A stretch of DNA of 64,000 nt from Pteria penguin (taxonomy: Eukaryota > Mollusca > Bivalvia > Pterioida > Pteriidae). A program made the position numbers and the translations under genes. Positions 1 to 64,000 of the stretch are shown piece after piece; within the stretch, counting starts at the first letter, position 1, and the number at the start of each line of letters is the position of its first letter. The stretch lies in the NCBI GenBank assembly GCA_035048485.1, contig CM068585.1:50111186-50175185 (forward strand), read 5' to 3'. Under the pieces are notes generated by a model that was not told the DNA's origin, made no database searches, and saw nothing but the letters and a program-made list of their open reading frames with translations.

Positions 1-489
1 AGTCTGCTGTTACAGTTTGAATATTCAAAGTGATGGTCTGTACTGTATCTGTCTTATTCGTGACCTGACTTCTATTTCCTTATATGGATGTTTGAAAATG
101 AGGGCATGTACGAAACTCTTTCAGGTAGTTTTACATGTAAAACCATGTGCTTTCTCATATAACTTAAGATATTTCATTGCATCAGAGGTGAAACCAAAGG
201 AAGTTGTGTGCTTTTAGGTTACAGATAATTTATTTGTGAAATTTTTCTTGGACATTTGCCACTAGGTACAAAAACTGGTTTGAGTCAATTTTAACTCTGC
301 TTTCATTTTAACAATAAGTTGACGGTAGGTTGGTTCAACAAGGCAGAAATTCATGCACCATATCATTCTGGAGCTGAGATCAAGTAGACCTTGAATGTGT
401 TTAAAAGTACACATATAGGTATCTCATATACTGATTATCGATTGATTGATTTTGAATGTGCTGAAAAGAACGCATATAGGTATTTCTTT

Positions 490-772
490 CATTGATGATT
501 AACTATTGTTTTACGTCACTCTATGATTACTTTAAGTATATGGTGACGACATCTACCTGATGTACTGCATAGAAATTTTTACGATTGCATCTAACCCACC
601 CGAAGCAGTGAGGGATCTTTTACGTGCCACGCCTACCGTGATACGGGACCGCGGTTTATACTGTCAACTCCAAAAGACAGAACACCGGTATGACCACGGC
701 CGGACTCGAACTCGGGACATTTCGGTCACAAGCCCAGCACCTCGTCCACTGGTTCACACCGACATCATATGA
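490..772 (-). mobile_element. tRNA-derived SINE, family 1
   Basis: The minus strand starts with a tRNA-like head whose B-box-like motif GAGTTCGAGTCC lies near 700-712. A body follows that recurs at 5,610, 6,690, 9,701, 25,815, 36,200 and 38,510. Shared body words include the complement of gaagcagtgagggatctttt and a tail with ttttacgtcactctatgatt. The family is recognised from internal repetition in this window and the polymerase III-type box; no family name is assigned. Confidence 0.7.
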
Positions 773-1078
773 TGAAATGACGTTACACATTACATATACG
801 GTGGACCAGCTGGGCTACTGCTGAGTGTAATCTTAACTTGCTCATTATTCATCAAAATTGGCATGACATTACAAAACTCAGTACAATTCCAATATTTATA
901 ACCCATGATATTTTTTGTCTAAGAAAAAAAAAAAAAAAAACCCCAGATGTATCTGAAGTACATAGGCAAGATTTAGACTCTCTCCTGAAATTCCAGAGTG
1001 TGATATACAATAATTTGGTTTTTATTAAGTCATGAGGTAGACTGGTAGATAGTGTCGAATATTGAATGTTGACAGGAC

Positions 1079-1155
1079 ACCGGCATGGCCAGAGCGGGAC
1101 TCGAACCCCGGCCTCCCGAGCAGGAGTCCATGCGATACCATTAGGCCACGCCGGC
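1079..1155 (-). repeat. tRNA-like sequence (SINE head or tRNA pseudogene)
   Basis: On the minus strand an A-box-like TGGCCTAATGG and a B-box GGTTCGAGTCC are spaced as in a tRNA, and outer CCGGCGT can pair with ATGCCGG. About five to seven extra bases lie between the T arm and the 3' acceptor strand, so a normal cloverleaf does not close. I therefore call it tRNA-derived rather than a working tRNA gene. Confidence 0.55.
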
Positions 1156-1350
1156 TTTTGAATGTTGAAACTTGATTAGATTTAACATTCTTCAAACGAA
1201 TTTTTCAATGAGTTCGCCAGAATTTGCGATTAATAAAAGCATAAACATTAATACCAAATACCAAACACAGTTGTAGAATAAGGACTATAATTTCATTGAA
1301 ACATAATTTTCATGATTCGATGAAGTCCTCCAAAGGGAAGTCTGGTACAT

Positions 1351-1922
1351 GAAAAGTAAAGGAACACAAACACTCTGTATTGCAAGTCTCACGACCTTTA
1401 TCGAGCAATTTTTAGATGACAAATAAAAAGCTATGTAAAATCCATGTTTATGTTTCAAAGATACGTAAGCATCTAAACTAAGATAAACGATGACGTCATA
1501 AGGTCATTATTACGCGCGTAAGTAGAAAATTGACTGATGATAATGTTAAAATACATGTCGGAATCTCCAATCTACACCTATACCGCGTAGAAAATTATCA
1601 TACAATATAAAATTGTATAGAATAATAATATAAAGTATACCGAAATATTATATAAAATGGTATGTATACAGTCAGAAAAATAAGTGTGCTGAAATATATC
1701 TATATACAATATGAAAAATGTACTCCAAGTCACCTCCAAACTACATGCATCGCATACCCGACGGTACTTTATTTTGACGTCATTATTGTAAAATACCACC
1801 AAAGCATACAACGCCCACAGTCTGAATGCAGCCAGGAAACATACTGAAAAAAATTGCTTGATAAAGGTCGTGAGGCCAAAAATCTGCAATATATAGTGCT
1901 TGTGTTCCTTAACTTTTTTATA
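1351..1922. mobile_element. MITE-like element with terminal inverted repeats
   Basis: The left arm (1351-1413) and the complement of the right arm (1847-1922) match over about 60 bp, sharing aaggaacacaa and ctcacgacctttatc. The roughly 450 bp between them is AT-rich and has no convincing coding sequence. This is the layout of a non-autonomous terminal-inverted-repeat element. No clear target-site duplication was found. Confidence 0.55.
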
Positions 1923-4269
<2,347 letters not shown>

Positions 4270-4659
4270 TTGTTGCCAGTTCATGGTGTAAGACACGGTA
4301 AGGAGGAATGCATTTAGTACACTTTTGAAAAAATGGTTTATGCAACATAGAAATGAAATTCACCACAACATCAAGATTTCTGTAGTAAATTGCTTTTGTC
4401 CATATATTGTAGATTTGATGGATATTTTAGCTATATTACGTGAACTCAAGAAAAGTATACTTAAAACTCAACCTATTGCCATCCACCATGTTCTGGACGG
4501 CATTGGGAATCTTTTCAAAGCGTACATATAATATTGGCCTTTTAAACCTCACTTTTTTCCACGCATACAAGTCTTGGTTTGCAGGTTTAAATGTACTAGG
4601 TTACAAAGGAGTGATTCAAATCTTCGTGCTTAGTAAGTATTTTAAAAATTTTTATTTAC

Positions 4660-4808
4660 CTGTAATCTAAGAAACGAGTTTGGTGCTGGAGATCATGTAT
4701 TTGTCTGTTTGCTCTTTCTAGATCCCCTGCCAGCAGTCGGTTATCCCTACACAGTTGATCATTTTCACTCCTTAATGTCTCGAAACAATCTTGATGTATG
4801 TTAAGATA
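4660..4808 (-). CDS. probable coiled-coil exon of a third MIEAP-like gene (gene C)
   Basis: On the minus strand an acceptor (cctttgcag) opens a 149-nt frame that closes at a strong donor (GATTACAG|GTAAAT). It starts in phase 0 and ends in phase 2. The peptide is charged and coiled-coil-like, containing FETLRSENDQL and RDNRLLAGDLERANRQ. Its last 30 residues align by position with the end of gene A's most 5' visible exon (33371-33505; RENQHLANSLQ). The distance between the two exons, about 28.7 kb, fits the tandem-duplication period of the locus. I infer the remnant or 5' part of a third paralog. No partner exons were found within the window, so it may be a stray or dead exon. Confidence 0.5.
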
Positions 4809-5609
4809 CTGCAAAGGTCGATATCTGTGAAGCACATTTTAACATATATGTATATCGATGTTAGAAAATTAACATGTGCATATAAAAAGTTCACTTAATT
4901 AGTAAATAAAAACCTAAAAAAAATTCACAATGGAATTTGATTATAAAGAGATGTATTTTCTTCTGTGTAAAAAGCTTTACACTGCATCAAAAGTTTAATT
5001 ACTTTAATTAACCACATTTTGCCGGAATTTTCATTATGACGTTAATGCTTGACTTGTGACGAAACAGTAATATGACGTAAATCTATGGGGCAAAACTGAA
5101 TTTGTCCGGCATTGCCTCTTACGCCGTGGGAAATTGATAAAAGGTCTATTGTAAATCCGGATATCGGACCGTCCGTACCGCAAACCAATTAGATTATTAA
5201 GTCTGTCTTATCTAAACGTAAAAGATTTGCAAACTCCTAAACAGAGAAATAGTCATCAATATTTTGAAAAATGTATTATTTTTCTTAAAGAGACATAGAC
5301 TCATTTCTTACTGATATGTCCGTCCATAATACAGGTGAGCGTGCGCAGATCGGGGTCTCCGAAGGAGGTCCATAGTTTGTATATATGATAAAATGTATCC
5401 AGTGTACGTATTCAGCGCACTTCAGTCATGTCGAAGGCTACATTCAATAGAAAAAGCAATTAATTAAAATCAGTAATTAGAATAGCGTCATAGACGTATA
5501 AAACAAAGAAGTTGAATTTCGAAAAGATAGGGTCATTCTACATATATTGATTAATTACGGACTACATGAATACATGGAAGTTCTCATATTTCAAAATACC
5601 CAAAAGGTA
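4809..5609. other. no gene seen
   Basis: No exon with matching splice sites was found. If gene C is real, this would be intron or 5' flank. Confidence 0.35.
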
Positions 5610-5890
5610 CAAATAGCTGATACTTCAAGCACAATGGATTAGGTGCTCGACTCGTGAACTAGAGGCCCCAGGTTCGACTCCCACCCTGGGCACACCGGTG
5701 CTCTGTCTTTCAGATGAGACAGTGAAAATGGAGCTTCCGTCTCGCGGTATGTGTGGCACGTAAAGGATCCCTCACTGCTTCGATTGGGTCCGTTGCAAAG
5801 GTAGAAATGTCTATGCAATGCATTAGGCAGATGCCGTCACCGTATACGTGAAATAACCGTGGAGTGACGTAAAACAGTAATCAATCAAGC
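5610..5890 (+). mobile_element. tRNA-derived SINE, family 1
   Basis: Plus-strand copy and one of the best preserved. The tRNA-like head has B-box CAGGTTCGACTCCC near 5671-5684. The body contains ggcacgtaaaggatccctca and the 3' end contains gtgacgtaaaacagtaatca. It shares this body with the copies at 490, 9,701 and 25,815. Confidence 0.75.
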
Positions 5891-5998
5891 ACAGTTATAG
5901 GGGCCTCGGTACAATTAATATGCTACATGTATCTGAAATGTCAACCATGAAGGGATTTATGGAAATGTTTTAGGCTTTATGACGTAGTTTCTGTATTG

Positions 5999-6101
<103 letters not shown>

Positions 6102-6689
6102 GCATAGACGAGAGAATTAGTCTGGTACTACTCATTTTACTTTCAATTTACTTTAATTTGAGAATTCCTCTCAATGCAATGGCTATGTATGAATGATTTT
6201 TTTTTTCACAAAAAAAAAAAGCAAAAGGGGGACACTATGGGTCCAGAATACCATAATCGCATACGCCTAATAAATTCTGTAATTTTCTCATTATTTCAAT
6301 AAGTTATAAAGAGATCGAGCATTCATTTTTATAAATACAATTCCAAAGATTCCAGGACAGTTGGTGGAGCAATGAGGAACGTGCGACAAGGTGAGAAGGG
6401 ATTAGTTTATGCCTTATTCACATTTATCTTAGAATGAAAAATAAGATTATAAATTTAGAAAATAAATGTCATGTTTTGTTTTAATATAAGAGTTGCGAAT
6501 TGTGCCCCCTTATTTGGACTCAGCTATGCCACTGTGGATGGAGCCATTTGTTTGCTTTGACCTTAAGATATCGTAAGGTGTTCAAACAGATGCTTGCATG
6601 TTGATCCACCCACACCATAGGGCATGCCCCGAAGTCAATGCCTTCCCAGTACCTATACCAAAGAATAGCATGTATTTACTTATGCTTTT

Positions 6690-6805
6690 TAAAAGACCCA
6701 CCCGGAACAGTGAGAGGTCTATTACATGCAACGTCTATCGTAATACGGGACCTAGGTATCCACAGAGGCATCCCAAAGACAGAACACCGATAAACCCATG
6801 TCATG
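6690..6805 (-). mobile_element. tRNA-derived SINE, family 1, partial
   Basis: Contains the family body (acccacccggaacagtgag; cgtaatacgggacct; aaagacagaacaccg). The tRNA-like head is lost or too diverged to see. Confidence 0.6.
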
Positions 6806-6916
6806 GGTAAGAGATCGGTAGTGCAATTACTACTACAAGGGTTTGTAACGTGTTTCCTAAACATTTTACCAAACGTATAACGAAAATACCAATTTTATAT
6901 TAAAAAGGTTTGAACC

Positions 6917-6953
6917 CCCCCCCCCCCCCCCATAAAAAAAAAAAAAACAAAAC

Positions 6954-6982
<29 letters not shown>
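6917..6982. repeat. poly-C / poly-A / (CA)n compound low-complexity tract
   Basis: A run of C, a run of A and about 13 CA units follow one another. The reading frame across it is not a gene. Confidence 0.95.
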
Positions 6983-6984
<2 letters not shown>

Positions 6985-7289
6985 CCACTAAGTCTCCTCT
7001 GTCATACTGATACTTCTTTAATCACTTCAAATATTGCACCTGTAAAAGAAAGTAGCTATATTGATTATATTTGCTGTCCGCAATACCACATCGAAAGTAA
7101 ACATACCTTATTGTTTCTTTTTAATTTACAGATAAACATCCGACGTAAACAGTTCCAAAAGTCTGTGGTAGTATACAATGAAATTAAGCGTTATGTATTT
7201 TTAATAACAAAATTTATATCCCGAGCATTTCACATCTCTCAACGTTACTCCCTTTGTTTTTCTATGTAAAACAAAAATGTACAATGTGC

Positions 7290-7440
7290 AAAAGCACTTT
7301 CGGTTTAGCCTACATTTTCATTTAAACTGAGACCTTTAAACATGTTTTAACGTGTATGCTATAGACGCGGGGAGAAATTCCCTCTTTCGTTTTGCGCTAC
7401 CGAGAAAACGTATTAACTTAAGGCGTCTTAGGGGTTTTAT
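7290..7440. repeat. duplication anchor 1 (copy 1)
   Basis: Homologous and in the same orientation to 39205-39360. Shared blocks include cctacattttcat / cttacattttcat, aaacatgtttt and a GC-richer gaaattcc(c/t)cctttcg. Non-coding. It lies outside the genes and marks the tandem duplication of the locus. Confidence 0.65.
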
Positions 7441-7978
7441 GGAGAGGTGTGTTATGCGACTCCAGTTAACCTTATTTTGTGTATAAATTTATCCTGAAAA
7501 TTGCATAAGGAAAACAATAGTACAGAAAGGAAGTAAAGAAAAAGGAAAACAAAGAAGACACCAACACCAATATTCAAAGACCAGAAATATAGTATTAAAC
7601 AAGAATAAGAAAATGAAATTAAGAACACCCCACCCCCACCCCCTTTCAATAAGAATTCATTTTTTTCTCGATTTCTTAAATAACATGGTGTATTCAATGT
7701 ACCTACTTGTGGGATATCTTCTGAAGTTTTATAAAAAGACAAGTCACAAGATCGTGCTATCTTGTTAAAACACTTGTTAATTGCCAAATATTTAACATAT
7801 TGGAAACAACCGACTATCAAACAAATACAGTAAATATGTGGATAAATAGACAGGCTTATTTTTCAAAAAATCTTTTGTTTAAATTTTAGTGGTAATATAC
7901 TTGAGAAGGCAGAAATCAAAGGTGTATCGGATAGTTGTATTTTTATTTAACAACAGACTTGACCGTATTTTCTTATGA

Positions 7979-8059
7979 CATATCTGTAATTTGGAAAATT
8001 AAAACATGCATAAATGACTATTACTATGCATGTTTTAATTTCAGAAGTTACAAATATGT
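7979..8059. repeat. fold-back inverted repeat, about 34-bp arms
   Basis: aattaaaacatgcata and tatgcatgttttaatt face each other across a 12-base spacer. Imperfect pairing continues outward for about 34 bases per arm. Probably a small fold-back element; no coding sequence. Confidence 0.7.
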
Positions 8060-9004
8060 TATAGGATAGTATCCATAATGAGACAGCGTGCAAAATGGTT
8101 ACAGGCACCATTATGTTGGCTAGCTTCCTATCCTATCTGCGTGTAGCTTAACGACACCCCCAGCAGACGCACCAATAGAAGAGAACGACAATTTGGTTTT
8201 GCGGAAGTTAGTGATTCAGAAGTAAATATTCAGACCTCCCAGAGAATGAATATAAATATTCTTGTCAAAATGAAATGAAAATTAATATTCTGGGTTACAA
8301 GTATTGAGAAGAAATGAATGTTATTTTCACAGTATGATGTAAGAGATAGATACAAACATTAAGATTTTTTTCACGAGAGAGAGAGAAAAAAAGAGGGAGA
8401 GCGAGAATTTTCACGATTTTATTTCCGTACTAATTTCTATGATTATTACAATGACATAAATATTTTTAAGTATAGTTTCTTGTGAAAAAAAAAATGATTA
8501 AGTAATGTTAATACGAATTTATCGTTAATAGACTTGAAATTAACAAAACAGTAATATTAATTAATAAATTTTGAATGAATTTTAACTCTTGTTAATTATC
8601 AAACGAGTTGTGTAATCTGTATTGTATTTATTACCCGCATGTTACAGTAACTGGTAATGCTCTCTAGAATTAATATGACCCACTGAACCGACTTTAGTTG
8701 TACAATTAACCTCCATATCTATTGATATCAGGTTACGAACAAGAGCGTGATAATCTTTTCCCCTTTTAAGGATCATTGAGTTTTTATTTACCACTGTTGA
8801 TGTCTTGACCCGTTACATTCTTCAAATCCGTCCTCTTTTCCTTCATTACAACGATGTAGTGTAATAATAGTTTTCGATTATTAACAGATTTATTGACATT
8901 TGACAATGACCTTTACTTTTGAACTGCTTCTTCAATGATCCTAAAAGTGCTTTTTATTGGGTTTGGAACTTCTATACTAGTGTAATGTTGTTTCATCTTG
9001 TTTG

Positions 9005-9155
9005 CTTTCAGCACGACTTGAACCTAAAGATTTTAAGTTCGAACCACAGTGGCCCCATTCTGAAGGGTAGGAATCCAGCTTTATGTACTGTATAAAAGGA
9101 TTCTTCGCTGCTTTTATTGAATAGGTCTTAATTTCTTTTCAATGCATCAGTGAAT
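9005..9155 (+). mobile_element. degenerate SINE, family 1
   Basis: Retains an aagttcgaacc B-box-like word and weak matches to the body (aaaaggattcttcgctgctt; caatgcatca). Strongly decayed. Confidence 0.4.
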
Positions 9156-9700
9156 TTAAAATGACAGAAAGCAAAACAAATAGATATTGAAATATTCTTG
9201 AATGAATATTCCATATTTGTCATATCCAGGTTCTCTTGTGTTTCGCATGATTTTCATGATCTTGGGGTAAACGTTAATATTTGAAATGTCAACAATTTCA
9301 TGCAACTCTCACAGTGTAGTATGTATGCTGGACATACTATGATGATGTATAGCTATAGCACACATTTCTTTACATAGATGTATGATAAAGAACATGTTGA
9401 GCTGACATGGTACAGTTGGTCGCGTAGTTGTTTTAGTTCCTGAGTTTGAGACCCTCTAACGCCATGTCCCTCCATCATTATTAATATTTTTGTAGTGATT
9501 TTAGCTATTGGAGAGGGGAGGTGTTATTTATTTTATTGGAGTTATTTTTTATTTATTTTCTTCATATTGAAATAACGAATGGATGTATGAACGTTTAAAT
9601 ACCCATTTTTAAATATGAAATTTCATCAGTGATTATCATTTGAATTGGTAAAAGGAATTTTATCAATTATTCTGGATTTCATGATATTTTTCTTTTTACA

Positions 9701-9958
9701 GGCGGAGCCAGAATAGCACAGTGAATGAGGTCTTTGACTCGTGACTGAGAGGTCCTGGATTGGACTTGGACACACCGTTGTCCTGTCTCTCAATGAGACA
9801 AAGAAAACCGAATTGCCGTGTCACGGCAGGTGTGGCAGTTAATGACCCTCACTGTTTCGCGTTGGGCACAGGTATGGTATTCTATGCAATACATCAGGCA
9901 GCCTTCAACATATCCATGAAATAATCGTAGTGATATAAAACAGTCATTTATTAATCCA
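9701..9958 (+). mobile_element. tRNA-derived SINE, family 1
   Basis: Plus-strand copy with a diverged tRNA-like head (gtcctggattggactt) and a well-kept body and tail (ctatgcaatacatcaggcag; gtagtgatataaaacagtca). Confidence 0.7.
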
Positions 9959-10732
9959 TCTTTTTAAAGATATATTTCGTACAGACAAAAATCGTGAGAA
10001 CGACTCAATGAGGACTGAAAATGAATTAACTAAAAGGAATACAGTCGTGCTGAAAAAAAAAAGAAATTTGGATGCACAGATATAGAAATGTCATTTTCTT
10101 TTGTACATGTATATTTTTATACAAGACTATTTCAGATCAGGAATGTATGGATGTGACATGTGAATGTTTTAGTGGTTGGTAGAATGGCGAAATAAACATC
10201 CGCTTGGGGCAAGATTTACGGAGGTTATAAACTTTATTTATTCTTTTCATTGTGTACATACGTTGGGAAAATCCGGAATCGGAAACGGGTCAGAACGGGA
10301 GGCAATTATATGTATGATCTACAGTTACAGCTTCATTTTTATCATTTGGATTACTCTTTTTCATTTAATTATGTCTATTCAATTTAGATTACATTGTATT
10401 ATTACTATTATTATCATATCTTCTTAAATTTTATCACGTCACACTACTGAAACGATTTTGATGAAAGTTGGTATCATAAGACAGGTAGCTAATGTCTAGA
10501 CGATTTTCAAAGTAATGATACATGTTCATGTAATGCTCAATGCTAAAAGAGACATACTACAGTTTAATACCCCTCATTTTGCCTGTAGAATAATGTAGGC
10601 ATTAAGCATGAACAGATTTATAAGTTGCGACTATAACATAAATTTCTTGTATGATGTAATCATTAAATCGGATGGGTATCCCAAAGTCATGACAAATCTC
10701 CTATTTCTAGAGATTAAAACCAAACAACATCG

Positions 10733-10922
10733 TATTCATAATATCTCGGTCTCCTGACCTTATAGTGAATTTTATTGGTATTTAAGGCTTAAGCTGTGTA
10801 ATATCCATCATATTTCATAACCGATATATATCGGTTATGAAATATGATGGATATTACATAGCTTAAGCCACCAATACCAATAAAATTCACTAGAAGAATG
10901 TCAGGAGACCGAAATATTGTGA
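10733..10922. repeat. long near-perfect palindrome
   Basis: Centred on ccgatatatatcgg (10821-10834). The inner 30 or so bases of each arm match perfectly; outer parts share ttaagct, tgaattttattggtatt and gtctcctgac with two small indels. There is no unpaired spacer, so each strand could fold into a single hairpin of about 90 bp. Confidence 0.9.
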
Positions 10923-11847
10923 CTACTGAGTTAATTGTTCTTTGTTTTATGACACTTCCCTTCGGAGGACTATTAAGATGTTTGACAAACAACATCGATT
11001 CATATTTCTATAAAAGTAGTATTTGAATTAGTATAACGTCAATGCAATTAAAGTCTGCGGTAAATAGTTTGACATCAGAGGGAAATGTATCTGTTTATAA
11101 CTATAGATTGCTATTTTCATCAGTTATTCCGGGATTATTACCTTCCAACCATAAGATAAAGAAACTTGTTTATGTTCCGTGATTATGAGAAGGTTAATCT
11201 GTTCCGCAGTAACACAATGTTGTAAAACATCCCAGGGTTTTAATCCAGCAATGCCTGTCATAAACATGAATACTTACCTATAGATCCAAGGAAGCCCCCT
11301 AGGTTGTACGCATGTCTAGGGGTTCCTGGTGCGAGTTTCATGTGTACTTCATCGATATCATTTCCTTCGGGAGATGTCTGAACAGTGCATCCCCGGAAAA
11401 TCGATATCATTTATATCAATGCAACCTTTATGCTCATTTTATTAGAATACACGGAAATGTTGAAAACTGCATATTTGATGGAGATTTGGGAAGTCTCTTA
11501 CATTCTGAGTCATCTTGTTATCTATTATATAGGTATGCATTTACATTTGCACTTTCATATTCTTAATGTATGCTAAATATATTATCGGACTTTTCAATAT
11601 TTTTACAGAGGTATACATTTCTGGACGAAGTAAATAAAAAGACAATGATATGAAACTGTAAGAAGAATATGAGCACCGTCCTACGAAATAGAGTCATGCA
11701 GTAAAGAGAAAGCAACTTGACACAAATGAGTATTTGTAAATTTAAATGACAGTTAAGATTGATGATGTAAGAGAGACACCACATTTGAAGAAATACCAAC
11801 AATAATATTCAGGTGAGTATTTTGTGAGTGAAGGGTTGTCTGTGGTT

Positions 11848-12408
11848 CATTAGGTGAGCACTTTGCCACAAGTAGGGCCGCAGTTCCTTTTGTTGCGTAA
11901 ACTTGCAATTTTGATAAACGGAATGAATTGCACGATTCTACGCATTTCTGCATCAAATGGGGCAAATATCTAACATATACAAACATTGAGCACCCCCCCC
12001 CCCCCAAAAAAAAATCTGTTGTCTGAAGGCTGTACACATTTTCCCCCGCTTGTATCAAATTTGCCGGTTTGGTTATACGTAGTTTGAATCATCCACATGT
12101 TTGATTCTGCTGCAGAGATGCTAGTACGCAAACGTGCTGATGATTCAGACTACATATAAACAAACTGGCAAATTTGACAGGTTGGGAGAAAATGTGTGTG
12201 GAGCCTTCAGACTACAGATCGAGGGTAAGTTATTATTGCCGATCGTTTGCTTAATGTTTATATATGTCAGATATTTGCCCCATTTGGCTGCGATATACAT
12301 AGAATCGTGCCGGTCATTCCGTTTATCAAAATTGCAAGTTTACGCAACGTAAGGAATTGTAGTCCTATCATTCATATAAGGCCACTACTTGCGGCTAGTG
12401 AGCAATGT
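11848..12408. repeat. large fold-back element, about 250-bp arms
   Basis: Left arm 11848-12096 and right arm 12136-12408 are inverted copies. Both carry cgtaaacttgcaattttga (complemented on the right), aaatggggcaaatatct and an attttc(c/t)ccc block, around a short unpaired centre. The left arm also contains poly-C and poly-A runs. No transposase was seen. Confidence 0.75.
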
Positions 12409-13534
12409 ATGTCTCTGGTAAAATACTGCAATGTTCAAAGTAGCAAAATTATTTCAATGCGTAATTAATGAATAACATTTCAGGTGAGCAGTAGATGCCC
12501 TAAAGTACATTTATTCCTATGTTGTAGTGAGTGTTTTGTTGAGCCAGACCATCAATGCATTACATACGACACTTCAGTAGGAAACACTCCCAAGGTGAGC
12601 AAAGGGGTTTTTTAACGAGTGTTGAGTGACCTCTTGTTCTGAAGACATTAGGCAAATGCTTATGAGAAAAGATCTATATAGCTGAGCGAAAAATCAAACG
12701 ACCGCGAAAGGCTGTAGAGTACATTGTACAAGTGCAGATGAGTGTTGATAGACATGTAGTGAATAGCCATTGGGTGAGCGACGAAGGCCTAACGACACAA
12801 ATGTTTTACTGAAATAGCGAAAAGTCCCTAAACGTGTTTTGAATAACTACCTTTAGGTAAATACAATGTGGTCTGATGGTAAACACATACGTGATGCTGT
12901 TAAGTAAGGAAGTGCTATATGCATTATGTATATTTAGTGTTTCTTACTACACAAGATAAACACGAAAGTCCTTTTGGCCCCTCTATACAATTGCATAGGC
13001 TATCATGGTATTTCATAAATATAATGAATGGTCTAGTTTTTGTGAAATCAAATACGCACTTAAAACAAACTTCTCAAAAGTGCTTATATTTCAGTGAGTG
13101 CCGAGTAATATCTCAACAAAAAAGAATGACTAGGGGTTCCATTTCATCAGGTGAACACTGAATGCCATAATGTTCATGTAAATCGTAAGTGGACGAGAGG
13201 ATTCTGGACTCGTGGATTATTAGTGATTCTTATGAAATCATGTAAGCAGCAAAGGTGATATAGTACAGATATACCAAAGTTTAAATCAAAATTAAGTTGA
13301 GCTAGGATGTACTACAAGAGATTTGAATAATAAATAATTCATATTATATCAAGTGAGCGATGTATGCCTCACGATACAAATACCTGTTAATGAGATCACT
13401 GGGTTGTCTTAAGTGAACCTGAACAAATTTCTTGTATAGGCGTACCACGAGCATATAGCCTCAGTAAAGTGTTTATGTGAGAAGCGATGTCATGTAGTAA
13501 AATGTAATGACTAGTAAATACGAAAGCTTCAGGT
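12409..13534. repeat. diverged repeat region with recurring ggtgag motif (anchor 2, copy 1)
   Basis: Words of the type tcaggtgagca...atgcc recur irregularly (near 12482, 12596, 12773, 13150 and 13352). The segment 13130-13530 is homologous to 39840-40690 in the same order (for example tagtaaaatgtaatgacta vs tagtaaaatggaatgacta). Non-coding and old. Confidence 0.45.
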
Positions 13535-13539
13535 GTGAG

Positions 13540-14395
13540 TCAAAGATATGGGTTAAGGACATCAACTAGAACTGTCCTAACGGGACAAATACCCCCCGCG
13601 GCACCAAAATTCAAAATAAGGCACAGAACTATATATATGACCTTGACCTTTGACTCACGATCTTGGTTCAGGGTATTGACACACCGGCATGTCCAAAGGA
13701 ACAAATATACCAAGTATGATCATCATATGATAAAGAATAAAAAAGTCATGCCCCGGACAAAGGCCGATATACAGACGGACAGAGAGAAAGACGGACAGAC
13801 AGGGTGATTCCTATATACCCCCCAAACTTTGTTTGCGGGGGGTATAACAAATGTACGAACATTATCCATTCATACAACTAAAAGAAATAGCCCAGACAAG
13901 AGTTTTACAATAGAGTGAATAGTGACCTTGACCTTTGACCCACGACCTTAGTTCAGGGTCATGACACACCGGCATCTCCAAAGGAACAAACGTAAAAAGT
14001 AAGAACATTATCCATTCATACAACTAAAAGATATAGCCCGGACAAGATTTTTACAATAGAGTGAGTAGTGACCTTGACCTTTGACCCACGACTTTAGTTT
14101 AGGGTCATGACACACCGGCATCTCCAAAGGAACAAATGTACCAAGTACGAACATTATCCATTCATACAACTTAAAAAAAAATAGCCTGGACAAGAGGTTT
14201 ACAGTAGAGTCCATAGTGACCTTGACCTTTGACCCACGACCTTGGTTCAGGGTCATGACACACCAAGTATGATCATTATATGATAAAGAATAAATAAGTT
14301 ATGCCCCGGACAAAGGTTGATGGACAGACGGACAGACAGACAGGGCGATTCCTTTATACCCCCAAAACTTTGTTGGCGGGGGTATAATAACCATT
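13540..14395. repeat. tandem repeat, about 146-bp period, with TGACCT half-site clusters
   Basis: Four units each hold tgaccttgacctttgac(c/t)c (13638, 13923, 14069 and 14217), followed by gttcagggtcatgacacacc and accggcatctccaaaggaac. Both ends carry tatacccccc...aaactttgtt...ggggggtata palindromes (about 13815-13850 and 14355-14388), which look like element termini. Non-coding. Confidence 0.85.
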
Positions 14396-14519
14396 GATAA
14401 TAATTTCAAGTGATCAACAAAGCCCATGAGTCAAAGTGAAGATGCTCAGGAAAGCCCCCTCCCCCCAAATCCACAATTATCTGTAACATATATTCATGAT
14501 TGTGCAAGTCTACAGACAC

Positions 14520-15262
14520 ACATGCCAAATATGAAAGCACAGCGTCTTACGGTTACATTGAAGTAGGTCGAAGGTCACCAACGGAAAGGTATTGCAATGA
14601 GGGGCACACATGCCAAATATGAAGGCCCTACGTTTTTCTGTTAAAAAGTTATGACCAAGGTCAGAGTTTTTTTGACAGGCGGACGGACAGAGGAATGAGA
14701 TTTTATGTCCCCACGCTTTTGCCAAAAGCGGGCTACAAAAAGTATGTCAGATACAGCTTGAAACATGTTTTCGAGTCTGCATTCCAAGATCAATAATTAG
14801 TGTAAGTTTGGTACTTGTAGCTTGTCCAGAATTGAGGTGCCCCAAAAGGCTGTATACATGTATGTTGTTCAAGCTAAAAAATTATGTCACTTGCAACTTC
14901 GAAAACATGCAATTAGGTCTATAACCCTAGAAGTTTGCTACTTGCAGTATTTGTAGTTTGTCCAGAACCGAGTTTTCCAAACAGGTAAAACGGTTACAGA
15001 TGTCAGGCCTTTAGCACAAGATCATTTATACTACGTCAATGTGATCTAAATCTGTCCTTGAACTGGGCATTCGGTGTGTACAAAGACAGAGAAGACATGG
15101 TGAATCCATGTTTGTATTTAGGAGGGGGTTGTAATCAGATGAGGGTGTTCCTGATGATACATAAATGTCAAGAGGAAATTAATGTTTTTGTGACAGACTG
15201 GCAGACGGAGGAATGAGATTAAATGTCCCCTCACTTTCACAAAAGCGTGGGACAAAAATTGA
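14520..15262. repeat. diverged dispersed-repeat pair
   Basis: Two related pieces (about 14640-14735 and 15180-15262) share gacagac/ggcggacgg-type words, gaggaatgagatt and atgtccccnc ending in a short hairpin (cttttgccaaaagcg). The first is preceded by a tandem acatgccaaatatgaa. These resemble worn copies of a non-coding element; nothing coding was seen. Confidence 0.5.
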
Positions 15263-15540
15263 TGTTAAACAGACATTTTAATTTTTCAGTAACAAATTTA
15301 TTGAAAATTTAAAACCTTGAGACAAGTAGAATCACAATGTAATAAAATGTTCTGTTGTAGATCATGTAAAATGAAAAATGTTTACTCCACGCAATGTCTT
15401 TATTGTTATTTTAACGATTGTATCTGAAACAAATTTTAAATATTTAACGCCTCGAATATCTGAAATGAAAGATTATTGCACGACTTGTCTGGTAACCCTA
15501 TATATGCAAACTGGAAAACGTACACAGCAAATGTAGATCA

Positions 15541-17775
15541 CGTTAACACCTAATCTCTTTTGAAATTCTTGCATGTGGCCGTTTTATTATGCTGTCGTTT
15601 ACCATTGCTACTCTCCAGAATCTCTTGTCAGCCCTTCTTTACGTTATTCGGGTCTTCGTGATTTGACATCCCCTGTGTACTAACGATCAAAAACATTGTA
15701 CAAACCTTTGTTTCCTGCAGAATGCAGGTCACTGATAATATCCAGACCTATTTTCCTTCATTGTCGTGCAAAATTTTCTATCATATACCCTTTACAACAG
15801 TGATAGATGCCCAGGAGAAAACAATAACACAAATCCTATATTCGATCACAGCCATGTTTCTATCGGAACATAAATAGTCGCACGAGTTTTAGTGTGTTAA
15901 CAAATTCATTCATGATTGAACTGGAAGATTGAATATATGACGGCAATAAATGAAACCATTATTGATTCTGTAGTACAATTCTTCTGTACTAAAAGTGTTT
16001 ACTTTCGTTAGTTTAAAAACAATCGTTGAATAAAACTAATCAATTAAGTTTGAATTTCCCGCTCTTTCAGAACAGACTATAATTGTTTATGTTCCCTTGT
16101 TTAGAACTTCAATATTTGTACTGCATTCCAAAAAATGCACAAAAATCCTTGCAAACAACGCTTTATCGCTGGTTCCTCGAAGTGTTCCACAAAATCTGTA
16201 TCGATACTACTGACAAAAATATTATCAGAAATTAAATCTGGCCTTCATAGATATTGCGAAACAGTATATTCCAGAAGTGGAATTAATCAAATGTGGATCC
16301 TTAAAAATTCAAAAGAATTGTTAGAACATCTAAAATCAAAAAGTTTTACTAAAATTCACTCCATCAAGTTTTTGACTTTTCGACTCTTTACACAACGATC
16401 CCTCATCAGCAATTAAAAGACAGATTAGCGGAAATTATTCAAATGCATTTACTAGTAAAGACGGAAGCCGCAAATTCAAATATATAGTTATAGGCCATGA
16501 TAAAACTTACTTTGTCAGGGAAAATTCTGATTCCAAAAATAAATACACTGAAAAGCTGTCATCCAGATGTTGAACGTTCTTATCGATAACATTTTTATGG
16601 TATTTAAAGGAAAGGTTTTTCAACAAATTGTCGGCATTCCTATGGGCACTAACTGTGCTCCGCTTCTGGCTGACATATTCCTGTACTCATACAAAGCTGA
16701 ATTCATTTAGTCTTTGCTTTCGCAAGGGAAAAAACAATTGGCTCTTGGCTTCAATTTTACTTACAGATATATAGATGACTTGCTCTCAATTAATGATCCT
16801 TCATTCGCCGATTACCTTAGCATCATCTATCCAAGTGAACTGGAGGTCAAAGAAACCACAGAAAGTAGTAATTCTACTTCGTATTTAGATATTATGTTGT
16901 CTTTCGACATTAGTGGTCAATTGAACACCTCACTCTATGACAAACGTGACGATTTCAATTTCGCTATCACAAACTTTCCTTTCATAAGTAGCAACATTCC
17001 ATCATCGTCCGCATACGGCGTATTCATATCTCAGTTAATACGTCATTCCAGAGCATGTTCAAATTACAATGACTTTGTTCTGACTTTCAGTTAAGCCGCT
17101 CAACCAGGGTTATATATGTGCTAGACTAGCAACGTCACTGAGGAAGTTCTACGGTCGTTACGAGACTCTTACTACTCCATATGATATTTCGTTATCCAGA
17201 CTTTTCAATGATATTCTGAACTGAGACCGATTCTGCTCATATTACACAGATTTGACACCTTCTATACTAGAAGGTTACCTACTTTCACTTCTCCATATAT
17301 AAATACATATGGAATTTACACGATTAGACTCTTTCTACTGGGTATATGTGTCGGGTGTTGCTAGCAATCAGGAGATGCTCATTCTCCCCGGGCACCTGAT
17401 CTCACTCCATCATAGGGGTTCACATATGCTCTTCAAGTAGAGATATTTTGTTATTTTCCACTTGTTTTTCATTTTCACTGATTTTGTATGTCCTCTGGTT
17501 TCATGATTTTTAGACTTATGGTTTAGATTTATCCATCATCTTTACATTTAAAACATGTAAAGGAAAATATGTCTGGATATTATCGATGACCTGCATTCTG
17601 CAGGACAAAAAGGTTTGTGCAATGTTTTGATCGTTATCACACGGGGGGTGTCAAATAACGACAACCCGAATAACTTTTAAAAAGGCCTGACAAGAGGTTC
17701 TGGCGAATGGCAATAGTAAACGACAGCATAATAAAACGGCCATGTGCAAGAATCTTAAAAGAAATTAGTAAACAC
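15541..17775 (+). mobile_element. Penelope-like retroelement relic with terminal inverted repeats
   Basis: Inverted repeats of about 220 bp (15541-15765 and 17557-17775) bracket a degenerate reverse transcriptase. Both arms hold tggccgttttattatgctgt and cctgcagaatgcaggtca or their complement. Penelope-like elements are known to carry direct or inverted terminal repeats, and the enzyme type fits. No GIY-YIG endonuclease is recognisable in this copy. The end of the coding part is followed by gggtgttgctagcaatcagg. The element is dead. Confidence 0.65.
16100..17110 (+). pseudogene. reverse transcriptase relic (Penelope-like)
   Basis: Palm and finger motifs can be followed in order across shifting frames: IPK-HKNPCKQRFIAGSSKC near 16120-16190, GIPMGTNCAPLLADIFLYSY near 16634-16693, the catalytic box YRYIDDLLSI near 16762-16791, a YLDI block, and KRDDFNFAI...NIPSSSAYGVFISQLI downstream. 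Breaks include a frameshift between the first two parts near 16370-16440 and an in-frame stop just before 16711. The order and wording match reverse transcriptases of the class usually paired with GIY-YIG endonucleases. Confidence 0.8.
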
Positions 17776-17824
17776 CTAGCTGTGGTGAAGCTTACGTAGT
17801 ATGTCTACATTACGGAAAGGAATA

Positions 17825-18907
17825 CAGTGGGGTGCAGTCCTAACATAACATTGTGTTAACGTCGCGTTAACGTGAAGTTTGCTTTCCTCGTGCGCTCAGG
17901 ACTGCTGAGCACACGCGTCTGCGTTAACGCAGAGTTTCTCGTGAACTTAATTTCGAGACCGCGTTAACGCGCTTGACTGCTGCGTTCACGCGCTTGACTG
18001 CCGCGTGAACGTGCTTGACAGCCACGTTCGCTTGCTTACAACTTAAAACTTACATTAACATGTACATAGAGAAGGATTTGAAGGAGATTCGAGTTATACA
18101 TTTTATATTTGAATATAAGAACATATTACTGCGTGCATGTAGGTAAATATTTAGAATTAGATAAAACGTTTATGAGTAAGGGATGAATTTTAAAGATATT
18201 GAATACAATTTCCGAACATTGAATATAATGAAATTTATTCTTATTTTATGATAATAATAATAATACGAAGAAGAAAAAGAAGCAGAAAAAAATTAATAAC
18301 ATTATTAATAAATTTAATAATAATGATGATAATCATGGTATTCATGTTTTCTGAAAAATAGATAATTTAAAAAACCCCAATAATAAATATATAGATAGGA
18401 ATAAATACATAAATAATTTATTAAAAAATAAACAAATAAGAAATAAATACATAATTTAATTGATTAAAATAAATTAATAAAATAGAATTATAATATAATT
18501 ATCATAGATTCTTTATTCTATAAACTGACGAAGTTTTTTTTTCATAAATACCTCAGTGCATGTCTACGCCGTAATTTCCATTATCATTTTACATATGAAA
18601 CCCTTAATGCAGAGTGTCATTTTAATATGACATATAACACACGTATATATATCTGCAGTAATTTAATTAGATCCCTTTTATTTCCTTCATCCGTACCACT
18701 GCATAGAGAATTACAAATGAAGGCATGTGAACGCGCGACTGGACCGAGCGCACGCGGGAATAAATCGCGTTAACGCGAATTTCCTCCCGCGTTAACGCAA
18801 GGAGCGCACGCGCGTCCGGTCGAGCAGTCCTAGCACGTGTGCTCAAGCAGTCCTCGTGACCGCTTTTCGCGTTAACGTGCATGTTATGTTAGGACTGCAC
18901 CCATCTG
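17825..18907. mobile_element. terminal-inverted-repeat element, copy 1, TA-flanked
   Basis: Ends are CAG-tg-gggtgcagtcctaacat and its complement, flanked by TA on both sides (17823-17824 and 18908-18909), which suggests a TA target duplication as in Tc1/mariner-type elements. About 150-180 bp at each end is CpG-rich and carries several GCGTTAACGC-type palindromes. The core is very AT-rich with no transposase. A second copy lies at 44910-45940. Confidence 0.85.
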
Positions 18908-19199
18908 TAAATTTAATTTATACGGTTTGTTGTCCCACTTAAATCAATTAAAACAAATTTTTCGGCATAAAGTACTCAAAAGCATTTTGTTATTGAGGTT
19001 GGCAAGGGCCGTCGGAAAGGCCCGAAAATGTACAATCAGTGCGTAATAATCAACAGCTGAATGAAAACAAGGGTTAAATGCCAGTAAGTCTCAAAAATAA
19101 TCATCGTGCTTGTTTAGCTCTGTTATTAACTTTCCATACGGCTTCCTAAATAATTTGGTGTATATGTAGTTCTAAACATACAAACAGTATGAATTTTTC

Positions 19200-20620
19200 A
19201 TTAATATATAATATAATTCTGGGAATATTGCTCAAGGATAGATGTCCCCATCCAGTATCACGTGTTATTACCCGAATAATTTTGTATTAACCAATTTTTT
19301 AGGAAAATCGTAAGTTTTTATTATAAAGATATATTGGAAATAATTCTCTCTCATACATGTACCCAAGTATATATCAATACATGTTTCCATCTGATAATTG
19401 CTACTTTATTATCACCAGGAAAACACAGTGTGACGTAATGACCAACGGACAGACAGACGAATGGAGTGGAAACCGATAGTCTCGATACCAATAGAGAACC
19501 AAGAATAAGAAGTGTATATCATACACTGTTACAAATAGCTATTAATGAGGAAATATACTCCATATGATGAGAAGAAATAACCAGAATTCTTGATAAAAGA
19601 GAAGACGAACAAAGACGTCGGGAGAATAACTGTCTATAATACTGTTTTGGGTGTGTTTATTAGTAGTATATGCCTTCACAAACCAATCAATTAAAAGCAC
19701 CAAAAACACGCAAAACAAACACACAAGCAAACATTAAGCATGAGCATGATACCCAATCAATGTTTTAATAAAAAAAATATTCATCCATTAACCAAGGGCA
19801 GAAAATATTAAGTATGTCTTGAATAACATTGTCAATATGATCACAATATGATTTCTATAATATACAATATAATCAAACTAAACATTGTGATATGAATTAA
19901 AAACCAAAACACCTGATAATTCGATTACCTTGTTATTGTACGTGCATCCGGTATAACATCTGATGGAAAAAAAACAGTTCATGTTTTAATCATCATTCCT
20001 TATTTTGTAAAAACCATATAAATTCTACAATTAATTTTAGTGTAAAAATTACAGTTGTTTAAAACATTTTTCACAAAAGCTTATCATTCATGAAGACAAG
20101 TGCATGTATATCTTGTGATCCAAAAAGATGTGAAATTTATAACATCCGTAATATGAATAACCAGAAACATTCATATTCATCAAATTTTCGGCCACGTGGC
20201 CCTTTTCAATTTGTTTAATGGGAATCTACAATTATCTCCATGTTAGCTTGCAGAAAGATTTATCATAAATGTCAAACACATATACACGCATGCATATAAA
20301 TATATGACGTCACAGCTAATATTTAAATTATAACACGACAAAATTCGTTAAAATGACGTTATATCAATAGATAAGTCTTATAATTTTGATTTCACAAAGA
20401 AAAATGAAAAATAAAAACATGAAGAATGTCTCCGTTCAAAAAGGATATTTTGAGCAAAAGGACTGATAATACTTTAGACCATATGGATGATATCTGCTCA
20501 AAATAAATTTGAACTCTGTAATAATAGAAAAGTCTATGGTGTAAACGGGCTTGATGCATACTTTTAAGGTAATATTAAAGAATTCCAAATTCAGAAAAAG
20601 AGCTAAGACATACACTTCTC
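19200..20620. repeat. 3' flank of gene A (duplication anchors 3 and 4, copy 1)
   Basis: 19200-19500 matches 43840-44110 (tattgctcaag; ggacaga(c/t)agacgaatgga). 20400-20620 matches 44390-44540 (aggat...tgatatctg). This is the downstream flank and probable 3' UTR side of the MIEAP-like gene. No other gene was seen. Confidence 0.6.
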
Positions 20621-20699
20621 GACCATTATGACTAAGTTGAAGTACCAACTATAGAATAATACCATTCTGACTAGTTTCCCAGCATATATGTAGAATGAC

Positions 20700-21014
20700 C
20701 TATATGGGCTGTGCGACTCCTTTTCCCAGTAAAGGCCCATGTTCATGCAGATATAACGCTGGCCACACTACATAGTCCATGAGTGTCCCGGATTTCGTGT
20801 AATGTCTGTATGAATTCTCGTCGTAGGCTTTTCTTGACTGAAAGTCAAAATGAATATAAAGTGGTGGTTCACGAATTCTCATGTGCCACGACAGGCTCGC
20901 ACATGACTTGGCATAGTGTACTGTTTTAGGTATTGTGTAGAGGTCGACCGTTGAACCAGGTTTATATTTATTTAGTTCCTGATGAAGGAGATCCGGTAGT
21001 CTGGATAGGAACAT
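20700..21014 (-). CDS. gene A, last exon: end of MIEAP domain
   Basis: 315 nt: 104 codons plus a stop, starting in phase 0 after acceptor ggtatttcag. The family signature is near the end: an aromatic-rich YVVWPALYLHEHGPLLGKG, preceded by CASLSWHMRIREPPLYIHFD. Both blocks correspond in order to the C-terminal end of MIEAP proteins (a ...EPPLDIAY... block followed by ...VWPAL...). Exon length and phase equal those of gene B's last exon (46008-46322). Confidence 0.88.
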   Translation of the reverse strand: MFLSRLPDLLHQELNKYKPGSTVDLYTIPKTVHYAKSCASLSWHMRIREPPLYIHFDFQSRKAYDENSYRHYTKSGTLMDYVVWPALYLHEHGPLLGKGVAQPI

Positions 21015-24000
21015 CTGAAATACCAAAACTGAATTGTTTATGAGAATTTACTCTGATAAGGAATACGTACACCATACATTTCACTTGGGTTTTATTATTT
21101 AAAATGATAAAACTCAGTCGGCCTAATACTTGTAGGAGAAAATCTGTAATATTGTTGCCTTAGAACTATCTTCAATCGTCATTAAAGAATATGATTGTAT
21201 TTTCAGTAGATAGATACGTCCAACATTGTATACATGATAAGAATTTGGTTTTCCTTACAGTTGACAGGGATTCAAATCTGTCTTTTGGAAAGAGTACTAT
21301 AAACGAAGTCCAATATGCATATATATCCCTTCAATCTTTCAGACAGATGTCAACATATCAGTGAAATACCCTTAGCATAACGTAAACAAGAATCGAACAA
21401 ACAAATACCATCACCGCAGCACACATATTAAATGAATTTACACGCATATACTACACATATAAATTGTATATACATGCTAAAACTATACATACCAATTGTT
21501 TTGATAAGCGTATACTACACATATCAACTGTATACACATGCTTATACCGCACACATCAACAGTTTTTACATATCATGTGTATTTATGTGCACATATGCAT
21601 GTCAGTGTACTTATTTTCTTACCATCAGTGTTTTAAGTGAAGAGATCAATGCAACCTATACAAATCTTTTTCTTACTTTCTGTATCAAAAGTGCACAGGG
21701 AGCCCCTAGTGATATACGAATGTCGTATAATGCCTTAATCAGTGGATCATTTGTAGGAATCACGTAACTGCCCTGGAAAAAGAAACATAGTTTCACCTAT
21801 AATTAACAGCTTTCTTAATAAAGGCTTATGTAACCTTTATACAAAGTAAACATGGAAGAAAAAAGAGGAGTTACTGGCTCAGTTATGTGGCAGAAGTCAC
21901 CATGGAGCTATACAATATTTGAATATAAATAATATACTAGCAGATATAACACGTTACAAAAATATTTGATTGTACTGCAATTACGATACCGACTTAATAC
22001 GGTCATTTAATTTGACAAAAGCCAAACAAATGGTATGGTTAACCGGTATACGGGCCCACCTTCCCACCGGCCCACCGTAACAGCAGAACAAACAAGTACC
22101 GAAGGGTTAACTACATTTTGAGGTCCATGGAATAAAAGGACATAATCGTGTGCAATGTCATATTTCGACAAATGCTAGTCAATTTTTCCTGACATAAAGT
22201 AAAAGCTGTGAAATGAGGAAGCCATTATCGGGAGAAGAAGGTACCTTGCTAGTCAGGTGAGGGATGTTGGAAATAATGAAATTGAAACCGTCATGAGAAA
22301 TAACTAATGAACCGCCATCACTAATTGATAGGAGCATATCGAGGTATGAAGCAGAGGATGCGTTCTCAGTTGGATCGTTTATCTCGAGTTTGCTTGGAGA
22401 TATGATGTTGAGGTGATCTTTAAATACAAGGTTGTTATTCAACAAAAGATCACCTGTGTATCTGTATGTAAGCCCGAACTGATTGCTTATTGCCATTGGA
22501 GAGCGGAGACTATTAATTCTACTTCAAATAAGTGGCGGGCAATTTGTACCCATCAGAATGTCAGAAATCTGCTAGAACAGAGATGCCTTTTAGGCAAAGG
22601 TTGAAGATGGAAAAATTAAAATTCGACTTTCCTATGCAGGGTTCCTCTTTATACTGGTTCATAATGTACAGATAGGAACAGGGAAATGTGGTCGTTGAAA
22701 ATATGTAAGGGTTTAATATAGATGGTCTCTAAAACAAGTCTGAATATACAAAATTGATTTCTTATGCAAGGGTCTTTTTCGCAAAATGGGATATTGGTTT
22801 TCTTTATATCATATTCTTTATAGGCATATGATCTTTTAATACAGTAGACAATTAAATCATGTGTTATTGTGTAATAATTCTGTCATACGCCATTTTGACA
22901 ATTTTGGATTTTTATAATATTTCATAAATACACCATGGGTCTCCAACATTTTTGTTGTATATCCCCATTTGCATAACTGTCCAGTTAATATTTTATCGAA
23001 AGTGGTCAATAATCCAAACCATTGTCCAAATTTTATTTTTGTGTTTATTCTCGTCTGGTCCATCGGTATTGACTTCGAATCTTTATTGAACTGAAACATT
23101 TTCAGTCCGAGCTGGTACAATACACATGAATGTCCATAATGTTACTCCACAACAGATTTGACATTTCACAGATAATTGATAGAAGAAAAGAACTTGTACC
23201 TAAAAATTTAAGTGTCGGTTAAAATAATTTAAAATGTAGAGAAGTATGAAAAAATAGATATTAGTATCATATTGAATTCAAATCATAACAAATTTACTAA
23301 AATTCTTAGATTAAGCACAAACCTGATTATCGTACACATGGCCCGTAGTGGGTATAGTTGTGATAGCTCTTCTGATTGACAATTCATATTCCTTTTCTGC
23401 CTCTGTACTCATTTTATAGGCACCCTGAAATATACGACTTGAGATAAATTAATATTCAAGATAACGAAAGGAACGCTTAATATAACATAATGCGCCCGTC
23501 ACTTAATTTAAATAGGGATTAAGTGAATTCATAGAGAAATTGCCTTTCGCCCTTATCTAGAACTTCAAAATTCCTATCCCCTTAATTTCTCACTCAATCT
23601 CATTTAAAAGGCAAAACTCTTGTAAGATATTGATAATCATGAAATTTAACTTGGTTCAAAGTAATCACACACCTTTAGGACATGAGCAACAATTGCGTGA
23701 AATATCCAAATAAATGTAGGCAGTAGGCAATGAAGGCCCGGGCAAGGAGTAATCAGGCGATCTTTACCTTGCAGATGAGACCTTGGTTCAAGGTTATGAC
23801 ATACCCTTTGATTCTGGGCAATTATTCTGTGAAACATTCAATTCCATTGAAGAGATAAAAAGTTCTGACCTAGACAATGATTTATCTATCAAATAACCTG
23901 GACCGTGCAGGTATGAGCTGGTTTCAGGTCATGATACACACTTGCATTGTGACCTTGAACTTGCAGATATGACCTTGGTTCAGGTTCATGGTTCAAACTT

Positions 24001-27000
24001 ATCTCACACCCTTGGGTCCTGGGCGACCCATGCACGAGAAAAGTTATGACCCTGACAAACTATACCAGATAATGCGCCCTGTCTGAAGACTGGCGTATTA
24101 AAATGACACATGTGTACTTTATACACATACAATGTACCAAAGTGCAATAGAGATTAATGTGGTGAGAGGATGGGCTTGATATCTGAGTTCGATTCTCAGG
24201 TTGTTATGTCTCGAAATCGTGTGTTTTAGGCTTATGTTGTTATATAACCATCAAACGCGACACCAACTAACCAGACAATTGACCAATAAACATGATGTAT
24301 CTCGATAAACAATAGTTAGACAGAAATTAAATCAATATGGAATATAAGACATATGGAAACACGAAATCTGGGTAAGTTTAATCTCAAATTTTAAATATGA
24401 AAGTATGAATTTCAAATTTCGTTATATTTGTTTCCTGAGTTCAAAATAGCTCTATGTATTGCTCTAAACAACAAAACTTAACACGATGACAGCACCTATC
24501 ATGCACATGATTTTATTAAGTCCTAGCAAAAAAACCAACAGACGCAAAATTTACATATATTACCCATGGTAGAAGACTGAATGACAGGGGAAGGCAAATA
24601 TTAACTGAATACATGACTGAGTGTTCCACAAAGTACTTTATAGAAAAAGACTTTTCTTCGCAACAAGTTACACTTCCATATTCTCCGGTTTAAGAATAGG
24701 TGGAGGGGTTTTTTTTTTAACGACCAGTGATCAAAACACGTTGATTGTGCTTGTAAAATAAATGTCATCTAGCCCATTAAGTACGCTCCCGTAAAGTTGT
24801 AAATTTTCAGACTAATAGTCTACCATATACATGTAAAATGTGGACATATTGTATATCCAATAATTTATTACACTAGTAAAACTGCATGTCTTCTTATGCA
24901 TAGTTATATTGAAGCACTGAAAATTCTCAGATATCAGACATTGTGAAACTTTATCACAAATGATATATATCAGAAGATATATACATATATTACGTTTACG
25001 TATTTCGGCAACTTATGTCTCTTGAAGGCCTAAATTGTGGAAATTAAAATTATAACTATTTAGACAGACAAAATGAAGACACAGCTGTACATAAGGGAGA
25101 TAATCTTTAGTTTTAAATTAAGTCAAAAACTGTTTTCTTTAAATTTGACGTATATATTTCTGGTCTACATCGAGGCACTGAAAAATGACGTAAGAAAATT
25201 AACAGAATCAGAATATAATCACCTTCAATACTGATAGCAATATTTCCACGATATCTTTTTCGTCAATATCAAAGATTTCTTCTATTTCCTCGAATGCAAT
25301 TGTCCACGAATTTTCATAAAGTTCTGAGAATTTCTCGGCTATTTTCGTGGGGTCGTATTCGACACCAATATCTGTAATTGCTGTATTGCAGTGCGTCATT
25401 TTAGCCCCAGCTGTAATACTCAGCCTGAAAAGTGAAAGCAACTAGCCTTGGTGTGATGTTTGAAGTTATCAGCTAGTTATTATTAGCTCATCCCATAAAT
25501 TACCTGAAATGAAGAGGAATTGGCATGTTAAATATCACAATTTGAAGTCAGAGGCAATGTTAGGCAGGCCGGGCCTACTATACGAAATGTATATGTAATG
25601 AGTATAGTTTCAAAGCACAGCGATACTAAACTAGGCAAATAATAAATGTCAATAGTGAAAGCCTCGAATAGAATGCGCAAGGCCAATAACCTTTCTACTT
25701 ATTGTCATAGTTTTCTCTGGTTGGATAAACGCTGGATATATACATACTTTAGCCCATAAATGTCCGAAAGTTTTTTGGACCATACTTACAAGCAAAAAAA
25801 AAAAAAAAAATAGATGATTGAATGATTGATTGATAATTGTATTACTTCACTCTACGATTTCACTTATATCGTGACGGCATCGGCTTGATGCATTGCATAG
25901 AAATTTATACCTTTGTAACGTACCCATCCAAAGCAGTGAGGGATCTGTTACCTGCCATGCCTACCGTGTTACAGGGCCTCGTTTTTTACTCTTATCAGCA
26001 AAGCTGAACAGCGATGTGCCCAGGGCGTGAGTGGAACCCGAAACCTCTCGGTCACAAGCTTAACATCTCATCCCCTGGGCTACACCGGCTTCAAACAATA
26101 CATTAAAAAGTAAAATAAAATCTTGGGAAGTGAAAGAAAATTATGTAGCAGATATGTCCTTATCATTGATAATCCTTTTCCACGACCCTTTTCCTTTTGA
26201 CTACTTAATAAAAATGTGTTCAGCTCATCACCTTGTTAATTCTTCCTCTGTTGCCTTTTTCAGTTCTTCGTTTTCATGCTGGTATTGAATTAGTTCTTGT
26301 TCGAGTTGTGTAATTCTTTGTTCCATTTGACTCTGAAGCTGAAATTCCTTTTCCTGAAACTCATCTGACCTAAAACAAGTAAGGTTACTCTGAGAAACCA
26401 TAAATGTTATATAGTTTACCAACGCAAAAATGCTAAATTGAATTTCTTTAAGCACCGTTTGTTATCAAACCTTTTTCGGTTATAAACGTAACGTAATTTT
26501 GGCGTCTGCTGATCTACTACAGAAATTTTGATAAATTCGGTAAGTATGGAATGATCAACGTACCATACAGGATCATTTTCTTTATGTTGACGTTCATTTT
26601 TCTCAGTTTTGGATACATCCTTGAGCATCATATCTTTCGGTAATTCTATCTCATCTTCTTGATAATTGACTTTTAATGTTTGTAGTTTATGCTTTATTTC
26701 ATCGTTACTATTTATTATGGCTTCTATGTCAGCTCGAATGCCATCCAATTGGCGTTGTTGTCCAGCTAGATTTGCTTTAAGCTGCAAAATTCCTTCGTCC
26801 CTGACCTTTAATTTCACTTCAATATCTGCCTTCAAATTTTCTTCTTCAGTTGATTTTCTCCTCATATAAGTCTTCTCGTCATGACTGGTGTTTCGAAATA
26901 TGTGGCGAGATTTAGCATTTTCATTAAAAGTTCCAGTAAAAACATTGTCATCTCTTGCATCATTGTAATTAGCTTCATTTCCTCTCTTACATTCTTCATT

Positions 27001-30000
27001 GCTCTGTTGCAGAAACCGTATCTTCTTACGAAGATTATCAATTTCCTTATTCTTTTCTTCTATTTCTCTTCTCATCGCTTGAACTTTGTGCTCCATCCTT
27101 CAATTTAGAAATATACAGATACTGTTTGTAATTTATGATGTATTTGTATAAACACTGCAATTTTCTATACATATTTATATACGAAACAATGTACTATATT
27201 TTCTATCTATTTTCTAGCATCAAGTGTAGTGTATCTTTCTGCAATTTATTGAAAGTGTCTTCTAAGTGCCTTCTTAGTGTATTCTCCGCATCATCACATT
27301 CATTCCATCCTAACCTTAAAATAAATGGATTAAAAATGGGTTTTACTCTATGTTCGTTATAACCAGACGCATGTACTTTACTTAATTTTGACTCTATTAA
27401 CTGTCCTGATATGATTTTTCAAATATAAAGCTTCCTGAAAAAGGAGTTATCTATAATAGGACAAGTTTTGTTTTCGAAATGCATTCACAAATGAATTTTG
27501 CAAAAGTAATGTAGATGTTATTTGATATACAATCAAGTATAAAGGTCAGCGCTCGGAGATGTTGGTGATATACATGTATTTGCCATCAGAAAAGAAAAGA
27601 GAAGAAACTGGAAAATTGTTTCTGTAAATTGATACAACCACTTCTTTAAATAAGTTCCTTATATAACATAAGCTACAGTATATATAATTGAGAAGTTACT
27701 GTAGTTTTATTAACGCAATATTATATATTTATCAGTTCGTTATTCTGACAAAGTAAAGCATTTGTTTCACCCTATTCAATCGATGTCTATATTTTTTTGA
27801 AAGAAATTCTATTCTAAAGGCACGTTTTATCGCTTGATTTGCATTTTTACATTCTTGATAGAACTAGTAACATGAATGTCTCAGCATCCTTAAAAAGTAT
27901 ATCTGAGGTAAACAAGGTATATTTTGGCCCTTATAACTTCTTTTCACATACACTATTTTAACTTTAGGAGATGCATTTTTAATTTCCAATCTCCTTTGAC
28001 CTACAATAAATAAATAAATAAATAGATAAATAAAAAGTACTATGACTAAAGAATACAAAATAATAGGCGCGAAATCTGGTTGTTGTTCATGTTTACAAAT
28101 ATCAAATAACCTTAATTTCAATTTTCATTACTGAAAAATGCATCAAGTAGCTATATTACGTTTCCATATCGTGAAATCATATTTAACAAGTAATATGCAA
28201 TCAATTTTCTAAAACACTTAAGTAATATATCAGGTCAGTAAAATATGTTGATTAACCTTTCCATTGATTTTTGCCTTTCTCTTTCTATTCTAGTAGTGTG
28301 AGACATTTGCATGATTGTTACCATACAAGTTCTGTGTTGTTTTTTTCTATCTGCTAACTCCTTAGATGTATCACTGAAAAGAAAATAAATCTATCCATTT
28401 TATACTATAACTGTAGGGACAATATAAAATGCAACTCAAAATGATATCAATGCGATAGAATAGAATTCAATACAATACAATAAAAAATTGTTTTTAGCAG
28501 TTTAGTTTAATACTAATGGAAAATGGATTGATGTATTTGTACATGCCGAAAAGTGCAATAGATTTGTATATAATGGATATCTCATACTTGATGCCGTATT
28601 ATTAAATTAAGTTTTTATGTAAGCATGAGTACCAATGGAACAAAACCGAAAGTTCTATTTATATGTTCATTTTAATGAAATTGCAAATATACAGTTTTCT
28701 GAATTCATGATTTTTTATATTTTTATCCCTGTGCACCAATATATGTATATTTTTTATCTCTTGGTTATGATTGGCTCCTAAATTCATCAGTTTTATGTAA
28801 TACTATGTAAGGTGTAGTACCACACATGACAGAGTTTACTACAGTTGGGTGCAGTTCTGACCTTACATGAAATAACGTCGAAATATTCAACATAAAATCA
28901 ATAAGGTAGAATTGTTAATTGTTTCTACATATTTACTAAATTTTTTAATTCAAATATTTTTTTCTACAAAAAATGCTATTGTACATCATAAAATAAATAT
29001 TTCTATCGTGTTGTTCGAAACTGGATGATTTTAATAACTGAATGTGAAAAATGATCATGGCGTGACGTGACAGTAAACTTGAAGACGGAATTGCCGAAAA
29101 GTAAATTTGGCACCAAGTGCACTTGATCAAAATTTGTTACTGGTTTTCAGGACAAAAAACTAAGTACACTTGAATAAAATATTAGAACTGCACCCCTATG
29201 TACCTTTGAGTTTGTACGTCCATCCTGTGAAATCTATACAATATTTTAAAACTGTGGCATTAAAGTTTCCCGGTTTCATTGCTTTACGTTAGTACTTCAA
29301 ATAAAATATATTTCACTGAGACTATACTTTATGTATTTTAGCACAGTTTCCAGTACATTTCCAGATATTCCTCGATGGAATCAAATATCTGTTCCGTCAT
29401 ATTTAACTACTGTGCATTTAAATTAAATTTAAATTTAAATTAAATTAAACTTTATTTATTTTACAACGATTAAGAAACAAGTTAACAACTTATATAAATC
29501 TTGCTCGTTGGCACGGATCTTGGCGTAAGGGTGTCGTTTTTGTGTGGGAGGAAACCGGAGTACCCGGAGAAAACCCACGAAGCCAGGTTGGTGACAGCCC
29601 CACCATCTCACGTACCACACCGGGAATCGAACCCGGGTCGCATTGGTGAGAAGCGAGCGCGCTACCAACTGCGCTACCTGGCCCCCCTGGCAACTATTGT
29701 GCATCTTTCCATGATATTTATAAATGATCACTACAAACAATACATCTTGATTTTATACTCCTGTTGTTAATATTTGAATGCAAAACAATAGAACTACATA
29801 CTGCAGATAATTAAATTGTTTGACATACTTCCGATGATTCAAATGTTAGGTTTAGGTTTATGACTCCTCCTACAAGATAATATAATACCAAATTCCGTCC
29901 TATGCCTCACATTTATTACTTAACCTATAATAAATCTCTTTGGATAAAAAATATTTCATAACATAGGTAAACATTTCTTTTAGTCCCCTTAAATGATCAC

Positions 30001-33000
30001 ACGATATAATAGTATACATGATAACGTCCTTGAATAATTAACATAACATTCTATCTGTACATACCTATACTTCCTGTTCAAATTGTCATATTCCTGATTA
30101 AGTTGGTCCACTTGATGTTCTTTTGCTGTCAATCTACAGCGATATAAAAACATTACTATCAGGCGCATTACCAATAATTCAAACGTACATACACATTAAC
30201 AACTTCAGCAGATACAATTTTATTCAGTATTTAAAGTATGGGTAAAATGCAGAATGTGTGTTGCACAAAATTTCTTTTTTGCTTTTTTTTTTTTTTTTTT
30301 TTGTTTTTGTTTTTGTTTTTTGTTGTCTTTTTTTTTTTTTTTGTCAGTTTTCATTTGTAACCCAGGTAACACAAAACATTTTCGAAATATTTTTATTTGT
30401 TTATTATACAGCTTTTCTTAAAATATTTGATTTGAAATGTTTTTAAAATGTTTTATAACATTGGTTAAGTGTTTTAACATGTTTTCAGAACATTTTATTG
30501 CAATATTTCAGTTGTTGAAACGTAAATATTTTGTAAGTTAAAATGTTACGCTTTCTTCAGATTAAAAGGATCTGTATAAAACAATTTAAGACATAAAATC
30601 GAAATATAATCTGAAAATATCTTAAAAATGTTTTTAAAATGATTTCCGTAGCACATTTTAAAGCATTAGGTCCAAATGTATTCTAATTGTTTTTAAATGT
30701 TACGCGGTCGTGTAATTTGAATAATCTATAGAGCATTTTAAAACATTAGGTCGAAACTTTATATGAAAATGTTACGCATTCATGTAATACAAATTATATT
30801 TGTAATCTCACTAATATGTTAGGCTTAATGATTTAAAAATTTCGAATTGTGTAAGACGAAGTTCCATTGTTTAATCACCATTTCTCGATATCGAATAAAC
30901 ATCAAGAATTTGACCTACTGATATACAAATAAGCTTATTGATAGCGAGAATTTGTGAATTAATAGTGAAACGACGCCACATAAAAATGCAAGTGTTATTT
31001 GAATATATCATTGATAACAAAAACAACGGAGGGAGGGGGATTAATATTTTAAGCTTTATGAATTCACACTTATCCTATTAAAGTTCATTTTAAATTTTCA
31101 ATCAGTTTTTGTTGTAGACCGAATATCTCCTCTGAATTGTTTTACAATTTCAGCCAAAATATACATTTAGTCTTTTCATAAACGGATCAAATATTAAGGT
31201 TTATTGTACTCAAAAATGAAAATGAATTTATATGAGCAGTGATCGAATTTTTCCTGCTATTTATGACTTCTACATAAGCGGTAACTGAGAATAAAGGACA
31301 ATTATTAGGATAACTCTTCTCAAATACATTGTCGCCCTCGAAATTACATTGTAATTATGTACCAAAGATGTGTACTTGTGTTTGTTGTCATTTCTTCGTA
31401 AATTTTTCCTTCTGTTTTTCTCACCATTTCTCTCAAATTTTTTTCAGAAAAGAATCTCACGGAGAACCAGAGTGCTTAAAAATGAATTTCCAAATGATGT
31501 CTGGAACAGGTACAATTGGAAGGCCATAGATCATCCACCGAACCAGTGATATCCGGGGTATCCCAGGGGGCAGACCTGTGCCCTCTATTTTTCCTCTTCA
31601 ACATCAAGAACATACCAGAGAGGACAACAGATGCACGCCTTTTTGCAAATAATTGTCTACTTTACAGACCTATTACCAATAAGAACCACACAAACACCCT
31701 ACAGAGGGATCTGGATTCTCTGTCCAGATATGAGGACTGGCAGATGACATTTCTCCCGCAGAAGTGTGTAGTGATTCAGGCAACCAACAAGTGGAATCCC
31801 ATCACCGCCAACTTCACTATACATGGGCAACTCATTGATGTGGTGGACTCCAGCAAATACCTTGTTGTCACCATCAGCAAAGTCCTTCAAAGGAGTGCTG
31901 CACGGTTTGCCACCAGGAACTACCATGATCGACATCCTGGTACGATTATCTAGTTGATTGAAGACATTCGCTGGAAATCATTACAGACCTGACAACTTAA
32001 TATCAGACTCGTCCTGCTGTACAAGGTCCAGCATGCGCTAATGGCTATACCAGCTGAGCTAAAAACAAGTGACCGAAGGACCAGAAGCAGCCAAACCTTT
32101 CGGTTACCACACATCCGGATTAATGCACACTGCTATTCCTTCTTTCCGAGGACTATTGGTGACTGGAACCAATTACCACCTAAGGTTGCTTAAGCACCAT
32201 TTTTAGAAGTCTCAGTTTGCCCTCATAGGGTTTTTAACCTTGTCCGATGTGCACATCGAGTATATCATTCTAACTTGAGGAAAACTCGTATGAGGTGGAG
32301 GAAGCAGAAGTAACTACATTCGTGCTACAGTGTCATTTCTTATATAATTATTATGTTTTTGATTGTTTGATTTGTTTTTTTTTTTTTGTATAGAATGTTT
32401 TCAAAATAATCTATCAAACTCTTGTACCATGTTTTATTGATACTAAATATAGGATACATATACCTTTTAATTTTGTGCACCAGATGTGCATTTCGACAAC
32501 TTATGTCTCTTCAGTGATGCTCGTGGCCGAATGATTGGAATTCTCATAATATATAAATATTTAAAGAGCAGTATTGAAACCAAAATGACCGAAAAGTGAA
32601 CCAAAAACTCTATCTAAGGACAGAGCTATGCATGAGGGAGATGCTGTTTAGTTTTAGAGTGATTTACTTAATTTGATGACTGAAAATTTGAAGTATATAT
32701 TTCATGTCAGTACAAAGGCACTGAAAACTAGACTTATGATGCCCTCGGGGACTATCAGTCCACCAGCAGTGACACCGGCCTAGTCGTTATAATAACTATA
32801 GGATATATGTACTTTTTAATTTTGTGCACCAGATGCGCATTTCGACAACATTTGTCTCTTCAGTGATGCTCATGGCCGAATGATTGGGATTCTCATAATA
32901 TATAAATTTTTGAAGAGCAGTATTAAAACCAAAATGACCGATAAGTGAACCAAAGAATCTATCTAAGGACAGAGCTATGCATGATGGAGATACTCCTTAG

Positions 33001-33505
33001 TTTTAGAGTGATTTACTTAATTTGATGACTGAAAATTTGAATTATATATTTCATGTCAGTACAAAAGAACTAGATTTATTATGCCCTCGGGGACTATCGA
33101 AGCATATAAAATTGCTTCTTGAACACCACAAATGAACGTAAACAAAACATTTATATTGAAATATTTTACAACATTTCAGATGAAACATCATTTCAAAATG
33201 TTTATGATATATTTCAACATTTTTTCTAATGTTTTTGCTGAATAAATGTTGTTTGACAAAATGTTTTTTGATGTTTTAAGAACATTTTAAAAATTGTTTT
33301 CGACCCATGATCTGTTGCATTTCTAATACGTTTTAAAAACATTTTTGTGTTAACTGAAAATTGAGTATACCTGTCTTTTAAAGTTTTGTTAAGAGATAAA
33401 AGTTTTTCTTTTTCACTGGTTACCACTTGGAGAGAATTTGCTAGATGTTGATTTTCTCTAAGTAAGGAGTTTCTCTGAATGGCATCTACATGTACCGGGT
33501 TTCTG
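20700..33505 (-). CDS. gene A: MIEAP/SPATA18-like protein, 5' end not located
   Basis: This is a minus-strand spliced gene. Supported exons, 5' to 3': 33371-33505, 30065-30133, 28257-28373, 26564-27097, 26232-26369, 25223-25424, 23323-23424, 21677-21772 and 20700-21014. All junctions have AG/GT ends and joined frames stay open for about 568 codons to a TAG stop. The first five exons encode charged coiled coil; the last four encode the C-terminal MIEAP domain. In mammals MIEAP acts in mitochondrial quality control; a similar role here is only inferred by homology. Neighbouring gene B is a tandem paralog. The exon phase at 33505 requires more 5' exons, none of which was recognised up to 39 kb, so the gene may be truncated. 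Confidence 0.8.
21677..21772 (-). CDS. gene A, MIEAP-domain exon
   Basis: 96 nt (32 codons, phases 0/0) between acceptor ttttccag and donor AAA|GTAAG. Encodes YVIPTNDPLIKALYDIRISL. Exact counterpart of 46749-46844 in gene B. Confidence 0.85.
21862..22080 (+). repeat. dispersed repeat R1, copy 1 (in intron)
   Basis: Starts at aaaagaggagttactggctc and ends near cgggcccaccttcccacc. Other copies lie at 48245-48375 (truncated), 57222-57480 and 63834-63905 (fragment). No coding evidence. Confidence 0.75.
22185..22575 (-). pseudogene. reverse transcriptase relic in gene A intron
   Basis: On the minus strand, blocks aligned with the element at 16.1-17.1 kb appear: LTYRYTGDLL (a decayed YIDDLL box, the two catalytic aspartates reduced to one), SKLEINDPTENASSASYLDM, and IPHLTSKVPSS...FLISQLL. 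Upstream codons (MGTN-like) contain stops. A dead Penelope-like fragment. Confidence 0.75.
23323..23424 (-). CDS. gene A, MIEAP-domain exon
   Basis: 102 nt (34 codons, phases 0/0), acceptor tatttcag, donor AATCAG|GTTTGT. Encodes AYKMSTEAEKEYELSIRRAI. Counterpart of 48496-48597 in gene B. Confidence 0.85.
23645..24060. repeat. degenerate relatives of the TGACCT repeat
   Basis: Three imperfect units share gagaccttggttca(a)ggtt/catgac with the array at 13540-14395, but the TGACCTTGACCTTTGACC core is largely lost. In an intron of gene A. Confidence 0.5.
24930..25195. repeat. dispersed repeat R2, diverged copy (intron)
   Basis: Shares atttcggcaacttatgtctc, a cagctgtacataagggagat segment and aggcactgaaaa with the two better copies at 32448-33100. 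Confidence 0.55.
25223..25424 (-). CDS. gene A, first MIEAP-domain exon
   Basis: 202 nt; starts with 1 nt that completes a split codon and ends in phase 0 at TTGAAG|GTGATT. Encodes KIAEKFSELYENSWTIAFEE followed by an acidic IDEKDIVEILLS stretch. The KFSELY...W..A pattern corresponds to the start of the MIEAP domain (RFSDSY...A in mammalian proteins). Identical in length and phase to 49547-49748. Confidence 0.87.
25815..26094 (-). mobile_element. tRNA-derived SINE, family 1
   Basis: Minus-strand copy within a gene A intron. Body words cattgcatagaaattta, gcagtgagggatctgttac and a degenerate tRNA-like head ending near tgggctacaccggctt are visible. Confidence 0.75.
26232..26369 (-). CDS. gene A, coiled-coil exon of the repeated type
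   Basis: 138 nt in phase 2/2 (1 nt + 45 codons + 2 nt), acceptor gttttag, donor ACAAG|GTGATG. Ends YQHENEELKKATEEELTR, clearly homologous to the ends of the multiplied exons in gene B (YQYENEELRKAKEEALTR). Gene A has only this one member. Confidence 0.87.
26564..27097 (-). CDS. gene A, long coiled-coil exon
   Basis: 534 nt in phase 2/2 (177 full codons), donor GTATG|GTACGT. The acceptor (ctaaattgaag) is weak, so this could alternatively be a first exon starting at the ATG at 27096, which gives MEHKVQAMRREIEEKNKEID. The peptide is highly charged coiled coil in two parts (27095-26960 and about 26860-26640) around a looser centre. No counterpart is visible in gene B within the window. Confidence 0.7.
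27213..27309 (-). pseudogene. decayed coiled-coil exon in gene A
   Basis: A good acceptor (ttaaggttag) precedes a coiled-coil-like frame (NTLRRHLEDTFNKLQKDTLH). The frame fits only if about one base is removed near the 5' end, and the expected phase-2 donor position reads AG|ATAGAA instead of AG|GT. I read it as a lost member of the exon series; alternatively it is chance. Confidence 0.35.
28257..28373 (-). CDS. gene A, coiled-coil exon
   Basis: 117 nt in phase 2/2, acceptor tattttcttttcag, donor GAAAG|GTTAAT. Encodes KELADRKKQHRTCMVTIMQM then RIERERQKSMER. Very basic and coiled-coil-like. Confidence 0.7.
28842..29200. mobile_element. short terminal-inverted-repeat element, TA-flanked
   Basis: Ends CAGTTGGGTGCAGTTCT and, complemented, CATAGGGGTGCAGTTCT, with TA on both outer sides. 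The terminal gggtgcagt(c/t)ct matches the two 1-kb elements at 17825 and 44910, but the GCGTTAACGC blocks are missing. 359 bp, non-coding, in a gene A intron. Confidence 0.6.
29500..29700 (-). mobile_element. tRNA-derived SINE, family 2
   Basis: On the minus strand the head has TAGCGCAGTTGGTAGCGCG (A-box region) and GGGTTCGATTCCCGG (B box), like a real tRNA. It is followed by a GGTTTTCTCCGGGTACTCCG body and a 3' AT-rich tail with an aaatttaaattaaattaaac repeat near 29420-29450. A CCTCCCAC-type body like this is common in marine invertebrate SINEs. Confidence 0.8.
30065..30133 (-). CDS. gene A, short coiled-coil exon
   Basis: 69 nt in phase 2/2, acceptor cgctgtag, donor TATAG|GTATGT. Encodes LTAKEHQVDQLNQEYDNLNR. 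Too short to stand alone; supported by phase and splice sites shared with its neighbours. Confidence 0.65.
30277..30345. repeat. poly-T / GTTTTT low-complexity tract
   Basis: Long T runs with G interruptions; seen on the minus strand this could be the A-rich tail of a degraded retroelement. Confidence 0.85.
31445..32330 (+). pseudogene. LINE reverse transcriptase relic (jockey/CR1-like)
   Basis: A 145-codon open stretch (31516-31953) has the non-LTR order ISGVSQGADLCPLFFL (GVPQG-type block), ARLFANNCLLYR (the catalytic A/F-A-D-D box changed to F-A-N-N), DLDSLSRYEDWQMTFLPQKC and SSKYLVVTIS. It then jumps straight to LQRSAARFATRNY, so about 100 residues are deleted. The C-terminal end continues in broken frames to about 32330. 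Non-functional. Confidence 0.8.
32448..33100. repeat. dispersed repeat R2, two tandem copies
   Basis: 32450-32757 and 32802-33098 are about 90% alike: both run from aggata(c/t)at...ttttgtgcaccagatg(t/c)gcatt to gccctcggggactatc. A GC-richer spacer (cagtgacaccggcctagtcg) lies between them. No coding sequence. Confidence 0.85.
33371..33505 (-). CDS. gene A, most 5' coiled-coil exon recognised
   Basis: 135 nt in phase 2/2, acceptor tattttgtag, donor GACAG|GTATAC. Encodes AIQRNSLLRENQHLANSLQV and a K/E-rich end. Starting phase 2 means at least one more exon lies upstream. Confidence 0.75.
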
Positions 33506-34337
33506 CTACAAAATATTGGAATTAAAAATATTATGTTTTCATAATACACATAACATACATATATCATTATAAATTTTATATACAAACAGACGTGATTTTG
33601 AAAAGTTGATGTAATACTAAATTTTTTATAAAAACTGTCCTCATTCAACCCTGTTTTCCTCAAAATGACAAGAGTTATCTCCCGCAGTGGATTATAACTC
33701 TCGGACTGCAATATCCATCTCTACCCATACAATATTGCTTGAGTTCACTTAATTTTGTATTACTATTTCAAAGTATGTCTAAATGTTTTATCTAAGTTTT
33801 TCAACTGATAGAATATATTTACTGAGTTATTGAGACTGAAATCAGAAATCTGCCCGATTACTTGTAAATTTTTCAAAAATTTAAGTAAATTAGTAAATTG
33901 GTATGGTAGAAATGAGCGGAAAAAACCAACACCGAGAGTTTAAGTCCCACCTGCCAGCTACTGATAGTGTTACATCACCTTTTGAAAACTCTGTATATGC
34001 GTAGATTGCTAAAAACGAAGAGAGCTTTCGATGAAAGATATGAAGTATGTTTAATTAAAGGATAGAAATTTACTATAAGTGCCAAGAATAACAATTTCGT
34101 AAGCAATAACTCTTAATTTACACCGGTCAATTTTAGGAAAAAACTTCATGTGTTAGACTTTCATAGTAAACATGCATTCTGCATTTAACTTGAATATTTC
34201 AACATTTACGCATACGTATATACATTAATAAAAACTTATCTAGAGAGCAAAGTGTATACAATGAGTTACGTAAATATCTATTTACATTTTCCTATCTATT
34301 TGCTAATCAATAAAACATCCGATAATATTATATGGCT

Positions 34338-34445
34338 TTAAGAGTTAGCACATTGGAATACCATGACAGAAGACCGAGTGACAAGGAAAATAGCACAATT
34401 TGAAAGAATAAATGATTATTAAGGTTTATGTAAAGCGCATTAAGT
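34338..34445. repeat. duplicated fragment matching gene B intron
   Basis: Nearly identical to 49085-49195 (gaataaatgattattaaggt, agaccgagtgaca), which lies in the intron before gene B's first MIEAP exon. The equivalent gene A intron, near 24570, is much less similar. Confidence 0.75.
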
Positions 34446-35059
34446 AAATATATGTTTAATTCATGGAAGTATAACATTGGGTACAAAAACGTATGATAAT
34501 AAATATTAACGGCTGGTTGGTTTCGGTTTACGTCGCTTTCATATGAGGTTCGTTCTCTAACACTGATTCAGACAAATGACTTTGTATGGGATATACCTTA
34601 CGGGACTTATCCCCAGGGAATTCGAATTCTGAAGTCCATATATTTACAACAATTGTGTTATGGTTTCCGATAAAATCAAAGTTATATCCCATAATAAATC
34701 AGGAATATTTCGAATCCCTTCGTCACAATGCGACATGGAAGCTGGGAGAAGGGAGGGGGAGGCAATACAGAATAAAGCGATAGTCAGAATTTACTGATGT
34801 TTACATTTGATATATAACGCGTGAATGTATCTCGAGAAAATATCGATATGATAACGGAGATGCAGTAAAATCTCACATAGGATCATTATCTCATGACCAG
34901 TTTCTTCTATAAGATGGACATCGGCCATATATTTCATTTGGTTTTCTTCCTTTTATTCAAATAACCATTCCCCGTTGTGAGTTATAGAGAGATTTCAAAA
35001 CTCTTGTGCTACTTAAAATGCTTAATACATCTATGGAGAATTCCACCACACATCTACTT

Positions 35060-35430
35060 TGATACTGAAGTCCATATTGCCTTGCATGATAAATTAGTAT
35101 TCATTTTGCCTCAAGTAATGTTAGTATCCATGTTACAATGCAGACTAGAAGTCGTTGTTTCCCATTACCGTACATTACTTACTTTAGTGTTCATACTGCT
35201 GCTCATATTGCCTGACAGGGTAAATAGTGAAAAATGTTAGCATTCATATTACATGGGATGGCAAAATTTGGTGTTCATATAACGCATTAAAATTAAATTC
35301 GGTATTCAGTTTTCCTAGCATGATACACATGTACATGTATGCTGGTATTAACATTGCCATAATACATTTGATACGGTTTAGTATTCATGCTATATAGTGT
35401 TAATATTACCTTGCATGGTACCAGTTAGTG
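35060..35430. repeat. irregular minisatellite
   Basis: Variants of ttagtattcatattgcc, often followed by tgcatg(a/g)ta, recur about eight times at roughly 40-55 bp spacing. Confidence 0.55.
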
Positions 35431-36199
35431 TTAGCTGGTTGTGGATAGTAGCCCATTGTCTGAGTATGGTGTTTACAGTTTTAGTGCAATGCAACGATGT
35501 GGAGCTGTCAAAGTAAAGATGCATTTTGTATTTTTCTATCTACCAGAATTATTATTAATATACACATTATACTACTTTTGCAAAATACATGGTGCCAGGA
35601 ATAAGAAACTTGTCAAGATCAAGAAAAGTTTAATCCGTAACCGACCGGCGACCTGCACATGAATTGTATTACGCTGAATTTTCTTCCATATGATGAAAAT
35701 GTAATCAAAATATGATATAAGCAAGTGTCTTCAATTCAAGGTTAACTAGTATGTAGAAAATCTTAATTCTGACTCTATTCCCATATCATGTTAGCGATGT
35801 ATATATATCATTGTCGTACATGTTGTTTGGTTGAGTGTTATCTGTAACCTCGCTCCAATGACATTATAGCGGTTATAATCGTATATTCTCAAAACTTCAA
35901 AAAAAAACTTGTCGCATCGAAATTATCTGTAGGTAATTACAGGACAAACTCGTGACCATAAATTTGCATATTGATTTGATTTAAAATTCAACTTTCTTAG
36001 TTAAAAAAATATCAATGGAATAAGACGTTCTTTAAATCGTCACATGATTCATTAGTTACACGTTCCATACATTATTATCTTGCCTCAGTGACAGTCTTTA
36101 TTCCGTGACCTCTAAAAACAAAAATGATATTTTGATAATGATGGTGATCGTGTGTAAAATATTTATATGAAACCCCTGTTATAGCGAAAACTCTTTTTT

Positions 36200-36462
36200 A
36201 CCGTAATAATCGATTATTATGGTGAAGGCGTCTGCCAAGTGCATTTCATCTACAGACCCATCCGATGAAGTGAAGGATCTTTTACATGCCACGCCTACCG
36301 GGACCTCGGTTTTTCACTGTTTCATCCGAAAGACAGGACATCGATGAGCTCAAGGCAGGATTCGAACCAGCGATTCCTGAACATGGACCGGACACCGATA
36401 CGACGACTTTGGTAAAAGAACCAGAGACATGAGCTTAATTGTTCTTCGGCTACACTGAGCTT
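36200..36462 (-). mobile_element. tRNA-derived SINE, family 1
   Basis: Family body (gatcttttacatgccacgcc, gacaggacatcgatgagctc) and a decayed head with an aggattcgaacc B-box complement. Confidence 0.7.
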
Positions 36463-37099
36463 TGGAAAATGATATCTCAGTCGGAGTACGTGTGTTTACA
36501 TACAGCAATATACATGGGATATTCTGTCTTCCCAAATACATACCCTATGTTTTGCTTTATTTAGTCTGATATCTCAATACAAATATATTCACAATTTCAG
36601 ATACAACATAACTTCGACAGTGCGAGGAAACATATCAACGTGTATTATAAAATAAAACTTCATGCTATCGCACTCTAAAATGCTTTTATAGAAGCTTCAA
36701 GTATGAACTTTTTTGAACTCCCTGATTAAAATCAAGTACTTGGCATTTTGAAGCCCTGTTGCAGACAAAGTATGATTTTTTTTTCACTGGTCTCCTGCGT
36801 ATAGATATGTATTATACCACTTTCTGAGGACAACAAATTTGTTATCTACACTACACTGAAGATATTGATATATACGAATACTGAAATAATAATACATTCA
36901 CTTCTTTCTTTATTAAAATCATTTTTATTTCTTTTGTTATTATAATTTTTTCTGGTATGATAAATTCGGTTTTTTTTTATTCGGTGTTAAAATACCCAAA
37001 GTCTACAGTATGGGTATGTTTCGAAATATTTTCACAGATTTACTCATCAGATTATTTTATGCAGTCTGAGTAAATTTTCAGTCAAAATATTCCAAAGGG

Positions 37100-37335
37100 A
37101 ATGCAATAAAACCTCTTCGCGTTGCTCGGTTTCTACGTTTCGGTCGATGGCCTTTATCAAATTATCAGCAAAACATGAACTTAAAAATGTCTCACATCTT
37201 GACCCTATGTAAATTCTATAGAGAATCAAATTCTTTATACAATTTACATAGAGTCAAGATGCAAGACATTTTAAGTTCATGTATTCTTGATACAGGTCAT
37301 TGCCCGAAACATAGAAATGGAGCAACACAAACATG
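37100..37335. repeat. imperfect long inverted repeat
   Basis: Arms of about 110 bp meet near 37220. Shared words (complemented) include atttacatag(g/a)gtcaagatg and acattttaagttcatg. The outer part reads as cgaaacgtagaaa / cgaaacatagaaa. Mismatches suggest an old fold-back insertion. Confidence 0.7.
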
Positions 37336-38509
37336 AATTAATTTTGATAAGAACCATCCGTACTTCCTCTTTACGTGATTTCATCTGACATCCATCCGTT
37401 CAACAATTCTAACATTCATTTATAGTCCTATTGCTATGTACTGTGCTCCTCCAAATTATACACACTCTTTGCTTTATATATAAAATTATTTAAGTGGTTA
37501 TTCCATTATGTGCAGCACTACTGAAATTTTTCCTCTGCATATCTCATCCCTAGCCTAAGATCCACCATTGATACAGCAAAATTTAAGGGGACCTGTACCA
37601 GGTTTTACGTAAATTCATAGAAAGCTTAATTTAACATTTTACATTTATATAGAGTATTCCCTTTGTTTAAAATAATAACCTACTCCCCTTCTCAATCTGA
37701 ATTCTTAAATTAGCACACGAACACAAAATTATAATTGTCGAATAGAGAAAATTGATAATCGACTGAAAATGTGATAGAAAGACAAGTCCTTAAAATACAT
37801 CAAAGCGAATCCAAACTTTAAATTCAAAATTAATCAAAGGTAATACCGTATCATGCGACACCATTTTAAATAATTATTAAACAATGACCGAGTTTGTTCC
37901 TTTCTGTCGTCAATCTGAAAAGGGTATCTTATGATTTCTATTCTTTCTGTACTGGACCAATCCCATTACATATACATACTTCATACTTGCCATTCTTTAA
38001 TTTTAATTTTTGGCCAAATGCCAATATCACAATAATATATACCTCCAGGATTAAAAAAGCACTTACTTTATTCATTCACCCGTCTGGATCACCTGGATAT
38101 ATCTTTCAATGCAGCCCATCTGACGTGGTGCGGTGAGGATTCTGAATGCATCACCTTTGATCTACTTTGCCTCGCACTGAATGCAATTATGGTGCAATTA
38201 TCATTTAAAAAGAAAAAAACATCGCCAAAAGTTAAGTAAAGGACCTTAAGAATAATATTCTTTCTAAGTATCAATGAAATCACCATGCCATTGCAGAGAA
38301 GTCTGTTAAGGGGAAACGTAGGTGTACAATGGGTTAAAGACAAATCAATATGATATTTTGATGAGGTGATCAGGTGAGCGAAAACTGAAAAGCACTTATA
38401 CATAAAAACTGAGAGAAATAGGTTTAGGACAACGAAATGTATGCACTATTCAGTAAATACTTTTTTACTTATAAGAACTGTGATTACCCTTTTGAGCCGG
38501 GTTTGTTTA

Positions 38510-38745
38510 TCGATTCATGATTGTTTTACGTACCTCCATGATTGATTGTTTCACGAATGTCTGCATGTTACAGATATTTATACCTTTGCAAAGAATACAC
38601 CTGAATCAGTGATGTATTTTTACCGTGGCATGTCTACCGTGACATAGGACCTTGTTTTTCATTGTTTCATCCTGATGACAGGACACCGAATAGCTAGTGT
38701 CGAACAAAACACCTGTTGGTCGCGAGCCGAACACCTCCTCCTCCA
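38510..38745 (-). mobile_element. tRNA-derived SINE, family 1, degenerate
   Basis: Carries attgttttacgtacctccat and atgattgattgtttcacgaa (tail duplicated), cgtggcatgtctaccgtgac and gatgacaggacaccga. The head is eroded. Confidence 0.6.
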
Positions 38746-39204
38746 CGGTGCTGCACCAGCTCTCCTACATCGGAATATACCCCTAAAAGCATTTGGTAAC
38801 ACACAACATTCCATGGGGACTATAGGTTCACCATTTCTTGTATCGGTACGGGGTAGTATACTATACCTATTTCACCTTCTTTTCCACAGAAAGAATAATA
38901 ATCTAGTATACTCACATATAAATTAGGCTAACCCTATACCCCCGCCCATTCCACCGACTCCTTGAATATTATTTAACACTTCTATCATTTTTAACCACTC
39001 CGTAAATCACAAAACTTATCCAGAGTGTACACATGTACATATTTGTGCAGATTAAACCAGATCTATTGTTTTCTTTCACCAAGCACTACTCCCTTGTGAA
39101 CATAAAATGATGAACTTAATATCCAATTATTAAACAAATATACAATACAAATTTAACAAAACATCTGTGTACCTTCTACATTGTGTCTTCTGTAAAACTA
39201 TTGA

Positions 39205-39360
39205 AGATGCAGCGGTACTTTCGATTTAGCTTACATTTTCATGTCTACTGAGACTTTAAAACATGTTTTGACGCGCTTATATGGGCGCGCGTTGAAATTC
39301 CTCCTTTCGGTTTTTACTATCGCGAACACTGATATATCAAAAAGGCAAGGGTTCTATAGA
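39205..39360. repeat. duplication anchor 1 (copy 2)
   Basis: Same-orientation match to 7290-7440; see that entry. Confidence 0.65.
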
Positions 39361-39839
39361 CATTACTTTATTTAAAGTTCTGTGTTATTAAAAACGATAG
39401 CGGTGTTTCGTGATTTGAATTTGTTTTTGTATATATATGCAAAGTGAAACCATCACCACCCCACCCCCCTGGTATGAAGCGCGGAATATTAAAAATAGTG
39501 AATATAACTGTCTTACGGTATATTGCGATTTCTCGAGATTCGCTGTCTCTGAACTAACAGCTACTCAACACCAAGTATCTTACGGTACATGTTACAGTTA
39601 AGTTGGCATGGAGGTGCTAGATACATTACATCAAACAATACTTTTTATAATTTACATAAAATGAGCATTAAAGTCAATGCGCCCCAAACATGTAATTGTT
39701 GAGGCGAACTAGGTATTTCATGAGTATTGAATGACCTGATTTATAACATCGGGTGAGAACCTGTGACAACAGGTTCAAACACAGTCATATTTCTGTAGGT
39801 ATTTAAAATAACGAAGAATATTTAATTAACAAAAGAATG

Positions 39840-40690
39840 AATTGTGGGTTCTATATCATAAGGTGGGCACTGTAGTCTATGATTTCAGGTGAAATGTTGG
39901 GTGAACAAGTAGATTCTTAACGTGAATCAGTGGTGATTTCTTTGACATCATGTGTGCGGTAAAGGTCATATCGTAAAAAACATTCTTAGGTTTAAGTAAG
40001 ATTTTTATAATTCTGTTAATATTCTGGGGTTCTGATTGGTTGATTATGAACCATGTGATACCTATTGACCGGATGATGATACAATGACCGGGACAATCGA
40101 ATAGGGCCGACGCAGGAATCAATATGGTGACGATCGCACGCCTCAACTACGTCGGGAATTTTCAAATACGGACTGGAAATTACACAATTAATTAATATAT
40201 ATTTACTTATTCTTAATCATACGCAGAAGAACACAGATCACTGATGCTTTCTGTCGCTTGATAATCTGTTTCACTATTTATAACTCGTCCTCAGTCAATA
40301 GAACTGCAGATGAAATGTATGTTTTACTGAATATTCTAGATATATAATTAACTTTTCGGTATAGTAAAACGGTTATTCCATGTGAGATCAAAATAGAAAT
40401 TTGATGACCCTTAACCCGGCACCCGAAGTGGTCTGACCTGATCACATAGGGAGTAATTATTTGTAAAATGTAGATGATGGAGGAGATCACGAACAATCTT
40501 TGAATTATAAGTGATCCATATGCCACAAAGAAAGCGCTGTATATATAACAGTAAGAATGAATATTTATTCAGGGAATCACTTGGGTTGGGGAAGAGGATT
40601 ACGATGGTTCGTACGGGACAAATGTAATAGGTTTGGTTGAGATATTAGATGGGAAATAATGCTGTGTAGTAAAATGGAATGACTAGCGAT
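39840..40690. repeat. duplication anchor 2 (copy 2)
   Basis: Diverged match to 13130-13530 in the same order: tgggttctatatcataaggt, a gtgatttctttgacatcatg...ggtaaaggtcatat block, then tagtaaaatggaatgactag. Non-coding. Confidence 0.5.
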
Positions 40691-42055
40691 TCTAAACGCC
40701 ACATGCGTATATCTAAGACTTCTTTGAGTTTTGAGTTATTTGTGAAAGACCTAAGTTGGTAGAAAATAACGATTTAATTTTAATTTCATTTTTTCCGTGA
40801 AAAGTCAACAAGTGAAATGTTTACATTAGAGCAAGTATTCGCTTACTATATAAAAAGAATGCGTTTAATGTCATCAGACGCATATGGCTGCAATACGTGT
40901 ATACTGATGTTTTGGCTCCATAAATTAAGTACATAGATGAAGGAATGTTCTGAATAATGAATTATTACTAGGGGTCATCACTAAGGTGAACTTTATACTG
41001 ACAGGAATAATTGATCTTCAAGTAAGCGTTTTGTGAACGCTACAAATTATGTTCTGAATATATTCCATTTCGTCAAGTGAATATTTAAGCATTTTATCGA
41101 GCTCTGAGGTTCTGAACAATGCTGAATGTTATAAGCATAGTTAAGTCAATAGCTTTCCTGGCTAGTACACCGAATGATCCAGCGTTCGAGCACATAAAGC
41201 GCGTCAATGGTGCACGGTGATACTCTTTTCAGAGGAGACATTAAAATCCCAAATGCAGCAGGTAGTATTTAAGTCGTCAATATATACTTTAATAATTTTA
41301 AAGTGAGTTAGACGTAAAACAAGAAAAGAAGAAGTAGAAGCAAGCATTTCATGTCAAGATTTAATCTGTGGGGTTTCTTCCCATCCGTTTTCAATATCAA
41401 AAACGGATAGTGTCTAGTAAGATATTCTAGCGAAATGAATGGCGCATAGAAGATGATTCGTGAAAATTGATATTGCCAACCTTGATCCGACAAAGAATGG
41501 AGCACTCAATGATGCATCCAAATACAGTCATCCACTCACAAGGAGGGGTCTATTTATTAATAAGACAATGTCACATGATGTATCCAAGAATAAGAATATG
41601 ATACCATATATCAGGTCAGAGTAGTAGAATCGTAAAGATGAATTTTTAAAAAGTCTACACGTACGTTTATCTATATAGAATTTCTACATGTACCCAATTT
41701 CATTTTTTGCAATTTTTATTTATATATTTATACCTGTGTCTTTTTTTCCAAACAGTAACAGACATCGGAATATGCAAAATATAAAAAGATCTCCACTAAA
41801 TAACATTGTATATATAATGAAAAAAAAAAAACAAAAAATGAAGAAAAGATGCAGAAATTTGAAAGAATATTACAATGGAGGTTAAGCAAATAGATTTCCA
41901 TATTTATATATGGATACGGAAATGAATTCAAAATACTCAGGGCAGAGAAGTTTGGGTGGGAAGTTGTACGCATCGGTTTTAAATATATCACTGTCTTGTG
42001 GTATCTGTTTCTTTGATAACTATTGTATATTAATCTTGGTGTGTAAACAGACAAG
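40691..42055. other. no gene seen
   Basis: AT-rich; a worn SINE-like piece (about 41152-41275, with gcgttcgagcac) is the only structure noticed. Confidence 0.35.
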
Positions 42056-43638
42056 CAGAGTCATGCTGAATAGGCAATACAAGTAGAATTATGCTGAATA
42101 GGCAATACAAGTAGAATCATGCTGAACAGGCAATACAAGTAGAATCATGCTGCACAGAATCATGCTGAACAGGCAATACAAGTAGAATCATGCTGCACAG
42201 GCAATACAAGTAGAATCATACTGAACATGCAATACAAGTAGAATCATGCTGCACAGGCAATACAAGTAGAATCATGCTGCACAGGCAATACAAGTAGAAT
42301 CATGCTGAACAGGCAATACAAGTAGAATCATGCTGAACAGGCAATACAAGTAGAATCATGCTGAACAGGCAATACAAGTAGAATCATGCTGAAAAGGCAA
42401 TACAAGTAGAATCATGCTGCACAGGCAATACAAGTAGAATCATGCTGTACAGGCAATACAAGTAGAATCATGCTGAATAGGCAATACAATTAGAATCATG
42501 CTGAATAGGCAATACAATTAGAATCATGCTGAATAGGCAATACAAGTAGAATCATGCTGAATAGGCAATACAAGTAGAATCATACTGAACAGGCAATACA
42601 AGTAGAATCATGCTGAACAGGCAATACAAGTAGAATCATGCTGAATAGGCAATACAAGTAGAATCATGCTGCACAGGCAATACAAGTAGAATCATGCTGC
42701 ACAGGCAATACAAGTAGAATCATGCTGAACAGGCAATTCAAGTAGAATCATACTGAATAGGCAATACAATTAGAATCATGCTGAACAGGCAATACAAGTA
42801 GAATCATGCTGAATAGGCAATACAAGTAGAATCATGCTGAACAGGCAATACAAGTAGAATCATGCTGAATAGGCAATACAAGTAGAATCATGCTGAACAG
42901 GCAATACAAGTAGAATCATGCTGTACAGGCCATACAAGTAGAATCATACTGTATAGGCAATACAATTAGAATCATGCTGAACAGGCAATATAAGTAGAAT
43001 CATGCTGAATAGGCAATACAAGTAGAATCATGCTGAACAGGCAATACAAGTAGAATCATACTGAACAGGCAATACAAGTAGAATCATGCTGAACAGGCAA
43101 TACAAGTAGAATCATGCTGAATAAGCAATACAAGTAGAATCATGCTGAATAGGCAATACAAGTAGAATCATGCTGCACAGGCAATACAAGTAGAATCATG
43201 CTGCACAGGCAATACAAGTAGAATCATGCTGAATAGGCAATACAAGTAGAATCATACTGAATAGGCAATACAAGTAGAATCATGCTGAACAGGCAATACA
43301 AGTAGAATCATGCTGAATAGGCAATACAAGTAGAATCATGCTGAACAGGCAATACAAGTAGAATCATGCTGAATAGGCAATACAAGTAGAATTATGCTGC
43401 ACAGGCAATACAAGTAGAGTCATGCTGAATAGGCAATACAAGTAGAATCATGCTGAATAGGCAATACAAGTAGAATCATGCTGAACAGGCAATACAAGTA
43501 GAATCATGCTGAACAGGCAATACAAGTAGAATCATGCTGAATAGGCAATACAAGTAGAATCATGCTGAATAGGCAATACAAGTAGAATCATGCTGTACAG
43601 GCCATACAAGTAGAATCATGCTGAATAGGCAATACCAC
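42056..43638. repeat. 28-bp minisatellite, about 56 copies
   Basis: Head-to-tail units built on catgctgaacaggcaatac plus aagtagaat. Four main variants differ at two adjacent positions (gaacagg, gaatagg, gcacagg, gtacagg), with rarer changes such as caatacaatta and atactg. One unit near 42150 is truncated. The 28-bp period is not a multiple of three and the unit contains TAG, so it is not coding. Confidence 0.97.
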
Positions 43639-43839
43639 AATCACAATAGGGCAGTATCCCGAAAGAAAATGAAGTAAATTAAAAAGCGCTTATAATTTGT
43701 TTATTGATTGATATTTCCCAAGCATGCTATTTTCTTTTTTGTTCAGACTGAATATAAATAATATGTAGAATTCATATTCTTATAAGGTCGTTTCTTTTTA
43801 ACAATTATCAAAATTATAAAATATTTTGAAAAAAGCATC

Positions 43840-44540
43840 ATTCTAGGAGTATTGCTCAAGAAATACATGTCCACATCCTGTCCCACCACTTATCACTTAA
43901 ATACATGTATCTGTTTTCACCATATTTTAAGACAATAGCGATCATTTCACATCAAGGTATATTGAAAACATCATCATCTCCATACCAAAGCATATATCCA
44001 TGTACGGTTTGAATCTGATTACTGCTATTATCAGGAAACCATGTTGTAAAGTATTGACCAAAGGACAGATAGACGAATGGAGAGGATACTGATACACACG
44101 CCAAGTAAATTTGCTGATAAATGTTATGGCAAAATGATACTAATGAGCAATTAATTGACCAAGAAAACCACATAGGACAAAAAGGATACCTCAAATAGTA
44201 ATTGAACTGCATTGTTAGTATGATCGTCGTTTTGATGCTTTTACTCTTGCACAAAGCGGTGAAGTATATAAATCAACTGACCATAATTTGTCGATTAAAC
44301 ACAAGTATAAGTGAGAGAAATCATATAATGCAAACAGTGGTGAAATAAAAAGAACATTTAATATTAAAATCTTATTTCTAAGAAGAAAAATGTGTCCCTT
44401 CTAAAAGGATTACAACTGAACATGCTATAAGCCACCGGGATGATATCTGATCCAAATAAATGAATAAATCTGGACTTTCCTTTCTTATAATTGAAATTCT
44501 ATGATGCAACGTAAATGTTTGTCTATAAATTCTCAAAAAC
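43840..44540. repeat. 3' flank of gene B (duplication anchors 3 and 4, copy 2)
   Basis: Counterpart of 19200-20620, interrupted differently: in gene A's flank the terminal-inverted-repeat element lies on the far side of the anchor, here it lies on the near side. Confidence 0.6.
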
Positions 44541-44909
44541 AGAAATGAGATCAAGTTCTATGGAGGAATAAGCATCACCTGCCGATCAGCCACATCCAAC
44601 CTGCTGCCATAAGTATATATGAATAAAAGTAGGAAACGACACAGCCGTAGTCACAACCGTTATATGTCATGATAAGTACAAATGATGCAGTAGTGGTAAT
44701 GCAGACGGTCGTACTTCTATTAAATATAAAAGTCAACATATCAGACAGCGATCTATTGTATGAGCAAATTTCGTCTTTTAAACGATCTTAAAATTTGCGG
44801 AATGTTGACTTAATGCGTGCTATCTTATATCCTAGTGATAGTAACTTTTCTCCCAGTAGTTTGCCTTGATAAATAAAGGAACAAGCTCGAGCATACCGAA
44901 TCACTTGTA

Positions 44910-45940
44910 CAGTGAGGTGCAGTCCTAACATAACATTATGTTAACGTCGCGTTAACGTGTAGTTTGCTTTCCTCGTGCGCTCAGGACTGCTGAGCACACG
45001 CGTTTGCGTTAACGCAGATTTCCTCGTGAACTAAAATTTGAGACTGCGTTAACGCGCTGGACTGCCGCGTGAACGTGCCTGACAGCCACGTTCGCTTGCT
45101 TACAACTCAAATAGAGAAGGATTTAAAGGTGAATCGATATATACATTGTATATTTAAATATAAAAACATATTACTGTGTGCATGTAGATACATATTTAGA
45201 ATTAAATAAAACGCTTACGAGTAAAGGGGTAAATTTAAAAAAAATATTGAATACATTTTCCGAACATTGAATATAAGGAAATTTATTCTTATTTTAGGGT
45301 AATAACAATAATAATAATAATAATAATAATAATTAAAATAATGAAAGGAATAATAACGATGATAATCATTGTATCGATATATTATGAAAAATAGGTAAAT
45401 AAAAAAAACCAATTGTAAATACATAAATAAGAAAAAATACATAACAAAATTATAAATAAATTAACAAATAAGAAATAAATACATAATTTTATTAATTAAA
45501 AATAAACAAATAAAATAGAGTTAGAATGTAATTTTCCTAGAGTCTTTATGGTATAAACTGACGAAGTATTTCATAAATACCTGAGTGCATGTCTGCGCGA
45601 TGATTTCCATTATTATATTACATATGAAACCCTAATGCGGGGTGTAATTTTAACATCACATTTAATGCACGTATATATGGCGACATTTGGGTAATTTAAT
45701 TAGATTCCTTTTATTTTCTCCATCCGTACCACTGTAAAGAGAATTACAAATGTAATCATGTGAACGCGCGACTGGACTGAGCGCACGCGGGAATAAATCG
45801 CGTTAACGCGAATTTCCTCCCGCGTTAACGCAAGGAGCGCACGCGCGTCCGGTCGAGCAGTCCTAGCACGTGTGCTAAAGCAGTCCTCGTGACTGCTCTT
45901 CGCGTTAACGTGAATGTTATGTTAGGACTGCACCCATCTG
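44910..45940. mobile_element. terminal-inverted-repeat element, copy 2, TA-flanked
   Basis: 1031 bp, same ends as 17825-18907 (CAGtgaggtgcagtcctaac and complement), flanked by TA (44908-44909 and 45941-45942). The terminal CpG-rich blocks are highly similar to copy 1; the AT-rich core has an expanded (AAT)n run near 45300. No transposase. It sits only 67 bp beyond the gene B stop codon. Confidence 0.85.
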
Positions 45941-46007
45941 TAACATGCAAACACCTTATCTGGTTTCCAAGCATAAAGTAGATGACTAAGCGTATCTGCT
46001 CTGTGAA

Positions 46008-46322
46008 CTATAAGGGTTGCACGACTCCCTTCCCTAATAAAGGCCCATGTTCATGCAAATATAACGGTGGCCACACAACATAGTCCATGAGTGTTCCAGA
46101 TTTCGTGTAATGTCTATATGAATTCTCATCGTATGGTTTTCCTGGCTTAAAGTCAAAATGAATGTAGACTGGTGGTTCACGAATTCTCATGAGCCACGAC
46201 AGGCTCGCACATGACTTGGCATAGTGTACTGTTTTAGGTATTGTGTTGAGGTCGACCGTTGAGCCATGTTTATACTTATTCAGTTCATGATGAAGGAGAT
46301 TTGGTAGTCTGGACAGGAACAT
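46008..46322 (-). CDS. gene B, last exon: end of MIEAP domain
   Basis: 315 nt, phase 0, acceptor gtatttcag, stop at 46008. CASLSWLMRIREPPVYIHFD and YVVWPPLYLHEHGPLLGKG mark the C-terminal MIEAP domain. About 88% identical to the gene A exon. Confidence 0.88.
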   Translation of the reverse strand: MFLSRLPNLLHHELNKYKHGSTVDLNTIPKTVHYAKSCASLSWLMRIREPPVYIHFDFKPGKPYDENSYRHYTKSGTLMDYVVWPPLYLHEHGPLLGKGVVQPL

Positions 46323-49300
46323 CTGAAATACAAGAATTGAATTCTTAACGAAATTTACTCTGAAATGCTATAAAACCAACATGAATGATAAGGCAAAATT
46401 GATATGGTACTGGTTACATATAGGTCTTTCTACATGATAAAGGTCAGTTGGCCGAATATTTGTAGGAAAAACGAATTATCGTTTATTGTTGCGTTTGAAC
46501 GAAATCCTCATTAAAGTCAAACAAACAAAAAAATTACAGCACTAATCAACTCGTGCTCATAATCCACATTATACTATATAAAGATGTAAATACTACATAT
46601 ACTTATTGTATATATATGCTCATACTATACTAACATGCACAGTTGCACACATTACACATACCAACTGTATTTACGTACACATATACATGTGTTAGTGAAC
46701 AGAGTTTCTCCTCATCAGTGAATCAGTTTTCAGGTATATTCATCTTACCTCTTGCATCAAAAGAGCACAGGAAGCACCTAGTGATATACGGATGTCGCAT
46801 AATGACTTTGTCAGTGGAACATTTGTAGGAATCACAAAAGTGTCCTGAAAAGAATATAGATAGAGTTTCACCTGTGATTAATGCTTTTACATTAATGAAG
46901 GCTTGTGTGACTATTACATGAAGGTGAGTTTTATGCAAAGGCTAATGTTACAAAAACGACTTTTCTAAGCAGGTGACTTTATAAGGTGATGAAAAAGACA
47001 ACTTTCACTGTATATTAGATCCGTCAATTGGAATTTTACTCAAATCTTAACTGAAACTGCCAATGCCATTGTACAGTTACACTCATCACATTTTAATGTT
47101 CCACATATTTATGGTCTTAATAAAACTTTTCTGAACACAAATATTCTTGTTTCAAGGTACCACTTCATTCATGAAACTATGTGAAATCATGTGAAGTAAC
47201 GACAATGCAGAAGTCAAAATTAGACTCAATATATTACATATCGATGCTGCTACAGTGAATATACATGTAGTTTATATAAGAGATATAAGTCAAACTTAAT
47301 TTTTCAGGAAGCAAACAGAACATAAACAACAAAGAGACACCAAAGGGTTAACCATATCTAGAAGTCCATGGAATTAAAGGCTAATATCGTGTATAGTATC
47401 ATTTTCAGACAAATGCAAATCTTAATTTAAATTGAAGTGAAACCAAGTGTCCAGGAGGAGTTAGCGTCCTTTGTTTGCATGCAACATTTATCGCAAAAGT
47501 CCTGCAACAACTTGTGAAGTCGGGACGTAAATATAAATATATTTGTGATACATTCACCAATTTATTCATAAATGTATCACAAATTATTAACAGCAGACGA
47601 CAGTGCCCTAACCTCAAAAAACTACTAACACGTGCGAAATTTTGCATGAAAGTAAACAATAGTGTAAAGAAATGTGAAGACCCCTGATGTGGAACATGTA
47701 GTTACATCGAGAAAGGGGAAACAATAAAACTAAAATCCGGCGAAAATTTGCGAGCAACTGCCAGTATGGACTGAAAACAATGAATATGATTTATTATGCA
47801 ACATGCCCAACATGCGGGAAAAACTATATACGACAAACTGGGAAACTCAAGAGTTAGAGTACACAAATAACAGATAAAAGACCCCAGTGTTAGAAATACT
47901 CCATGTTGCGAATATTTTGCTTACTGTGCAAAGGGAACCTTCAAAATATTCCCTTTTTTCAAAATGTGGAATAATGATGAACTATTAACAGCAAAAGAGG
48001 ATTATTTCATCAAACGTTACAATTCAAAACTTAATAGAAAATAATTGTTTAGTAACTCAAATTCTTTAACTTATAAATGCTGCAATCGGACGTAATCATG
48101 ATGTAATCAGACAATCAACAATTGTTATTATGTTGTTTACTTGTTTACATCTGATGAGCCGCAATGGCGAACATACTTACGGATTAAAGTATTTACAGAA
48201 AATGGACAGTGTGATATTCTAATTATATCATTATTAAACATTGCTGTACCAAGTAAGAAAAAAGAGGAGTTACTGGCTCAGTTATGTGGCAGAAGTCACC
48301 AAGGAGCTATACAATACATGGATATAAATAATATACTAGCACATATAACACATTACAAAAATATTTTGTAGTAACAACTATTTTAAATATATATACAAGA
48401 TTTGTTTTAGTACAACCTTGACTAACACAAAATGAACTACATGTTTTTAAATGCATTTTATTTTAATCAATTAAAGTTTTTGATAAGATAAAAACCTGCT
48501 CCCGGTAGACATGGCCCATGGTGGGTAAAGTTGTGACAGCCCTTATGACTGATGATTCATATTCCTTTTCTACTTCTGTACTTATTTTATAGGCACTCTG
48601 AAATATACAACATTAGATAATTCAATAATAGTACAAATAGGATAGATATGTACTTTATCATCGATAATATTCAGTAAGATTCCAATGGTTGATGGGGGTA
48701 ACTTGGTGTAAAAGTTCAGAACTTGAGGTGTAGGCAATCTGCGTACGATTCCCGGACTGTAACTTTTCAAAGTTGGTTTCCTCTATTCTGTGTCACAGTA
48801 TTGCCGAAAATTGATGAGCATGACATCAAACAAATTACCATTATATCTATCGATAAATAATCTTGAGACAGAATGAATGAATAAGGATAATGGATTCTAA
48901 GCAAATCTAGATAAATTCAAATCTCAAATTTTAAGTCTGAATATCATATATCTGAATGTTATTTATAAAGTTGAATAATGTCATTGTGTTATTACAAGGT
49001 ACATCATTTACACGGTGATGTCACCTATTTTGCACATTGCTTTCTTAATATCATACAAGCAAAAGACCCAAACTACGCAATTAGCACATTGAAATACCAT
49101 GACTGAAGACCGAGTGACATGGAATAATAGCACATTTTGAAAGAATAAATGATTATTAAGGTTTATGTAAAGCGCATTAAGTAAATATATGTTTATTATA
49201 CATATTTTAGTCTAAAACCTTTCCAAGATCGCAAGAGAAGGGAGTGGTTTTCAGTTTACTGTCCTTCAACTGTTCAACCATGTTGGTTTTGCTTGTAACA

Positions 49301-52300
49301 AAACACTTAATCTGGCCCATTTAACATCCTATGGTAAACTTATGCATTTCCTGACTAATACCTCCCTATGTACATGTGTTTTGTGGATACTGATGCTTTG
49401 ATTTATATCTATAGCAATGATTAAGTGCACTAGCAGAACGTTAGCTTTTTGATGTGCATTATATAAAAGCACTGCTGTCAGATAACATTTATTACAAAGC
49501 TGCATTTAGTATAGATGATATACTGACACATTCAGAATGTAATTACCTTCAATATTGACAACATTAATTCGACGATATCTTTTTCATCAATGTCAAAGTT
49601 TTCTTCAATTTCTTCGAATGCATCAGTCCATGCATTGTCGTATAGTTCTGAGAATTTCTCGGCTATCTTCGTGGGGCGGTTGTCGTCACTTAGATCTGTT
49701 ATTGCTGCATTTCCATGCGTCAGTTTTGCACCAGCCACCTTACTCAGTCTGAAAAGTGAAATCAACAAGCCTCTGTGTACTTTTCGAAGACTCATGAGCT
49801 CATTATTGAAAGCACAGCTCTTAAAAACCACAATAAAAATAGATTAGAATATTAGATGTCATTACGTGTAGCCAAGGCAAAGGCAGGCAGGGTGAGTTTC
49901 CATAAATGAAAAGATATATAGATGACAGTTAATTTCTTCATACTTAAAATCAAACAGTAGATGGGAAAGTAAAATAAATCATTGGGGATGATAAAGAAAT
50001 TTTGAGAGATTTCCGTCTAATTGATATTCTTATTCAACATTACTAAAATATAATAAGCTCATCACCTTGTTAATGCTTCTTCTTTTGCCTTTCTCAGTTC
50101 CTCGTTTTCATACTGGTAATGAATACGGTCTTTTTGGAGATCTGCAATTGTTTTTTCCATATGAATGTGATCCACATTCTGAAGCTGTAATACTTTTTGT
50201 TGAAGCTCAGCCGAGCTATAACGAGTAAGATAACCTCATTAATCATAAATGTTATCTAGGTGATCTGGGGAAAAAGATAACTTGTCATAGAACCGCATTT
50301 ATCAGTAAACGTTACATAATTTCCATATCTTCATAAGTACTACTGATACTGTGGTGGATTCGGTTAGGAATACATGCTGACAATTTGCGATACGGGAGCT
50401 GCTTTTCCAGCCGGATTCTGCAATGGGTGAATTCTGGTAGGAGTGAAATATGTCTTAAAGAGTAAATCTGTTTAACTAACCATTAGACCGTTTGTACAAA
50501 ATTAATGATAAAATGACTCCATTAATTTCTAAAAGGGTGGCTCCAGAATGTTGGGTGTGTGTGTAAATGGTTCGATTTATTCCGAAATAAATGTGTCTGT
50601 TATCATCTTCAAAAGAAAGAAATGGAAAAAAGTAGCATGCATGAAGCAATAAACATTTCATTTACATATGTTTTGTTTTTCTGAACGATCTATCAAGTTA
50701 TAAATCATTGGCAGTACGCATTAAGTTTCAAAGGTTATCCACTTATTGACAATCTGCTCTTTACAGATACCTGAAATGCATCGTGGTAATCTAGGAGTTT
50801 GTATTAAGGAAAGTTAATGAATTTCATTCAATTCCAAAATAAAAGTTTTCTTAGTTTGTATCTCTTTTTCATAAAAAGTTTGAAAGCTTTTATGCAAAAA
50901 GTTTCAATATTTGAGGAACAGACGGTTAAACCATTAGCAAATTGACATAAAAGTAAAGTCAAAAGTAGCTATCCAAGAAATGAGCTATCCATGAGGGATG
51001 GTCAAATCATATATGTCAGTAGTTAGCTTAAAAGTCTAGAGTAGGGACATACGATGAATATATACAAGTGCTAATGTCCATAAATGTAAAAAAATCTTTG
51101 AGTTATATCATACATATAAGCAAACAACAGATCACACAGGAAAATAATCTCTTGGGGATGTTAAACAGATTATCAAAGTTGACATTTTCTAATAATTGTT
51201 ATTCTAACGCAGCTACTTTTTACTTATGTATATGTATCTAAACATTTTACTGAAATACGTTAAGCTCATAACCTTGTTAATGCTGCCTCGTTTGCCTTTC
51301 TGAGTTCCTCGTTCTGATGCTTGTATTGTATAATTTTTTTCTGAAAATGTGCATTTCTTTCTTCCATATGACTCTGATCCACAACTTTTTGCTGGAGCTC
51401 ATCTAACCTATTATAAGAAAGTTAACTCTCCACAACCATATATGAGTTAATGAGTTATCTACTTCACTAAACCAAAAAAAAAAACAAACAAACAAACAAA
51501 CAAACAAACAAAACAAAACAAAACACAAACACAAACAAAAACTTAAACTAAATGACTTTCTTTAATTATTGTTTGTCACAAAACCGCCTTCAGTTATAAA
51601 CTTTACATAATGTCGGCCTCTTCAGAGCAAATAAGAGATTTTGCCATGTTCAGTGAGAATAAAATTATCAACGTGACATACAAGAGCGAGCCAGTTTTCA
51701 AGCTGAATTCTGCAAGGGTTGGATTCAAGTCGGAACGATAAAGGTGTACACTGACTAACCATTAGATGGATTGCACAAATTTAATGATTTAATGAATGAA
51801 TCAATTTGTAACAGAGCCACTCTAGAAGACTTATGCGATTGGTTCGATTTATTTTGATGTGAAATTTTCTTTTATCTTCTTTAAAGGAAAGTAAATGTTT
51901 AGAAGAATTGAAATGGTAATAATTTTTATACATTAGAAAAAAAATAAAATGTTGCATGATTGAACGATTTAGCCCCTCATCTAAATATGATTTTCGGACT
52001 GATGTATCAAGTTATAAATCATGGGAGCACGCAATACGTTCCAGAAGGTATCCATTTATGACAAACTGTCCTTTGCAGATAGGCAATTGTTTTTCAGAAA
52101 ACTTACTGCATGGGGTTCAACTTCAAAATAAAAGTTTTCCTACTTTTTATTTCTTTTCGTTGGCAAGGCTAATGTACTTTTCACTTATTGTTGAATTTTT
52201 TCTAGTAAGATATATAATGAATATATACATGAACTAATGTCCATAAATGCGGAAAAAATCTTTGAGCTATTTTGATTATACCTGTAAGCAAACAATATTT

Positions 52301-55300
52301 GAACAAATGATATAGAACATTGGGTACGATACAGAGAATTTGGTAACAGATATTTCATTCTAATTGATATTCTTCTTTAACGACCGTTTCTTCTGATATT
52401 TTAACAGTTTACTAAAACATGTTGAGCTCGACACCTTGCCAATGCTTCCTCATTTGCCTTTCTTAGTTCCTCGTTTTGATACTGGTAATAAATAAGGTCT
52501 TTTTGGAGATCTGCTATTGTTTTTTCCATATAAATGTGATCCACACACTGAGGTTGAAATATTCTTTGTTGAAGCTCATTTAATCTATAAAAAATTAGAA
52601 AACTTTTAGAAGCATAAATGTTATCTAGGTCAGTTGGGGAAAAGGCTTAATTGAATTACTTTCATTACCCATATTTTGTCATATAACGATATTTACCAGT
52701 AAACGTTACATAATTTCGACATCTTCAGAACTACTAAAGACACTTTGAGAAAATCGGTTAGCTCTGCATGTCGTCAGAACTAATAATGAGATTTGAACGT
52801 ATTTGGCTAGGAAGAAATGCTGACAACTTGCCATACAAGAGTTAGTTTTCCAAACGGATTCTGCTAGGGGTGAATTCTGGGAAGAGTGAAACTAAGTATT
52901 AGACCGTTTGGATAAAAGCAATGATAAAATTAATATCAACTTGTAATAGAATTGCTCCAGAGGCTTTTTTTTATAATTGGTTCGATTTTTCCCGAATAAT
53001 TTTTCCACTGTCTGCTTTAAAGGAAAGGAAATATTTTGAAGAGTCGAAATGAAAATAACTTCTATAAATTTTCAAGAAAGTGGCATGCATGAAGCAATAA
53101 GACTTTCATCTAAATAGTTTTATTTTTCTGACTCATCTATTAATTTATAAATCATGCAATGCATCGTGGTAATCTAAGAGGTTGTTTTTAGAAATGTTTT
53201 TGCATTTTGTTCAATTCAGAAATAAATTTTTTCCTAGTTTTTCTCTCTTTTTCATAAAAAGTTCAAAAACTTTAAAACAAAACAAAAAGTTTAAATATTT
53301 GAAGAGCAAACTGTTGACCCATTGCCATTTTGACATAAAAGTAAAATCAAGAGTAGTCATCCAAGAGCAGATTCATACACGAGGGATGTATGTTGATCAA
53401 ATCATAAATGTCTGCAGTTCGGTTAAAAGAGTAGGGTAGGAAAACCAATGCCAATATTCTTTCTACTTATTGTCGGAATTCTTTCTGGTAGGATATTCGA
53501 TCAAATTATGCATGTACTAATGTGCATCCTACTACACTTTTCTTTTGGTATCTAAATATTTTATAAAAAAAATGTTAAGCTCATCACCTTGTTAATGCTT
53601 CTTCCTTTGCCTTTCTCAGTTCCTCGTTTTCATACTGGTAAAGACTGAGGTCTTTTTGGAGATCCGCAATTCTTTTTTCCATATGAATGTGATCCACATT
53701 CTGAAGCTGTAATACTTTTTGTTGAAGCTCAGCCGAGCTATAACGAGTAAGATAACCTCATTAATCATAAACGTTATCTAGGTGATCTGGGGAAAACGAG
53801 AACTTGTCATAGAACCGCATTTATCAGTAAACGTTACATAATTTCCATATCTTCATAATTACTAATGATACTGTGGTGGATTCGGTTAGGAATACATGCT
53901 GACAATTTGCGATACGGGAGCTGCTTTTCCAGCCGGATTCTGCAATGGGTGAATTCTGGTAGGAGTGAAATATGTCTTAAAGAGTAAATCTATTTAACTA
54001 ACCATTAGACCGTTTGTACAAAATTAATGATAAAATGACTGCATCAATTTCTAATAGGGTGGCTCCAGAATGTTGGGTGTGTGTGTGTGTGTGTAAATGG
54101 TTCGATTTTTTCCGAAATAAATGTGTCTGTTATCATCTTCAAAAGAAAGAAATTGAAAAAAGTAGCATGCATGAAGCAATAAACATTTCATTTACATATG
54201 TTTTATTTTTCTGAATGATCTATCAAGTTATAAATCATTGGCAGTACGCATTAAGTTTCAAAGGTTATCCACTTAATGACAATCTGCTCTTTGCAGATAC
54301 CTGCAATGCATCGTGGTAATCTAGGAGTTTGTATTAAGTAAAGTTAATGAATTTCATTCAATTCCAAAATAAAAGTTTTCTTAGTTTGTATCTCTTTTTC
54401 ATAAAAAGTTTGAAAGCTTTTATGCAAAAAATTTCAATATTTGAGGAGCAGACGGTTAAACCATTAGCAAATTGACATAAAAGTAAAGGCAAAAGTAGCT
54501 ATCCAAGAAATGAGCTATCCATGAGGGATGGTCAAATCATATATGTCAGTAGTTAGCTTAAAAGTCTAGAGTAGGGACATACGATGAATATGTACAAGTG
54601 CTAATGTCCATAAATGTAAAAAAATCTTTGAGTTATATCATACATATAAGCAAACAACAGATCACACAGGAAAATAATCTCTTGGGGATGTTAAACAGAT
54701 TATCAAAGTTGACATTTTCTAATAATTGTTATTCTAATTCAGCTACGTTTTACTTATGTATATGTATCTAAACATTTTACTGAAATATGTTAAGCTCATA
54801 ACCTTGTTAATGCTGCCTCGTTTGCCTTTCTGAGTTCCTCGTTCTGATGCTTGTATTGTATAATTTTTTTCTGAAAATGTGCATTTCTTTCTTCCATATG
54901 ACTCTGATCCACAACTTTTTCATCTAACCTATCATAAGAAAGATAACTCTCCACAACCATATATGAGTTAATGAGTTATCTACTTCACTAAACCAAAAAA
55001 AAAAAAAAACAAACAAAACAAACAAACAAACAAACAAAACAAAACAAAAACACAAGCAAAAACCTAAACTAAATGACTTTCTTTAATTACTGTTTGTCAC
55101 AAAACCGCCTTCAGTTATAAACTTTACATAATGTCGGCCTCTTCAGAGCAAATAAGAGATTTTGCCATATTCAGTGAGGATAAAATTATCAACGTGACAT
55201 ACAAGAGCGAGCCAGTTTTCCAGCCGAATTCTGCAAGGGTTGGATTCAAGTCGGAACGATAAAGGTGTACACTGACTAACCATTAGATGGATTGCACAAA

Positions 55301-58300
55301 TTGAATGATTTAATGAATGAATCAATTTGTAACAGAGCGACTCTAGAAGACTTTCGATTGGTTCGATTTATTTTGATGTGAAATTTTCTTTTATCTTCTT
55401 TAAAGGAAAGTCAATGTTTAGAAGAATTGAAATGGTAATAATTTTTATACATTAGAAAAAAAAAAATAAAATGTTGCATGATTGAACTATTTAGCCCCTC
55501 ATCTAAATATGTTTTTCGGACTGATGTATCAAGTTATAAATCATGGGAGCACGCAATACGTTCCAGAAGGTATCCATTTGTGACAAACTGTCCTTTGCAG
55601 ATAGGCAATTGTTTTTCAGAAAACTTACTGCATGGGGTTCAACTTCAAAATAAAAGTTTTCCTACTTTTTATTTCTTTTCGTTGGCAAGGCTAATATACT
55701 TTTTACTTATTGTTGAATTTTTTCTAGTAAGATATATAATGAATATATACATGAACTAATGTCCATAAATGCGGAAAAAAATCTTTGAGCTATTTTGATT
55801 ATACCTGTAAGCAAACAATATTTGAACAAATGATATAGAACAATGGGTACGATATAGAGAATTTGGTAGCAGATATTTCATTCTATTTGATATTCTTCTT
55901 TAACGACCGTTTCTTCTGATATTTTAACAGTTTACTAAAACATGTTGAGCTCGACACCTTGCCAATGCTTCCTCATTTGCCTTTCTTAGTTCCTCGTTTT
56001 GATACTGGTAATAAATAAGGTCTTTTTGGAGATCTGCTATTGTTTTTTCCATATAACTGTGATCCACACAATGAGGTTGAAATATTCTTTGTTGAAGCTC
56101 ATTTAATCTATAACAAGTAAGATAACGTTTAGAAGCATAAATGTTATCTAGGTCAGTTGGGGAAAAGGCTTAATTGAATTATTTTCATTACCCATATTTT
56201 GTCATATAACGATATTTACCAGTAAACGTTACATAATTTCGACATCTTCAGAACTACTAAAGACACTTTGAGAAAATCGGTTAGCTCTGCACGTCGTCAG
56301 AACTAATAATGAGATTTGAACGTATTTGGCTAGGAAGAAATGCTGACAACTTGCCATACAAGAGTTAGTTTTACAAACGGATTCTGCTAGGGGTGAATTC
56401 TGGGAAGAGTGAAACTAAGTATTAGACCGTTTGGATAAAAGCAATGATAAAATTAATATCAACTTGTAATAGAGTTGCTCCAGAGGCTTTTTTTTTATAA
56501 TTGGTTCAATTTTTCCCAAATAATTTTTTCCACTGTCTGCTTTAAAGGAAAGGAAATATTTTGAAGAGTCGAAATGAAAATAATTTCTATAAATTTTCAA
56601 GAAAGTGCGCGCATGAAGCAATAAGACTTTCAAAAAAATGTTAAGCTCATCACCTTGTTAATGCTTCTTCCTTTGCCTTTCTCAGTTCCTCGTTTTCATA
56701 CTGGTAAAGACTGAGGTCTTCTTGGAGATCTGCAATTCTTTTTTCCATATGAATGTGATCCACATTCTGAAGCTGAAATACTTTTTGTTGAAGCTCAGCC
56801 GACCTATGACGAGAAAGATAACTTCATAAACCATACATGTTATCTATGTAATCTGGCGAAAAAGAAAAATTGAATTTACTTTATGCATCTCTTGTCATAG
56901 GACCGCATTTATCAGAAAACTTTACATAATTTCCACATCTTCAGAACTACTACAGACACAGTGGTGAATTCGGTTAGAAAGACATGCTGACAACTTGCCA
57001 TACAAGATCTGGTTTTCCAGCCAGATTCTGCAAGTGGTGAATTCTGGTAGGAGTAAAATATCTCTCAAAGGGTAAATTTATTTAACTGACCATTAGACCG
57101 TTTGCACAAAACTAACGATAAAATGAATGCATCAACTTGTAATAGAGTTTCTCCAAATTTTTTTGTTTGTAATTGGTTCGATTTCTTCCGAAATATATGT
57201 TTCTATTATCTGCTTCAAAAAAAAAGAGGAGTTACCGGCTCAGTTATGTGGCAGAAGTCACCATGGAGCTATACAATACATGAATATAAATAATATACTA
57301 GAACATATAACACATTACAAAAATATTTGATTGTAGTGCAATTACGATACCGACTTAGGACGGTCATTTAATTTCACAAAAGCCAAACAAATGGTATGGT
57401 TAACCGGTTTACGGGCCCAACTTCCCACTCACCGTAACAGCAGAACAATCAAAAGACGTACATTTAAAAATTTATAAATAAGAAAAGAGGGTCGGAATTT
57501 AAAACAATTTCTATGAATTTTGAAAAAAAGTAACATGCATGAAGGAATAAACATTTCATTTAAATGTTTTTGGTTTTTTTGTGAATGATCTACGTGTATG
57601 AAGTTATAAATTATCGGCAGCACGCATTAATTTCCAAAGGTTATCCACTTATGACAATCGGCCCTTTGCAGATATCTGTAGTGCATCGTGGTAATCTAGG
57701 AGTTTGTTTTAAGAAAGGTTAATGCATTTGATTCAATTCCAAAATAACAATTTTCTTAGTTGTTATCTCTTTTTCATAAAAAGCTTTTAAGCAAAAAGTT
57801 TCCATTTCTGAAGAGCAAACGGTTAATCTGTTAACAAATTGACCTAAAAGTAAAGGCAAAAGTAGTCATTCAAGAATAGAGCTATGCATAATGGATGTTC
57901 AAATCATATATGTCAGTAGTTAGGTTAAAGTCTATAGTAGAATAAGCAAGACCAAGGTCTTTTCCACTTATTGTCGGAATTTTCTATGTTAGGACAAATA
58001 CGATGAATATAAATGTGCTAATGTCCATAAATGTTAAAAGAAAGAGAAATCTTGCAGTTATTTTGATCATACATATAAGCAAACAGTAGATGACAAAGGT
58101 AAATGATATCTCGGGTATGTTAAGGTAGCGATTGCACGACGTCACGGAATCAAGTCATGGGCTATCTAAACATTGAATTGTTACGTGTTCCCGTATTTCC
58201 GTTGTGATGCAATAGACATATAAGTACATGATTGTGCTACAGATGCGATATCGGAGCCCATTTCATCAACATGTGTAAATGTTTTACTAACTAAATCTTA

Positions 58301-61300
58301 TGACAATGGCGTAAGTTTACTTACGTACCTTTCTTAGTTGAACGAAAGGAAAGTAAATGTTTTAAAGACTTAAAATGGTAATAATATCTATACATTTGAA
58401 AAAAACGTGGCATGATTGAACTACTTACCCGCTCATCTAGATATTTTTAGGAGGTAAACTAGATGACTAATGTCCAATCAATTGCACTTTTCCTTTGGTA
58501 TCTAAATATCTTATTAAAAGATGTTAAGCTGATCACCTTGTGAATGCTTCCTCTTTTGCCTTTCTCAGTTCCTCGTTTTCACACTGTACGCGCTCTTGCA
58601 TTTGTTTGTAAAGGATAGTCTAACAATTGGCATATTTACAAGTGACAATGATGGAATAATTAAAATAGAAGAATGCAAAAATAGAAAGACGGATTTGTTT
58701 GCATATATAAAAGTACCATCTCGAAGGACATTCTTTTCACTAACGTACCGGTAAGTACTGATTTTGTGTCTTAAACTTTCAGTGTTTTCAAGCCGGACGT
58801 TAATATGTTAATTAATATTTGAAAAGGTTGAATTTACATGGCTAGGCACTGTCTTTCTTTGAAACCCAGCATTAGCAGTTAATAAGAATTTATAAAAAGA
58901 AACTAACAATGAGAGTGAAATGATTGTTGCATTATATGAATTAATAAAACGTTACATTATGCTTGCAAATAATATAGGATTGCATTTCTGTAAAGTTGAT
59001 AATCCACATGATACCTTGTCGAGTCTATCACTTGCAAGTTATTGTTATCAGAATCAAATGGCGCTTCGCGGGACATTCTCTGTCGTTGAAGAGGCCGGGA
59101 AATCTGATACAATTCGTAGAAATGGCTTCATTAGAATAGAATGAAGGTCAGTGATTATGGCAAGCTAATGGATGCGCGTACAAACTGTACACCTGTTTGG
59201 GAACACACGGATGATTAAAATGGTGTTAGAAGTTACTTTCATAGAACTTTTAAAAAAACAAAGAACTGTGAACGAGTCTGTCCGTACATGTACTTTGATA
59301 CTTCCAAAATAGTCACGTTTTCTGCGATCTCGTGTGTCTTCGATTTGGGTAGTCCCATGTTAACAAGTAATTAGTAATAATGCATTATACCTTTAGTAGG
59401 AGCACAGTCAGGCGCGGATCCAGAAATTTTGGTTGAGGGGGGGGGGTTTCATTCATATTTTTGTAATAATAACATGAAAAGCAATTTTCCTTAAATTCTT
59501 AGGGTCGGTTCAGTACAGTAGTTTGAAAAGTACTTTTTGTATATCATAATAATTCAAGATTTTATACATACAAACTGTGCTCAAAAGATTATAAAACTTT
59601 CTGATTAATGCCAACCATAACCATCACCCAGATAAGACCAAACAAACAAACAAATAATAAAAAAAAAACAAAACAAAAAAACAAAAACAAAAAATAACCA
59701 ACCAAACAAAAATGAAACAAACAAACAAACAAAACACGAAAGCCTTAAAATAATTACTTTCTAGAAACCTCTTCTTTCGCCTCACTCAATTTTTGTTTTA
59801 CATGACTGTAATCTGTGCTTTGAAGCTGAAGTTCATTTATCCTACAACAATAAGAACTCAATAACAACTCTGAAATGAAGTAAAACAAAGTACCAATGTA
59901 TAGGCTAATATTTGGCTCCGTTTTATATTGCCTCAACCGGAAAGCAGCAATTAGAATAATCCAAACCGAGAATCGAATTAAGTTTTCAGTTTGTTCACCC
60001 CGCCGCTTTGTGCCACAACTATTCTTGGATATCTGCATTTGCACTTTAAATTTGATGAACCCTTTGTTCATTTATCTCTATCGTATTATAATAATAATTA
60101 AATACTCAATAATTGAACACAACAACAATGGCTCAGCTTATGGGTTTTGCTACATCGACATTTATTTCATTCAATTATATGATTGCACTAATTGCTTTAT
60201 GCGTAAACTCATAAATTGTATCTAAGCAACAATCTAATCCTGCGAAAAGGGGGAAATCTTACCTACCAAGGCTTATCGTGACTTGAGTTTAAAGGGTCTC
60301 GTATATAGGGAGGCTACCAATTATAAATCAAATCATTTTCCAAACCAAGCATGGTTTTTGGGTGCACCATGAAAGTTGATAATAGTCATAAAGTAACCTA
60401 GCTGTTTTTGTTGGGATATCTGTACGACGATGGAAAACCTGAGTAGGTCTGTTAGCATATTTGGAAGTTCCATTCAACTCAGGATGACAAACATGTCAAT
60501 ACCAAACAAAATACAAAACACGATTGTTATACAATATGCACTGTGATTAATATCCACAATAGAAAGGAGGCTGTATTAAAATCATTCACAGATATCATAA
60601 ACACAAGATAAACTGAGAAAAACAAATGGAATCATGTACTAAAAGATGTATTTCATAGAATGATAAAAAGGCCAGACTGTCAAAACTTCCCCTTGAACGC
60701 CCTTTACGGCTTGGATACAGCAGTTTTGTAATATTTGATTTACAACAGGAGACACTGAGTCCAACTAAATAACTGGTCAGGCCTCCAATTTCAGGAGATC
60801 CCTGACACTCTTACATGTAAATTTTAGTTTTATATGTAAATATGCTGTTAAATTTGTTTTTACTGTTTTGAAATCATTTATCTTACCCCATGATCCTGTA
60901 CGATTTAATAGACAGAAACTATGTTCAAAAGATTAATAAAAAAAAGCGAGAAAGAAACATAAAAAAACCCAAACAAAACAAAGAAACAATCACAGAAATA
61001 TATGATGCGCATGAATTATAATAGTTACCTTCTTGAAACCTCTTCTTTCGCCATCCTCAGTTCCTGATTGAGATTTGCATTTGTTTCTTTTATGTCACTG
61101 TAGTCCTTGCTTTGAAGCCAAAGTTCATTTATCCTACAATAATGATGATTTACTTTGTTATTAAGTACAAAAAATACCAGGATATACGGTGACACAGGGC
61201 CTTGTTTTATATTGCATCAATTGGAAAACATCCAAACCAAATCCAAACCGACAGTAATCGGTAATTTTACCTCTTATTTCTTACATGTAAATATGCTGTT

Positions 61301-63138
61301 AAATTTGTTTTTACTGTTTTGAAATCATTTATCTTACCCCATGATCATGTACGTTTTAATAGACAGAAACTTTGTTCAAAAGATTAATGAAAAAAGCCAG
61401 AAAGAAACATAAAAAAGATCAAACAAAACAAAGAAACAATCACAAAATATATGATACAAATGAATTATAATAGTTACCTTCTTGAAGCCTCTTCTTTCGC
61501 CATCCTCAGTTCCTGTTTGAGATTTGCATTTGTTTCTTTTATGTCACTGTAGTCCTTGCTTTGAAGCCAAAGTTCATTTATCCTACAACAATGATGGTTT
61601 ACTTTGTTATTAAGTACAACAAATACCAGTGTATACGGTGACACAGGGCTTTGTGTTATATTGCATCAATTGGAAAACATCCAAACCAAATCCAAACCGA
61701 CAGTAATCGGTAATCGAATTAATATAAGGTTTCACTTTGTAAAGACAAGTGGACACACCCAACCCAGCCACTTTGTGAACGAAATATAAGTGTTTCTTAA
61801 ACCCAACGAGACACTCTGGCTCCTTCAAAAAATGCCTCTAATCTCCAGATACCCGTGAATGCTCACTATAATAAGTTGATGATTAGAAACAGAACTTTTT
61901 ACAAGTTCTAAAAACACGTATCTTACATTATTACTTACTCGATTCGAAGATATACAAAATGCCTTCTTAATTAATATCAACTAAAGGTAACTAATTACAT
62001 TCTGTCAGTTTCTTCTTTTGTCTTCCTCAGCTCCTCTTGGCAATGTGCATTTGCTTGTCCAATTTGAATGTGATATTCACTTCGAAGCTGAAGGGCCTCT
62101 TGTTGAAGTTTATCTACCCTATTACAATAATAATTTAATACTCCATAATTAAATACAATACCAATGGCTAAGTTTTTGCCATAACAAAATTCATTTCATT
62201 AAATTATATGATTGTACTAATTGCATTGTTCGTGAACTCATATTTTTTACCTATGCAACAAACTAATCCTAAGCAAAGGGACATCTTTTACATGCAAATG
62301 TATATTGAGGCTTGAATTTATTTCATCTCCTATATATGGAGGCAGATGATCATGAATAAAATCATTTTCACACCCAAACCATGGTTTTCAGAATGCATCA
62401 TGAAAGATGATAACAGTCAGGATGCAACGTAATTGTTTATAGTGTGATCTTCTGTACCAGGAGGGACAACATAAATTGGCCATGGAGAATATTTGGTAAA
62501 CTGAGGATGTCCCTTTCAACTGAGGAAGACAAACATGTCAATAACAACCAAAATAAAAAAACACACTTGTTATACAATGCACTGAATAATATCCACAATA
62601 GAAAGGAGGGTAGACAATTAAAGATGTAAATTTACGTTGTATCGTTTTCATATATGATTTGTACGAATGCATTTTTACATTTGAATTTATCGCAGTTGTA
62701 TCTTTTACATATGCACTTTCATGGGCAATTCTAACTTTGAAAAACCATTGTGGTGAAACATTAAGTTTGTGTTTATGTATTTATGAATGTACATTTTATT
62801 ATAAGACAATAGTTTGCATTTCTAAATACTGCCACTTAACGCTTTGTAGAATATACACTCTACAATTCTGCATCTGTAAAGTGTAGATGTTTGAAGCATT
62901 GCACTGCCCATATTTGGAAAAAAATGGTAACAAATGTTGTCTTATCACAGATATACAAAAAGGCTAAGGAATGCATTTTGTTAATATAATGTCGTACGGA
63001 AATCCTTTCAATAAAGACAAATTGCTAAACATAAATCACAACCTTGTTAAAGCATTTGTCTTTTCCTTTTCTAGTTTTTCAATTCTATTGCGCAATGTCT
63101 CACTTTCACGCTGATGCTCTTGTTCCAGTGTTACTAAC
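46008..63138 (-). CDS. gene B: MIEAP/SPATA18-like protein with multiplied coiled-coil exons, 5' end outside window
   Basis: Minus-strand spliced gene with sixteen supported exons, 5' to 3': 63043-63138, 61999-62118, 61478-61582, 61029-61133, 59758-59841, 56654-56803, 55958-56107, 54803-54928, 53588-53737, 52435-52584, 51273-51407, 50066-50215, 49547-49748, 48496-48597, 46749-46844, 46008-46322. The joined frame is open for about 744 codons to a stop. The first twelve exons (about 507 codons) are coiled coil, and all introns between them are in phase 2. The last four form the MIEAP domain and match gene A one for one. Membrane segments or a signal peptide are not visible. A MIEAP-like role at mitochondria is inferred from homology only. 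The most 5' exon is in phase 2, so the start lies beyond the right edge. Confidence 0.85.
46749..46844 (-). CDS. gene B, MIEAP-domain exon
   Basis: 96 nt, phases 0/0, acceptor cttttcag, donor CAAGAG|GTAAGA. Encodes FVIPTNVPLTKSLCDIRISL. Confidence 0.85.
47475..48060 (+). pseudogene. GIY-YIG endonuclease relic of a Penelope-like element
   Basis: Plus-strand peptide blocks, spread over two frames with stops: CPNLKKLLTRAKF, KKCEDP-stop-CGTC, then MIYYATCPTCGKNYIRQTG (GIY-YIG core with a Cys-x2-Cys pair), VRVHK, and KDPSVRNTPCCEYF...FPFFKMW...AKEDYFIKRYN. This order is that of the C-terminal endonuclease of Penelope-like retroelements. No reverse transcriptase part is present upstream. It lies antisense inside gene B's intron. 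Confidence 0.75.
48148..48182 (+). ncRNA. possible decayed hammerhead ribozyme motif
   Basis: CTGATGAG, a short CC-GCAAT-GG stem-loop and CGAAC follow the endonuclease relic by about 100 bp. Penelope-like elements are known to carry minimal hammerhead motifs with a CUGAUGA...GAAA core. Here GAAA reads GAAC, and a matching cleavage-site strand is not clear, so activity is unlikely. Confidence 0.35.
48245..48375 (+). repeat. dispersed repeat R1, copy 2 (truncated)
   Basis: Starts aaaagaggagttactggctc like the copy at 21862 and stops at cattacaaaaatatt. It directly follows the Penelope-like fragment, so R1 may be the 3' end of that element. Confidence 0.7.
48496..48597 (-). CDS. gene B, MIEAP-domain exon
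   Basis: 102 nt, phases 0/0, acceptor gtatatttcag, donor GAGCAG|GTTTTT. Encodes AYKISTEVEKEYESSVIRAV. Confidence 0.85.
49547..49748 (-). CDS. gene B, first MIEAP-domain exon
   Basis: 202 nt; first base completes a split codon, ends in phase 0 at TTGAAG|GTAATT. Encodes KIAEKFSELYDNAWTDAFEE and an acidic IDEKDIVELML segment. Confidence 0.87.
50066..50215 (-). CDS. gene B, coiled-coil exon A1
   Basis: 150 nt in phase 2/2, donor ACAAG|GTGATG. Starts SAELQQKVLQLQNVDHIHME, ends YQYENEELRKAKEEALTR. Nearly identical to A2 and A3, including flanking intron. Confidence 0.87.
51273..51407 (-). CDS. gene B, coiled-coil exon B1
   Basis: 135 nt in phase 2/2, acceptor cttataatag, donor ACAAG|GTTATG. Starts LDELQQKVVDQSHMEERNAH, ends HQNEELRKANEAALT. 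Confidence 0.85.
51475..51545. repeat. (AAAC)n / (AAAAC)n microsatellite
   Basis: Lies in the intron upstream of exon B1; its duplicate lies at 54997-55060 upstream of B2 with a different length, so the tract has changed since the block duplicated. Confidence 0.92.
52435..52584 (-). CDS. gene B, coiled-coil exon C1
   Basis: 150 nt in phase 2/2, acceptor tttttatag, donor GCAAG|GTGTCG. Starts LNELQQRIFQPQCVDHIYME, ends YQYQNEELRKANEEALA. Confidence 0.85.
53588..53737 (-). CDS. gene B, coiled-coil exon A2
   Basis: 150 nt in phase 2/2. Differs from A1 mainly by KRIADLQKDLSL in place of KTIADLQKDRIH. Intron sequence downstream and upstream is almost the same as around A1. Confidence 0.87.
54803..54928 (-). 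CDS. gene B, coiled-coil exon B2
   Basis: 126 nt in phase 2/2. Identical to B1 in its last 41 codons but lacks 9 bp near the 5' end (LDELQQK becomes LDEK), removing three residues and keeping the frame. Confidence 0.83.
54997..55060. repeat. (AAAC)n microsatellite
   Basis: Duplicate of the tract at 51475, within the second A-B-C block. Confidence 0.92.
55958..56107 (-). CDS. gene B, coiled-coil exon C2
   Basis: 150 nt in phase 2/2. LNELQQRIFQPHCVDHSYME, two residues different from C1 in this segment. Acceptor cttgttatag, donor GCAAG|GTGTCG. Confidence 0.86.
56654..56803 (-). CDS. gene B, coiled-coil exon A3
   Basis: 150 nt in phase 2/2. SAELQQKVFQLQNVDHIHME and DLQEDLSLYQYENEELRK. It lies 696 bp from C2, against 1153 bp between C1 and A2, so about 457 bp of intron is missing here. 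The intron on its other side carries an R1 insertion. Confidence 0.86.
57222..57480 (+). mobile_element. dispersed repeat R1, copy 3, inserted in the A3-unit intron
   Basis: Sequence left (tctgcttcaaaa) and right (aagtaacatgcatgaag) is continuous in the A1 and A2 introns near 50610 and 54150, so this roughly 250-bp piece is an insertion with two empty sites for comparison. The word aaaagagg occurs at both edges but also starts other R1 copies, so it is not a safe target duplication. Confidence 0.75.
58537..58620 (-). pseudogene. truncated coiled-coil exon relic in gene B
   Basis: The last 50 or so nt match the A-type exons (CENEELRKAKEEAFT, donor ACAAG|GTGATC). The 5' part is unrelated (ILYKQMQERVQ). 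The only acceptor-like site (attgttag) would give a phase-0 start, incompatible with the preceding phase-2 exon at 59758. Probably skipped. Confidence 0.55.
59640..59735. repeat. (AAAC)n-rich low-complexity tract
   Basis: Repeated aaac/aaacaa words just downstream (gene sense) of exon 59758-59841. Confidence 0.9.
59758..59841 (-). CDS. gene B, coiled-coil exon E9
   Basis: 84 nt in phase 2/2, acceptor attgttgtag, donor AGAAA|GTAATT. Encodes INELQLQSTDYSHVKQKLSE then AKEEVSR. A shorter relative of the two exons upstream. Confidence 0.8.
61029..61133 (-). CDS. gene B, coiled-coil exon E10
   Basis: 105 nt in phase 2/2, donor AGAAG|GTAACT. INELWLQSKDYSDIKETNAN then LNQELRMAKEEVSRR. Confidence 0.85.
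61478..61582 (-). CDS. gene B, coiled-coil exon E11
   Basis: 105 nt in phase 2/2. Differs from E10 by two residues (LKQEL for LNQEL, EEASR for EEVSR). Confidence 0.85.
61999..62118 (-). CDS. gene B, coiled-coil exon E12
   Basis: 120 nt in phase 2/2, acceptor attgtaatag, donor AGAAT|GTAATT. VDKLQQEALQLRSEYHIQIG then CQEELRKTKEETDRM. Its downstream-strand flank (62140-62420) resembles that of E9 (60100-60420). Confidence 0.82.
63043..63138 (-). CDS. gene B, most 5' coiled-coil exon visible (E13)
   Basis: 96 nt in phase 2/2, acceptor ctgctgtag, donor ACAAG|GTTGTG. LEQEHQRESETLRNRIEKLE then KEKTNALT. Requires further exons beyond the right edge. Confidence 0.8.
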
Positions 63139-64000
63139 CTACAGCAGATAACATCATTTATAACAAAATCATGTATCTGAATGCAAGATATCCTTGAAAA
63201 TAACTTAAATGGCATCAAATTATTTATTAGCAAGTATTATTTTAATTCAATTTAGTAGAATAGTTGTAAGCTTTAACACATACATGTAATACGTGCTTGA
63301 TTGACACTCTACCTGACAGACAGACGGATTCAATAATGACGGACAAGCAAGTCAATGAATATTCAAACCTTTTAAGAGAATTTATAAACATCTGGTATAA
63401 TCATATCCTTAAATTATAATTTGAAGACTAGAAAAGTTGGTCATTTCCACCAATATTAAATGTCATAATTCTTAACTAGGAAATCAAAGAAGTCAAAACA
63501 GTGTTTGATCTACAATTGTTAATCTGCCAGAAAACTAAACATCTTCGTCATTCTTTCCATTAATTCATCCGAAAACTTGAATAACATAATATGCCAGCAT
63601 CATATGACACCATTAAAAGTTTTGTTCCCCATTTAGTTAAAGAGGTGAAGCCAGACAAGCTTTTCCGATGGATTCTGGTTTTTAATTTTTTTTCGAATCA
63701 CTATCTTAATATGCATCAAGTAGTGATCCAAACTCATAAGGAAGAAAACAGAAGACATCTGACAAAACTGTATGACACAAATCATAAAGGACATGCACTT
63801 TAAACATGGTAATAGTAGAATATACACGAAAAACAACATTACAAAAATATTTGATTGTGCTGCGGTTACCATACCGACTTACAACGGTCAATTGAAGTAA
63901 CAAACGTCACTCAATTGATAAGGATTGATTTCTCAACTACAGGTCCCCCTGATAATTGAGAAACTCCTGATATACTCCAACACTGGCAGCATTTGTAATG
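63139..64000. other. gene B intron, with R1 fragment at 63834-63905
   Basis: No further exon recognised. The fragment attacaaaaatatttgattgt...taccataccgactta...cggtca matches the 3' half of repeat R1 (57315-57375). A different repeat-like sequence follows to the edge. Confidence 0.5.

Follow-up and report, generated by a model that had tools for sequence, protein, structure and literature searches.

A tandemly duplicated three-exon coiled-coil block and a chimeric exon within a Mieap-like gene of the bivalve Pteria penguin

Introduction

The growth of genes by tandem exons is well known, and a familiar case is human NEB, whose blocks code for actin-binding repeats. NEB exons 82-105, the nebulin triplicate region, form three 10-kb blocks of eight exons each, and this block is prone to copy-number change (PMC9109913). 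A second kind of system is formed by mutually exclusive tandem duplicated exons, homologous neighbours within one gene of which one replaces the other (PMC9741552).

Mieap/SPATA18 carries a C-terminal MIEAP domain behind a coiled coil. For the human protein, PMC10845071 reports an observed role in mitochondrial quality control and condensates, and places the two coiled coils within residues 92-311. Without the coiled-coil region, condensates of human Mieap become less mobile (37.4% versus 80.4% recovery within 15 min) and stop forming multi-phase structures (PMC10845071). One Mieap-family orthogroup has 53.1 members per bivalve species and 0.6 in the remaining species of the comparison (PMC8382680); that article describes growth by gene copies, and its text has no word beginning with 'exon'.

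Here, we analyse a window of 64,000 nucleotides from Pteria penguin containing a MIEAP-family gene, termed gene B, which is transcribed on the minus strand and carries an array of coil exons. Like Mieap/SPATA18, it places a MIEAP domain behind a coiled coil, but its rod reaches 507 residues in the window alone and, in contrast to the bivalve family expansion, it grows internally. Like nebulin, it is a repeat-protein gene with a multi-exon block in internal tandem; it differs in that its blocks number two, measure 3.5 kb and hold three coiled-coil exons each, and in its readable chimeric exon, and it is known from one genome. It shares homologous neighbouring exons with the mutually exclusive systems, but its exons, to judge from their phases (2-2), could all join and lengthen the protein. 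The equal phases permit such joint inclusion rather than demonstrate it.

Results and discussion

The window had initially been annotated as containing a MIEAP-like gene, and this is borne out by the match of Pfam profile PF16026 to the spliced exons T1-T4 (E=4.6e-16; 59.8 bits against a curated cut-off of 27; profile positions 1-194 of 195). The domain begins in T1 (49547-49748, minus strand, as are all exons below), which is followed by T2 (48496-48597), T3 (46749-46844) and T4 (46008-46322); T4 carries the stop codon and its own ORF matches PF16026 at 3.1e-10, while T1 alone scores 15.6 bits, under the cut-off. No solved structure for the MIEAP domain was found by sequence at E<=1. By analogy with the human protein, gene B may encode a Mieap-like mitochondrial scaffold.

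Seven related coiled-coil exons occupy positions 50066-56803. The initial annotation had named the right members but read them as A1-B1-C1-A2-B2-C2-A3, whereas transcription on the minus strand gives A3 (56654-56803), C2 (55958-56107), B2 (54803-54928), A2 (53588-53737), C1 (52435-52584), B1 (51273-51407) and A1 (50066-50215), after which the MIEAP-domain exons follow. The A and C exons are all 150 bp long, while B1 measures 135 bp and B2 126 bp owing to a 9-bp in-frame deletion. The array extends upstream through E9 (59758-59841, 84 bp), E10 and E11 (61029-61133 and 61478-61582, 105 bp each), E12 (61999-62118, 120 bp) and E13 (63043-63138, 96 bp), with E14 lying past the window edge. Between A3 and E9 lies U8 (58536-58586), the decayed 3' end of a unit exon, in which reading the sequence for an in-phase acceptor revealed none; not every unit has thus been kept. 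All 12 coil exons of gene B in the window have an AG acceptor, a GT donor, a length divisible by three and phase 2-2. Joined to T1-T4, they form a single open frame of 744 codons with a stop at its end only; introns in the rod-coding part span about 0.3-3 kb. The 507-residue rod shows a hydrophobic periodicity peak at 3.5 residues (z 4.4, against 4.1 at 3.6 residues; 300 shuffles), and it is by this periodicity that the coiled coil preceding the MIEAP domain is recognized here. Two of the coil exons were compared with Pfam domains, and all matches fell under the curated cut-offs.

Judging from gene structure, all these exons are probably spliced into the mRNA, and the rod would become longer as a result. 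It could be objected that the copies are real DNA but mostly skipped in mRNA, or that gene B is on its way to becoming a pseudogene: symmetric exons can be skipped without a frame shift, predicted isoforms of Ostrea edulis are distinguished by 29- and 34-residue blocks, U8 has decayed, and the counterpart of E9 in a neighbouring paralogue (paralogue C, see below) contains a stop. We consider this unlikely, as all 16 acceptors, all 15 donors and the open frame are intact in gene B, and most exon pairs show dN<dS. The latter holds for 27 of 28 pairs, and exon identity likewise exceeds upstream-intron identity in 27 of 28, although the pairs are not independent; dN/dS approaches 0.8 in some older pairs (A1-gA, A1-A3; gA is the coil exon of paralogue gene A). 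Constraint on the newest copy is not evident, since both substitutions between C1 and C2 alter the amino acid and B2 bears a deletion.

The top-scoring repeat among the 132 self-BLAST pairs listed for the window joins 50045-53108 to 53567-56632 (3080 columns, 96.7% identity), in agreement with the proposed tandem duplication of a three-exon block. The first copy (50045-53566) holds A1, B1, C1 and a 458-bp intron piece (53109-53566); the second (53567-56632) holds A2, B2 and C2 and has no counterpart of that piece. Both copies lie in the same orientation inside one gene and keep the frame, as in nebulin blocks. The constant offsets reported earlier follow from the exon coordinates for A1-A2 (3522) and C1-C2 (3523), whereas the value of 3530 for B1-B2 applies at one end only, the other giving 3521 owing to the in-frame deletion of 9 bp in B2. 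The introns are nearly identical, with 74 mismatches in 2626 columns (2.82%) and seven gap events, which upholds the view that the event was recent. Exon mismatches amount to 7/150 for A, 2/150 for C and 0/126 plus one gap for B, and a tree of 11 units groups C1 with C2 (100/100) and B1 with B2 (99/98).

Exon A2 is chimeric, its 5' part resembling A1 and its 3' part A3. At 72 sites A2 matches only one of the two, and the best split leaves 59 A1-like and 5 A3-like sites on the 5' side against 0 and 8 on the 3' side. Taking sites as independent, Fisher's test gives 1.1e-7, and none of 100000 label shuffles did as well. The switch from A1 to A3 occurs inside the exon, between 53649 and 53710, and may fall in a 37-bp stretch identical among A1, A2 and A3. 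Hybrid sequence is thus present at the inner junction, as in unequal crossover of the nebulin type, and the tree unites A1 with the 5' part of A2 (100/100). The chimeric exon provides sequence evidence for the unequal exchange that had been proposed as the mechanism.

To judge from these sequences, the rod of gene B has probably grown through exchange among symmetric phase 2-2 exons. Similarity among the exon-intron units allows exchange between them when chromosomes misalign; in the latest such exchange, the 5' part of A1 would have been joined to the 3' part of A3, giving the chimeric A2, which is the product expected of a single A1 x A3 crossover, together with a second C-B copy. This would have added 145 codons in frame, or 142 after the 9-bp loss in B2. 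The crossover itself is an event of an ordinary, known kind, unusually well resolved here. A3's own intron is deleted on the 3' side, and this flank therefore does not separate a short gene-conversion tract from a crossover.

Two haplotypes joined head-to-tail at exon A during assembly could produce a similar picture; the true gene would then be A3-C-B-A1 only and the 458 bp a heterozygous deletion. Two alleles of a bivalve may differ by as much as 2.8% in introns, the observed divergence, a piece absent from one copy is what an alternative allele might show, and the switch can fall in the shared 37-bp stretch. Such an artefact nevertheless appears improbable. The assembly, of 838,482,794 bases, consists of 49 contigs, the one that includes the window being 60.7 Mb long; the window itself is free of N and crosses a 1.6-kb array of 28-bp units. 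These features point to long reads, with which one would not expect a join on an overlap of 37 bp. In addition, gene B has two further lengthenings, and no leftover haplotype contig appeared among the matches listed when 52387-52743 was searched against the genome of the animal itself. That search, restricted to the best candidates, gave seven places, all on C6 (C1, C2, A3, A1, A2, U8 and exon pA of paralogue C); exons B and gA, which are more distant, were not among the matches listed. A further alternative is that the block was duplicated in tandem through a non-homologous or replication-based process and that A3 then converted the 3' half of A2. This would agree with an A2-A3 similarity traceable only about 20 bp past the exon on the 3' side, but seems quite unlikely, as it needs two events where one crossover accounts for both duplication and chimera.

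Under the single-crossover reading, A3 is the older partner of the exchange, situated upstream, and lies outside the recent event, rather than being the start of a third unit as previously thought: its unit shares only about 84% identity with units A1 and A2 (self-BLAST), in contrast to 98.0% between the upstream 300-bp stretches of A1 and A2, and in the tree it adjoins A1/A2 (97/96). The shortening of about 457 bp ascribed to it is real in size (the A2-A3 offset is 3066, i.e. 456 short), but the loss is an intron gap between A3 and C2. The 458-bp piece may have been lost later or may already have been absent from one recombining chromosome.

The block is accompanied by other lengthenings, so that gene B has been extended more than once. 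A 449-bp tandem duplication (60824-61714, minus strand) comprises two copies holding E10 and E11, a duplicated exon of 35 codons. A second lengthening lies just beyond the window edge, where an in-frame repeat of 42 bp, equal to two heptads, has expanded in gene B to 13.5 copies against about 2.5 in the paralogue about 135 kb away. The gene may be actively lengthening, as initially suggested. The rod would have been lengthened at three scales, by a 14-residue two-heptad repeat, a 35-residue exon and a 145-residue three-exon block, and it is tempting, if rather speculative, to suggest that its length is evolving, perhaps still polymorphic, and serves to tune assembly or condensate state in this bivalve Mieap-like protein. 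By analogy with the condensate effect cited above (PMC10845071), rod length could plausibly be a functional dial in a family that has multiplied in bivalves (PMC8382680).

Relatives of gene B likewise have long rods ahead of the MIEAP domain, and internal coil repeats occur in bivalve proteins of Ostrea edulis (P0043, 37-residue repeats, 34/40 identical; P0030, 50-residue repeat, 29/40) and Crassostrea gigas (P0010, 42-residue repeat, 36/50). Copies in gene B are more alike, with a 50-residue stretch recurring at 50/50, the relatives being compared at the protein level. These figures come from an ungapped window scan, used instead of a blastp self-comparison of 24 proteins that returned no internal repeats, though P0010 visibly has one. 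For bacterial relatives of the Endonucleobacter MIEAP protein P0026, 23 pattern matches among genome contigs yielded none that was confirmed.

The Mieap family accounts for 65 exon-level matches in the Pteria penguin genome. Paralogue gene A has a single coil exon of this kind, as stated initially (gA, 26232-26369, minus strand, 138 bp, phase 2-2). Paralogue C (C6:50285000-50314999), about 135 kb away, has only three close relatives of the seven array exons (one A exon and two B-like), one distant relative (pX) and one E10/E11 exon. With the recombination point still readable in a coding exon and this lower-copy paralogue as a reference, the locus is useful for studying the growth of repeat rods. 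Coil repeats were also surveyed in the upstream 20-kb regions of 10 of the 65 genome matches, where tandem arrays are common; among the arrays listed, at most eight per region alongside at most five direct repeats, all those longer than 1 kb have stops in every sense frame, and some shorter ones are open. In one 42-bp array (L024), one frame is open across the repeats, yet it is not coil-like.

Gene B and its duplicated block

The 64-kb window (GC 33.7%, free of N) carries two genes of the MIEAP family, both on the minus strand: gene A, at ~20.7-27 kb, and gene B, which extends from 46.0 kb to past the right edge. Between them lies an array of a 28-bp minisatellite (~1.6 kb, 42051-43635). We modelled the exons of gene B from the minus strand, placing exon boundaries at AG/GT sites, which gave the transcription order E13, E12, E11, E10, E9, A3, C2, B2, A2, C1, B1, A1, T1, T2, T3, T4, the T exons being C-terminal and the others encoding the coil. 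All 12 coil exons are in phase 2-2 and measure 84 to 150 bp, each length being divisible by three; spliced together, the 16 exons yield 744 codons whose sole stop is the terminal one. T1-T4 match the Pfam MIEAP domain (PF16026) with 59.8 bits over profile positions 1-194 of 195, and their match to DUF2805 lies under the cut-off of that profile. The rod inside the window comprises 507 residues, among them 2 prolines and 1 glycine, and its windowed hydrophobic periodicity peaks at 3.5 residues (z 4.4; z 4.1 at 3.6).

In a self-BLAST of the window, 50045-53108 and 53567-56632 are 96.7% identical across 3080 columns. The offsets between equivalent exons in the initial annotation were correct to a few bases, and even the odd value of 3530 for B1-B2 is real at one end, with 3521 at the other, because B2 lost 9 bp. 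Two haplotypes misjoined in the assembly would leave an identical sequence picture. We consider such a misjoin improbable, as the contig is long, the window contains no N, the minisatellite is resolved, no extra copy occurs elsewhere among the seven genome matches listed and gene B has two more lengthenings.

A chimeric exon suggests unequal exchange

Alignment of A1, A2 and A3 reveals that the 5' part of A2 and its upstream intron resemble A1, while its 3' part and ~20 bp of adjoining intron resemble A3. At the 72 informative sites, where A2 matches A1 or A3 but not both, the best split is 59:5 / 0:8 (Fisher 1.1e-7; 0 of 100000 shuffles equally good), placing the switch from A1 to A3 between 53649 and 53710, within exon A2 (53588-53737). 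Five A3-like sites remain on the A1 side: one (53672) adjoins the switch, and four are dispersed in the intron, a pattern expected of private changes in A1.

If misaligned chromosomes crossed over between A1 and A3, the product would have exactly the order A3-C-B-(A1/A3)-C-B-A1. As A2 is chimeric and such a crossover would yield the observed order, the block holds one recent duplication with A3 as its older partner; unequal exchange, as proposed initially, thus gains support, whereas a third unit just begun at A3 does not. The crossover product would be expected to carry two copies of the piece 53109-53566, and the second is absent between A3 and C2, which could reflect a separate deletion or a pre-existing allelic difference. 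The piece itself is ancestral rather than inserted, because 53155-53440 is ~76% identical to 54302-54575 and 50772-51045, the matching intron parts of adjacent units.

A dispersed repeat of ~110-265 bp, with copies 90-97% alike, was found at 57217-57452, 21856-22095, 48255-48366 and, outside the window, L011:4348-4612; one copy sits in the intron upstream of A3.

Age of the exon-intron units

Exons A, B and C are copies of a single exon-intron unit predating the duplicated block: between types, exons are 75-85% identical and the upstream 300 bp 61-79%. Among the 28 exon pairs formed by A1-A3, B1-B2, C1-C2 and the homologous exon of gene A, dN is below dS in 27, the exception being C1-C2, whose changes are all replacements. 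Exon identity likewise exceeds upstream-intron identity in 27 pairs, except A1-A2, because A2 is chimeric. Both patterns represent a tendency rather than a test, since the pairs are non-independent and dN/dS reaches about 0.8.

The assembly (838,482,794 bases, 49 contigs), in which the window occupies C6:50111186-50175185, contains a further paralogue, C, with the exon order of gene B (C6:50285000-50314999). Its coil exons comprise one of E10/E11 type, one A (pA), two B-like (pB' and pB'', a tandem pair 411 bp apart, 81% identical) and a more distant one (pX), followed by intact T1-T4; its counterpart of E9 contains a stop. We built a tree from 11 units, each an exon with 350 bp of upstream sequence (A2 represented by its 5' part); two rows have long branches. 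A1+A2, B1+B2 and C1+C2 each received good support, with A3 attached to A1/A2 at 97/96. Support for placing pA in the A group was modest (80/82), and pB' pairs with pB'' apart from B1/B2. These groupings suggest that the A1/A3 split probably postdates the divergence of genes B and C, and that the 3.5-kb event is younger still. A decayed exon, U8, lies at 58.5 kb, and the exon-intron DNA around A3 and U8 parallels pA-pB'' of paralogue C.

Other lengthenings and possible consequences

A 449-bp tandem repeat (60824-61714, minus strand) carries one phase 2-2 coil exon of 35 codons per copy, E10 or E11; the copies differ at 21 of 335 intron columns and 2 of 105 exon columns, both exon differences being replacements by translation. 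Just right of the window, exon E14 (64545-65237 on the window scale; 693 bp, phase 2-2) contains a 42-bp in-frame repeat (64579-65146, L008:579-1146; 13.5 copies at 92%) encoding 14-residue units of two heptads, e.g. KGQLHQYENDNDQL; in paralogue C the copy number is about 2.5.

For the gene B block, duplication, frame preservation and the chimera can be regarded as established at the DNA level; we infer that the duplicated exons are included in mRNA and lengthen the rod. Since the coiled-coil region of human Mieap is reported to affect condensate mobility (PMC10845071), a longer rod could, by analogy, alter spacing or assembly. Among the open-licence papers listed by literature searches, none dealt with duplicated exons in a MIEAP gene; the closest published case found is the nebulin triplicate region (PMC9109913).

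The MIEAP family in bivalves and bacteria

The nearest animal relatives of gene B are oyster proteins, 48-51% identical across the domain and named after assorted coiled-coil proteins; the top relative by E-value is a multi-domain protein from a bacterial MAG (29%). PF16026 has at least 65 exon-level matches in the P. penguin genome, at least 59 of them on C6 (lower bounds; five contain internal stops and some share one gene), which agrees with the reported bivalve expansion (PMC8382680). Over-expression of the family has been described in mussel gill (PMC5549309).

We scanned 57 relatives for internal repeats (24 with 50-residue and 33 with 40-residue windows). P0005, P0010, P0030 and P0043 contain coil repeats; several other high scorers are isoforms of those genes or repeat other parts (P0052), the repeats of P0025-P0027 are whole domains, and many relatives gave weak self-matches only. 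Predicted Ostrea edulis isoforms differ by 29- and 34-residue blocks.

P0025 and P0026 (QS748_02945 and QS748_02950), labelled as from a Candidatus Endonucleobacter bathymodioli MAG, have four and two tandem MIEAP domains, respectively, possibly through host-to-bacterium transfer or contamination; a study of apoptosis inhibitors that this parasite of mussels derived from its host has no word beginning with 'mieap' in the main text (PMC11521996).

In contrast to the exon-split copies in the window, locus L019 (G000:C3:6958607-6959200) has a near-full, unsplit MIEAP domain (profile 2-193) in one 1088-codon open frame. The regions upstream of the paralogues L020, L028 and L032 contain very long minisatellites, one of them with 172 copies of a 58-bp unit, and the P. 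penguin genome seems rich in minisatellites.
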